Assembly: GCA_030280995.1 (NCBI GenBank)
Contig: JASXTE010000004.1
Coordinates: forward strand, 42,943,297 to 43,007,296
Length of the DNA: 64,000 bases
DNA from: Hemileia vastatrix
Taxonomy: Eukaryota; Basidiomycota; Pucciniomycetes; Pucciniales; Zaghouaniaceae
Direction of reading: 5' to 3'
Made by a program: the position numbers and the translations under genes. Position 1 is the stretch's first letter; each line of letters opens with the position of its first letter. Shown here in pieces: positions 1 through 64,000 of the stretch. The notes under the pieces are model-generated. The model was given only the letters and a program-made list of their open reading frames with translations. It did no database searches and was not told the origin of the DNA.

Positions 1-2170
1 CTGCCCTCCACCAGAAACAAATTATTAATAAGAAATCCTCAGATGTTGTAATTTGTTATATTTCAAGAACCTTGAGAAATAGTGAATTGAAATATGGTGC
101 CACTCAATAAGAGTGCTTAGCAGCTGTTTGGGCTCTTGAGAAGCTTCATTACTATCTAGATGACCAAAAGTTTGAATTGGTAACTGACTGTAGTGCTGTG
201 AAGTCCCTCTTAAACCTAAAATCACCTAATAGACATATGTTCAGGTGGCAACTTGCTGTTCAAGGATACAGAGGAAGAATGAAAATTATCCATAGGGCTG
301 GAAATGTTCACTCCAATGTTGATATGCTGTCAAGATTACCTTTGCCAAATAATGACTCCAATCCTGCTTATGTACCTGAAGATGATACTGTTCATATCTA
401 TGGTATATTTATAGTTGATATGGAAGAAGAACTATTACAATTAATACTGGATTCATAGGATAAGGTTTCTGATTTAAATAAATTAGTTACTATCTTAAAT
501 GATCCTCAGAATGCTTCAATTCAAGCATTGATTAAAGCTCTTCCTGAAAAGTATCAAAATGCTTTTATTAAAGGAAAGTTTTCTATTGAAGATGGTTATA
601 TATATTATAGAAGAAAGCTTACTAATGTAATTGTAATTCCTCCTTCTATGAAAGAAACTATCCTCAAACATTGTCATGATGACATATTAGCTGGTCATTT
701 TGATCTTGAAAAACATTAATTAGAATTAAAAACACTGCTTGGTGGGCTAATATGTCAGAAGATACAAACTTATGTTGAATCTTGTGATTCCTGCCAGAAA
801 TCTAAAAGGTTGACAGGTAAAAGAGCAGGGTTATTACAACATATTGAAGCACCTGATGCTCCTTGGAAAATAATTAACATGGATTTTGTCACTGGTCTTC
901 CTGTTGCAGGTAAAGACAGTTATAACTCTTGTTGGGTAGTGGTAGATAGATTCACAAAAATGTGAAAATTTATTCCTACCCACAAAGATGTATCCACAAA
1001 AAAATTAGCTTTCTTATGGTGGTCTTACATGTTTAATATTATTGGTTTTCCAAAAGCCATTATCTCTGATAGAGATCCGAAATTTACTTCTGAGTTTTGG
1101 ACCTCTTTGATGGATATTTGTGGCTGTGAGTTAAAGTTGTCTACAGCTCACCATCCTCAGACTGATGTTCTAGCTGAGAGAATGATTCAAACTCTGGAAG
1201 ATATGATTAGAAGGTATTGTGCCTTTGGATTAGAATATAAAGACAATGACAGATTTACTCATGACTGTGTTAATTTATTGCCTGGTCTTGAATTTGCATA
1301 TAATAGGGGGTATCAAAGTTAGAAATTTTCAATTATTTAAAAGGCATTTCACAACATAATAAGAAAGCCACAAACTTGACATTAACTCTCAATAAAAAGG
1401 TGTTTTGGGGGCACAATATGTCATATTTTAAAAAATAGTCATGGTTGATTTGGTGGAAAAAAGAGGTATTTTGAAATGGAAGATTTCTAACTTTGATACC
1501 CCCTAATAGCACTGTTCATTCTGTCACTGAGAAAAAGCCTTTTGAGCTTTGGTTAGGTTATGTTCCAAACACTCTTGCTCAGATTCTCAATAATAAATTA
1601 CCTAAGTTGGAACTAAATCCGGGTGTAAAATCTTTTATGCAAATGCAACAGCTATGCAGAAAACATGCTCAAAGCTGTATTGATAAAGCATTTGAATATG
1701 AAAAGAAAAGATGGGATAAATCCCATAAAGAATACACATTTAACAAGGGTGATGAAGTGTTGATATCTACTGTCTATTTCAACTTACAAGGTAACAACAA
1801 ATTAAAAGATCCTTTTGTAGGACCATTTGTTGTTAAAAGAATGGTTGGAGATAATGCAGTAGAAGTTGTATTGTATTCTCCATATGATAAGAAACATCAT
1901 GTTTTTCCCATTTCTTTGCTTAAGCCTTATACTTCCAACAGTGACTTATTTCTTAAAAGAAGGGGAAGACCTAAGAAAAACCCTCAGGAAGTCACAGAAA
2001 CTGCAGAAATTGATAAGATTCTCAATGATAGAACTATCACTTCTGAAAGAGGTATTTAATATTTATTGAGATACAAGAACAAATCATCTGAACATGATGC
2101 ATGGATACCTGGCAAGGAGATTTCAAATCTTCCTACTCTGTTAAAAAAGTACAAAAAGAAAAAATCTTAG
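1..2170 (+). pseudogene. Degenerate gypsy-1 pol: RNase H, integrase, chromodomain
   Basis: The order read is: RNase H with HRAGNVHSNVDMLSRLP (about 292-344); integrase zinc-binding region with SCDSCQKSKR (about 778-810); integrase core with SDRDPKFTSEFW (about 1068-1101) and HHPQTD; then, after the MITE, the integrase C-terminus (1508-2050). A final segment (about 2060-2168) has YLLRYKNKSSEHDAWIP followed by KEISNLPTLLKKYK, the layout of a chromodomain (aromatic residues and W-x-P). Stops occur at about 109 (TAA), 457 (TAG), 717 (TAA), 963 (TGA, where gypsy-2 has a Cys codon) and in the chromodomain linker. The catalytic polyprotein is therefore not expressible. Confidence 0.85.
1305..1504 (+). 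mobile_element. 200-bp Harbinger-type MITE inserted in gypsy-1 integrase
   Basis: The ends are AGGGGGTATCAAAGTTAGAA and its inverse TTCTAACTTTGATACCCCCT. The 3-bp duplication AAT (1302-1304 and 1505-1507) flanks it. The parallel position in gypsy-2 (about 46455) is uninterrupted and reads as a single AAT, which confirms the insertion. The outermost 12 bases match the TIR of the large Harbinger elements in this window (AGGGGGTATCAA), so their transposase may move it. There is no coding capacity. Related copies lie at 24325-24523 and 54793-54992. Confidence 0.93.
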
Positions 2171-2204
2171 CATTTTTTTTATTGTTTTTTATAGAGTGAG
2201 GGAG

Positions 2205-3480
2205 TGTCAGCCAGGCTATATCAGGAGCCCAGTAAACGATATGTTAATTTATTGGACCTGAAAGAGGGCTTAAGAATTGTATTTTATGTATATAAATTAA
2301 TATTTTATTGCATAAAAAAATTATATATGTATCTTATTAAATATAAGTGTTATATTAATTTTATTGTTATATAAATTTTTATACATTTAAATTAAGCATA
2401 ATATATTTTATATTCTACAAATAATGGCGCATTTTTATGTATTTAATAATTATAAATTAATAATTAATTAATTACAAACATATATTATAGTTATATATGT
2501 AAAATTGACTTATAATGTAATTAAATTAATTATTTAAATTTATATATTAAATAAGACTTCATATATTATTAAACAATAATATTGGGCGCTTCTTTTGACC
2601 CTTAAGTGTGTCAGGAAAATTATTAAATAAATTATAACACTTATTTAATTACATAGTATTAAAATCCCAACTCTACATTACAAATATCATTAAATTAATT
2701 ATATGTTTCATTTAAACTAGTTATTGAATTAATTACATAGTTAAAACAATTAATTAAAATTGCTTTAAACTGGATTGAATTGATTACATGAATTTTTGGC
2801 GTGAAAATAATTCTATTTGTTTTACTTAAACCCTTTACATGTCACTATAATGTCTGTTTTGGATTATTTTACTCACTGTTCTCATGTTTCAAACTTACTT
2901 GGTTACTAATTATTTTAATTAAGTGTTTTTGGGAAATTATGGTGGGAAAATTAGTTAATTACTCACTGGTTTAGTTAATTGTTTCATGTTTTTCTCTTAA
3001 TATCTATGTTTCATTTCTATTTTTTTATATTCATGTTTTAGCTTATTGCTATTTTGTATATACTGATTTGTGGCGCTTCAGAGGTCCCCTGGTCTATAAA
3101 AGGGCCTTGGGTAATCCCCTTTAACCCATCACTTATTATATACACTCAACTCAATACAATTTTAATTATATTACATTTATTTTATTTTTATTAGCTTTAT
3201 AAAATCTAAATTTAAAAGTAAATAAATATTTTACGTTTGCAATAGGTCTAATAATAATAATAGTTTTTACTGCGCATTGAGAATAACTCTTATTTTAATA
3301 TATATATTTTATAATTTTATAACCCTCAGTATTTTGTCAAGTCCCAAGTAGTCCTTGTTGCCTTTCTCTCTTAGAATAATTAAAAATACTTTTATTATTT
3401 TATTTACATCCCTATCTTCTTCTCCTCCTCCTCTCCATTCTTTCCCTTTTCCTCTTCCTCTTCTAGACATCCAGTCGATA
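2205..3480 (+). repeat. 3' LTR of gypsy-1 (1276 bp)
   Basis: The LTR begins TGTCAGCCAGGCT and ends CCAGTCGATA; both ends recur in the LTRs of gypsy-2. A TATA box (TATAAAAG) lies at 3095-3102 inside a block conserved in all LTR copies, followed by a conserved stretch around 3110-3135 that probably holds the transcription start. The 3' end is a pyrimidine-rich run. The LTR terminates in TA rather than the usual CA, as in gypsy-2. Confidence 0.85.
3095..3102 (+). promoter_or_regulatory. LTR TATA box
   Basis: TATAAAAG in the gypsy-1 LTR. The same element with conserved surroundings occurs in inverse orientation near 54094 and 25771 in the gypsy-2 LTRs. Conservation across copies supports function as the element promoter. 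Confidence 0.6.
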
Positions 3481-3654
3481 AAAGTATTAGTTCATATATT
3501 CTAGAGTAAGAGTGCATCAGGTAATTAATACGTGATAATATTGTAGTTCAGGAGGCAACAAGAATGCAGTCATATGTAATTTAGAAGGGAAGAAAAAAGA
3601 AAAAGGAACTGTAACACATAGGGGAAAAGAAAGTAGTGAAAACAAAATGACTAT

Positions 3655-3900
3655 TCTGACAGTTATTGCATGATTTCAAACCAGGGGGAGCTCTTGTTGT
3701 TTGATGCTTGTCCCTAGAAAAGTTCAAGACTGTTTCAATAATTCTGTTCCTTAAAACAAATTCAATAATAAATTTGTGACCTGAAAATTATAAACCATGT
3801 CCTTTAACTAGTTTTGACAATGGAATTGGACAACCAGTAATAGTGCTGATGTAGGAGAAGAGACCAAAGGTAAGGGAATTTGAGTCAAGCCAATATAACA
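3655..3900 (-). pseudogene. TET/JBP-like dioxygenase fragment
   Basis: The minus-strand translation gives LTFGLFSYISTITGCPIP, then KGHGL, a stop, and later KHQTTRAPPGLKSC. This matches the central and C-terminal part of the TET/JBP-like gene of H2 and H3 (around residues 94-162 of the H3 copy). A stop follows KGHGL and no further exons are recognisable upstream, so it is an isolated relic. It lies immediately beyond the gypsy-1 LTR and may be what is left of a fourth Harbinger element. Confidence 0.75.
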
Positions 3901-4837
3901 AGAAAATGCTTATGAACAATGAGGTAAAGGAGGATGAACATATGGGGTTTAGAACTGGAATGAAAGGAAGATGATAATGACAGACAAACAAACAAAAGGG
4001 ATCTCAGGAGAATTAACTACAGATGTCATGATCTGGGCTCAACCAGGGCCATTCCATGGTATTGCCCTGGAATGCACCTTGGTGTGGAATAGGGTTACAA
4101 AACTGAACCAGATGTCTGGTTTACCATTTTTTCCTCCTGTGCTAGTATATCTAGGATAAAGCAATGAAAAAAATTATTTACTACTGTCTATGTAGGCGAA
4201 CTACTTTGAAATGTTCAATTATACTAACAGGTTTTGCTTCACTTGCATTTCCAAAAGTATTTCCTAAATAATTACAATAATTTAAAAACTGGTTAAGAAT
4301 ACCTGCAAGTGAAAATTTTTCTACTTTATTTGAGCTTTCTGCGATTCATAAATGATTTTTCATTTATTTCTGAGGAATGAAACAAATTAATGTTTAGAAA
4401 GCTCTTTTTAAAAAACCAAAAAAAACTCTTTCAAATTAAGTAAATCAAATCTCCAAAAAGTTTGAAATTAAAAATAAAATTCATATATACATTTCCGGAT
4501 AATATAAATTTACATGTGAAGTGATGGCCTTCAGGGATCAAAAAAAAAGAAAAACCTCTTTCAGGGCAATACATAAAAACCAAGAACAAAAAACTTGAAA
4601 AACACCAAAATAGTTAAAGAAAATGTTTTTTTAATTTACAAAAAAGAAAAGAGAATATATGAAAATCACGCTAAGTTGAAATGCAAGCACTGTACAAGAT
4701 AAGCAAAGAGGCATTGATTGATATTCAAAAAACTAATTTTTAGTATATCATGGGCTAAAAAAAAAATCGCTAAAATAATCCTGGAAAATTTTGTTTAAAA
4801 AAAAAGGTAAATTCTAAATTGCCAAACTCTTGCCCGC
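3901..4837. other. Intergenic, no gene recognised
   Basis: AT-rich sequence downstream of the host gene. I find no convincing ORF, repeat or RNA. The short plus-strand ORF around 3971-4159 shows no recognisable domain. Sequence near 4500-4840 probably includes the 3' UTR of the host gene. Confidence 0.4.
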
Positions 4838-6858
4838 TCATGATACAGCTTGAGCATTACTCGTTGTAGCGACAGCTTCGGGAGCGGGAGTGATCACAGT
4901 GGAAGTCGATGCTACCGGAACACCTTCTGCTCCAGAGGTGGGTTCCTCATTCGCGAGAGGCTCGGATGTGGGCTCACTTGAAGCATTTTGTAACTCGAAC
5001 TCTTCGGAGTTAGATTTTCCTTTTCTTTTGGATTCTTTTTGGGCTTTTCGTAGGGTTTTATTTTCTAACTTGCGTGCTTTTTTTATTGAACTTTCGAGTG
5101 CTTTTCGTGCCTTTCTTCTCACCATGGATCTTTTTAAAGCGTTTCGATTCCCATCTAAGGATCGAATATATTCTTTCGCTGATTTTCTTAGATATCTAGC
5201 CAAATCTTCAGCAACTTTTTCCTCATCAAGTAGATATCTAGAGTGAAGATGAGTAGGCAAGTTTTGTTTGAAATGAGCAATCAACTCTTTGGTAAGAGAT
5301 GGTCCAGGTTTTTTCAATGACATTCGGTAGGCTTCGCTTGACTCAGAGTACGATAGAGGAGGAAACGATTCAGGATCTTGTTTACTGCAAAGGTCGTAAA
5401 GCAAGGTCAAAATAGGAGCATATACATCCTGGTTAAATGTCGCGACTGCAAATGTCTGCTCAAACGCCTTGGGTACCAGTGCTGCTTGCTCAGGGGCATT
5501 TTCAGACTGGGTTAAAGCGAGTGACTTTTTTCCTCTGAGCTTCTTGGGTTTCTTGACCTTTGGCTGCTTCAAAAGAGCATTTACCTTACGGAGTCCTAGA
5601 GTATATTTAAGGTGTTAGCTATTTACTTGTACGAAAAAGATGAGTTCAACTCACCATAAACTTGGAACGCAAAGTAAGCCAAGTCGATTTCAACGCAAAA
5701 AACTGGGGCGAAAAAATCACTAAAAATTAAGATTATGAGTAAAGAATCAAACATTTGGATCAAAAGAAATAAAATTTACATTCCTGCAGCAATTGGAAGC
5801 AACATGGCGGCACTACATAAAAAAATGTTAATGACAGATGATAACTTTTCCAGAAAATTTAATTACCAACATTATGGCGCGATAAATTATTTTTCTTCTC
5901 GTTACTCTTAGTAATACTCCCATATCATTTCTTAATTCATCTTCTGTGGGACGATATGCTTGATCCTGACCATCTTCGTCCTGAGCACTGGAATTTTCTG
6001 GAAAGTCTGGATAAACTATCATAACCTAAAAAGATTGAAGTCAATAAGAGAAAATAAAGTTAAGGGATGAAAAGGCTAACCTGCCCCATTTTTCGTTTTG
6101 GGGGAAGACGGGCGAGGGATTCGATACAACTACTAGGAAGCCATTTAGAGAGACAGGAAGCAGCCTGAATTTTGAGGAAACATATTAGCAATGGATTGCG
6201 TCTATCAAAGTGAAAAAAATACCCTAATGCATCCAGCTCGGACTTTGCGAACTCTTCCGGCTTCCGTAGGTTCACCTTTTTTATTCTGATAAGTTCCATT
6301 TTTAACCTGTTCACCCATTTGAACTTCTTCTTGCCATTTTCTAACAATTTTTTTGCAGAGCTTTTCTTTAGCTCTTTTTCCAACTTCAGGCTTAGGAGGT
6401 CTTAGGTACATAGCCCGGGGTGGAGCACTAAATAATCATAATATTTTAATTTTGAAACCTTATCATGAAATTTATAATGCGCCACTTACTATAGTAGAAA
6501 AGGAGCAGTTTTCTTTGATCTGTGTGATTTGACAGGTGGAGGGAATGGAATCGAGTATAAAATACTTGGCAAAAGCTCCTCACCACTTTCATTTGAAGCA
6601 ATTTCACTAGGTGCAAGATTTTCTAAAGTATTTTCAGCTGAGGAATCGTCATGCCCAAGAGAATCGCTCAAGACAGAGGGAGAACTTTCAACAGATGATT
6701 GAGATGGATTTTCGCCAATGTTTGTGTCTTGAACTAAAATTTCTTCGTTGGCGGGACGTGCCACGCTATTTTCATTTGAGGCCTCTTGCACTACCGATAA
6801 TTGATCTTCCTCCAATGCACTGGTCGCGGAAACAATTTCCGTGGGGGGGACAACGGTT

Positions 6859-7500
6859 TAAAACAACTCGAATCTTTTAGATATAAAAATAAAACAGACG
6901 TCAATAAACGATCTGCCCTATTAAGTGGTCTTTGCCGCTGTTACCTTTTAGATATAAAAATAAAACAGACGTCAATAAACGATCTGCCCTATTAAGTGGT
7001 CTTTGCCGCTGTTACCTAAAGATAAAAATAATGAAATAATATTGAGCGAGATAAAAGACCTAATACATAAACAGAATAACAGCTAAATACAAAAGTCTAA
7101 CCTTTTAGATATAAAAATAAAACAGACGTCAATAAACGATCTGCCCTATTAAGTGGTCTTTGCCGCTGTTACCTATGTACATGAATAAAATGGAAAATTA
7201 ATAACAAGATAAGTGTTTACAAATAACTAGTCCTGACCTAAAGATAAAAATAATGAAATAATATTGAGCGAGATAAAAGACGGGCAAAAAGAAATGACAA
7301 GACCCAGTATTTAAGTTAGTGTCTCGCTCAATGAGGACAGGGATGAATGAATAGCATAAAATAAGAACAACATAGAAAAACGTGAGAAAAATAAGACGTG
7401 ATGTGATCTCTATGGAGGTTGAGTCAATAACTACTCTTATAATTATAAAACGGATAAAAATAGAAAGAAAAACACAGTGAGTTAACTAGTTGTTCTTACA
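6859..7500 (-). repeat. 3' LTR of the copia element
   Basis: On the minus strand the LTR reads TGTAAGAACAAC at its start and GAGTTGTTTTA at its end, so it has TG...TA termini. The polypurine tract AAGGAGGGG directly precedes it. The last four codons and stop of gag-pol (7486-7500) lie inside this LTR. Confidence 0.95.
6875..7173. repeat. 71-bp repeat units inside the copia LTR
   Basis: A 71-bp unit starting TTTTAGATATAAAAATAAAA occurs in tandem at 6875-6945 and 6946-7016 and again at 7103-7173. A second motif starting AAAGATAAAAATAATG occurs at about 7018-7059 and 7240-7281. The same arrangement is found in the other LTR about 4879 bp further on. Direct repeats of this kind in retrotransposon LTRs are often enhancer units; that role is inference. 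Confidence 0.85.
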
Positions 7501-10500
7501 CCCCTCCTTGCTATCAATCATACCGTTCAAACCAATTTTGTCTACAAATTTTCTGAATTTTTCCTTGCTAAGAGCCTTAGTAAAGACATCAGCAATCATA
7601 TCAGTTGATGGCGTATATTGTAGGTCAATTTTTCCAGACATTATTTGCTCTCTAATCCAATGAAATTGGATTTCAACATGCTTAGTTCTAGCGTGAAACA
7701 TGGGATTTTTGCACAAAGAAATACAACCTTGATTATCGGAAAATAATTTTGAGGAAGATTTACAGTCAAATCCAAGGTCATTAAAGAGAGTCTGCATCCA
7801 AATTGCCTCTTGCGCTGCATCAACTGTAGCTTTAGATTCAGCTTCAGTAGTGCTAAGGGCAACTGTAGGTTGTTTCTTGCAGCGCCAACTGATAGCAGTA
7901 CCATTGATAATAAAAACATATCCAGTAGTTGAGCGTCGAGTAACTTGACAACCTGCCCAATCGGCATCAGCAAAACCAGTAGGAAGTGAATAACTGTAGT
8001 GACCCTCATTGATAAAAGGATCATCTGAATGAAAAGTAAGTGATAGATTGATACTACCTCGCAGATAGCGAAGGACCCTTTTGAATGCCAACCAATGTTT
8101 AATACCAGGAGCATTTAAGTATTGTGCTAGTTGACTGTTTATGAAGGCAATATCTGGTCTAGTTGCCTGAGTGATGTAATTTAATCGACCCACTGCTCGT
8201 CGATAATTGATGTTGAGTTGAGAGAATTGTTTTATTTCGTCTTCAGTTGCTGGTACCAGTTGAGTGTTCATTGTCATTGGAGTACTAGATGGCTTGCAAT
8301 TTGACATGTCATAAGAAGTGAGTAAATCCTTAATCTCCTGATCTTGACAAAGAGATAAGGTACCGGTATTTCTATTTCTCGTAACCCTCATTCCCAAAAT
8401 AAATTTTGCATCTCCAAGATCTTCCATATCAAACTTTGATTGAATGGCAACTTTGAACCAATCAATATCCTTACCAAAAATGGAAAGGTCATCAACATGC
8501 ACATGGACGTAACAAGGATGAGTAGTACTTTCATGTATGAAGAGACAAGGATCCGCAGCTGAGGGATAAAAATTAAGGGAATAGAAGAAATTAATTAACT
8601 CTGTGTACCAACACCTAGAGGCCTGCTTTAAACCATAAAGTGAACGCTTTAACAATAAAACTGGATTTTTAAGATTGGGAGGCCTTTTCATGCCTAGAGG
8701 AATTTTCATATAAACGTCTTCGTCAGGTTTTCCATAGAGAAAAGCACCTTTGACATCCATCTGAATGAAATCCCAATCTTCTCGTGTTGCAAGACTGATG
8801 AGAACTCGTAATGTGGTGAGTCGTCCAGTTGGAGCAAAAGTCTCAAAATAATTTATTCCAGCTTTTTGTGAACAGCCTCGTGCACAAAGTCGAGCTTTAT
8901 ATTTTTGAATGTGACCATCTGCATCTCTTTTAATCTTAAAAACCCATATGGACCCTATCGTAGGAACATTTTCTGGTTGTTCAACAATATTCCAGACACT
9001 TTGATTTTCTATCATTTTCAACTCTTGACTAATGGCATCGAGCCAAAAATCACCATCACATCGATTAATTGCTTCAAAATAAGTAAGTGGATCTGATAAT
9101 TGAATGTCGGGTACATCATCATGTGTTGCATGTGCACTAATAACGTTTGTAATTGATAAGTAGTTTTTGATTTCAAAGGCTGAATTCAGCTTCCTTGGTA
9201 TTCTTTTCCGACCACCTTCAATAATGTTGGATGAGTCAATTGAAGAGCTAATATCGTTAGAAGCAATGTTGGGAGTTAATTGATAATCCCAAAATCTATT
9301 AATGGATTTTGGTTTTTCAATGGGGGGATCTTCAGATTCAGTCGAAGGTATGTGATTTGACGAATGATTATCAGAGGGAGTTAAAGGTATATTTTCAGAG
9401 AAATCAGATGTAATTGCGACAACATCTTCAGTAAAGATTTCTGACAATTGTGTTTCTGACGATAAGTCCTGAATAGGAAAAGACGTTTCATCAAAAATTA
9501 CATTATGTGAGTATATTATCTTTTTATTATCAAGTCGAAGCAATCGATATGATGTCACATCTTCAGCATAGCCCAGAAAACAGCATTTTATTGAATTCGT
9601 ATAAAATTTTCCTCCTCTTTTTGACTTGTCAATGAGTGCATAAGCAGCACATCCAAAAACTTTAAGATGATCGTATTTTGCATCCTTGCCAAACCTCACT
9701 TTAAATGGTGTATCAAAACTCAATGAAGCCGATGGTAATCTGTTCTCAAGATAGACTGCAGTGTTGACTGCTTCGCCCCAGAACTCAATCGGCATTTTTG
9801 CATGAAAAAGTAAAGATTTAGCCATTTCGGTGGTAATTCTGTTGCCACGTTCCGCAATAGGATTTTGCTGTGGCGTATAAGGAGAAGTAACAATCATTTT
9901 AAAGCCATCTTTGACACTTAAATCTTTGAAATCTTTATTTATGAATTCGCTTCCACCATCACACACGAAATTGCCAATTTTAAGATTTGATAAATTCTCT
10001 ATTTGAGTTTTAAATTGCAAAAATGCTTTGAAAGTATCAGATTTATTAGATAAAAGGAATACAAAGCGATAAGAAGAATAAGAATCTGTAATTTTGAAAT
10101 AATAATTGGCTCCTCCGTAAGTTGCAGGAGTAATTTTGCCACTTAAATCACAATGTAAGAATTCTAGAAAGCGAGTTCCTCTTGGGACAGTTCCTAAAAA
10201 TGGACTATGATGGTGCTTGGCATTCACACAGGGCTCACAGAAATTAAAATCATCGCATAATTTAAACCCTATTTTAGACTGAATTTTATCAAGATATTGG
10301 GAATTCGAATGTCCTAATCTGAAGTGCCAAAGCATTTTTGAGTTTGAAGCGTAAAGAGATTTGAAAACGGGAACATGGTGCTCACCAAAATTGGCATTCA
10401 ACACTACAAGTCCTTCAGAGTCATCCCATTTGCCATCAAGAATAATTTCGTTCGACCTTGTGATTGTTAATTCTCCATTAGAATTCATGTGTTGATCACA

Positions 10501-11712
10501 ACCATGTGAGATAAACGGGCCGATTCCAATAAGGTTTTGGCTGATTTCAGGAACATGCAAGCAGTCAGTCAAAGTTATGACTTCCCTCGGTGTGACAAGG
10601 TTGACCGAACCCTTTCCCGAGCTATAAATTATGGTGCCATTACCAAGCTTGATTGGACGACGGAAGCGAGAGTATGTTTTAAAATTTGACCGTTTCTTGA
10701 TCATATGAACAGTTGCTCCGCTGTCAAAAATGAGCATTTTCGAAGAAGTATTTGAAATATTTGCTTTGAAAATTTTTGCAGGTCCACAGCTGATACTTGC
10801 ATGTACTTCTTCGCTAGCTTTGGAACTATTAGCAGTTACTCGATTTTTACGTTTTTCCGGATGCAATTGAAAACAATCCTCTTCAGAATGTTTCGCTTTC
10901 GGATTATGTTTTCCGTCTCGACAAAATTCCCACTTTAGTTTTTGATTAGATTTTGTTTTATTTATCAAGGCGGAATGAGATGATGTGGAATTCTCTGATT
11001 CAATTTCAGAAGAAAGACGGGCCAATCGTGAGAGTAGATTAGAAACGGAAAGATGGGTTTGAGTCACTTCACAAGCATGTAGAATCAATGCCTTATGGGT
11101 TGAGTAACATTCTGGCAATTGTCTCAATAATCGATGTGCTTCATTTTCACTTTCAACTGAGACACCAACAGACCCCAGCTCATTAATTCTGGTTCGTAGA
11201 TCATTCACGAAGCTCATAAGATTGCCTTCTTGGCATTTGACATCGTGATATCGGGCAAATATCGAGGCACGGTTTGACGCATCGGCTGCAGCATATTGGT
11301 TGCTCAGCTTTGTCCAGATTTGCCAAGGCTTGTCCATATCATCATCAGTCACAAAAGCAGCAATATTGGCGGCGTCAAGTTTTGAAATGAGAATGTTTGT
11401 TGCCTTGTCGGCTCTCTTTTGAAAATCTAACTTAAGACTTTGGGCAGCGTCTTCCGGCGGCGGTTGTTCAAGACCAAATACAAGGTTTTTGAGATCCTGA
11501 TAAGTGAGCAGGGCTCTCATTCTTATCCTCCATTCATGGAAATTTCCGACACTCAGTACAGGAATATTTCTGAGGGTATCGCCAGAGGAATCATTATTTG
11601 AGTCCATTTTCAATGGTGATGAAGGACGGGCAGTATTAAAACTTGTTGACGAGTAATCAGATTCGTTCGTTGAAGCTGGAGATGGGATTGTAAATATATC
11701 GTTTGATGACAT
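7486..11712 (-). CDS. Copia Gag-Pol polyprotein (1408 aa)
   Basis: One open frame from ATG 11712 to the stop at 7486. Domains in order: a Gag region of the UBN2 type (about 50-240); an unusual Cys/His cluster (264-284) in place of a clear zinc knuckle; aspartic protease with FDSGA (329-333); a GAG-pre-integrase HHCC module with WHFRLGH (462-468) and FCEPC (491-495); integrase core with D543, D585 and E621, a DD35E spacing; reverse transcriptase (about 920-1170) with the catalytic VDD at 1073-1075; and RNase H with FADADWAG, STTEAES and SDNQG. All catalytic residues looked for are present and no stop interrupts the frame. Gag and Pol are fused, so Gag excess must come from processing or another mechanism, as in many copia elements. 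Likely active. Confidence 0.97.
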   Translation of the reverse strand: MSSNDIFTIPSPASTNESDYSSTSFNTARPSSPLKMDSNNDSSGDTLRNIPVLSVGNFHEWRIRMRALLTYQDLKNLVFGLEQPPPEDAAQSLKLDFQKRADKATNILISKLDAANIAAFVTDDDMDKPWQIWTKLSNQYAAADASNRASIFARYHDVKCQEGNLMSFVNDLRTRINELGSVGVSVESENEAHRLLRQLPECYSTHKALILHACEVTQTHLSVSNLLSRLARLSSEIESENSTSSHSALINKTKSNQKLKWEFCRDGKHNPKAKHSEEDCFQLHPEKRKNRVTANSSKASEEVHASISCGPAKIFKANISNTSSKMLIFDSGATVHMIKKRSNFKTYSRFRRPIKLGNGTIIYSSGKGSVNLVTPREVITLTDCLHVPEISQNLIGIGPFISHGCDQHMNSNGELTITRSNEIILDGKWDDSEGLVVLNANFGEHHVPVFKSLYASNSKMLWHFRLGHSNSQYLDKIQSKIGFKLCDDFNFCEPCVNAKHHHSPFLGTVPRGTRFLEFLHCDLSGKITPATYGGANYYFKITDSYSSYRFVFLLSNKSDTFKAFLQFKTQIENLSNLKIGNFVCDGGSEFINKDFKDLSVKDGFKMIVTSPYTPQQNPIAERGNRITTEMAKSLLFHAKMPIEFWGEAVNTAVYLENRLPSASLSFDTPFKVRFGKDAKYDHLKVFGCAAYALIDKSKRGGKFYTNSIKCCFLGYAEDVTSYRLLRLDNKKIIYSHNVIFDETSFPIQDLSSETQLSEIFTEDVVAITSDFSENIPLTPSDNHSSNHIPSTESEDPPIEKPKSINRFWDYQLTPNIASNDISSSIDSSNIIEGGRKRIPRKLNSAFEIKNYLSITNVISAHATHDDVPDIQLSDPLTYFEAINRCDGDFWLDAISQELKMIENQSVWNIVEQPENVPTIGSIWVFKIKRDADGHIQKYKARLCARGCSQKAGINYFETFAPTGRLTTLRVLISLATREDWDFIQMDVKGAFLYGKPDEDVYMKIPLGMKRPPNLKNPVLLLKRSLYGLKQASRCWYTELINFFYSLNFYPSAADPCLFIHESTTHPCYVHVHVDDLSIFGKDIDWFKVAIQSKFDMEDLGDAKFILGMRVTRNRNTGTLSLCQDQEIKDLLTSYDMSNCKPSSTPMTMNTQLVPATEDEIKQFSQLNINYRRAVGRLNYITQATRPDIAFINSQLAQYLNAPGIKHWLAFKRVLRYLRGSINLSLTFHSDDPFINEGHYSYSLPTGFADADWAGCQVTRRSTTGYVFIINGTAISWRCKKQPTVALSTTEAESKATVDAAQEAIWMQTLFNDLGFDCKSSSKLFSDNQGCISLCKNPMFHARTKHVEIQFHWIREQIMSGKIDLQYTPSTDMIADVFTKALSKEKFRKFVDKIGLNGMIDSKEGCKNN

Positions 11713-11723
11713 TCACAAGGACA

Positions 11724-11737
11724 CTGGGCCCATAACC
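11724..11737 (-). promoter_or_regulatory. Primer binding site: internal half-tRNA-iMet type
   Basis: Immediately after the 5' LTR the plus strand reads CTGGGCCCATAACC. This equals the anticodon-stem sequence of eukaryotic initiator tRNA-Met (anticodon CAU inside GGGCCCAUAACC). So the primer is the cleaved 5' half of tRNA-iMet, as known for Drosophila copia, not its 3' end. Confidence 0.8.
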
Positions 11738-12379
11738 TAAAACAACTCGAATCTTTTAGATATAAAAATAAAACAGACGTCAATAAACGATCTGCCCTAT
11801 TAAGTGGTCTTTGCCGCTGTTACCTTTTAGATATAAAAATAAAACAGACGTCAATAAACGATCTGCCCTATTAAGTGGTCTTTGCCGCTGTTACCTAAAG
11901 ATAAAAATAATGAAATAATATTGAGCGAGATAAAAGACCTAATACATAAACAGAATAACAGCTAAATACAAAAGTCTAACCTTTTAGATATAAAAATAAA
12001 ACAGACGTCAATAAACGATCTGCCCTATTAAGTGGTCTTTGCCGCTGTTACCTATGTACATGAATAAAATGGAAAATTAATAACAAGATAAGTGTTTACA
12101 AATAACTAGTCCTGACCTAAAGATAAAAATAATGAAATAATATTGAGCGAGATAAAAGACGGGCAAAAAGAAATGACAAGACCCAGTATTTAAGTTAGTG
12201 TCTCGCTCAATGAGGACAGGGATGAATGAATAGCATAAAATAAGAACAACATAGAAAAACGTGAGAAAAATAAGACGTGATGTGATCTCTATGGAGGTTG
12301 AGTCAATAACTACTCTTATAATTATAAAACGGATAAAAATAGAAAGAAAAACACAGTGAGTTAACTAGTTGTTCTTACA
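11738..12379 (-). repeat. 5' LTR of the copia element
   Basis: Same length and, as far as I can compare by eye, same sequence as 6859-7500. It must contain the element promoter. The likely regulatory part is the repeat array at about 11754-12052 (see the matching array at 6875-7173). Confidence 0.95.
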
Positions 12380-12506
12380 CGGTTTCAAGAGACCTCTCTT
12401 CTTCGCCGATCGCTGCAGCTTGTGATGCTTCTGGTTCTTGAGTTTCAACTTTATTTTTGCGCTTTATGAGACCTTTGGTGGAAATTCGTCTGAAGACAGA
12501 AGCCAT

Positions 12507-14344
12507 GATATGTGAATGTGAAAGATGAAAAGTTAAATGTTTGATGTAGCTCAGCTATTGGATGATTAACTTGAGGAAATAGATTTTGATTAAAAGGATG
12601 AAAAGAGAATGTTTCAGATTGTTGGAAATCAACAGGTTTTTATAATATTTATTTGTAAGGGGGACATCATAACGTAGTCGTTGCTACCGCTATGGATGAC
12701 CAAAATATGATTTGAATCAGGTATAATACAGGGCTATGAGATCAATCGTCAAGAAAATGGTATATACCTTTTTTCGCAACTCCTGACTTAGCAATCACAA
12801 CAACTTTGAAACACAGTCCCTCTATTTTTATTGGGTCAGTCCTAGATTACACTTTAGCTGAGTCAAATAAACTTTTTCGCAAAAGGACGTGTCAACGAAA
12901 AACATAAACACCGATTGTTGGGTGAGGAGCATGATGCAATAGACGAGAGGCAACAAGGTATGTCAGGACCAGCAGTGACAGAGAAAATTTGAGCTTATAT
13001 TAAGGATGAGCATTAGTAAAAAGTATAAATTCATTTTTTTTTTTGCTATTCTTGGAAGATTTTTTAGGTTTCCAAGTTGAAAAACAACGAAGCTTCCCAA
13101 TCAGAAGGACGTCTTGACGTGTCTTGTCGAAAAAAAGAAAAAAAAAAAAGAGAAAACGCTGAATCACGTGGTATCTCCGAGAAACAACATACTTCTTGAT
13201 AAATTTAAATTATCAAAAGATGCTGAGAGTGATAGTTTGATGAACGTATGATGAGTTGATCAAGTCTATTAGACCTTTCTTTTAATCTTCTGTTTCACAA
13301 TCAAAATTTAAATATTGCGTGAAATTTATGCTTGAGCACTTTTTTGTGGAAACTATTATCATTATTACATTACGGTCTCACCCAACAAAGGAGTGTGAAA
13401 AGATGTGCGCTTAAGATTAGGGGTGTCAACTTGGAACTTCTAGGGATTTTTGAGTTCCATAACTGAAAAATAGAGACGGGGACGAGACATATGCCGTAGA
13501 TGAGGTCATAATTTTCTTAAAGTGTTCGTGTTGCAAAGGATAATGGTCGGTACGTGTATTTTCAAACCCTGTTGGAGCCCATGAGACGCTGGTGCGTTTT
13601 TCGAAAATATTGGCAAGGGCAGAGCCAACAAGGAAAAATAAATGACTAGAACCGATACAGCAAGTTCAAACCCTTAATTTTCCGTTTTGTTTTGTTCATT
13701 TTTTGATGTAACGATATTCCAAATTTTAAGGATAAACCAAAACCCTCGCGATGATATATTTCAACATCCTGTATTAAGGCTGCGTTTAGAATTATTACTG
13801 AACAGTTTGAACAGATGATCAATTATGAGAAACCAGACCACTAAAAGCTTAAAATACCTTGCCCATAGGCATGGTGAAAATCCGCTAATAATTAAAATCT
13901 ATTTTTTATTGCAAAAATACAACTACAAAATCTACTTTAATTATCAGGAAAAAGAAGGTTTTGATGCAAGAAATTGCCATAAATAAAATATTTTGATTGA
14001 TTAGGTGGAGAAAAATGCTGTTTTTTAAATGTTAATTTCTAACTTTAATACCCCTTATTTAGCAGTTTCTTGCTACTAGTTGGCAAATTTACATTCCTCA
14101 CTGCTACTTTGACTATGCATTAAAATTTTTACCAAATTTTCCACCATTTGTTGCATTGGCAGAAGATGAAAGGGGTTAAAAGCACAATTTTTTCAAAACA
14201 GAAGTATTTGAACCTTCTCACATTAGAAGAAGTCAAAGCTGGAAAACCAGTACTTACAAATAAGCAATTAGTCTTGACCGAATCTGCACTTAATCAAATT
14301 CCAATTTTCAAAACACACTAGTCCCAACACTGTGCATCTCACAC
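12507..14344. other. Upstream region of the host gene; no gene recognised
   Basis: The 5' flank of the interrupted gene. I see no ORF with recognisable content. Near 13990-14057 the sequence GGTGGAGAAAAATG...TTTCTAACTTTAATACCCC resembles the right end of the 200-bp MITEs, so a decayed MITE may end at about 14057. Confidence 0.4.
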
Positions 14345-14536
14345 ACTACAATAAATGTTCGTTTCGTCTTGGGACGCAATAATAGCGCAACGATTGCACA
14401 ACAGTTATGTAACAATTGTTTTTGCCACTTAAAGGTCTTAGGTAGGTCTTATGTGCAAGAAACAATTGTTTCGTAACTTTTGCACAACTGTTGCGTAATT
14501 GTTGCGCCCCATGGTGAAACAAACATGTGCTGTAGT
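14345..14536. mobile_element. Foldback MITE-like element (192 bp)
   Basis: The two halves are imperfect inverted repeats of about 75 bp, starting ACTACAATAAATGTTCG on the left and the inverse of ACTACAGCACATGTTTG on the right, meeting around an AACAATTGTT core. No coding capacity, and no clear target duplication. The structure is typical of a MITE, but the family cannot be named. Confidence 0.7.
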
Positions 14537-14805
14537 AAAAACTGTAAACACTTTCTTTTTTATCCAGACCACTCTCTATTCACGAAAAAAATTGGTTTCA
14601 TTATCTTTGAATCAGCCGATTTATTTCAACAACTACAGCGTATTATGTGATAGCTGATATGGGTTAAAATACCAGTTAATTAATGTACTGACTTACTTAC
14701 TTTGACACCCCTCATCGTGAGCATGAGGTGTACACACTTTTGTCATACAGACTTTACCCACCAAAATGATAAAATAGACAGCGAGAATATCATGAGATAC
14801 AAACG

Positions 14806-15013
14806 CCAAAAAAAAAACCATGGGCACCCAATAGCAGGTGCCAATCCCTATCTTTGACTTAACTCAATTTCAGCTCAGCTGTAATTCTTCTGAAAAGACT
14901 GGGCACCAAACAACAAGCACACTAGCTCGCGCAACATCAAATCAAATTTACCCTTAAATCAAAACTGAATATAGGGATAGGCACCTGCTAGCAAGTGCCA
15001 CTTTTTTTTTGCG
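14806..15013. mobile_element. MITE-like element with about 38-bp TIRs
   Basis: Left GCCAAAAAAAAAACCATGGGCACC...AGCAGGTGCCAATCCCTAT is mirrored on the right by ATAGGGATAGGCACCTGCTAGCAAGTGCC followed by a T run. The middle is unique and non-coding. A target duplication is not obvious. Confidence 0.65.
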
Positions 15014-15437
15014 GTGAAAGTAACATATATATGCCTCCTAGGTTTTTTTTCCTTCCCTTTTGTTGGCAAGCTCCCCATAATTGGTTTTTTTTTCAATTTA
15101 GCAGTATACAATTCAGCTGTAGGAATTACATTTCCTAATCTTGAGTTCTTAAGACTCTCCTGAAAAAAATTAAAAACAAATACATATATGTAATTCAATA
15201 TGGCAGTCTAGAAAGAGAGACATATTCAGACTTTCTGTTCATGAAATATATTATCTTCAACCAACCTTTTCCATTACGCATTACTATCTAACGCCACTTC
15301 TTTGCCACTCTGCTTATACCTGGTAGTCCAAACCTCATCACCAACAACCAAAGACATTTTAATGACCATGTTATAATGCCCAACATTCAACACAAAACAA
15401 CAGGAAATGGACTTTCAAGCAGGCCCACAAACAAATT
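15014..15437. other. No gene recognised
   Basis: Low-information sequence between the MITE-like element and the left end of H1. A short minus-strand ORF (14959-15198) overlaps the MITE TIR and has no recognisable domain. The last three bases, ATT (15435-15437), are the probable target site of H1. Confidence 0.4.
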
Positions 15438-15733
15438 AGGGGGTATCAATGTTGACCAATCTGCAATTAAATTAATTGCGGATATAAATCATTATACTCC
15501 AATTATCTTCCCCAAATATTTTTGCTAATAATTGGGTTATTAGACCTTTTACATGTCTATTTTCACCTCTATCTGACATTTTTACCCTCAATTTTTAAAA
15601 ACCACACCTTGGACAACTATCGGAATGTGCCAGCCTCCATAACTTGCTACACACTCTCATCCTGTCATTGTTCAAAACCCCTCCCCATCTCATCTGTTTG
15701 TTTCTTCCCCTTTTCATCTTCAAATATCTCAAC

Positions 15734-17033
15734 ATGCCTTGTCATCATAGATCTACTCAAAGGAAGCCTTCCCCCAGTTGTTCTTCTAATCCCATTACTC
15801 CCTCTTTCCCCCACTCAGCTGAGAAATCAAAGACCATTCAACTAAAAAAAAATGATCATCTCATACTTATCAACTAACTGAAAAAAAAACTAATTATGAT
15901 TCTTGTTTTGGTACTGAGAATGCAACTAAAGTAGGAAGGCCCCCTTCATTAAACGTCAATGGCTATCTACTAATGGCAATGAATTACAAAATAATACAAA
16001 GGGAAGGATTGATCTTTTGCCTAAACAGATGTCTGAACGCTTCAAGCACTATGGAGCTAAATACAAGAAGGCTAAAACTCATACATCTTCCACTGGTTTA
16101 GGTATTACTGGCCTTGATATCCATAAGGACATCAAATCTATAGATGATAAACTTAATTCTTTATGTCCTTACTATAAAGAGATGGATTCTATATTTGGAG
16201 AGTGATCCAATGTTAATCCTGAAAACATGTTAGATGGAGATGATGATATCTCCAAAAATGATGTCTAAATAAATATTTCTCCTTGCTCTTCTACTCAAGC
16301 CTCCCCTCATTTGACTTCCACAAATCAAGATATCTTTTCAATAGATCCTTATGGTGATATAAACCAACATGATCCCACTCCAGTGAGCTTTCATATCTTT
16401 TCTAGTTTTTTTTTTTTTTTATTTCTAAAAAGGCTAATGAAAAAACCAAGGATCCTCAAGCAACTGAGTCTGAAGCTAGTGTCAATGATGAAGAGAAAAA
16501 TGTTACCTCAAAAAAAAAGCAAAGACCATCAGCTACTTTGAATTTCAACAGTCAAAGAAAGCAAAACAGAGATAGTTTTTCCCAAACCCCTTCTACTTCC
16601 ATTGATGCTTTTTTGGAGAAATGTGAATCTAGTAAGTGATAGTATACCTCTTAATAATTAAGTGAGATTTTCTTTTCTTTTTTTAATATTCTTTTTCACT
16701 CTAGGTAAAGTTGAATTTGAAAGAGATACTCTGAACTTTCAAAAGCAACAATACAAGCTCTCTTTACAAAGGGATGATCGGGAACAAGACTTGTAGGAGA
16801 AGAAATTTGAGCTTTCTTTACTGAGGGATTAGAGGGCACATGACTTGGAGGAGGAGAAATTCAAGATAAAGAAAGAGGAGATGGCTCTTGAATACTATTT
16901 CCTATTATATCAAATGAAACTAAACTATCAACTTGAAGATGTTTCAAAAAAGAAACTTTTCTTGATAGAATGTGTCAAAGCTAATAAATCTATTGAGGAA
17001 ATTGAATTCCTAATGAAAATGTTTAAAAACTAG
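15734..17033 (+). pseudogene. H1 SANT-like/coiled-coil partner protein, decayed
   Basis: Parallel to the H2 and H3 copies: an N-terminus beginning MPCHHRSTQRKPSPS, then LPKQMSERFKHYGAKYKKAK (about 16017-16076), a Ser-rich linker, and a charged coiled-coil with two to three repeats of the RDDxxQDLEE type (about 16740-16860). It ends FLIECVKANKSIEEIEFL. Several stops and frameshifts break it. In autonomous Harbinger elements a SANT/Myb-type protein binds the ends and imports the transposase; that role is inferred from position and from the basic N-terminal module. Confidence 0.75.
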
Positions 17034-17280
17034 TTTTTTTTATTTCATTCATATTTTATTCTAAATTTTTTCACTAAGTTTTTTTGATAGAATGCATTAA
17101 AGCTAATAAATCTGTTGAGGAAATTGACTGCTTAATATGTTTGATGAGTATTTTTTTAATTTTTTGCATTCATATTTCATTCCAATATTTTTTGAAATTC
17201 TTCTTGATAAAATTCATTATAGCTAATAAATCTGTTGAGTAAATTGACTGCTTAATGAAAATGTTTGAAGACTAGTTTTT
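17015..17280 (+). repeat. Three copies of the SANT-gene 3' end
   Basis: A block reading TTTTTGATAGAATG.ATTAAAGCTAATAAATCTGTTGAGGA is present at about 16955-17035, again at about 17080-17150 and again at about 17205-17275, with an A/T-rich spacer ending in a CATTCATATTT block. This is a local tandem amplification of the last coding segment and 3' UTR. Confidence 0.65.
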
Positions 17281-17739
17281 TTATTTTTTTCATTCATATT
17301 TCATTTCAATTTTTTTTCAAAGCAAAAAGTTACACATTTTATTTGAAAGTTTGGAAATATCCCCCATGGCAATTTACTCTGGGAGGGGTAAAGGATTACC
17401 AAATTTTCATTTTATTTCATAAATAATTAAGTAATTTGATTAAAAGAGATAATCAACCAAGTAAAGGAATCCCAAATACTATCTGTCAATGATTTTATGA
17501 GTGAATTCAAAGAAAAAATATGACAAGAATGGTATTATGAACTCATTCATATAATATAATTGAATGAACACCTTTATACAGCAAAAGGGCTTGATGGTAC
17601 AATACTTAATTTGATTGATTATCTTTAATAACTGATAAAATTAAAAATTTAAGAAAAAAACAAAAATTTAAAAATCCTTTAATTACCATATTTAGAACCC
17701 CTCCCTAATGTTTTAGTGGATATTGACCCTTCATACCTT

Positions 17740-18528
17740 ACATTACTTACCAGGTTTATCAAACTTTGATTGATCTGAAAAGAGAATCTAAAGGGAGTAA
17801 ACTTTTTTCAAGATTGCAATCCAGGAGGTGCCTTAGTAGTTAGATGATTATCTCTTGAAGAATTCTAAATCACTTCTATAATCCTGTCTCCTAAACCAAA
17901 GTCCATGATACATTTATAATCCAGAAAACATTGAACATGGCCTTTGATTTTACCATGTTAAGGTATTGGTCTTCCAGTATTAGGATTGATATAACATAAA
18001 AGGCCAAAAGTAAGCATATTAGAATTGTATTTGTCCATGTGAATCTGATTATGAAATACTCCATAGGTGATAATAAAATTAGAAGAAAAGATATAATCTT
18101 TACTGAGTTGAACCCAATCCATATCCATCCAATTGGGGAGTCCAGCTTTCTAAGCCAGTTTATGATTAGATTAAAATGACTGAATACATAATTTTTTTAA
18201 TTGATTGGCCAAAAAAGAATTGAATGATCCTGAGTTTTTCCATCTTTCTAAACCTTCCTTCATTTTTTGATCACTGAGATTCTGGACTGAAGAATATATA
18301 ACTGGAGAGAAAAGTAAGAAAATAGGTTTTCTTAAAACTTTATGAAAATAAAAACTTATCAAGTAAGGCACCCGTTTGAAAGCCAGGTCTCCAACAAAGT
18401 CCTATCAAAATTCCACCACTCTTCTTTTGATTTTGTAAATGTTTTTGATATAATTCCATCTTATAATTTATTACTTCATCTTTAATACCATTGAATGAAT
18501 GAGCATGTATAATAAATTGAGGTTTATA
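17740..18528 (-). pseudogene. H1 TET/JBP-like dioxygenase, 3' portion
   Basis: Minus-strand translation shows FIIHAHSFNGIKDEVINYK, then SGGILIGLCWRPGF, then frames covering the HxD region and PPGLQS, matching the H2 copy exon by exon. Stops are frequent. The 5' side is cut by element O at 18529 within the sequence GGTTTATA; the missing 5' portion reappears at 57899 on the other side of O. The neighbour on the left is the convergent SANT gene. Confidence 0.8.
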
Positions 18529-19369
18529 CACCACGCAATATAGGGGGGCGGAATTTCTAGCAAGTCTGTAACCTTGAACCCTAATTTATATCTAATTTAG
18601 CACACATTGAGGCAGTGATGAAAAAATCATGAAGAAACAATGGATTTACTTTGAAAAAACCTTGAAACTAATTTGAACCTTCATTGAACCACAGTTGGTT
18701 GATAGTTCAAAAAATATTTATACTTGAATTAGAGGATTTGTGAATGAATAAAAAAATGAATTCCACTATCAATCTAGCGTTGCAGCTTCATAAAATTTTG
18801 AAAAATTATACAGTTTTTTCATTTTTTGAACCTAATGAAATTCTCATATACTTTGAATGATAAGAGATTTCACAAAAATTAATAAGATACTAACCCTATT
18901 AATACATAGATAAATCATCCAATACTTTAAGAAATTATTCATTAAGAAATATTTATTGAATTTCTGTATTTCATCAATTTTTCATCAGTAAAAAATTGAG
19001 AAATAAATACCTTTTCTCATTATATCAATCAATATTATTAGTTATTTATGCATTTTCAAAACATTTGTGGAAGTTTAAACACTCAATAAAATAATTTAAA
19101 ATTAAATTTAGTTAATAGAACAATTTGTAAGATTTATTTACATCCCATATTTATATAAGTTAAAACAGGATATGGGACAAATTCAATTAAAAATATAGCT
19201 TATCATGATCTCCATTAAATCAAAAAAATAAAAAATCCATGGTTAATTAATATTGGAAAATAAATTTAATTTTTTTTTGGGATATTTCATGCCATTACGA
19301 TTTCAAAGTCTCATAATATATTTTATAGCTTTTGTGCTTAAATTTTTTCAAAATGGTCCTTACAAGTAC

Positions 19370-19930
19370 TTTCCTCCCTTAAATTTCTCATCTCATTCTA
19401 CTACCTCTTACATCTTATTTTAGTCCACCAGGAACTCTCCCATCCCAAACCCTTATTCCCTCTTCTCCACCCCTCCTCCCATATTTAACTCCCCTTAAAA
19501 CCTTATGTACTCCCCTCTCCACCACTTTCCACCCCAAATTTCTTAATATCACTCCTTTTTCTCTCCTTATAACCACTTTTGCTCTATAGGTAGAAAAGGG
19601 GGTGATTAAGAAAGCCATAGGGGTGGATTGGGGTGGGGTGGGGAATGTATGGGGTGAAGAGTGAAAAAAGGGGTTGAAAGCAAAAGCATTGTAATTAGTT
19701 TTAAAAATAGTGGGGTGGAGCTGAGGCAAAAATAGATAGGGTGAGGTTGAATGGGGTGGGGGTAGGGAAGGGAGAGGCAAGAAAGTAGTGTTGAGGGATG
19801 AGGATGGTTGTGAAAGGGGTGAAATTGTGTTAAAAGTGAAAATAGAGTAGAGGGGAGGATTGAGGAGGGCTTAAACTTGGATTTTGAAGCTCAGAGGGTG
19901 TAGCAAATGTATCAGGAGGAAAAAAAAAGG
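19370..19930. repeat. Polypyrimidine/polypurine hairpin of element O
   Basis: About 220 bp almost purely C/T on the plus strand (19375-19590) is followed by about 330 bp almost purely A/G (19592-19930), forming a long imperfect inverted repeat centred near 19592. A matching hairpin lies in copy M (23700-24260). ORFs here (19415-19780 minus and others) are by-products of the base skew. Confidence 0.75.
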
Positions 19931-20825
19931 GTGGGGGGAGGTAATAGAATTAACAGAAATTAAAAGGAAGAAAAATGTGTGTGGAGAGATTGAGAGGTTG
20001 TCCATCAATATAGCAAAAAATGGAGAGTGTACTCTATTCTTCATGCAAGCATCAGAGTCCACCCCCTCAATCTACAGCTCTATTCTTCCAATATGAAAAA
20101 TGACTGATAATTATTTTTTATTGATATTTTATCACTTAAACCTCTATTTTATACATCCTTATTTTATATTTTATATTTAAAATGCATTTTAAAAGTAAGA
20201 AAGTAATATAGTAAAATAATTGATAATGAAATACCATTTTGCTTTTTTACACAAGAATTCACAGTAGGCTTCTGATAACTATAAATGATATAAATAAATA
20301 ACATAAAGCACACAATATTTGGGGGAGGGGCTTTCTAGCAGTCCCCAACTTGAAATTAGATGGAAGACAGATGAAACTCAGATTGAACTTATCATGAAAT
20401 TACACTGAAATTGACTTTAAACTCATATTAAGCTCTTAACCAAGGATGAATGATAATGTGCTGAAACAATATTGAGAATTTAATGAAAAATTAATAGAAA
20501 TAAAAAGTTGGGAAGCTTAATAATCTAATAAATCCACAGTATTTTTTAATAAAACACAATTTAATCCTAATTTTGAATTTCACTTTATCAGTAAAAAGAC
20601 TGAAAATCATAGTACTTATTTCAAAATCATTACTTCTAAGCTTTCTAATGAGTTAATTAATTTTTTGAGAAGAAGTATAAAATTATATATGTGGCTCTTT
20701 TTGTTTAAAGCTCCTTTTAACCCATATGACCTGATTCTTTATTTCATGTATTTTCATGTTTTTTTTCGTTCAATATAATTATTTTCAATTTAGTTGAGTT
20801 ATAAAAAAAGTATTATAACATCAAG

Positions 20826-21064
20826 CACTACACAATATAGGGGGTGAACTTGCTAGTAAGTCCCCACCCTGAAGTCAGACAGAACTCATACAGAACTCAG
20901 ACTGAACTTTACTTGAACACCCACCTAAAACTGTTCTGCTGAGTGGTTTTCATCCCTGATTGTATGGTTCCTTTGTAAATAGCTCAATGTGTGTTCAATC
21001 TGTGGTGAATTCGAGTCCAAGGTTTCAGACTTGCTAACAAGTCTGCCCCCCATATTGCACAGTA
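20826..21064. mobile_element. MITE of the O/M family (239 bp)
   Basis: Starts CACTACACAATATAGGGGG and ends with the inverse of TACTGTGCAATATGGGGGG. Both ends carry the nearby short palindrome CTTGCTAGTAAGTC or CTTGCTAACAAGTC also seen at the O and M termini. Internal sequence is a short deletion derivative with GAACTCAGACTGAAC subterminal repeats. No clear target duplication. Confidence 0.7.
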
Positions 21065-23699
21065 AAATATATTATATTTTTACTTCTAGAATATAGTTAA
21101 ACCACGTATTACTAAGCCAAAAAAATTATCATTATGTTTTCTCAATCTCTCACTAAAGAAGTACTCTAATATATTCCTTATACTCAACCCTAATATTTGA
21201 GAAATTATTTGATTATATGTGTGTCAAAAAGAATATCTCTTATAATAGTAGATTTAATCCAGCTTTTGAAATTTTTAAATGCAAGTCAATGATTAAAATC
21301 AAAAGGAAATTCATTTTTGAACTTTTATTTGTTCTTTTTATTCCTCAAATACTAAGTAGTTTTGTAATCAGCATTTAGTTAACATAATAAATATATGAGA
21401 TTCCAGAACTTTTCATGATTTAGTTAATTAAAATTATTTTAAAATATTGCCAGTTGGTGAGTGATCTCATGATTTAAATGAATTAATCACTACTCAATGA
21501 ATTTTACATATGAAAAACTGAACTTCAAACTAGAAGTAAAATTTTAAAGATAAAACACAACAAAAAATCATAAAACTCTTTAACTTTAATATTAATGCTT
21601 AAGTGTGATTCCATGCTATACAGTGGGATAATTTCTGTGTCCACCTGGGAATAAGCACCATAGATTTTTCAAAAGTGTTATCATGTCAAAAAATGTGGTT
21701 CAGGTCAAATTTCAGAGTAAAATATTGTGCAAGAACTGAACTTAATAGGTAGAAGTGGTAATTTTTCATCATTATATTAGTTGCTCATTGAATAACTACC
21801 ATATGATAATTATTTTTTTAAAAAGACACAATAGGTATTTTGAGTTATACTCATATAAAAAGCTAGTTTCAAATGGATTATATTTTAATTAAAATAAATA
21901 ATGATGCATATTATAAATAAATAGACAGAATATTTCAATTCTATGTTATTGATAAATAGATTAAGTAAAAAGTTTCAAGTTTGCTTTTGTAGTTTTTGGA
22001 AAAAAGTTTTTGACAGGATTAATTCAAAACTGAACATTTACACATTCTTCTTAAATAGAATATATGAGTTAACAATTTATTAATAATTTTTAGAAAAATG
22101 ATATTCACACTGATAGGTAAAAATTATATTATTCTTCTATTAAATTTCTAATTCTTTAAAGTAAAATCCCTTTGATATTATAAGTAAACAGATGATTTTA
22201 TAAATCTTCTTGTAATTGGACTTATAAATAAGAAATACTAGAATTAATATATTTTAAAAAAATGAATTTGGATAGAGAATATTTCAACTCATCCTTACAA
22301 ATTTCAAACAGAAACTTAATGTTAAACTTTGAGTTATTAAAACAATATATATTTATTTGAAATTTATTTATTTAATTTTTTAAAAAGATACTATTTTTAT
22401 CATATAAGATTTCCTTTTAATTTACACATGAAAATCAAGAAAAAAATGTGAGGCTTTGAAGAATCTATATAATTTTTACTTAAAATGAAAAAAATTGTTT
22501 TTTTGAGTTAGTATGAATCTAAAATGAAGATCTGATACCTTTTTTATATGTTATAGTTGAATTAAAATAGATTTTAGTTATCTTCTTAATCTTTGATGGA
22601 GAAAAAAGAATAATTTCATAATATTAGAAAATCAACATCCAAATATTTTTAATAAAAAATTTCTCCAAAATTACTCATCATTTGTATTTGTTTCCCAAAA
22701 TTTAAATTATTTAATATAAATCATTTTGATATGAGAATATTCTTATGTTTACATTTAAAAATATTTGATAAAAATTTTAAAAAAATATAAATTTTCTCAC
22801 AGTTTAACTTAGCTTGAACCACAGTTTGAAACAGGATCTCATTGTGAGCTCAATCTAAGCTCCACCAAAGTTAAGATATATTATTTTTGGAAAATGTAGA
22901 TAGTCCTTAAAATGAAAAAACTTTAGTAAAAAAATGAATTAAAAAGTTTTTTCTTTTATTTAATAGATTATAGAAAAGATATCGAGGAAGCTAACATACT
23001 CATTTTATTAGATTATCGGTTATCATGCCTAATTATTATTTCATGTACAGTAATCATAGAACATAAAATAAAGAAAAAGGTTTACTATATATATCAATGT
23101 GTTTCATTTTGAATATTTATTTTATTTTTATTTTTGAATTTAAAAATATTAAATATCTCACTAAAATTTTTCTGAACTAAATTATAAGCTCTATACATTC
23201 ATCTAATAAGATAAAAAATTGCATTAGCTCAAAAGTTTAATATAGGCTTTTTTACTTTTTACAACTTGTTTCAAAAGTTTACCCATTTTATTGGCTTTCT
23301 ATCTTATGTATATTCTAAATAAACATTCTGTAAAAGACTTTGTAAAAAATCAAAATAGTATTTAATGGCTATTTTCTACACTCCTGTAGATATTCAGTCT
23401 CAATTTTTGGTACTTATTACAAATATTGAATAAACCAATAACTTGTATGTATTGAGGGGTACAAGTAGAAATAAACCACTTTACATGTTGTTTTTTATTG
23501 TTGAAAATGAGTGCTGAAATCAGACAGGGTGAGCTCTGTTCTTCAGCTGACAGATAGAGTCCACCTTCAGTTTTTTTTCACCTTGTTTCACATACTTTTG
23601 AGCTCTATACATGCCTTTCTCTGACTTTGTATTCCTTCTGACTTCATTCCCATATCTCTTCTTTTGATAAAAATCACAAGGCAGTTACTGTAGTATCAA

Positions 23700-24260
23700 A
23701 CATTCATGAGAAAGTTTCCATAATCCTCACCCCTCCCCTTTTACTTTACACCCCACCCCACTACTCTTGCTTCCCTCCTCATCTATACTCACCCCTTTCT
23801 CACTCCTCCCTATCCCACCCCACCTCTTTCACCTTCCACCTCAACCTTTCCTTTCCACACTTTAACCCACCAAGCCCTTTTTAAGATATCCTAAACCTCT
23901 CACTTCCAAATCCAACCTTCTTGTTCCCCATCCCAACCATTTAACCTCAAAACAATCTTGATCCTTTTGCTGCTCACCCCACCTCTTTGGCTTTAAAATT
24001 CACCCCTTTTTTCCATATAGAGTAAGAGGGGTGAGAAGGAGATCAGTTAAAGTTATTCATAGTGATATGAGATATATAAGGATGGATAGGGGATTAAATG
24101 GGGTGATATGTGTAACAAATTAATTTAGGTGAGGTGAGGTGGGATGGAGAGGGGTGGAGAAGGGGGATACAAGAGGTGGTGAGGGGAGAGGACTGGGGAG
24201 AGTAGCACTAAATTTAAGAGAGTGAGAGAATGTGTGAGGGGAAGCATATAGGAAGCACAA
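23700..24260. repeat. Polypyrimidine/polypurine hairpin of element M
   Basis: C/T-rich block (23720-24010) followed after TTCCATATAGAGTAAG by an A/G-rich block (24028-24260). It is the counterpart of 19370-19930 in O, so it belongs to the family and is not a chance repeat. Confidence 0.75.
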
Positions 24261-24324
24261 AAGAGGGGAGGTAAGTATTAGGAAGGATAATTTTTAAAGA
24301 GAATAAATAATAAAAATATATAAT

Positions 24325-24523
24325 AGGGCGTATCAAAGTAAGAAATCTTTCATTTCAAAATACCTCTTTTTTCCCCCAAATCAAACATGATTATTTTTTA
24401 AAATATGCCATTATGTGCCCCAAAAACAGCTTCTTACTAAGAATTGATGTCAAGTTTGTGGCTTTTTTTTGCATTGCAAAATACCTTTAAAATAGTTACA
24501 AATTTCCAACTTTGATATCCCCT
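24325..24523 (+). mobile_element. 199-bp Harbinger-type MITE in element M
   Basis: Left end AGGGCGTATCAAAGTAAGAA, right end CAACTTTGATATCCCCT, duplication AAT (24322-24324 and 24524-24526). Same family as 1305-1504 and 54793-54992, with a few substitutions in the TIRs. Confidence 0.85.
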
Positions 24524-25404
24524 AATAAATTATAGAGAATCAAGAATGAAATGGCATAAAACAAAAATAAATTTATAACTATTGTGAAAATTTTTTTGGC
24601 CAAATATTTTATTCTTATTGAAATTTGACACTTATATTTTCTCTATAATTAAAGTTATGGTAAATTATTTTTTTGAAAAATAGTGACAATAAAATATTTT
24701 TAAATCTAAAATTATGGTATAAATATTAATTTTTTGTATTTTAAAAGTAACTAAATTATTTTAACCATCAATTTTAAGCTTTATGTAGCTTCCACTAATA
24801 CTTTAAAGTTTTAGAAATACTTAAGAATATATAATTGCACAATGAGAGCAAATATATACTTCAGGAAATTTTTACTAATAATATTTTGATGAAAAGTATC
24901 ATTTTAATAATTTTTTTTCTTGAATAACTTTTTATAGTATTTGGAGATTCTTTTATAAATTGAATAGTGAAAAATCCTGTAAAAGCATGAAAAAGGGGTT
25001 TTAGTTCAATTTATACAATAATTATTATATTTTCAAAGAAAGAACAAAAGATATGATTTTTCACTATATTATAAATGTGCCCACTTTTTTTTGGTAGTGT
25101 GGTTCACTTACTTCAATATTACTACAAAAATTCTAGTAAGTCAAGCATCAAGATTTTTTTTGATAATGATCAACTGTGCTTCAATAAATTTTTGAATAAA
25201 TTTCAAGTTGTGCTCAAATTAAAATCAATATTTTCTCATGATTGTTTTAAAACCACCTCAATGTGTGCTCAATTAGATATGAATTTGGGTTCAAGGTTGT
25301 GGACTTTCCAGCAAGTCCAACTCCCATATTGCATGGTGATAATAGGAAAATTGTAGATAAAAGTTGAAAACTAAAACAAAAAATTTAAAGAAATTTTAAA
25401 ATAT

Positions 25405-26319
25405 TATCCGCTGGTTCATCTAGAAGGAGGAGGAATAAAAGAGAAGAGTAAGAGGAAGGAGAAGAAGGAAAAACTTAAAGGTGTAAGAGGAGAAAGGAGA
25501 TAAGGAATAAGAGGTAAATTTACAATGAAATAATAGAAGTAATAGGACTAATGAAGAAAGGTGGACTCAATTACAATAGTAGGTATTTTATTCTATCTAT
25601 GCTTAACTATCAACAACTAATGATTAAAAATCTCTTAAATCAACCATTATAATTTTATTTAATAGTTGAGGGGATAGATGCGCCACAATAAACAATAAAA
25701 TAGACTATAGTATTTAAAATATGATAAAGTAATGCAAGTGATGGGTTGAAGGAGATTAACCAAGACCTTTTTATAGGCAAGGGGTCATCTGAAGCACCAC
25801 AAATTTGTATATACAAAATGATAACAAAATGAAACAAGAAAATAAAATAATATAATTGAAACCTGGTTAATGAGAGAAAAATATGAAACAAGTAATTAAA
25901 ACCACAAATAAGAACTAATTTTTCGCATAATTCATTTCCAACCCAGTTAATAAAAATAGTGAGTAACTACTCAAATTTGTAACATGGGAAGCTGAGAGTA
26001 ATATATCCAAAATAGATATTAAAATGAGTTTTAAATGTTTTAATTGAACTAATATAATCATACCATTTTTATGCAATTAATTATATAATCAATTAAAGCC
26101 CAAAAAAGAATTTAGTAATTGTATTAACTATTCCATTTGAGTAATAATAAATTAAGTGAAACAAGTAATTAATTTGATGAACAATAATTTAAATTAAGTA
26201 TTTAGTTTATTTTATTAAGTAAGTATTTTAATTTATTTAACAAAATATTTTTTGAACACAGTTAAGGGTCAAAAAAGCGCCCAATATTTATGGATTATTC
26301 CATATGAGAAGACTGATTT
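25405..26319 (-). repeat. 3' LTR of gypsy-2, distal part
   Basis: Matches 2580-3480 of the gypsy-1 LTR in inverse orientation, including the block with the TATA box (CTATAAAAAGG on the minus strand near 25771) and a motif inverse to GGGCGCTTTTTTGACCC near 26260. It is cut by H2 in the sequence GATTTAAT. The remaining piece is at 45414-45763. Confidence 0.9.
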
Positions 26320-26768
26320 AATAGGGGGTATCAATGTTCAGGGATCCGCAATTAATTTAATTGCGGAAAATAATCTGCATACCCCAATTATATTCCACAA
26401 TTATTTTTGCTAACAATTGGGTTATTAGACACTTTACGTGTCAATGTTCACCTCTTATCTGACATTTTTTTACTCAATTTTTCATAACCACATCTTGGAC
26501 AACTTTCTGTCATAACCACATCTTGACCTACATTGTGCCATAACCACATCTTGGACTACTCACTGTATATGTATTCTACCTTTCTGTGCACTCCCATTAT
26601 CATCCCATACTGTTCATTCTATCTGCTCAGAACCCCTCACCATCTCATCTGCTTGTTTCTGCTCCTTTTCATCTCGCTATCTCATATGCTTGTTTCTGCT
26701 CCTTTTCATCTCTCTATCTCATCTGCTTGGTGTTTTCTGCTCCTTTTCATCTTCATTTATATTTTAAC

Positions 26769-28170
26769 ATGCCTTGTTGTCCTAGATCTTTTCAAGGGCA
26801 GCCATCACCCAGTTGTTCTTCAAATCCCACTACTCCCTCTTTCCCCCGCTCAGCCGAGAAATCTAAGACTGTTCAATTAAAAAAAGATGATCATCTCATT
26901 TTTATCAACTGGCTGAAAACCAAATCTAACTAAGATTCTTGTTTTGGTACTGAGTATGCAACTAAAGTAGGACACCCCCCAACATCAAAAGTTAATGGCT
27001 ATCTTCTAATGGCAAATGAATTACGGAATAAGACCAAGGGAAGGATTGATCTTTTGCCTAAACAGATGTCTGAACGCTTCAAGCATTACCAAGCCAAATA
27101 CAAGAAGGCAAAGGCTCTTTCATCTTCCACTGGTTTTGGGGTTACCGACATTGATATAAATAAGGGTATCAAATCCATAGACAATAAAATTGAATCTTTA
27201 TGTTCTTAATTTAAAGATATGGATGCAATTTTTTGAGAGCGAGCTGATGCTAATCATGTAGACATGTTGGATGGACAAGATCCTATCTCCAAACATGATG
27301 TTGAAGAAAATATTTTCCCATCCCCTTCCTCCACTCAAGCATCCCCTCATCTGAATGAGACAAATCTAGATAGCTTTTATGTAGATCCTATTGGTGATTT
27401 AACCTAACCAAATCTAACTCAGGTCTGTTTTTTTTCTTTTATTTTATCAATTCAATTTTTTTATTTACTTATCTTTTTCTTATTTCTTAAAAGGCTGACA
27501 AACAAACCCAGGATCCTCAATCAACTGAGTCTGAAGGTAGTGACAATGATGAGGAGGAAAATATGACCTTGAACAAGAAGTGTAGAGCTTCAAGTAGTAT
27601 AAATTTTGATTCCCAAAGAAGACAAAAAAGTGATACTTCATCACAAACCCCTTTTTTGTCTATGGAACAATTTTAAGAGAAACGTGATGCTGGTAAGTGA
27701 TACCATACCTATTATTACTTTACTCTGCTTTTCTTCTACTTTATATTACTTTTTATTATCACTCTTGAACAAGTGGAAATTGCTAAAGAGACTCTAAGCT
27801 TTGAAATGAAGAAATATGAGCTCTCTTTAAGGAGGGATGATAGGCTACAAGATTTGGAAGAGAGGAAGTATGAGCTCTCTTTACGGAAGGATGATCAGGC
27901 CCAAGATTTGGAGGAGAGGAAGTATGAGCTCTCTTTACGGAAGGATGATTGGGCCCAAGATTTGGAGGAGAAGAAGTTTGAGTTAACTCTAAGTATTGAA
28001 AAATCAAAAAAGAGGAGAAAACCCTTGAACATCAAAACCTATTAGAGCAGATGAAATATAAGTTTGATCATGAAGAAAATTCCAAAAAGAAAGATTTCTT
28101 GATAGAATGTGTTAAAGCTAATAAATATGTTGAAGAAATTGAACGTTCAAAGAAATTGTTGGATGACTAG
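26769..28170 (+). pseudogene. H2 SANT-like/coiled-coil partner protein
   Basis: Starts MPCCPRSFQGQPSPS. A conserved module (about 26870-27120) reads DDHLIFINWLKTKSN, then FGTEYATKVGHPP, SKVNGYLLMANEL and LPKQMSERFKHYQAKYKKAK, a SANT/trihelix-like layout seen in transposon partner proteins. After an acidic Ser-rich linker a coiled coil carries three 16-residue repeats of the type LRKDDxAQDLEERKYELS (27830-27975), and the protein ends IERSKKLLDD. Introns at about 27423-27494 and 27693-27770 have GT...AG ends. Four to five in-frame stops (for example after KTKSN) make this copy non-functional; the H3 copy reads through most of these sites. Confidence 0.8.
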
Positions 28171-28340
28171 TTTGTTTTATTTCTCTCACACTTCAACTGT
28201 TCATATTTATTTGTACTTAAAATTTACAATAATTTCATTTATTTCATTACTCTATCAATCATTATTTGAATTTTTGTATTTTAATGTTAAATATTCTTTT
28301 TTTAAATAAAATTTTCATGTCTCCTTTGAAAATTTGATGA

Positions 28341-28745
28341 TTTCCCACCCCTGCATTTTTTTGAAGTAAGGGGTGGGTATCACCAAAATTCTTTCATGTC
28401 ATGAATCTTGAAAGTCTTATATGAAAATTTGGCTTTACTACCCCCTGAATTTTACCGGTATCCCCAAAATTCTTACAAGTCAAGAATTTCACAAGTCTTA
28501 TAAGAAATTTTGGCAACCCCCCCCCCCCCCCTGGATTTTATTGAAGTAAGGGACGGGTTTCACCAAAATATTTACAAGTCAAAAATTTTACATGTTACAT
28601 TTGAGAATCTGGCAATACCCCCCCTAAATTTTATTGAAGCAAGGGGTGGGTATCACCAAAATTTTTACAAGTCTTCAATTTTGAATGTCAGATTTGAAAA
28701 TTTGGCAATAACCCCCCTGCATTGTATTGAAGTAAGGGGTGGAAG
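28341..28745. repeat. About 93-bp tandem repeats between convergent H2 genes
   Basis: Four to five units, each with a C-run, TTTTATTGAAGTAAGGGGTGGGT, then CACCAAAATTNTTACAAGTC. Each unit contains a short inverted repeat (CACCCC ... GGGGTG). They sit in the gap between the 3' ends of the SANT and TET genes. H3 carries the same array at 33476-33900, so it is part of the element. Confidence 0.8.
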
Positions 28746-29042
28746 TCATCTAAATTTAATATAATTACATAAATTATTAAATAAATATCTAATATATATC
28801 AATTTCCCTAGTTTAAAGTAATGGCAGTTCCACAAGCCAAAATGCAGATCAAATCTAGAAACAAAAGTTTGGGACTTTCCACAGGTATAGGCTAGAGGAG
28901 CCCCATGAAACAAATAAATGTTATCATGATTACCTGTTATACAACCAAAGGTCATTGGCTCATCACTTTTGTTGAGCAAATTGATATATAAAAAATATTT
29001 ATTAAAAATTTATGAAAAAATATAAAATTTTTGATGACAACT

Positions 29043-29665
29043 CTAATCACCATACTTTTTGGATCTAGATAAAGTTTTTTTAAATCGAGTAACTTTACCT
29101 TCTTTCTTTACCTTGTTGATTCTTTGAATCAACTTATGACTGATTTGAAATGAGCAACAAAAATGTGTGAAATCTTGACAGGATTCCAAACCAGGAGGAG
29201 CTTTGGTCATTTGATGATTATCCTGAGAGTAATTCCAAATTTTTTTGATGATACAATTTTCAAAACCAAAATCAATGATGCAATGGTGGTCTGGAAAATA
29301 TAAACCATGTCCTTTGATTTTAGCTGGAGATGGTATTGGTTGGCCAGTTATCAGATTGATATATGAGAATATACCAAAGGTAAGAAAATTAGCATCATTC
29401 CTATTGATATGAATGCTATTGTGGAATCCAGAATGAGTGATAATAACATTAGAAAATAAAAGATATTTGTGGGTGATATCTTCCCATTCGGAGTCACACC
29501 AATTTGGTATTCCAACTTTGGTTGAAAGTTCATGATTTTTTTCAAATGCTTTATTACAGAGCTTTTTGAATCAAAGAGCAAGAAAAGAGTTAAAGGAAGG
29601 TAGAGTGTCCTATAAGCAAAAATATTCATCTTTTTGAGCTTTAGTGATATTCTTGAGCAATGAAT
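29043..29665 (-). pseudogene. H2 TET/JBP-like dioxygenase, 3' exon
   Basis: Reads SLLKNITKAQKDEYF, then GIPNWCDSEWEDI, the HxD region SGFHNSIHINRNDANF (the metal-binding D of HxD is replaced by N here), GLYFPDHHCIIDFG, PPGLESCQDFTHFCCSFQIS and ends SRSKKYGD with TAG. Two early stops interrupt it. The exon begins at an AG acceptor now displaced to 35780 by the insertion of H3, so H3 landed just inside this exon. The 5' exons are at 35766-36515. Confidence 0.88.
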
Positions 29666-29749
29666 AGGGGGTATCAATGTTCAGGGATTCGCAATTAGGG
29701 ATCAGTAATTTTTTTTCCCGGGATCAGACATTATTAATTACGGAAGATT

Positions 29750-29781
29750 CTTATCCACTAGCCCCAGGGCTAGTGGATAAG
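29750..29781. repeat. 32-bp subterminal palindrome of H3
   Basis: A near-perfect palindrome with arms CTTATCCACTAGCCC and GGGCTAGTGGATAAG, 84 bp inside the transposase-side terminus. The equivalent position in H2 (45300-45330) has the same palindrome with compensating centre changes. It could be a binding site for the element proteins or a promoter hairpin. Confidence 0.75.
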
Positions 29782-29994
29782 AAATCCACGATAATGCATT
29801 ATCCCGCCTCTTATACCCCAATTTCCATTCCTAATTCCTGATGCCAAACTCATCTCATCCATAATGGATTTGCAAGAAAGTCACATGACTCATAATTGCT
29901 GATGCCATCCTTAAGTCTTTCCTCACTCTATGCTACTTAATTTTGGTGGCGAACACTTAAGTTTTTTTTCTATCTACACACCCCAACTGCACAT

Positions 29995-31308
29995 TTGGCG
30001 GTGAATTCCCACTTCCCTCATCACATAACCCTTCCACCAGCAACAATGAAACACCTCTCTACTAGAAGGCTACTTCACTCCACTATTAATGCCATCACTT
30101 TACTTTTAGTTCTCTACTATAAATCTGACTCTGATTTGGAAGATGCTTTAGCTTATATGTGTTTACTTTCCAAAAAGCGTTACATCATCACCAGGGGGCC
30201 AAATCTTTATCATGATCCCCGATATGATCTGGCCTCCATTCTCAACATTCCTCATTTAAACTTCACGCAACTTTTTAGAACTTCTCCCAATTCTTTCTTC
30301 AAACTTTATCAACTCATTTCTGAACATCCTATCTTCCATAACAATTCTCATAAAAAACAGCGTAATCCTGCCATCCAACTTGCTGTTGCTCTATGTGGCT
30401 TTGGCTCAAATGGAAATGGTGCTGCCGTAAGACGTTTGGATAATCTCTTTAACATAGGATATGGTACCGTGATATTATACACCAAGTGCTGTATGATTGC
30501 TATCCTTTCCCTCAAGTCTCAAACTCTTGCTTGGCCAACTCCAGAACAGCGACTTGAATCCTCTCAAGTAATGCAAGCTGAAGGTTTCACTGGCTGTGTA
30601 GGATTTGTTGATGGCACAGCTATACCTTTGAGTCAAAAGCCTGCTCATGATGGCAACCATTATTTTGATCGCAAAAAAAGGTTTCTTCCAAATCTTCTCC
30701 AAGTTCTCATCTTTTACAATCTAACTTTTTATTTTCTTTCTAGATACTCTATCGCCGTTCAACTTGTATGTGATGTCAATAAAAAATTTATTGCTTTTCA
30801 CAGTGGCTGCCCTGGATCATGTCATGACTCTTCCGTCTTCCAAAGAATGAGGATTTCTCAATCCCCTGACTCATACTTTGACGAATCTCAGTACCTCCTT
30901 GCAGACTCAGCATATGCAAGTGGAAAGTACATTATACCTGCTTTCCGTGGTGCAACTTCAGAAAATGACCCCAAAACTGCCTTTAATTATCACCTTGCAC
31001 AATCAAGAGTACGAATTGAACATGCTATAGGTATTTCAAAAGGATGATTTTCTAGTCTTTGGGAGCTCAGAATCCAATTTCAAAAAAAATTGGAGATCAA
31101 AACTGCAAATCATTGGATCTTGACTTGTGTAATACTCCACAATATTCTAGCTGATTTAAAGGATGAGTGGAATGATCTTTATGAAGAAGAGGATCCTGAA
31201 CCACCACCGGCACTCCCCTCCCTTGATTCACAAATCATTCAATCAACTGGCATACGTTCCATTATAATGCCAATTACTCTCCAACATTTCACTTTGCAAT
31301 GCTTTTAA
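29995..31308 (+). pseudogene. H3 PIF/Harbinger DDE transposase with one premature TGA
   Basis: The frame opens at 29995 (first ATG 30046). Numbering from 29995: a helix-turn-helix region (about 125-165, QLAVALCGFGSNGNGAAVRR); catalytic D206 in GFVDGTAIPL; D304 in LLADSAYASGKYIIP; E342 in RVRIEHAIG; plus the family motif PGSCHDSSVF. This is the DDE_Tnp_4 pattern of PIF/Harbinger. A 63-nt intron at 30681-30743 (GTTTCTTCC...CTTTCTAG) is in phase, and its removal restores DRKKRYSIAVQLVCD. A TGA at 31045-31047 follows ISKG; the frame then continues FSSLWELRIQF and IKTANHWILTCVILHN to a stop at 31306, the normal C-terminus of the family. All three catalytic residues lie before the TGA. Confidence 0.9.
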
Positions 31309-32535
31309 TTTTTAATTTTTACGTTTTCATACTTTCTAAATGTCCTCTTTGTGTACTTTATTCACTTGGTTTTGTATTTTGGTTTGTTGCATATTCATTT
31401 TTTTTTTTGAATTTACGGTGAAAATCTTTTTTTTGGATGGCTCATTGGTTTTCTTTCACCAGCTCAACATGAAATCGCATATTTTGTCAGTGATTTTTTT
31501 TATTCATCCCTCATATCCTTTTCCTATTCTCCTCCAACATCCCTCAAACAATTTGGTTTCATTCATTTTGTCATCTCATCTCTCCAGGTAAGTCATTTTA
31601 TTCTTTTTTTTTGATTTTTTGATTACTAATTATAATTTTTTTTTGTTTTTTTATGTTTATTTTATTTTTTTTATCTAAATTTTTTTTGTAAGTGGTTATT
31701 TTGGATTTCAATGGTATAATTAACATTTTTTTTCTCTCCCTCTTTACTTTATTTTTTAGCTCCATCACCTTACTCTTCATCCCTCCTTGGCATTGTCATT
31801 ATCCCCCCTTTCCCTTATTTCACTTTTTTTTGGCTCCATTTCATTGAAACACATACATTGAACATTCTTTATGCATTTCACTTACTCCATATTCAATTTC
31901 CCCACAATTCCAACATCAATCTTTCTCACTCTATTTTTCCTACTTTTCAATCAAGGTAAGTTTCATCTCCTTTTTTTCATGCCTATATGATATCTCATTC
32001 CTTTTATGAAAACTTCATACTTAAATATATGTATGACTCTTATCTGGATAACAGTGAACTTATAAAACTCCTTTTGATCTGATCTTCATTACCACTTTTC
32101 AAGTTTTTGTAAAATTTTGAAACTCAGACTCGGAATTAGGGTTAGGTTTATTCAAATCTAATGTTTTTTTTACTGAAGATTCTCCTGAAGGCTACCTTTC
32201 ATTTCCTTCAAACAGATTTGAATTTGATTCAGTGGTTGCTGAGATATTGACCGTTAAAGTTGAGCCTTTTTTTTCCCAATTTAAATTTTTATTTCATTTT
32301 TTTATGTAACAAATTAGGGTTAGGTTTATTTAAATCACATGTCCTTTAACTGAAGATTCTACTAAAGCATATCTTTCATTTCCCACAAATAGGTTTGAAT
32401 TAGGTTCAGTGGTTGCTGAGATTTTGACCTTTGAAGTTGAGCCTTTTTTCCAAATTTCACTTGTCTTATTTCACATTTTTATATTGCATATTTAGAGGAT
32501 AAGGATTCTGAAACTCTTATATGATTATTATCTAG
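31309..32535. other. H3 region between transposase and TET exon
   Basis: T/C-rich sequence (31590-31980) corresponds to part of the 3' flank of the transposase seen in H1 and H2. A block of about 150 bp starting TTAGGGTTAGGTTTATT and ending GTTGAGCCTTTTTT is present twice (about 32142-32275 and 32322-32450). The Ser-rich 5' exons of the TET gene and the purine arm of the hairpin, both present in H1 and H2, are missing here. Confidence 0.55.
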
Positions 32536-33164
32536 GCATATATTTGTTGGTCAAGAATATCACTAAAGCTCAAAAAGATGAAGATTTTTGCTTATGGGAC
32601 ACTCTACCTTCCTTTGACTCTTTTCTTGCTTTTCGACTCAAAAAGCTCTGTAATAAAGCATTTGAAGAAAATCATGAACTTGAAACCAAAGTTGGAATAC
32701 CGAATTGGTGTGACTCCAAATGGGAAGATATCAGCCAAGAATATCTTTTATTTTCTAATGTTATTATCACTCATTCTGGATTTCACAATAGGATTCATAT
32801 CGATAGGAATGATGCCAATTTTCTTACTTTTGGAATATTCTCATATATCAATCCGATAACTGGCCACCCAATACCATCTCCAGCTAAAATCAAAGGACAT
32901 GGTTTATATTTTCCAGACCACCGGTGCATCATTAATTTTGGTTTGGGAAATGGTTTCATCGAAACTATTTGGAATTCTTCTCAGGATAATCATCAAACGA
33001 CCAAAGCTCCTCCTGGTTTGGAATCCTGTCAAGATTTCACACATTTTTGTTGCTCATTTCAAATCAGTAATAAGTTGATACAAAGAATCAATAAGGTAAA
33101 GAAAGAAGGTACAGTTATTCGATTTAAAAAAACTTTATCTAGATCCAAAAAGTATGGGGATTAG
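32536..33164 (+). pseudogene. H3 TET/JBP-like 2OG/Fe(II) dioxygenase, last exon (intact frame, 5' exons lost)
   Basis: The exon starts after a TCTAG acceptor and stays open for over 200 codons to TAG at 33162. Residues counted from 32544: a conserved segment GIPNWCDSKWEDIS (51-64); NVIITHSGFHNRIHIDRNDA (72-91) holding the HxD metal motif H85/D87; FGIFSYINPITGHPI (96-110); GHGLYFPDHRCIINFG (118-133); candidate second metal ligand H150 in DNHQTT; CCSFQISNKLIQRI (169-182). This pattern matches the fungal TET-like 2OG-FeII oxygenase family, whose animal members oxidise 5-methylcytosine. No ATG precedes the conserved core and the 5' exons of H2 are not found upstream, so this copy probably lacks its start. 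Lies in the same orientation as the transposase and convergent with the SANT gene. Confidence 0.85.
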
Positions 33165-33475
33165 AGTTGTCATCAAAAATTTTATATTTTTTCATAAATT
33201 TTTAATAAATATTTTTTATATATCAATTTTCTCAAGTAATGTGATGAGCCATTGACCTTTGGTTGTATAACAGGTAATCATGATAACATTTATTTGTTTG
33301 ATTTGTGAGGTTCCTCTTGCCTATACCTGTAGAAAGTCCCAAACTTTTGTTTCTAGACTTGGTCTGCATTTTGGCTTGAGGAATTGTCATCACTATAAAC
33401 TAGGGAAATTGATATATATTAGATATTTATTTAATAATTTATGTAATTATATTAAATTTAGATGACTTCCACCCC

Positions 33476-33900
33476 TTACTTCAATAAAATGCAGGGGGGG
33501 GGTATTGCCAAATTTTCAAATCTGACATGTGAAATTGATGACTTAGAAAAATTTTGGTGATACCAACCCCTTGCTTCAATAAAATGCAGGGGAGAGTATT
33601 GCCAATTTTTTAAAACAGATATAGAATTTTTTTGACTTGTAAATATTTTGCTGAAAATTTTTTGGTGATACCCATCCCTTACTTCAATAAAATTCATGGG
33701 GTTTTTCGCCAAAATTTCTTATAAGACTTGTGAAATTCTTGACATGTAAGAATTTTTGGGATACCAGTAAAATGCAGGAGGTAGTAAAGCCAAATTTTCA
33801 TATAAGACTTTCAAGATTCATGATATGAAAGAATTTTTGTGATACCCACCCCTTACTTCAAAAAAATTCAGGGGTGGGGGATTGTCAAATTTTCAAAGGA
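33476..33900. repeat. About 93-bp tandem repeats between convergent H3 genes
   Basis: Inverse copy of the array at 28341-28745: units with ACCCCTTACTTCAATAAAATGCAGGGG and AAATTTTTGGTGATACC. Four to five units, located between the TET and SANT 3' ends. Confidence 0.8.
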
Positions 33901-34013
33901 GACATGAAAATTTTATTTAAAAAAAGTGGGAGAGTAATGAAATAAAGGAAATTATTTGAAATTTTATGTACAAATAAATATGAACAGTTGAAGTGTGAGA
34001 GAAATAAAACAAA

Positions 34014-35414
34014 CTAGTCATCCAACAATTTCTTTAAACGTTCAATTTCCTCAACAGATTTATTATCTTTAACACATTCTATCAAGAAATCTTTCTTTTT
34101 GGAATTTTCTTCATGATCAAACTTATATTTCATCTGCTCTAATAGGTTTTGATGTTCGAGTGTTTTCTCCTCTTTTTTTGATTTTTCAATACTTAGAGTT
34201 AACTCAAACTTCTTCTCCTCCAAATCTTGGGCCCAATCATCCTTCCATAAAGAGAGATGGTACTTCCTCTCCTCCAAATCTTGGGCCTGATCATCCTTCC
34301 ATAAAGAGAGCTCGTACTTCCTCTCTTCCAAATCTTGTAGCCTATCATCCCTCCTTAAAGAGAGCTCATATTTTTGCTTTTCAAACTTTAGAGTCTCTTT
34401 AGCAGCTTCCACTTGTTCTAGAGTGATAAGCAATGTTAACAATAAGTAAAAGAAAAGCAGAGTAAAGTATTAATAGGTATGATATCACTTACCAGCATCA
34501 CGTTTCTCTAAAAACTGTTCCATCGAAGAAAAAGGGGTTTGTGATGAAGTATCACTTTTTTGTCTTCTTTGTGAGTGGAAATTTAGACTACTTGAAGCCC
34601 TACGCTTCTTGTTCAAGGTCATATTTTCCTCCTCATCATTGTCACTAGCTTCAGACTCAGTTGATTGTGGGTCTTGGGCTTGTTCATCAGCCTTTTAAGA
34701 AATAAGAAAATCTAAGTAAATAAAAAAAAGTATTGATAAGATAAAAGAAAAAAAACAGACCTGAGTTAGATTGGGTTGGGTTAAATCGCCAATAGGATCA
34801 ATAGCAAAGCTATCTAGATTCGTAGAATTTAGAAGAGGGGAGGCTTGAGCGGAGGAAGAGGATGGGAAAATATTTGCTTCGACATCATGTTTGGAGATAG
34901 GATCTTCACCAACCAACATGTTTACAGGATTAACATCGGCTCGCTCTCCGAAAATTGCATCCATCTCTTTAAAGTAAGGACATAAAGTTTAAAGTTTATT
35001 GTCTATGGATTTTATGCCCTTAGTTATATCGTTGTCGGTAACCCCAAAACCAGTGGAAGATGAAAGAGCCTTTGCCTTCTTGTATTTTTCTCAGTTATGC
35101 TTGAATCGTTCAGACATCTGTTTAGGCAAAAGATCAATCCTTCCCTTGGTCTTATTCCGTAATTCATTTGCCATTAGAAGATAGCCATTAACTTTTGATG
35201 CGGGGGGCCGTCCTACTTTAGTGGCATACTCAGTACCAAAACAAGAATCATAGTTAGATTTGGTTTTCAGCCAGTTGATAAGAATGAGATGTTCATCTTT
35301 TTTTAATTGAACGGTCTTTTATATCTCAGCTGAGCGGGGGAAAGAGGAAGTAGTGGGAGTTGAAGAACAACTGTGTGATGGCTGCCTTTGAGAAGATCTA
35401 GGATGACGAGGCAT
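34014..35414 (-). pseudogene. H3 SANT-like/coiled-coil partner protein, nearly intact
   Basis: Start ATG at 35414 (MPRHPRSSQRQPSHSCSS). The module DEHLILINWLKTKSNYDSCF, ATKVGRPPASKVNGYLL and LPKQMSERFKH (about 35305-35085) is open where H2 has a stop. A long linker (34964-34760) includes FGERADVNPVNMLVGEDP. After an intron near 34690-34760 comes DPQSTESEASDNDEEEN, then a second intron (about 34425-34490) and the coiled coil with three 16-residue repeats (34395-34220). It ends IERLKKLLDD at 34014. Three stops remain: after RSAEI, after FKHN, and after SIDNKL. Role inferred: DNA-binding partner of the Harbinger transposase. Confidence 0.8.
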
Positions 35415-35765
35415 GTTATTATAAATGAAGATGAAAAGGAGCAGAAACAAGAAGATGAGATAGCGAGATGAAAAGGAGCAGAATCAAATAGATGAAATGG
35501 GGAGAAATTCTGAGCCGATAGAATGAACAGGATGGGAAGAGAATGGAAGTGTGTAGAAAGGTAGAAGGCTGGGATATCCAGAAAGTTGTCCAAGATGTGG
35601 TTATCAAATATTGAGGATAAAAATGTCAGATAAGAGGTGAAAATTGACACGTAAAGTGTCTAATAACCCAATTATTAGCAAAAGTAATTGCGGAAGATAA
35701 TTGGGGTATGCAGATTATTTTCCGCAATTAATTTAATTGCGGATTGGTCAACATTGATACCCCCT

Positions 35766-36515
35766 AATATATGCCTATATAATTGAAATAAGTGAAATGA
35801 TATTAAGAATGGAAAAAAAATTATTATACTTACCAAGAGAATATCCTTTAACAAAATCAGGTCTCCAACCAAATCCAATCATGATACCACCCAACAAATT
35901 CATATTCCTTATAAGTAACCAATCCAAAGCCATTTGATAAAGAGTTATGATAAGATCGGATAGTTGATTAAAAGATTCATCTTTTACACCATCAAATGAA
36001 TGAACTTCCAAAATGAATTGAGCTTTATAAGTATTACTGATAACTGCAACAACTCAATCATCTCCAAATTTGGTTAGATATTTGATATCTTCTGGTAATT
36101 TTTTTGGATATTGATTTTTTTATCTACTTTAGTTTTATGAAAAAAAAGGTTTGGGATATGATAAAAAAAACTTTCACAGAGAATTTTTTTTTCAGATATC
36201 TTTTCTTCTGATTAGACTGATTATCTTTAATTTTTATTGATGATTTAGAAGATGAATTTTTTTTCAGAGATCTTTTCTTCTGATGAGACTGATTATCTTT
36301 AATTTTTTTTGATGATTTAGAAGAAGAATTTTTTTTTTCAGATATCTTTTATTCTGATAAGACTGATTATCATTAATTTTTTTTGATGATTTAGAAGATG
36401 ATTGTATTGAAGTTGATTTTGAAGAAGATGATAGAGATGATAAAGATGAAGATGATAAAGAGGATAAAGATAAAGATGATAGAGAAGTAAGGGGTGAATC
36501 TGAAGAAGAAGACAT
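35766..36515 (-). pseudogene. H2 TET/JBP-like gene, 5' exons
   Basis: Begins at 36515 with a Ser-rich N-terminus (MSSSSDSPLTSLSSLSLSSL, then Lys-rich). A later exon (about 36035-35840) reads AQFILEVHSFDGVKDES, then LGGIMIGFGWRPDFVKGYSL. Its donor GTAAGT (35839) and acceptor ATATAG (35781-35786) define an intron; only the first bases of the next exon remain before H3 cuts at 35768, and the exon resumes at 29662. A 75-bp unit encoding part of the Lys/Ser-rich region is repeated three times (about 36185-36400). The conserved N-terminal block is shared with H1. Confidence 0.78.
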
Positions 36516-37019
36516 TTTTTTGATCTGAAAAAAATTTAAATGTCAAAAAAAAATTCAACACATTTTTTTTAAAAAAAACTCACCTAATAATATCTTTTAA
36601 TATAAAATTTAAAGCAAAATCCTTTTAAAAAAAATTTAAAAAAAATTTTTAAAAAAAATATATATACAATAATTTTCAGTAAAATTTATTTCAAAAAAAA
36701 ACAATACAAAAGAAATCCTGAAGTTTGGTTATAAAAAACCTTCACAGAAAATCCTGAAAAAATAATTTAAAAAAATAAATAAATAAATAAATATAATCAG
36801 TAAAAGAAAAATCAAAACAAATAAATTAAATTAAAAAAAATTTAATTTAGTAAAATTTTTTGGAAGAAAAATTAAAAATTAAAATCTAAACCTTTTTTGT
36901 TTTGTAATTTACAGGGAAAGACCTTAACAGAATGTAAAAGATTTTTTTTTTCTAAAATTCTGCCAAAAAAAAAAAGAAAAAAATTACAAAAAACAAATTT
37001 TTAGTATGTCTTTTAGAAA

Positions 37020-37557
37020 GTAGGTAACCCCTCTTTAACTGCCATAAAATTCACCTTTCCCCCCCTTATTTATCTGAAATCCCCTATAAAATCCCTCCCT
37101 CCTTGACTCAAAACCCCCCTCAAATCCCCTCCTTGCCTGCCTCAAAATCCCCCCTTTCCCCCCTCCTTAATTGCCTCAAAACCCCCCAAACCCCCCCTTT
37201 ACCCCTCATTATATGTCCCAAACCCCACTCTTTCCCCCCCTCTTTAGCCGCCTCAAAGGCCCCCCCTTTTAGGTCCCCCCCCTTATTGCTAACAATCGTT
37301 TTTTAAGGAGGAGGGGCTAGAGGTGGTTTAAGGGGACCTAAAAGGGGGGGAAGGGGGGATTCGAGGTGGCTAAAGAGTAGAGAAGGGGGGAGTGTTGAGG
37401 CACCTAAAGAGAGGGAAAGGGGGGTCATGAGGCGCCTAAAGACAGGGGAAGGTGGGGTCATGAGGCACCTAAAGAGGGGGGAAAGGGGGGATTTGGGACA
37501 GGTAAAGAGGGTGAACTAAGGGGGACATGAGGAAGGTAAAGAGAGGGAGAAGGAGTG
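37020..37557. repeat. Polypyrimidine/polypurine hairpin of H2
   Basis: C/T-rich arm with CCCCCCC runs (37025-37290), centre AACAATCGTT, then an A/G-rich arm (37300-37557) that continues after the solo LTR (38740-38830). H1 has the matching structure at 58300-58990 between the same two genes. The 37103-37306 ORF is a by-product. Confidence 0.8.
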
Positions 37558-38734
37558 TGTCAGTATAGTCTAGTATATAAGTATGATATAATAGTGTTTA
37601 TTTATGGTCCTACTACTTATTGATAAATGATTTAGTGATTAAACCTCAGGGGAAGACTAATAAAATAGTTATACTCAAATAAAACTCACAATACTTGGAT
37701 TTCAGTGCGTGCTAGTGGTGGAAAATAGATGAATAAAATATAGTTATAGCTTATATAAAGATAATATCAATTTATAATGGCTTTATAATATATTTCTAAA
37801 TGTTAATAATTGTATAGTAGTGTTTGTTGGAGTTGTAGTAATTGAATGATGATAAATAACCGTCGAAATCCCTCCTTACTTATACCCAAATCCACTGGAG
37901 TGCACAGACCTTCAATCCAGATGATGTCACTGCTATCCCCAGCAATTACAGCACTGTGAGGGCCCATCACCTCCCCATGGCGTCCACTTCAAGCAGTTTC
38001 AATACCCAGACCTCCAGTAGGGACCCTCCATCACTATTAATAATAACATAGGTCTATACCATAAATAGAAAATCCAGATAAAAGTGGATACCATAAAGAA
38101 ACAGGTAAAATAAACAGTCAAAAAGAGATTTAATGAAACTAAAAGCATATAAAGGAAACAAATAAAATTTCCAATCCCCCAATAACATCCCCAAGCATCC
38201 ACATTAACCCAAAAACATCCTTCCAACCCATAAATCCGTGAATAACCATCCAAGGAAGTAATTTTAGTTGTCCAAACTGGGTGTATGCGCCTGATATAGG
38301 TGTCTATGCTTCTGTAGGCGTTGTGAGTCCACTGATTTCGTCCATATGACCTAAAATAAGCAGAAAAACAAAGGTTATAGGCTATTAAGGGGCTAAAACC
38401 CACTTATATACCTAACTATACATAATATACTGCATATTTCACTGAATATGAGATTTATGTATACATATAAGCTTATGTATGTCAATAATTACTTCATATC
38501 ACTTAAGATAAGTATATTATGACTCCATCAACACCTTAATAAATATTATTAGGCCATGGATAAGCTATTTAAATTATTATAAGTTATATAATAGAATAAT
38601 AATTATATATATATATAATAAAATAATATATATTATTATTTTAACCTTATTTTTAAGATATAAGCTTAATCTACTTAAGGTTATCTTATTTTAAGCATAA
38701 GAAATACTCAGTCCTAAGGATATTTAAGCTGACA
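37558..38734. repeat. Solo LTR (1177 bp) in the purine arm of the H2 hairpin
   Basis: Begins TGTCAGTATAGTC, ends TTTAAGCTGACA, and is flanked by the exact 5-bp duplication GAGTG (37553-37557 and 38735-38739). No internal retrotransposon sequence. Termini are inverse complements over TGTCAG, so orientation cannot be set. It is distinct from the gypsy-1/2 LTR. Confidence 0.9.
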
Positions 38735-39032
38735 GAGTGACTTGAGGCAGGTAAAGAGAGAGGAAAAGTGGTGAAATGAGGCAGCTACAGAGAGTGAAGG
38801 TGAGAAAGAAAAAAGAAAAAAAAAGAGAAAAAAATTAGTCTAACCTTGAAAATAAAAAAAGAGGACTTACAAAAAAAAAAAAAAAAAAAGCAAAAAAAAA
38901 AATTCATGATTAGCAAATAAAAAACAAGAAAAAAGAAAAAAAAAGACTTATCTGGTGAGATGAGTAGAGAAAATAAAATTAAACAAAATATTTGAGTGAT
39001 GTTTGAGGAGAGGATGAAAAGGATATGAGTGA

Positions 39033-42000
39033 CACAGGGGGGAAAAAAGGAGGACTGGTAGGCGAGTCATTTTTTTGAATTTTGGACTAACCTTGTTGTA
39101 ACCTGGTTATATTTCTGGGTAGGATTAAACTCATCTTTTTTACATATTTTTGATGCTATATACAGGTCTGATGCATGATAAAAGTAAAGAAGTTTATCTC
39201 ATTTCTTTAAAATAGACCATTATTAATTTTTTCAATTTCATTTCTTAATATATGTTCTGATAATTTTTTTTATTAATTTATATCAAATTTTTGGCCACTT
39301 TAAAATATTTTTATTTTGATTATTATAGACTTCTTAAGTTCCAAAAAATATTTATATTTGTTCAACTCTTTTTTTACACATATTATCTGGTTCAAATTTC
39401 CATACTATATGTACTTCAATCCACTTCCACATAATGAAATATTGAAATATGTAGAAAATTAAAAATAATTAGTACAAAGTAAAAATTATTGCTCAAATTT
39501 AATGAAAAAATATTTATTTATCATCTAAATTTTATATCCATTATTCATGAATAATGAAAGAAAATATTGGCCAGATTCCATAGGCATATTAAATTTTTTT
39601 TTAAATTTATGTCATTTTTAATATAAATTTTCAACAAGAGTGGATGATTTCTTTCCCATTCTTTGAGGCCCATTTTTTATTTTTTGACCTCAGGTAGATT
39701 AATCAAAGAAAATCTACCCCCCTTAGTTATAAAATCTTTCTCCACTCACTCTTTGTGCTCCACTAATAATAAAACCAAAAAAACCTTGAAAGCATTTATT
39801 GTATCCTATTTTGTACTCTTATATACACTCCATTCTATATGTTTAACTATCATCCCCCAGTGTGTCCTCTTCAAGATGCATAAATCCCATACATTTTTTT
39901 TTGCAAAGATCACACTTCCCCAATTTTTCACTGTCTTGAATTCCCTGTTCTACCCCCCAAATCCTATTTTTTCTGCTTGAATTACCCCCCACTTCTTTAC
40001 AATCCCTCATTTACCCCTGCAAAGATCTTTTTTTCACCCTCAGGATCCCTATTGCACCTCTACATTTTACGTTTTTCTCCACCGGCCTTTCCCATCTTTC
40101 CCCCCATAAATCCTTCTTGTCACCAAGTTACACTCTCACACCTCCACATTTTATGGTAAAAGTTCTTTAGAAACTCTTTTTTTCATTTGGCCTGATGTCT
40201 TATACCACCCCTCTAAAGTATTTTGTACTTACTCATGTAAAGTTTCAAGTCACATGCATCAAAGTGTTGCAGCATCACTTAGCTGCACGGGATCTCAGTT
40301 TTTTTCCTCCCCTTCACTCAAAAAATTGACTCTGGGCCTTGAAAACACAAGTCAGGTGCAGGAAAGTGTCCCGGCGACACTTCCTTGCACGTGACCTCAG
40401 TATTTTCATTGCACTTTTTTCTTCTCTTTAACTCAGTGCATTAGTAAACTGAATCACATATAATTTAATGTTTCTAAAGACCTTTTTTTAATGAAACTGG
40501 GGGGATGTAAGGGACTGTGTAAGACAGTAGAGTGAAGGGAAAAATATTGGGTGGGGCAAGGGGCTAGTATAGAAAATGAGTAATTTCAGAGGATGAAAAA
40601 GACAATGAGTATTGTTATAAATAAATTTAAAAGGAGGGCTTGTAGGGAAAAAAAGGAAAATTGATAGAGAAGGAGGGGGTTCAAGAGGTAAAAAAATTTG
40701 TGTAAGTAGAAGAGATTTAACACCCCATTGAGTAACTCAAGCGCCAGCAGGGGGGCACCTGCAGGGGCAAAAGAGGGGATTAAAAAGGGAAAAAAGGAGG
40801 ATACAGAGCTGTTACAGGAATTTTAAAAGTGATTTCTTCCTCCGCATATTTAATTTAAATAGTAAAGACATTATATAGAAAATTTAATTTAAGACTACCC
40901 AATACAATGATTCATTTTTTTAAAAAAAATTTTGCCTTAAAGATAAAGTATTTTCCCGGTATATGTATTTTGGAAAGACTATCATTTAATAAAAAAATTT
41001 CTAAGCTGACTGAATGTTTGAAAAACATTTTTGAATTCACCTTATATAATTCTTCACCTCATATTCCATTTTTTTCATCCACCAAAAAAAATAAATAAAT
41101 AGAGGTGATGAATTATCACCACAAAATTGTTAAAAAAACTTAACAAATGTAAATATTTTATTGGTACAAACAAAATGTGATGCATCAACTACATCAAGAT
41201 GCCTTAATTTATGATTTATGCAGAAGTAATAGTAGAACTTGTGAATTCTGATAAGCAAAAATTTCTGAGTTAGGTAAAAATAATTTGAAAAGGAGAAAAA
41301 AGGAAAAAATAATATAAAATAAATGTGGCAAAAAATTAGTGAACACCATATCTAGCACTTCAAAACATGGGGAAAAAAATTTAAATAAATCAATTTTTTA
41401 CAATTAAATCCTCAAAATCACTTGTTACACTAACTTTAAACAAGATATTGGTATCAAAAGCATGTCACATACTGAAGTTTATTAAAGAGTTAAAAATGCA
41501 AGATGAGAAAAACAGAAAAACCAAACTTAATAGAAAACAAAGAAAAATTGAAAGTGAAAAATTGCTAATGAGTCTATTACTTTATAAAAATCTTTTTAAA
41601 ATATTCCATTAAATTTAAAGAATTTAATGTGGTAAGATATTGTAGTTTTTTCCACTTTTATTTTTCAGAATAATTTGCAAAAAAAAAAATTTCTGAATCA
41701 TCAAGGGGATAAGTATGTTTATTTTTCTCATTTTTCAAAAATCAACAACTAATATGATTTTTTTTTCTAAAAAAATGTCATTTCAGGTCACAATTATTTT
41801 TTTTTACAAAATTTGATGTATGATAGATATAAAATCCTGAATAAAAAGCTGTAGTTATTTTTTTGTAAAAAATATTTTTTGGGGATATAACATCTTTCTT
41901 TTTTTTCCTACCTCTGTAATAGAAGACATAGCAGTTGAATCATTGCACCAGATAATTAAATATATATTTATAAATTAAAAATTCATGATCAGAACTATAA

Positions 42001-42479
42001 TATTCTTTTACAGCTCCTCATGCACAAAATAAGTAGATAATCAATATTTTATATAAAATTTAATAAATTTTTATCATAAATTCATTTTTAATAAAGATGA
42101 TCAATAAATACTGAAAATGAAATGTGCATCAAAGTTTAATATGTCCTTTACATCTATATAAAATATTTATTGTGTGTCCATGAAATATGTTCAGTATGAA
42201 TATATTTTGATCATTTTATATGGATATTTATATAACTATAGTATGTCTCTTTTAAGATATGCAAGATTCATCAACATTGAAAAAAGAATTAATTTATTTT
42301 CTTCCTTCTTGAGGTCATGATTTCAAGGAACAAAAAGAGGGAGGAAGTAGAAAAGAATTTTCAAAATATTTACTTGAAATTTTTCCACTCATACCCACCC
42401 CTACAATATTACTTCAAAGATTACTCCAGAAGACCTGAAAAATGACTTGATTGCAAGTCCTCATTTTTTCCCCCCTGTG
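39033..42479. mobile_element. Non-coding TIR element K (3447 bp, CMC-like)
   Basis: TIRs CACAGGGGGGAAAAAAGGAG and the inverse of CACAGGGGGGAAAAAATGAG, with the exact 3-bp duplication TGA (39030-39032 and 42480-42482). The empty site is visible in H1 (around 59250) and H3 (around 31500), where GATATGAG continues directly into GGATGAATAAA. It carries no recognisable gene. A C/T-rich block and an A/G-rich block form another skewed hairpin. TIR start CAC and 3-bp duplication are like O and M, but the TIR sequence differs. Confidence 0.85.
39660..40800. repeat. Polypyrimidine/polypurine hairpin of element K
   Basis: C/T-biased sequence (39660-40200) and A/G-biased sequence (40490-40800) around a centre near 40340. 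The centre has two related small hairpins, one around 40257-40275 (AAGTGTTGCAGCATCACTT) and one around 40362-40384 with arms AAGTGTC and GACACTT, each followed by TGCACG and a GACCTCAG or GATCTCAG motif. Confidence 0.6.
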
Positions 42480-42671
42480 TGATGAATGAAAAAAAAAATC
42501 ACTGACAAAATATGTGATTTCATGTTGAGCTGGTGAAAGAAAACCAATGAGGCATCCAAAAAAAAGATATTCACTGTAAATTCCAAAAAAAAGTGAATAT
42601 GCAACAAACCAAAATACCAAACAAAGTGAATAAAGTACACAAAGACAAAATTTGGAGAGTACGAAAAATAT

Positions 42672-43987
42672 TTTAAAAGGGTGGTGAAGAGAAATGTTGG
42701 AGAGTAATAGGCATAATGGCAGAGCGTATGCCAGTTGAATGAATGTTTTGTGATTCAAGGGAGGGGAGAGCTTGTGCTGGTTCAGGATCATCTTCTTCAT
42801 AAAGATCATTCCACACATCCTTTAAATCAGCTAGTATATTGTGGAGTATAATTCAAGTCATGATCCAATGATTTGCAGTTTTGATCTCCAATTTTTATTT
42901 GAAATTGGATTCTGAGCTCCTGAAGACTAGAAAATCATCCCTTTAAAATACCTATAGCATGTTCAATTTGTACTTTTGATTGGGCAAGGTGATAATTAAA
43001 GGCAGTTTTGGGGTCACTTTCTAAACTTGCACCACGGAAAGCAGGTATAATGTACTTTCCACTTGCATATGCTGAGTCTGCAAGGAGGTATTGAGATTCG
43101 TCAAAGTATGAGTCAGGGGTTTGAGAAATCCTCATTTTTTGGAAGACAGAAGAGTCATGAAATGAGCCAGGGCAGCCACTACAAAAAGCAATAAATTTTT
43201 TATTGAAATCACATACAAGTTGAACGGCAATAGAGTATCTAGAAAGAAGATAAAAAATTAGTTTATGAAGGATGAGAAATTGGAGAAGATTTTGAAGAAA
43301 CATTTTTTTGAAATCAAAATAATGGTTTCCATCATAAGCAGGCTTTTGACTCAAAGGTATAGTTGTGCCATAAACAAATCCTACACAGCCAGGGAAACCT
43401 TCAACTTGCATTACTTGAGAGGATTCAAGTTGCTGTTCTGGATTTGGCCAAGCAAGTGTTTGAGACTTCAGGGAAAAAATAGCAATCATACAGCACTTGG
43501 TGTATAATATCACGGTACCATATCCTATGTTAAAGAGATTATCCAAAAATCTTACAGCAGCACCGTTTCCATTTGAGCCAAAGCAACATAGAGCAACGGC
43601 AAGTTGGATGGCAGGATTATGCTGTTTGTTATGGCAATTGTTATGAAAGATAGGATGATTGGAGATGAGTTGATAAAGTTTGAAGAAAGAATTGGGAGAA
43701 GTTCTAAAAATTTGGGTGAAGTTTAAATGAGGAATGTTGAGAATGGAGGCCAGATCATATCGGGGATCATGATAAAGATTTGGCCCCCTGGTGATGATGT
43801 AACACTTTTTGGAAAGAAAACACATATAAGATAAAGCATCTTCCAAATCAGAGTCAGATTTATAGTAAAGAACTAAAAGAAAAGTAATTGCATTCATTTT
43901 TAAGTGAAGTAGCTTCCTAGTAGAGAGGTGTTTTATTGTTGCCGGTGGAAGGGTTATGTGATGAGGGAAGTGGGAATTCACCGCCAA
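42672..43987 (-). pseudogene. H2 PIF/Harbinger transposase, catalytically dead
   Basis: Same protein as H3 (same positions and nearly same length), followed by the C-terminal part to about 42672. The first catalytic Asp is lost: GFVYGTTIPL replaces GFVDGT. The second Asp (LLADSAYASG) and the Glu (QIEHAIG) remain. The TGA after ILKG is at the same codon as in H3. The element end is at 45413, about 1.4 kb upstream, including the X insertion. Confidence 0.88.
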
Positions 43988-44178
43988 ATGTGCAGTTGGG
44001 GTGTGTAGATAGAAAAAAAATTTAGGTTTTTGCCACCAAAATTAAGTAGCATAGAGTGAGGAAAGACTTAAGGATGGCATCAGCAATAATGAGTCATGTT
44101 ACTTTCTTTCAAATCCATCATGGATGAGATGAGTTTAGGATCAGGAATTAGGAATGGAAATTGGGGTATAAGAGGCGG

Positions 44179-45273
44179 TGTAGACAATCCTATAGTACTA
44201 GCTTTAGGCCTTGACCAAGGGAGTTGGAGAAAAACCAGAGAGAAAATCCCCTGTCCCTTTAGAAAAATAGAGTGAGATTTACTTGCTAAAGTGAGTTGGT
44301 TCCTTTTTTGCTAAAGCTCCTTTTCAACACACTTGACTGCTTGATGAGCCAAGAAAGTAGTCACCAGATAGACTACCAGACCAAAGAACTGAAATGTAGA
44401 ACAAAGTCCACACCAGAGACAGCAAAGATACTTGATGTAGGCTGCAAATCCACACCAGAGACAGCAATAATACTTGCTATAGCTTGCAAGACTATAACAG
44501 AGAAAATAGTTGCCAAAGTTAAGTTAAATGAAGAACTTACTTGCAACAAACACAGCCAATTGTGGCCAGAAAACAGTGAAAACTGAGTGAGGAACAATGA
44601 TATCACCTCCGGATGGTTGTATGATGATTAAGGTTGCCCCAAACTGTCTTATTCACTATGAACACACAGACCACTAACTAAGAGCCCATGCGCACCCACC
44701 AATCTGGCACCTGTACCCGCCAAATTGCATAAAAAACCCTCCTGGAGCGCTCCCCAACCTCCTAAAACAGAGGCTGGCGGGCCGCCCAACGTCGGAGATG
44801 CCACCTGAAGCAGCCCGGCCTCCCTGAAGCCAGAAAACTAATAAAAACAACTAATCTACTTTGAAAAATTAGCTACAACTACTAAAACCTTTAAAACACG
44901 GAATTTCACTATAACAACATTGTGACATGAAATATATAGAGAAAAATTAGCTCTATCCAATGGTACTAAGCACTTAACCCTAAGGCTTAAGGTTAGCCCG
45001 TAAAACAAGAAAAACAAAATTAAACAGCAATCTTTTATAAATGAAAAATGAGTAAATGACCCCTTAAAACTTAGAATATGAAAAATGTCTTCTAGACATA
45101 AAATATAGAGAAAAACCAGGGCTATCCAATGATAGTACACACATACCCTCAGACCCAATATCCATGGAATAAAACCAGAAAAATACCCAATTCCTTAACA
45201 GATTTCAATTAAGACATGCACAAACAGCGCCAAATAACACAACAAAGGCCCCTGCCAATGTTGGAAGACCACA
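44179..45273. mobile_element. Element X, copy 1 (1095 bp; solo-LTR-like)
   Basis: Begins TGTAGACAATCCTATAGTAC and ends TTGGAAGACCACA. The 4-bp duplication GCGG (44175-44178 and 45274-45277) flanks it. The uninterrupted site is seen in H3 near 29805 (CCCGCCTC, inverse GAGGCGGG). Matches 52677-53707 over its length. TG...CA ends suit a solo LTR, but no internal region is known here, so the class is open. Confidence 0.85.
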
Positions 45274-45299
45274 GCGGGATAATGCATTATTGTGGATTC

Positions 45300-45330
45300 C
45301 TTATCCACTAGTCCCGCGCTAGTGGATAAG
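45300..45330. repeat. Subterminal palindrome of H2
   Basis: Arms CTTATCCACTAG and CTAGTGGATAAG; counterpart of 29750-29781 in H3. Confidence 0.75.
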
Positions 45331-45413
45331 AATCTTCCGCAAATAATAATGTTGGATCCCAGGAAAAAAAATTCCTGATCCCTAATTGCGGATCCCTGAA
45401 CTTTGATACCCCC

Positions 45414-45763
45414 TAATATATAATTTTAATTAATTAAATTTTAATTCCATTATAATTTTAATTTTTCAATTGTGATTATAATATAAATTTACAAATAATT
45501 AATTATCAATTTATTAATATTAAATGCATAAAAAATATACCATGATTTATAGAATATGATATATAATATGTTTGGTGTAAGTGTATAAATCATTTATTTA
45601 ATAATAAAATTAATATAATACTTATTTTACTTATTTTAATAAAATTTTTATATAATTTTATGATGTAATAAAAAATTATTTTAATTGCATAAAATACATC
45701 ACTTTATTCCCTCCAATAAAATATTATACATTTTACTGGGCTCTTCAGACAGCCTGGCTGACA
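45414..45763 (-). repeat. 3' LTR of gypsy-2, proximal part
   Basis: Starts (minus strand) TGTCAGCCAGGCTGTC at 45763 directly after the polypurine tract GAGTGAGGGAG, and is cut by H2 at 45414. Continues at 26319. Confidence 0.9.
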
Positions 45764-45795
45764 CTCCCTCACTCTAAAAAAACAATAAAATAATG

Positions 45796-47078
45796 CTAAG
45801 ACTTTTTCTCTTTATACCTTTTTATCAGAGTAGGAAGGTTAGAAATTTCCTTTACAGGTATCCATGTATCATTTTCAGATGATTTATTGTTATATCTTAA
45901 TATATATTCACTACCCTCTACAGCAGTGATAATTCTATCATTTAAAATTTTATAAATTTCTGCAGTTTCTGTGACTTCCTGAGGATTTTTCTTTGGTCTA
46001 CCTCTTCTCTTGAGAAATAAGTCACTGTTGGAAGTACAAGGTTTAAGCAAGGAAATGGGAAAACAGGATGTTTTCTATCATATGGAGTATACAGTTCTTC
46101 TTCTACTGCATTATCAAAAACCATTCTTTTAACAAAGAATGGACCTACAAATGGATCTTTTAATTTTTTATTGCCTTGTAAATTGAAATGGAAAGTAGAT
46201 ATCAACACTTCATCACCCTTGTTAAATGTTTATTCTTTATGGGATTTATCCAATCTTTTTTTCTCATATTCAAATTCTTTATCAATACAGCTCTGATCAT
46301 GTTTTCTGCATAGCTGCTGCATTTTCACAAAAGATTTTACACCAGGGTGTAACTCCAACTTAGGTAATCCATTTTTGAGAATATTACAAGGAGTATTTAG
46401 AACATAGCCTAGCCCAAGCTCAAAAGGCGTTTTCTCAGCGACAGAGTGAACAGTGCTATTATAAGAAAATTTAAGACCTGGTAATAGTGTAACCAAGTCA
46501 AGAATGAACCTTTCATTATCTTTATATTCCAAAGCAAAGGCAAAATACCCTCTAATCATATCCTCGAGATTATGAATCATCCTTTCAGCTAGACCATAAG
46601 TCTGGGGATGGTGAGCAGTAGATAATTTCAACTCACAGCCGCATATATCCATCAATGACATCCAAAATTCAATGGTGAATTTAGGGTCTCTGTCAGAGAT
46701 GATGGCTTTTGGAAATCCAAAAATATTAAATATTTGAGACCACCACAAGAAATCTAACTCTTTAGTAGAAACATCTTTGTGAGTTGGAATAAATTTACAC
46801 ATTTTTGTAAATCTATCTGGAATAATTCAGCAAGAGTTATAACTGTCTTTCCCAGAAATGGGTAATCCTGTGAAAAAATCAATGTTAATTATTTTCCATG
46901 GTGCATCAGGAGTTTCAATATGCTGCATTAATCTAGCTCTTTTACCAGTTATTCTCTTTGATTTCTGGCAAGAATCACAGGATTCAACATATAATCTTGT
47001 GTCCTCAGACATACTAGCCCACCAAGCAGTGTTTTTTATTTTTATAATGGTTTTCTCAAGATCAAAATTACCTGCCAA
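45796..47078 (-). pseudogene. gypsy-2 integrase and chromodomain
   Basis: Zinc-binding part with ESCDSCQKSKRITGK (about 46980), catalytic core with SDRDPKFTIEFWMSL (about 46690) and STAHHPQTYGLAERM, C-terminal part ending near 46000, and a chromodomain (about 45910-45800) with EYILRYNNKSSENDTWIP and KEISNLPTLIKRYK. The chromodomain usually targets integration to marked heterochromatin. Two frameshifts (near 46805 and 46200) and a stop at 46828 inactivate it. Confidence 0.87.
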
Positions 47079-47098
47079 TATGTCATCATGACAAAGCT

Positions 47099-48892
47099 TT
47101 AAGAAGGTTTCTTTAATTGAAGAGGAATAACAATGACATTAGTAAGTTTTCTCCTGTAGTAAATATAACCATATTCAATAGAAAACTTTCTTTTATTCAA
47201 AGCATTTTGGTTCTTTGGAGGAAGAGTTTTAAATAATTCTTGAATAGAAGCATTCTTTGGATCATTCAAGATTGTAACCAATTTATTTAAATCAGAATCT
47301 TCTTCATATGTATCCAGATTCAATTGTAATAGCTCCTCTTCCATGTCAACCAAATTTATACCATGTTTATGAACTTTATCATCTTCAGGTACATAAGCTG
47401 GATTGGAGACATCATTTGGAAGAGGTAATCTAGACAACATATCTACATTGGAATGAACATATCCAGCCCTGTGAATAATAGTTATTCTACCTCTGTATTC
47501 TTGAACAGCAAGTTGCCACCTAAACATATTTATATTTGGTGTTTTAAAGTTTATGAGTGATTTAACAGCACTGCAATCAGTAACTCATTCAAATTTTTGA
47601 TCATCCAGGTAATAATGAAGCTTTTCCAAAGCCCATACAACTTCTAAGAACTCTAATTGACTAGCACAATACTTCAATTCACTATTTATCAAGGTTCTTG
47701 AAATATAACAAATTACTACATCTGAACATTTATCATTTATAATTTTTTTCTGGTGGAGGGCAGCTCCTAGTCCAACAAAACTTGAATCTGTGTAGAGAAC
47801 AAAAAGTTTATTGAAATCTGGAAGAGCCAGAATTGGCATAGTCATTTAAAATTTCTTCAATGTTTCAAAAGCTTTTTGAGTATCTTCATTCAATATATAA
47901 GCTACATCCTTTCTGGTTAATTTGGTTAGGGGTAGGGATATGAATTGATAATTTTAAACTTACTGTCTATAGTGGCCACACATTCACAAAAAACTTTGTA
48001 TTTCTCTTACAGAAGCTGGTGGTTTCACATTTTGGATAGCAGCAACTTCACCCTGGTCTACGCACATTTGTAAGCCAGAAACAACATTACCCAGGACTTT
48101 TAGGGATTGAAAGCCAAATTTATACTTTTTTAAGGATAGAGTTATGTTAATTTCATACATTTTTTGGAAGACTTTTACTAAGTGCTGCATATGTTCGTCA
48201 AAGTTTTTGGAAAAAACTATGATATCATCAATATGAACCATTAAGCATCCTTCAGTTAACTCCAGATGAGATGTATTATCCATTACTTTTTGAAATACTG
48301 AAGGGGCATTCTTAGGGCCAAGCGGCATCCTAACATATTTATAAATTCCCATATGAGTTGCAATTAGCAAAAAATTTTGGGATGATTTTTCAACAAGTAT
48401 TTGATAATAACTCTTATTACCATCTAGGCAACTAATAAACTTTGCACCCTGTAAGGTTGCATGTATGGAGTTTATACTTGGTAAAGTGTAAATATCATAT
48501 ACTATGTAAGTATTTAAGGCTCTATAATCCCCACAAAATAAAGCTTTATATTTCTCATAAGAGATCAAGACTGGAGAGATGACACAATATTTTGGGGTAA
48601 CATCCACTTTTTCAATAATATTCATTTTTAATAAGGTAGAAATATTATCCTCAATGTCTTTCCTTTTTGTGGGGGAAGCAGAATAAGGTTTTTTCTTCAT
48701 ACTAAGAGGAATATCACTCAAATTACATGATAAATAAATTTTCATTTCATTCTTTACAACTCCCAATTCATGAGATCCATGTGAAAAAGCCATAGGAAAA
48801 GAAGTAACTAAAGAAATTATAGAATACTTCTGGTCACCAGTTAAATGATCACCAAATGAAGCATTATTTATTTCAGACAATAAATCTTCCAT
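47099..48892 (-). pseudogene. gypsy-2 reverse transcriptase and RNase H
   Basis: Reverse transcriptase frame 48892-47984 with KFISCLDGNKSYYQI, MPLGPKNAPSVFQKVM and the catalytic MVHIDDIIVFS (IDD in place of the common YxDD). RNase H follows in another frame (47845-47585, LFVLYTDSSFVGLGAAL) and its end at 47527-47400 (HRAGYVHSNVDMLSRLP). Frameshifts near 47900 and 47560 break the polyprotein. Confidence 0.9.
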
Positions 48893-49215
48893 TTCCTCTG
48901 TTGGTTTCCTTTACACTGAATCAATGAATTACAAGATTTTAACAGGTGTGCAGAATGTTTTTTAGGAGGAGCATTTTTAAATTTTCTTTTTCCATTCAAG
49001 CTCAAGGTGAAACAATTGTTTGCTGAATCCAAGTTGATACCAAACATGATTAAAATGTCATTACCCATAATAAACCAATTTCTCAAGTTATCATTTTTAT
49101 TAAAACAAATTCACACATAGCTCTGAAAAAGCCACCATTATATTTAAAAAGACAGTGGTTTTGTACTTACCAATGGGACATAATACAGAGCCAAAACCTC
49201 TCTATTTTTCAGATG

Positions 49216-49470
49216 TTATAGGTAAAATTTACTATGATAATTATTATCTACTGAAGCAAGTGCCTTTTCAGACACCACACTACCACCAGCACCAGAGTCA
49301 AGAACAACCTCAACATTTTTACCATTAATGATAACTGGTGCTCTCAAAGGGGAGATTAATATGAAGCTGTCAGAAATATCTTTAATAATTTCAGCATTTT
49401 CCACTGAAGATACATTCATGTTACATGTCTCAGATAAAGTATATAAATATTGAATATCATGATCTAACAT
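49216..49470 (-). pseudogene. gypsy-2 aspartic protease
   Basis: GKNVEVVLDSGAGGSVVSE with the DSGA active site at about 49290. It follows Gag by a frame change and is separated from reverse transcriptase by about 320 bp in other frames (for example 49086-48868). Confidence 0.8.
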
Positions 49471-49599
49471 TAAAAAATCATTGAAGCCATTATCCTCATA
49501 AGAGATATTACTATCACAGTCACTTGAAGTTTCATCAATGTCAACTGTAGCATTTTCAGGATCTTCAGTTTGTTCAACAAGATGAATTTTCTTTTCAAA

Positions 49600-51926
49600 A
49601 ACTTATAGTTTTTTCCATGATTTGTTACATTTATAACAAGTATTAGTTGCATATTTCTTTGGAGCAAATGGAGCAGAGGGTTTACCAGATTTTTCTGGAA
49701 GTTTTGGTGAAGGTTTTATTTTGTCATTGGAAGGCCTTGAAGAATGATTCCTTGGTTCATATCTGTGGTTGAGTAATACCTAATTACAGATATGAATAAA
49801 AGAAGAATTTTCTCTCACATGCTCAGTTCTGGCTACAATCAAATCGCTAAGTGAGTTTGGCAATTTATAGAGGATTTTGTCTCTCCAAATATCATTGTCA
49901 ATTTTTGGATCCATAGTTCTAGGAATTTTTGTTATTTTCATGAGGAAACTAATAGGTCTCTCAGTAGAAGAGGATGTATATTTAGCATTTTCATATAATC
50001 TTTGTTGTGCCAATCTGAACTTTAAAACACCAACTTGATTCTCAATCAATGTTTTCTATTCAGCCCAAGTAGATTGATGATTATCCATCAAGACAGATTC
50101 ATACCACTTAAGGTAAATATTGGAGAATAAGGAAATCAGCTTAGAGACTATTTCTTTATCTGGAATTTTATAAGAATTTTTTAAATTATCAATTCTTTCA
50201 ATAAAATGCTGCCAGTCAGATAAAGAATCACCGTCAAAGGTGGGATATTGATCAAGTTTAGGCAAATTTTTATGGCTATTTGGCTGTTCAAATTTAGAAT
50301 TATTAATTGTAATTAATTCTTGAAGCCTGGATAGGTGTTCAGAAATTTCATTATTTACAGAAACAGTTGGCTTATGATGAGTATTGAAAAACTTTTTGTG
50401 GTCCGCTGCAGAAGTCCCAGATACTTTGTCAGGATGTTTATTTGACACATTTAAAGGGATGTAAGAACCACTGTTTTCAGGTTGTTTACCCTTATTTATG
50501 AAGGAGGTATAAGTAGTATTGTCAATCTGACAAACATGCTCATCAGGGATAAGAGGTAAGAAAGTGATTTTTTTTTCAAGATCAGACAAAGAATTTCTCA
50601 ACCTAGAAAGTTCAGATAGTTGATCATTAATTTTTGTAAGAGATAAAACATTTCTGTCTTCATATACTGAGAATTTATTACTAAAAGCTTGCAAATAATT
50701 TTTCAATGTGTTTAATTCCTTATGTAAGGATGAATTTTCCTTTCTTAATGTAGCATTTTCATCTATGATGGGTTTTAAATCATGAATCTTCTTTTGCAAA
50801 GTATAAACCTTATCCCCAAGAGACTTTTAATAATTTTTATTTGTTTTTGATGAGAAAGAACAGTATTCAAGGTGTCTTTCAATTTATAATAAGCAGTATC
50901 TTGAGCAGAATAACTCACTTTACAATGTAAATGCAGATTATTCAATCTTTCATCCTCATGTTTCAAAAAATCACTCAGAAGTCTATCCTTGATAACATTA
51001 AAATCAGTAGAATATTTCAATATTTCCTCAGAAGTTTTCTCAAGAAAGAAATATACCTCAGGGGCAACAGAATCATTTTTAATTGCAAGAGATAGATTAA
51101 TTAAAGAAGTTGAAGTTAAATTTAAAGGTTCATCAAATGACAATTTACTAATTACATCATTAAGGCTTCTCATAACAGGATGTTGTATCTTAATAGGTTT
51201 GAAAGTTATTTCACTATGATTAACAAGATTACCTGTAGATGAAGATTTATTATTATAAATACCAACATGTTTATCAAACAAATCAGTCACCATGGCAAGG
51301 GAAGAAACTTCCCCTGTGCCTTCTTTTTTCTGCCTCCCTGATACGGATGGGGCTGTTGATAGAAGGTTTTTGTCCTTGATGGGCCAGGTTGATTAACTGG
51401 TTGATGCTGTGCATTCTTTTGGTAGTGGCTCATGAGATAGTCTCATTTCAACTGCTCCACTTACAGAGTTTTTTGATTTTTATGGGAAAAGTTGGGGGTT
51501 TGGTGGGACTGATGAGTCTGGCTGGCCTGTGAGGGAGGAAGATGTGCCTGTCTTTGATTCAAGAGCTCCTGAATTTTCCCCTAGAGGGTGTCTACCTTTG
51601 CTTTTTATTTCATATTGTCTGCCTTTAGTTTCTTTATGTGACTGTACAAGTTTTTTACCTGTTGTGATAGTGGAATCTTTTTTATTTTTATTCCCTTTAG
51701 AGGATCTTCCAGATTGATTTGAGGCTTGGCTTCTTTCAGAGTTGTTTGGGGAGGGGGGTTTACTACTCCTTCTGAAATTTCTATGTCCTGAAGAATTTGA
51801 TTTATATTTATCAGTAGAAAAATTTTTAAAAGTCAATTTAGAGGAACCTACAGAGTCAACCTCACATTCTACTTCAATTTCATCAATGTTTAAGTTTTCC
51901 ATTCTCTCAGTTAAATTACTAGACAT
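49600..51926 (-). pseudogene. gypsy-2 Gag
   Basis: Start ATG at 51926 (MSSNLTERMENLNIDEIEVE), a basic Ser-rich region, a long coiled-coil region (50800-50560), then a capsid-like region (50205-49790) with FDGDSLSDWQHFIERI and WRDKILYKLPNSLSDLIVAR. The end near 49620 has CYKCNKSWK, a reduced Cys cluster where a CCHC knuckle is expected. Stops at 51480 and 51297-51480 and two frame changes break it. Confidence 0.75.
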
Positions 51927-52676
51927 GATAGCTAAAAAATCAATTAAATTTCAACAAAAAGGAACTGATTTATAAATATTAATATATTATTTGAGTTAAA
52001 AATAAATTAAAAAAATTTTATTAAGATTATTATTTATAAAGAGAAATAACAATCAAAATAAATATTTATTAGTTATTCAAGTTAATGTGATTTATTTTAT
52101 AGTATAAAATAAAACCACTAATTATTAAAATGGGACAAATACTAATGTATAAATTTCAACAAAGAATAATAATACTATAAAAATAAAGGGAAATAATTGG
52201 GACTAAGAACAGAGTACTATTATTGTCAACCAATATTAATAATACCAAAATCAAATGGCAATAATTGGGATTAAGCACAGAGTACTATTATTGTCAACCA
52301 ATATTATCAAAATTTAATTAAAAATTTAATTAATAACTTAATCTAAAAATTAATGATCTTCTAGGACTAAGAGGGTTGCTCTATTATTTTCAACTAGGAG
52401 TAAAAAATTATTAAAAAAAATTATCACTAACACTCAGTGGCTGAGAAAAAAGGCTAAGGCACTGTTATTGCAATAAAAATTCAAGAATAGAGTTGATAGG
52501 TGCAAAGTTTGACTTACTATAGTGATCAAATATCACCTTAAATAAAATGTATTTAGTAATATATAAACCAAATATGTTGAACCCAAGTTCAAAACTCAGT
52601 TGAAGAAAAAATTTGAAAACTCACGCAATGTGGTCTGTGTGTCAAGTCAATTGTCCAAAAAAATTGTTGTCGTTGT
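51927..52676 (-). other. gypsy-2 untranslated leader with a tandem repeat
   Basis: AT-rich leader between Gag and element X. A unit of about 64 bp containing CAGAGTACTATTATTGTCAA occurs twice (about 52190-52310). No ORF. Confidence 0.6.
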
Positions 52677-53707
52677 TGTAGAAAATCCTATAGTAATAGC
52701 TATAGGCCTTGACCAAGGGAGTTGGAGTAAAACTGGAGAGAAAAAACCTTGACCCTTTGAGAAATACCAGGTGAGATTTATTTGCTACAGCAAATTAGAG
52801 ACTGTTACTATACCCCTTCAAACACACTTCTTGACTGCTTAACAAGTCAAGAAAGAAGCCTAAATAGACCACAGACCAAAGAGAACCTGAAATGCAGAAA
52901 GATCCACACCAGAAAACTAAAACACTGTGCACTTTTTGCACAGAAAACAGCAATAATACTTGATGCAGGTTGCAAAGCTACACCAGAGAACCAGTTGTCA
53001 AACTTGATTTAAATGAAGAACTAACCTTTCAACAAACACAGCCAATTGTGGCCAAAAAACAGTTAAAACTGAGTGAGAAAAAACAATATAATTACCAGAT
53101 GGTTGTATGATAATTAAAGTTGCACCAAACTGTCTTCTTCAGTATGTACACAAAGATCATCACCTAAAAAATCTATGCACAGCAACTAATTTGGCACTTT
53201 TGACAACCAAATTGAATAAAAACCCTCTATAACCAAGGCGGGAGGACTTCCTATAAGCCAGAAAACCACCCAAGACATCTAATAAAGCCCAAAATACTTA
53301 GAGAAATCCACCACAACTACTAAAACCCTTAAAACACAAAATAAAGCTATGAAAACATTTAGACATAAAATATAGAGCCAAATTAGCTCTAGTTAATGGC
53401 ACTAAGCACTTAAACCTAAGACTTAAGGTTAGCCCGCAAAAAACAAAAAACAAAATTAAATGGCTATTTTTTAAAAATGAAAAATGAGGAAATGACCCCT
53501 TAAAGCTTGGAATGTGAAAAATATCATCAAGACATCAAATATAAAGAAAACAGGGGCTATCAATTGGTAGTATCCACATACTCATAGTCCCAAAATCCAT
53601 CAATTAAAACCAAAATAACACATAATTATTCAATAAATTTCAATCAATACATAAAAATAATTGCCAAACAGACCAACAAAGGCCTCTTCCAATGTTGAAA
53701 GACTAAA
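52677..53707. mobile_element. Element X, copy 2 (1031 bp)
   Basis: Begins TGTAGAAAATCCTATAGTAA and ends TTGAAAGACTAAA, with the 4-bp duplication TTGT (52673-52676 and 53708-53711). Homologous to 44179-45273 from end to end. Placed in the gypsy-2 leader near the 5' LTR. Confidence 0.85.
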
Positions 53708-53728
53708 TTGTTTGGAAAGGCCCCCAAG

Positions 53729-55189
53729 TATCTGCCGGTTTGTCTAGAAGGAGGAGGAATAATGGAGAAGAAGAAGAGAGAGGAGAAGAAGGAAAAACTT
53801 AAATGTAAAAGAGGAGAAAGGAGAAAAGGAATAAGAGATAAATTGACAATTAAAAAATGGAAGTAATAGGACTAATGAAAAAAGGTGGACTCAATTACAA
53901 TAGTAAGTATTTTAATCTATCTCTGCTTAACTATCAACAACTAATGATTAAAAATCTCTTAAAGAAACCATTATAATTTTATTTAATAGTTAAGGGGACA
54001 GAAATGCCACAATAAACAATCAAGTAGACTATAGTTTTAAAATATGATAAAGTAATGTAAGTGATGGGCTGAAGGGGATTACCCAAGACCTTTTTATAGG
54101 CAAGGGGTCCTTTGAAGAACCACAAATTTGTAAATACAAAATGATAACAAAATGAAACAAGAAAATAAAAGAATATAATTGAAAACTGGTTATTGAGAGA
54201 AAAATATGAAACAAGGAATTAAACCCACAAATAAGAACTAATTTTTCCCATCCTGCATTCCCAAACCAGTTAATAAAAATAGTGAGTAGCTACACAAATT
54301 TTTAACATGGGAAACTGAGAGTAATATATCCAAAATAGGTATTACAATGAAATTTAAGTGGTTTAATTGAACCAATATAATCATAACATTTTTACGAAAT
54401 TAATTATATAATCAATTTAAGCCCAAAAAAGAATTCAGTAATTGTTTTAAGTATTCCATTTGAGTAATAACTAAATTAAGTGAAAAAGGTAACTTATTTA
54501 ATGAACAATAATTAAAATTAAGTATTTAATTTATTTTATTAAGTATTTTAATTTATTAAATGAAATATTTTTTGAACACAGTTAAGGGTCAAAAAAGCGC
54601 CCAATATTTATGGATTATAACATATGAGAAGATTGATTTAATATATAGTTTTAATTAATTAACTTTTAATTCCATTATAATTTTAATTTTTCAATTTTAA
54701 TTATAATATAGATTTACAATAAATTAATTATTAATTTATTAATATTATATGCATAAAAAATATGCCATTATTTATAGAATATGATATATATTAGGGGGTA
54801 TCAAAGTTAGAAATCTTCCATTTCAAAATACCTCTTTTTTGCATCACATCCACCATGATTATTTTTTTAAATATGCCATATTGTGCCCCCAAAAGACATT
54901 TTTACTGAGAATTAATGTCAAGTTTGTGAATTTCTATTTGTGCAGTGAAATACCTTTTAAATAATTACAAATTTCTAACTTTGATACCCCCTATTATGTT
55001 TGGTGTAAGTGTATAAATCATTTATTTAATAATAAAATTAAATTATATTTTTTTACTTATTTTAATAAAATTTTTATATAATTTTATGATGTAATAAAAT
55101 ATTATTTTAATTGCATAAAATACATCACTTTATTCCCTCCAAAAAAATATTATACATTTTACTGGGATTTTGAGACAGCCTGGCTGACA
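53729..55189 (-). repeat. 5' LTR of gypsy-2
   Basis: Starts (minus strand) TGTCAGCCAGGCTGTC at 55189 and ends CCGGCAGATA at 53729. Contains the conserved CTATAAAAAGG block (near 54094). A 200-bp MITE is inserted at 54793-54992. The usual tRNA 3'-end primer site is not evident in the sequence after the LTR (CTTGGGGGCCTTTCC on the minus strand). Confidence 0.88.
54793..54992 (+). mobile_element. 200-bp Harbinger-type MITE in the gypsy-2 5' LTR
   Basis: Ends AGGGGGTATCAAAGTTAGAA and TTCTAACTTTGATACCCCCT, duplication ATT (54790-54792 and 54993-54995). The other LTR of the same element is uninterrupted here (near 45565). Confidence 0.93.
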
Positions 55190-57898
55190 ACTATAGAAAT
55201 TATGTATTTTATGAGTTTCTTTTATTTATTTTTTTATTTAATAATAAATTTTTTTGATTAGATAAAAAATAGCTTTGATTTAAATTAAATAATTCAATTA
55301 AAGGTTGAATATTAGATTTATCTACATATATAACTGTTTAGCTTGATTTCTTGTTTTGTGATTACTATATATAACTGGATAATTGACTGTAATAGCCTCA
55401 ATTTAAGAAATTTTAATAAGTTATCTGCCTTAATATATTTACAATAATTTATTCAGTAGCAGAAAACAATTTCTGAGTCCTTTCTTTTGCCAATATTTGT
55501 CATTGCAATGACTATATACATTTTCAAAAAAATTATATATTATGTTTTTGGTGGAACTTAGATTGAACTCTCAATGCAATCCTGTTTCCAAGTGTGGTTC
55601 AAGCTAAGTCAAGCCATGAGAAAATTTATAAATTTTTAAAAGTTTTATTAAGTATTTTTTAATATAAAAATAATTACATTTTTATATCAAAATATTTTTA
55701 TTAAATACTTTGAAGTTCTGATAATAAGTAGAAATTAAGAATTATTTTCAAAAAATATTATATTAAAAATAGTTTTAAGTTGATTATATACTATTATGAT
55801 ATGAGTTCTTTCCATATAACAGATTAAGAAACTAACTAAATATCAATTTTATACAACTATTTTATATAAAAAAGGTGTTGGCTCTTCTGCTTAGATTTGA
55901 AGTACTTCAAAAAAATTATTTTTGCTTTAGGTACACATTATATAGAGTCTTCAGAGCATCATATTAATTTTTTAGACTTATATTTTTAAGTTGAAAGGAA
56001 GCCTCACAGGAGAAAATTGGTGCTTTGTAAAAAAAAAAAGGAAATATCTTTTAAATTAATATATATTTTTATAAAAAGTCAAATTTTAATATATATTTTC
56101 TGTTTTAAATTTGTAATGAAGATTTTAAATTTTTCTATTTAAATTAATTTTTATAACAATATACTCATTCTAGTATTACATTGTGATAAGGCCAATTTCA
56201 AAAAGATTTTTGAATTCTTCTGATAAAATAAAATATCAAAGGGATTATTTTTCATACACTTAAAAATTGAATCGAAACATCATATAAGAAATACAAATCA
56301 GCATGAATATCATAATTACAATAAATCATTGATATTCCTGAACCCATATATTTAATTTTAGAATTGTGTGTAAGTGTTCAGTTGTGGATTGCCTCTATCA
56401 AAACCTTTATTCTAAAGACTAAAAAAGTGCACCTGAAACATTTTACTTAATTTATTTTTCAAAACAAGAGAATTGAAATATTTTTTCTATTCATTTAAAA
56501 TATGTAATAATATTATTTTTAATCAAAATATGATTTCCTTTACAGCTTCTTTGCTACATGGGTATATTCTAAAGTACCTATTTTGTCTTTTTTACAAGAT
56601 GAATACAATATAATAGTTTTTCTATTTGAAACTGATAGAATTATGAAAAGTTGCACTTCTACATATTTAATTCAGTTCTTAAACAATAATACAATAATAA
56701 ATTTTACTTGAAGAACCTTTTTTAACATGAGAATACTTTGCAAGATATATTGTGCTTATTCCCAGGTTGACACTGAAATTATCCCACAATACAGCATTGA
56801 AGCAAAATCAAGCACTAAAATTAAAGTTTAAATAAATTTATACTAATTTGTTTTTATTATCTTTAAGGTTTTACATCTAGCTTGAATTTCATTTTTTCAT
56901 ATGGAAAATTTACTGAGTACTGATTAATTATTTCAACTTGTGAGATTACTCTACCAAATAACCACATTTACATGAAATTTTAATTAAATACATCATGAAG
57001 AGGTCCAGAATATCATATATGTATTGCATTGAATAAATGTATATTGCAAAAATTCTTAGTAGTTGAATATTTAATAGAACAAAAAAAAAGAGCAAAAATA
57101 TATTTCCTCTTTATTTTAAACATCTTCTTGCATATAAAAATATAAAAATCTGGATTAAAATCCCCTGGTATAAGAATTATACTTCTTTATAGACATATAA
57201 TTAAACAATTTATAAATTATTAGTGCTTAGTGTAAAGAAGCTATTAGAGGACTTCATTGAAACATAAACAAGGAAAACATGTTGCTATCTTTTATTTTTT
57301 TTAATTATGAGTCTTTTCACAGTATTCTAAAATAAAATGCTTGAGAATTTTGATTGTTCTATATGTTTCTTAAATAAATCCATTTAGTTGAAAATAATTA
57401 TATTGCATAATCAGAAATAATAAAAATACAAAAAAATCAGTTAATATGCTTTAAATTAAAAAATCAATGCTTCAAATTCTTAGTTAAAAGGAGTTATCAA
57501 TAAAAAGAACCACTGATCTAATTTTATTTTATTTTTTTAAAAAAACTAATAAAATCATTAGAGAGGTTAAAAATAATGCTTTTGAAAGAGATAGTATAAT
57601 TCTCAGTCTTTTTAATGATCAAGTGAAATTCAAAATGAAAATTAATTTTTTTTTATGGAAAAAATTCTGTGAATGGATCAGACTCTTAATCTGCCCTTGT
57701 TATTCTTTCTATAAATTATTCATTAAACTTTCATGATTATTCCAGAACAGACTCATCCATTGTTGGCTAAGAGCTCAAGATGAGTTCAAAGTAATTTTCA
57801 GTATCAGTTCATTATAAGTTCAGTCTGAGTTCCATATGAGATCAATCTAAGTTCAAGTTGAGGACTTGATAGAAAGTCCCCCCAAATATTGTGTGGTG

Positions 57899-58203
57899 GT
57901 ATCAATTACTAATAATCACAACCACAATGTCCTTTCCACTAGAAGTTAAGTACATGATATTTTATGGTAATGTATTGGGATATTCTTTTTTTACATATTG
58001 TAGTTTTTGAAGTAAGACATATTTTCCAAAGAACCAAAGAAGGCTTTAAAAAATTGTTTCTTTCAAATTAAACTTTGTTTTTGATATGATTTTCTCTTCT
58101 TATTAGAAATTGTAGGCTTAACTTCTAATAAGGTTTTGAAGAGGATGAGAGTGATGAGAGTGATGAAGACTTTGACATTATTCCAGACATTTTGTTGATA
58201 TTT
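57899..58203 (-). pseudogene. H1 TET/JBP-like gene, 5' portion
   Basis: ATG near 58193 gives MSGIMSKSSSLSSLSSSSKP, the Ser-rich start seen in H2. The sequence 57899-58060 aligns with the H2 TET intron/exon region at 36028-36190. Cut on the left by element O at 57898; the gene continues at 18528. An early stop follows the Ser-rich stretch. Confidence 0.7.
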
Positions 58204-58299
58204 TTGAATCTTTTATTTGAAATATAAAAAATAAAAAAATAAAAAATAAGAAAAAAATAAGAGACAAGAATTAATTGTTAATAATTAATTTTCAATTTA

Positions 58300-58990
58300 T
58301 TTCTACCTTAAACCCCCAATTTCCCCCTTTTTTTTCCTCAATATTCCCCCTAATATCCTTTTTTGGTGTCCTAAATGCCCATTTTTCCCCCCTTTGGAAT
58401 CCTCAAAACTCCCCCTTTTCCCCTCTTTGATGTCCTCCAGATCCCCCTTTTCCCCCTTTGGTATCTGCAACCCCCCCTTTTATTCCCTTAAGTGTCCTCA
58501 GACATTTCCTTTTTCCCCCCTTTCATCTCCTGAAAACCCCCCCCCCCTCCCCATCTATCCCACCCCCTAATTGCTTCCCCCCTCACCTCTCCTCCTGTCC
58601 CCCCCCTTCATTATTTAGTGATTCACTAACCAATTGCTAAGTTAATGAACAATTGGTGACAATTGTTCATTAGCCTAGTGAATCATTAGTGATTCCCTAA
58701 GTTAATGAATTATTGGCGACAATTTTTCAGTAACTTAGAGATTTGTTAGAAGATTGCTAAGTAATGAAGGGTGGGGGAGGAGAAGTGAGGGGGTAGGGAA
58801 GGAGGGATAGGAGCAATAAGGGGTAGGGGGGTTTTCAGGAGACCAAAGGGGAGAAAAGGAAGAGGGGGTCTTGTGGACACCTAAGAGGGGAAAAGGGGGG
58901 TGTTGAGAACACCAAAGGGAGCAAAAGGGGGTATTGAGGAGACCAAGAAGGGGGAAAAGGGGAGAATGAGAATATCAATGAGGGGGGAAG
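58300..58990. repeat. Polypyrimidine/polypurine hairpin of H1
   Basis: C/T-rich arm (58310-58610), a centre with nested inverted repeats around ACAATTGGTGACAATTGT (58650-58690), then an A/G-rich arm (58760-58990). Located between the TET 5' end and transposase 3' end, as in H2. Confidence 0.8.
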
Positions 58991-59470
58991 TTGGGATAAA
59001 AACCAGGCCTAGGAGGGATAAAGAGGGGATGAAGAAGAAAAATGAGAAAAGATGGAGTTATAGAACAAAAAAAAGTGTTAATTTAACCTTGAAAATAAAA
59101 AAAACCACTTATAAAAACAGAAAACAAAATAAAAAAATAATAATAATTAGAAAAAAAAATCAAAAAAAAGATTAAAATGACTTACATGGAGAGATGAGAT
59201 AAGAAAATAAGTGAAAACAAATTGTTTTAGGGATGTTTGAGGAGAGGAGGAAGCTGATATGAGGGATGAATAAAGAAAAGAAACAGTGGAAAATTATGTG
59301 ATTGCTGAAAATATGCACTTTCATGTTGAGCTGGTGAATGAAAACAAATGAGACATTCAAAAAATAGATATTCACTGTAAATTCAAAAAAAATGAATATG
59401 CAAAAAAAACACCAGCTCAAGTTAATAAAAAATACAAGTTTAAAATTTGGAGAAAATGAAAAAAAAATTA

Positions 59471-59611
59471 AATGCATTTTGTTTCAAAATATTGGAGGGT
59501 GATTAGCATAATGACAGAGTGTATGCCAGTGGAAAGAATGTTTTTTGATCCAAGGGAGGGGAGAGCTGGAACAGGTTTGGGATCCTCTTCTTTGTAAAGA
59601 TAATTCCACAC
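59471..59611 (-). pseudogene. H1 transposase C-terminal remnant
   Basis: Reads YKEEDPKPVPALPSLGS and ends ITLQYFETKCI, corresponding to the last about 45 residues of the H3 frame (DPEPPPALPSLDSQ ... ITLQHFTLQCF). Cut at about 59611 by gypsy-3; the 3' flank (59160-59470) also aligns with H2 and H3. Confidence 0.82.
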
Positions 59612-59745
59612 AAGTCGTAGGGTCTGAAACGGGTGGATTAATAGCCATTATCAGAAGATAGCGTAGGGCTGTATCATAAATATAGTCAGGTTTAATTACC
59701 AAGTGTGTGTTTTTGTGATCTCTGTTTCAATTTTATATTTTGGGA

Positions 59746-60384
59746 ATGGATCCTACTGTGACTACATCTAGGGGATGTCATGAGAGGGTTAAATTTCCCA
59801 ATTCTTCAGCATCGTTGCCAAAGATGGTAACTACAATCATTAGGTGTAAAGATGAAAGCTTGCATTTTTCTGGCATTAATACCAAGAAGTTTTTACGCAG
59901 GTTTGAGCAGGCAGCTGAAGTTCATGGAGCAACTGAATACGATATGGTGCGTCAAGTACTATTATTTGTAAATAATGAGTGCAAAGACGATTTAGAGGAT
60001 CTAAAAGGGCATGAAAAGCGAGATTGGCCAGCACTAAAAGAACAGATGCTCAAGAGATGGCCAAAGGTTACAGAGGAAACTAGGTATATCATGAAGGACC
60101 TGGATATCTTGGTAAAAAGGGTCAAAGCTAAAGGGGGTGTTCAAGACCCTAAGGAATTTAAAAGTTTTAGGGAAGACTTCGACCAAATAGTGGAATATTT
60201 AGTTAGTAATGAAAATTTTAGTGATGCTAATGCGTCTTTACCTTGGTTTTGTGAAGCGTTAGCGCCAGAAGTTGAAGACTGGGAAAAAAGGCCCTTGGAT
60301 AACGAAGGAAAGCTGGTTAAAAAAAGGGACGGAAATTATAAGTACCCTGGATTAGAAGAAGTAGAAACGGCAGTGGAAGCTTAA
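59746..60384 (+). pseudogene. gypsy-3 Gag, N-terminal part
   Basis: ATG at 59746. Capsid-like helical region with FSGINTKKFLRRFEQAAEVH and RDWPALKEQMLKRWP, typical of Ty3-type Gag. It ends at a TAA (60382-60384) after VETAVEA; the frame continues directly with LKLLQVESRAARV, so this is a single stop, most simply CAA to TAA. Confidence 0.85.
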
Positions 60385-62055
60385 TTGAAGTTGCTTCAAG
60401 TTGAGAGTCGCGCAGCTAGGGTTGCTTTGGATAATGAGGAGATGAATGAAGATGCGTCTGGTGTACAATCACCTCCTCAGATGTCGTCTCCTAAAGTTAA
60501 AGTTTTTACTAAGGATCCAGATTCAGTTATGGCAAGGATTGATGAGTTGGAGAAAAAGATAATTGAAGCGGCAAAGGCAAAAGAGTCGTTTAGGCCCAAG
60601 AGTTCTCCTCAACCTTTGCGTTTTTCTGCTATGGTGTGCTATTATTGTAATAAAGAGGGGCATACTAGGATGAGGTGTAATGCACTTCAAAGGGATAAAG
60701 AGGAAAAGGTAGTTTACGAGGACGGGACTACGCTTATTTTGGAAGATGGTACTAAGCTTGTTAAAGACAAGGATCTAGGGATGCGAGCCATGGACATTGA
60801 TCATATTAATAGAAAGTCTATGGAAGGCAGGTCAAACAAGGGCAAAGAGCCTGAAATTAAAGAGAAAGGCAAGGATGCGAAGTCAGTTAATTTTGCAGTT
60901 ACTTGCGCAGTGCTGGATTTTAAAGTAAAAGAGGGAGCAGTTTCAGTGCCACTCACCGCAGTGCGTTTGGAGATGTTCGCAGCAAAGCACAAGAAAATCG
61001 CCCCACCTACAGTTACTAGGCCAAGAAGGACTGGCACTAGGTATTCAAATTCAGAGGATATGGAGGAAGTAGGGTATACTACTAGAGAAAATACACCTGC
61101 GCCTATCAAGGATGTTGAAATAGATGGTATGCAACCAGGAGTTTATAGTGTGGATCACCAGGTAGAATATCAAACGGCAATGTTGGAGGAGTCAGAGGTA
61201 GTACAGCAAAGAGTGGTACCTGCTGAAAGAATGCCAGGAGCAAGGCACAATACTCCAAAGAACCCACCTGGAAGAGCAAAAGCTGGTGCGAAGGCAACTC
61301 AACCTAAATGGAGAATGCAGCGCCCGGTTCACTCTGATTTTCCTAAAGTGGCTGAGGATTTAGTTGCGCAATGTTTGAAAACTACAGTTTCTGTTCCATT
61401 GGGGATGCTTACAGAAGTAGTGCTGGATGTAGCAAATGGAATTGTGGATAAGTGTAGGAAGCAAAGGATTGCTAATTGCGCTGAGTTTGATGTTGAACAG
61501 CAGTCATTTCAGCCTGTCGTTGGAATACCTAGGGCGCCACATTATGCAGGACCCTTAGGGTATTTAACAATTACTCTAAATGGTAAGCAAATTAAAGCGT
61601 TAGTGGATACAGGTTCACAAATCAATGTGGTGTCAGTGGATGATGCAGTGGAGTTAGGTCTTCCTGTTAAAGACAATGAAGGCACTGTCTCAGGAGTTGG
61701 TGGAGGTAGGTTACCTGTTATAGGTGTAGCAGAGTATGTATGCACTAGAGTTGCGGGAGCAACGAGGGATATACATTTTTATGTTCCAATGGGTGTAGTC
61801 AAACCAGTTTTAGGCACACCATTTTTAATGGATTACTCTGCAACTATAGATTATTGTTCAAATAAGACTATTGGAATAAGGATTATGGGTGATGATGGTG
61901 TTCCAGTAACAAAGGTTTTAGTAGCGCCTAAGGATGGTGGCTGGGAAACTAAGTACTCTGGAGCTGCGCGGTTAGAGAAAGAAAGAGAATTTTATGAGGA
62001 AGTCTCAGATGACCAGATAGGGCGACTGCCAGGAAGGCACCAACATTTTCATTAG
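60385..62055 (+). pseudogene. gypsy-3 Gag C-terminus and protease
   Basis: In frame with the previous ORF. CCHC zinc knuckle CYYCNKEGHTRMRC (about 60637-60678), a long charged and Pro-rich linker, and a retropepsin-like protease (about 61540-61900) with ALVDTGSQINVVS (active-site DTG) and VLGTPFLMDYSATID. A frame change near 62040 leads into the pol frame. Confidence 0.88.
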
Positions 62056-64000
62056 GGACTGGCATTTTAGGTGTTACTATCTCCCAGGATGAGAGGAACC
62101 CAGATAGTAACCAGTCAGTCCAACAATAAGGGATACGTAAAGCGGTACTTCATAGGTGTCTTGGGAATACTACTGTAGAATGTATTATACCTAAGCTTTT
62201 TAATTTCTTTGATTATGGATATTGTTATACTAATATTAAAAAGAAAAGACAAAAACAGGATTTAGGTGCAAACCATAGTTATATTAGAAAGGGTTTTATT
62301 TTAATTAATGAAGGAAGCAGCAAGAGCTGTTTTGCATCAAAGTATAAACCAGTAGCTGTTAAGGTTAAACCAGTGAATGTAGTGATGCCTGATTTGAATC
62401 CTCCTTTTCAGAGGCCGGCGCTGTCTAGGAATCCTTATGATACCCCTTTAACAAAGTTTCCGCCTGATTTTGCGCCTACTAGTAAGATTACGATGGAAAG
62501 GCTTCAGATGGTTAATTTTGGACTAGAGGATTGGTTATCGCAGGAAGAAAAGAAGTTGCTGTTACATGTTATGGTTCTTAGGGAAAATACTATTGCGTTT
62601 TCAGAAGAGGAAAGAGGTTTGTTGAAACACTCTTATGGTAAACCTTATATTGTTCCAGTTATACCTCATGCGCCGTGGCAGAAGAAGGCTTTTCCAATAC
62701 CAGCTGCTATAAGAGAAGAGTATACGGAATTAATTAGGGGAAGGTTAAAGTCTGGCTTGTATGAACAGTCTATGTCTAGTTATTCAAGTCCAGTGTTTTG
62801 CGTTGTTAAACATAATGGTAAATTAAGGGTTGTTCATGATCTTAAGGAGATGAAAAAGGTTACAGTAAAGGACGCAGGGATGCCACCAATGCCAGAGGAG
62901 TTTGTGGATTCTTTTGCGGGACGTGCATGTTATGGATTAGGTGATATTATGAGAGGATATGATGAGTGCAAATTGGACAAATCATCCAGACCCATGACAA
63001 TTTTTGAAACGCCACTGGGGTGCTTCAGGTTGACAAGGTTACCGCAAGGTGCAATGAATTCTGTGGCGGTATATCAAGCACAGATGATGTGGATATTTCA
63101 GGATGAAATTCCAGAACATGTGGGAATTTTCATCGATGATGGTGGTATAAAAGGACCAGCCAGTGATTATGATGGGGAAGTGTTAGAAGAGAATCCGTAT
63201 ATTAGAAGGTTTTTTTGGGAATATGTGATTACTTTGGAAAGAGTGCTATTTAGGATAGAGGAGGAAGGATTAACAATTTCTGGGTCCAAATTTTCTTGTT
63301 GTGTTCCAGCGCTAGATATAGTGGGACATGTGGTATGCAAGGAAGGGAGAATCGTTGCTGAAAAACAGAGTAATAAGGTGCTTACGTGGCCGAGAACAAG
63401 AAATAATAAGGAAGTTAGAGGGTTTTTAGGCATTTGTACATATGTAAGAATGTTTATTTGAGATTTTGCTTTGTTGTCTTCACCTTTATGGCGCTTAATG
63501 AGAAAAGATGTTGTATGGGATTGGACGGAGGAATGCGAGGAGTCATGTGAGTTATTGAAAAGGATTGTAGGGAAAGATATTCTTTTGAAGAAATTAGAGT
63601 ATGGACCAGGCGCTGGGAAAATTACTCTAGCGGTAGATTCTAGTGTGTCTGCGGTGGGTGCAGTTTTGATGCAGGAGGATGAGGAAGGTAATGATAGACC
63701 TGTCCTTTATAAGCCTAAGACTTTTACCAAAGTGGAGTCCAGGTACTCTCAGTCCAAGCTGGAGTTATGTGGAGTAGCAAAAATTTTTAAGAAGCTACAA
63801 TGGATGCTTTGGGGGCAGCATTTTGAGCTGCAGGTTGATGCACTATCGTTGGTGCAAATGATTAGTAGCCCAAGTTTACTAGATGCGCCCATGACAAGGT
63901 GGGTAGCGCAGATTAATTTGTTTTCTTTCGATTTAGTCCATAAACCGGGAAAATCATTCACTATGCTGGATTCATTATCAAGAAGACCATTGTGTGAAGA
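62056..64000 (+). pseudogene. gypsy-3 reverse transcriptase and RNase H
   Basis: Pol frame from about 62045, with stops TAA near 62127 and TGA at 63459-63461. Reverse transcriptase with SSPVFCVVKHNGKLRVVHDL, LGDIMRGYDECKLD, PLGCFRLTRLPQGAMNS and active site IFIDDGG (about 63130). After the TGA comes the connection region and RNase H: TLAVDSSVSAVGAVL, RYSQSKLELCGV, VHKPGKSFTMLDSLSRRP at the window edge. The TGA stands where CGA (Arg) would fit RDFALLSSPLW. FIDDGG with a second G is unusual for the polymerase motif. Confidence 0.88.

What the first reader, a model, noticed from the sequence alone, without database searches (positions are those of the whole stretch)
29666..35765. A Harbinger family that carries a TET/JBP-like DNA dioxygenase as a standard gene
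Seen: H3 and H2 each have, between matching TIRs and exact 3-bp duplications, a PIF/Harbinger DDE transposase, a SANT/coiled-coil gene and a TET/JBP-like 2OG-Fe(II) dioxygenase, in the same order and orientation. H1 fits the same layout as far as it is in the window. Known: TET/JBP expansions in fungi have been linked with KDZ-type transposons, and autonomous Harbingers usually carry only transposase plus a Myb/SANT protein. Inference: a cytosine-oxidising enzyme in the element could remove host methylation from its own DNA or mark target sites, a self-demethylating mobile element. I cannot say from memory whether the Harbinger link has been reported.
Basis: partly seen in the sequence, partly recalled or inferred. 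Interest (0 to 1): 0.92.

Follow-up and report, generated by a model that had tools for sequence, protein, structure and literature searches.

The report
Jumping genes carrying a TET-like gene
A large family of cut-and-paste mobile elements, in what looks like a rust-fungus genome, carries besides its transposase a gene related to enzymes that erase DNA methylation; this pairing was published in late 2025, but this family duplicates a different target site, has swapped the gene between sub-lineages and has a young branch that spreads without it.

Summary
Both copies are decayed. H1 has TET and third gene but no detectable transposase.

The host assembly (748 Mb, unnamed) holds many relatives. 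Of 20 stretches fetched around strong TET hits, 17 have the transposase in the same layout and the other 3 have the third gene in place. Starting from the transposase, 9 of 21 sampled close relatives have TET; 12 belong to a young form without it.

TET is old in the family (four subgroups; dN/dS 0.09-0.31 between them) and exchangeable: transposase and third-gene trees join A1 with A2, the TET tree joins A1 with B, and AU tests reject the alternatives.

The Harbinger-TET link is in print (Kojima 2025, PMC12730594: 'PHISTA', TA duplications). Here the duplication is 3-bp AWT (15 of 15 elements, plus an empty site).

Self-demethylation is plausible but unproven; CpG decay is strong in TET+ and TET- copies alike.

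The parts
29666..35765 (+). H3: TET+ Harbinger element, 6100 bp, nested in H2
   Evidence: TIR pair and AAT duplication; fetched relatives L029, L022, L025 share the layout
29666..29677 (+). H3 left TIR (AGGGGGTATCAA)
35754..35765 (-). H3 right TIR
29663..29665 (.). 3-bp target duplication AAT (its twin is 35766-35768)
   Evidence: the empty-site alignment is gap-free at the junction only if AAT is the duplication
30046..31293 (+). H3 transposase (DDE_Tnp_4); homology to 31293, in-frame stop at 31045
   Evidence: E 4.4e-17; tblastn of L022 transposase 92% over 451 aa
32496..33164 (+). H3 TET-like dioxygenase, C-terminal part; N-terminal part missing
   Evidence: PF20515 E 2.6e-27; no TETn match inside H3
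34014..35414 (-). H3 third gene: possibly Myb/SANT-like N-terminus plus coiled-coil-like part (by eye), interrupted by stops
26323..45414 (-). H2: older TET+ element of the same subgroup, interrupted by H3
   Evidence: ends 26323-26334 and 45403-45414, AAT/AAT
42682..44041 (-). H2 transposase
   Evidence: DDE_Tnp_4 E 1.2e-15
29079..29666 (-). H2 TET, C-terminal part (PF20515)
35817..36218 (-). H2 TET, N-terminal part, cut off by the H3 insertion
   Evidence: 72% to L022 TETn
26850..28143 (+). H2 third gene
15438..18531 (-). H1 remnant: one TIR, third gene 15812-17024 (+), TET 17736-18531 (-); no transposase found
1305..1504 (.). 200-bp MITE with the family's TIRs, AAT/AAT
24325..24523 (.). 199-bp MITE, AAT/AAT
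54793..54992 (.). 200-bp MITE, ATT/ATT

Best explanation
H3 and H2 are decayed copies of a very large PIF/Harbinger-type family. The DDE transposase, probably with the third protein as its DNA-binding partner, moves the element by cut and paste into 3-bp AWT sites, and presumably also mobilises 200-bp MITEs with the same ends (shown: anatomy, TIRs, duplications; inferred: division of labour and mobilisation). The TET-like enzyme is an old, selected cargo gene that most likely oxidises methylated cytosine and so counters silencing of the family (inferred). It probably acts in trans as well as in cis, because the cassette has been exchanged between sub-lineages and because a young branch spreads without it (exchange and loss shown; trans action inferred).
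For: PF20515 matches and HxD plus distal His. In 20 of 20 TET-centred stretches TET lies beside another gene of the family, with the transposase in layout in 17. TIR plus AWT duplication around the three genes in 11 elements and around 4 MITEs. Purifying selection on TET between subgroups, dN/dS 0.09-0.31, against 0.09-0.16 for the transposase. Reciprocal tree conflict and a mosaic DNA pattern. Recent copies with long open TET frames: L018 and L027 are 96.5-98.5% identical to L019 over their main aligned pieces. A strong CpG-transition bias suggests that the elements are methylated.
Against: 12 of 21 sampled close relatives lack TET and include the youngest copies seen. No clear difference in CpG decay between TET+ and TET- pairs. 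The position where a 2-oxoglutarate-binding Arg is expected (alignment to human TET2, recalled) holds His in 20 of 22 copies. No expression or methylation data.
Confidence: 0.62

Rival explanations
1. Passenger: TET was captured once and rides along without helping the element.
For: A young TET-less branch amplifies; no clear protection from CpG decay.
Against: dN/dS 0.09-0.31 between subgroups with dS above 1, replacement of the cassette, and long open frames in recent subgroup B copies are not expected of a passenger.
Confidence: 0.15
2. The TET-like protein acts in transposition itself, for example by marking donor or target DNA with oxidised bases, rather than against silencing.
For: Fixed position and strand relative to the transposase: 13 of 13 listed pairs within 9 kb are on one strand (strands compared by eye) at offset 3695-4403.
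Against: TET-less copies have moved recently (many near-identical copies at different places; right end with AWT beside it seen for L031 and L033), unless TET works in trans.
Confidence: 0.1
3. The enzyme has another substrate or product (6mA, a 5mC adduct as in CMD1, or RNA).
For: His in place of the usual Arg in 20 of 22 (the equivalence is recalled). Kojima names CMD1 among the structural relatives of the Pucciniomycete type and says other activities cannot be excluded.
Against: The strong CpG bias of decay suggests where methylation lies in these elements.
Confidence: 0.12
4. Chance neighbours: TET genes belong to other elements inserted nearby.
For: Nesting occurs: H3 in H2, and what looks like a second element inside L012.
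Against: Same order, strand and similar spacing at independent places; TIR plus duplication enclose all three genes in 11 elements. Three TET-less copies compared with L022 lack the block between transposase and third gene.
Confidence: 0.01

Closest known systems
TET+ Harbinger families, 'PHISTA' (Kojima 2025, PMC12730594; sections read, passages)
   Same: Harbinger-type transposase, TET/JBP dioxygenase and a third protein between TIRs; reported in six Pucciniales including Austropuccinia psidii; TET- relatives cluster with TET+ in Puccinia; TET moves between transposon lineages; the same anti-silencing idea.
   Different: Kojima reports TA duplications and a third protein without Myb/SANT. 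Here the duplication is 3-bp AWT (15 of 15 plus an empty site) and the third protein has a weak, sub-threshold Myb/SANT-like match. Kojima discusses exchange between superfamilies; here it is between sub-lineages of one family in one genome. His sequences (supplement) could not be read, so identity with one of his families is not excluded.
KDZ transposons with TET/JBP (Iyer et al. 2014; recalled, and as cited in PMC12730594)
   Same: Fungal DNA transposons carrying a TET/JBP gene.
   Different: The transposase here matches DDE_Tnp_4, the PIF/Harbinger type, not KDZ.
Canonical PIF/Harbinger and Nuwa (Han et al. 2015, PMC4482050; seen in the listing, and as described by Kojima)
   Same: DDE transposase, 3-bp duplication, a second protein, MITE derivatives (recalled).
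   Different: Extra TET gene; duplication AWT rather than the usual TWA (recalled).

Membership tests
PIF/Harbinger (PHIS) transposon | DDE_Tnp_4 transposase | tested here: met
   E 4.4e-17 H3, 1.2e-15 H2; 6.1e-25 L022, 8.3e-25 L019
PIF/Harbinger (PHIS) transposon | TIRs and a 3-bp target duplication | tested here: met
   15 of 15 elements with both ends have identical AAT (8) or ATT (7) (dropped pairs told in the full report); empty site
PIF/Harbinger (PHIS) transposon | Myb/SANT partner protein | tested here: inconclusive
   PF13837 E 0.0021, 0.013, 0.025, 0.44 in 4 of 4 open copies, 0.041 and 0.038 in 2 of 5 window pieces (TelA scores better, 0.017, in one of these), all under cut-off; PDB searches empty; weak model without fold match
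PHISTA (Kojima 2025) | TA dinucleotide duplication | tested here: not met
   The base beside the invariant TA agrees on both sides in 15 of 15; the empty site aligns without gap at the junction only for AAT
PHISTA (Kojima 2025) | TET/JBP gene plus transposase plus third protein | tested here: met
PHISTA (Kojima 2025) | transposase inside the PHISTA clade | not testable with these tools
TET/JBP dioxygenase | Tet-like 2OG-Fe(II) domain | tested here: met
   PF20515 E 3.7e-18 to 3e-32, 2.8e-06 for an H1 piece; 150 of 150 scored genome hits over cut-off, 0 of 14 control genomes
TET/JBP dioxygenase | HxD and distal His iron ligands | tested here: met
   H272 in 21 of 22 (1 gap), D274 in 20 of 22 (1 gap, 1 Asn in H2), H337 in 22 of 22
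TET/JBP dioxygenase | 2-oxoglutarate-binding Arg | tested here: inconclusive
   The position judged equivalent (recalled TET2 alignment) is His in 20 of 22, Arg in 1, Asn in 1
TET/JBP dioxygenase | oxidises 5-methylcytosine | not testable with these tools
   needs an assay

The most novel reading that the evidence does not exclude
The TET gene is a shared good of a transposon community: TET+ sub-lineages maintain and trade it as a module, it oxidises methylated transposon DNA in trans, and TET-less siblings (the young A1 branch, and MITEs) exploit that activity and out-amplify the carriers.
Probability: 0.25. Interest if true: 0.78.

Novelty: new variant of a known kind. Interest (0 to 1): 0.5.

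Why it matters
Whether mobile elements carry enzymes that undo host DNA methylation is an open question in genome defence. This genome holds TET+ and TET- versions of nearly the same element side by side, many of them recent. That makes the anti-silencing hypothesis, and the public-good version of it, directly testable with methylation and expression data. It also shows a 3-bp target-site rule for this TET+ Harbinger family, unlike the published TA rule, and TET exchange inside one family with statistical support.

Tried and rejected
AlphaFold of the H3 TET from window sequences alone: mean pLDDT 33, not used. The third-protein fragment: pLDDT 60, helical, no Foldseek match at E 0.001. PDB sequence searches gave no relevant match. 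The protein database search found nothing at E 0.001. Host identification failed. I considered a 2-bp TA duplication, chance adjacency and plain conservation of TET as explanations; the first two are contradicted. The third is contradicted by the tree conflict and by the lower synonymous distance of TET than of transposase between A1 and B: 1.1-1.5 against 2.0-3.2.

Weak points of my own counts. The TET-centred 20 were picked by hand from the 150 best hits; the transposase-first 21 come from the 110 best non-window hits (11 at even steps, then 10 more). Both favour intact copies. Subgroups were named after seeing identities, so the AU p-values are post hoc. H2 falls nearer to A2 than to the rest of A1 in the transposase and third-gene trees. 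The L012 third-gene row in that tree probably comes from a second element in that stretch, and the L012 third gene that fits the layout is a 26-aa match only. For six TET-less copies (L047-L052) about the first kilobase after the transposase was not fetched; they match L030 or L031 at 98-99.8% over long stretches of the fetched window, except one flank of L049 at 90%. 'First-look candidates' (10,849 TET by PF20515; 19,635 transposase; 13,799 TET with the L022 query; 14,516 third gene) are not copy numbers.
Full report
WHAT IS THERE. In the window, H3 (29666-35765) is bounded by AGGGGGTATCAA ends and an AAT duplication. It carries a DDE_Tnp_4 transposase and a Tet-like 2OG-Fe(II) oxygenase domain on one strand and a third gene on the other. 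H2 has the same content between its own ends at 26323 and 45414; H3 sits inside H2's TET gene, whose parts are at 29079-29666 and 35817-36218. H3's transposase is cut short, its TET lacks the N-terminal part, and its third gene has stops. H1 keeps the third gene and TET; no transposase match was found for it. Three MITEs of about 200 bp with the same ends lie in the window.

THE FAMILY IN ITS GENOME. The window lies in an unnamed 747,610,610-base assembly of 791 contigs. I take it to be a rust fungus from low GC, the PF20515 expansion and 17 contigs of 10-71 Mb whose lengths I saw; this is inference. PF20515 gives 10,849 first-look candidates, of which 150 were scored and all 150 pass the cut-off; it rings in 0 of 14 control genomes. 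The H3 transposase gives 19,635 candidates, with 111 scored, all at 94-100% identity including the window copy. These are not copy numbers.

TET FIRST. I fetched 20 ten-kb stretches around TET hits, chosen by hand from the 150. By tblastn, 18 of 20 hold a homologous transposase; in 17 it is on the TET strand and upstream. In L016 the match lies on the wrong side, and L010 and L028 have none. At least one third-gene match is present in 19 of 20 (not in L014); in L012 and L020 the match that fits the layout is short. Each of these 20 TETs therefore sits beside at least one other gene of the family. Both ends with the three genes inside were found for 8 of the 20.

TRANSPOSASE FIRST. From the 110 best non-window transposase hits I examined 21 copies. 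TET is present in 9 (L029, L035, L036, L038, L039, L046, L053, L054, L055) and absent in 12 (L030-L034, L037, L047-L052). The three TET-less copies that I compared with the TET+ element L022 (L030, L031, L034) match it on both sides at 91-96% but lack a block of about 2.7-3.0 kb that holds TET. The first six TET-less copies are 94-99% identical to one another; the later six match L030/L031 at 98-99.8% over most of the fetched length. TET+ pairs within A1 range over 84-97%. Independently, 13 of 111 listed transposases have a listed TET within 9 kb, all on the same strand at +3695 to +4403, and 18 of 145 listed third genes have a listed TET 2.3-2.5 kb inside them; these are lower bounds, since the lists are capped.

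TARGET SITE. I paired TIR-like ends without regard to the duplication. Taking for each element the best-matching outer pair, 15 elements (11 with genes, 4 MITEs) have an identical AAT (8) or ATT (7) on both sides. Not counted: five pairs without a matching duplication (H1's end with the end of the MITE at 24523; weaker inner pairs in L018, L019, L021 and L027), a second outer pair in L026, and cross pairs between H2 and H3. If the duplication were only TA, the next base would agree by chance in about half of the cases. The H3 insertion in H2, compared with H3's own TET, is gap-free at the junction only when AAT is removed; TA or no removal leaves a 3-base gap.

SUBGROUPS AND CASSETTE EXCHANGE. 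Identities to reference copies: A1 (H3, H2, L022, L023, L025, L029) and A2 (L009, L012, L017, L024, L028) share transposase at 70-89% (85-89% without the much decayed L024) and third gene at 78-89%, but their TETs are only 57-61% identical. A1 and B (L010, L011, L013, L015, L016, L018-L021, L027) share TET at 76-82% but transposase at 55-68% and third gene at 48-58%. Trees agree: A1+A2 has support 100/100 for transposase and 100/99 for the third gene; A1+B has 100/99 for TET. Holding A1+B together is rejected by the transposase (p-AU 3e-5) and the third gene (0.001), and holding A1+A2 together is rejected by TET (0.0013) (groups named from the same data beforehand). At the DNA level L022 and L019 are 79% identical over 1,601 bp around TET and 69% in the transposase; L022 and L017 are 89% in the transposase, 67% in TET and 79% at the third gene.

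SELECTION. Between subgroups dN/dS is 0.09-0.31 for TET (12 copies, four subgroups), 0.09-0.16 for the transposase and 0.25-0.35 for the third gene (6 copies each; A2 not included). Within subgroups it ranges higher (0.21-1.89), as expected of copies that decay after insertion (Nei-Gojobori with large dS, so rough).

DOES IT PROTECT ITS OWN DNA? CpG observed/expected is lower in the more decayed copies: H3 0.36, H2 parts 0.19 and 0.23, H1 0.08. In pairs with under 3% other changes, CpG transitions per site are 5-18 times other changes in TET+ subgroup B (4 of 28 pairs qualify), 11-19 times in TET+ A1 (2 of 3 pairs of partial windows) and 4.6-29 times in TET-less copies (15 of 15). So the elements appear to be methylated, and carrying TET shows no clear lasting protection. 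The pairs are few, not independent, and not matched for age. The pooled ratios (13.5 and 12.5 for TET+, 38.8 for TET-less) point the way that protection would predict, but the TET-less set is much younger and CpG sites saturate, so I give them no weight.

CATALYTIC RESIDUES. In 22 aligned TET copies the HxD His is present in 21 (1 gap), the Asp in 20, and the distal His in 22. The position that I judge equivalent to the 2-oxoglutarate Arg (by recalled comparison with human TET2) is His in 20, Arg in L022 and Asn in one. This may mean altered co-substrate binding; it needs a structure.

KNOWN OR NEW. Kojima 2025 (PMC12730594; abstract, methods, first of three parts of the results, section 3.4, first of two parts of the discussion, figure legends and passages read; supplement not available) reports TET+ Harbinger families in six Pucciniales, including A. 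psidii, names the lineage PHISTA for TA duplications, states that the third protein has no Myb/SANT domain, reports TET- relatives and transfer of TET between superfamilies, and proposes escape from methylation. I did not see in the parts read: a 3-bp AWT site, exchange between sub-lineages of one Harbinger family, or a recent TET-less burst. In four paper searches I saw no other report of a Harbinger-TET link among the listed titles and abstract openings (20 of 202, 20 of 284, 15 of 73 and 12 of 272 papers listed). By its target site this family fails PHISTA's defining feature; whether Kojima's families have been read one base differently cannot be told here.

VERDICT. A real, abundant, TET-carrying Harbinger family: a variant of a kind published months ago. 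TET is an old, selected, exchangeable but dispensable cargo. Anti-silencing is the likeliest role, and action in trans would reconcile selection on TET with the success of TET-less copies.

Noticed in passing
window 7486-11712 (-): Open Copia-like polyprotein frame of 1408 aa (named by eye, no profile search) with CpG observed/expected 0.71, the highest of the 13 stretches measured: probably a recent retrotransposon insertion.
   Followed up: no
window 59719-63998 (+): Gypsy-like gag-pol frames reaching the window end (named by eye), GC about 0.41.
   Followed up: no
window 3635-3916 (-): Isolated TET fragment, about 49-60% identical to the family's TETs.
   Followed up: no
window 58984-59612: Fragment 72% identical to the H3 stretch around and just downstream of the transposase end.
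   Followed up: no
L031:1-606 and L030:1-1440: The spacer that replaces TET in TET-less copies contains repeated hairpin-like units (GAAGAACAGAGTTC and its complement), perhaps a small fold-back element.
   Followed up: no
A1 alignment column of L019 residue 354: His in 20 of 22 TET copies where an Arg would be expected by recalled comparison with TET2.
   Followed up: partly
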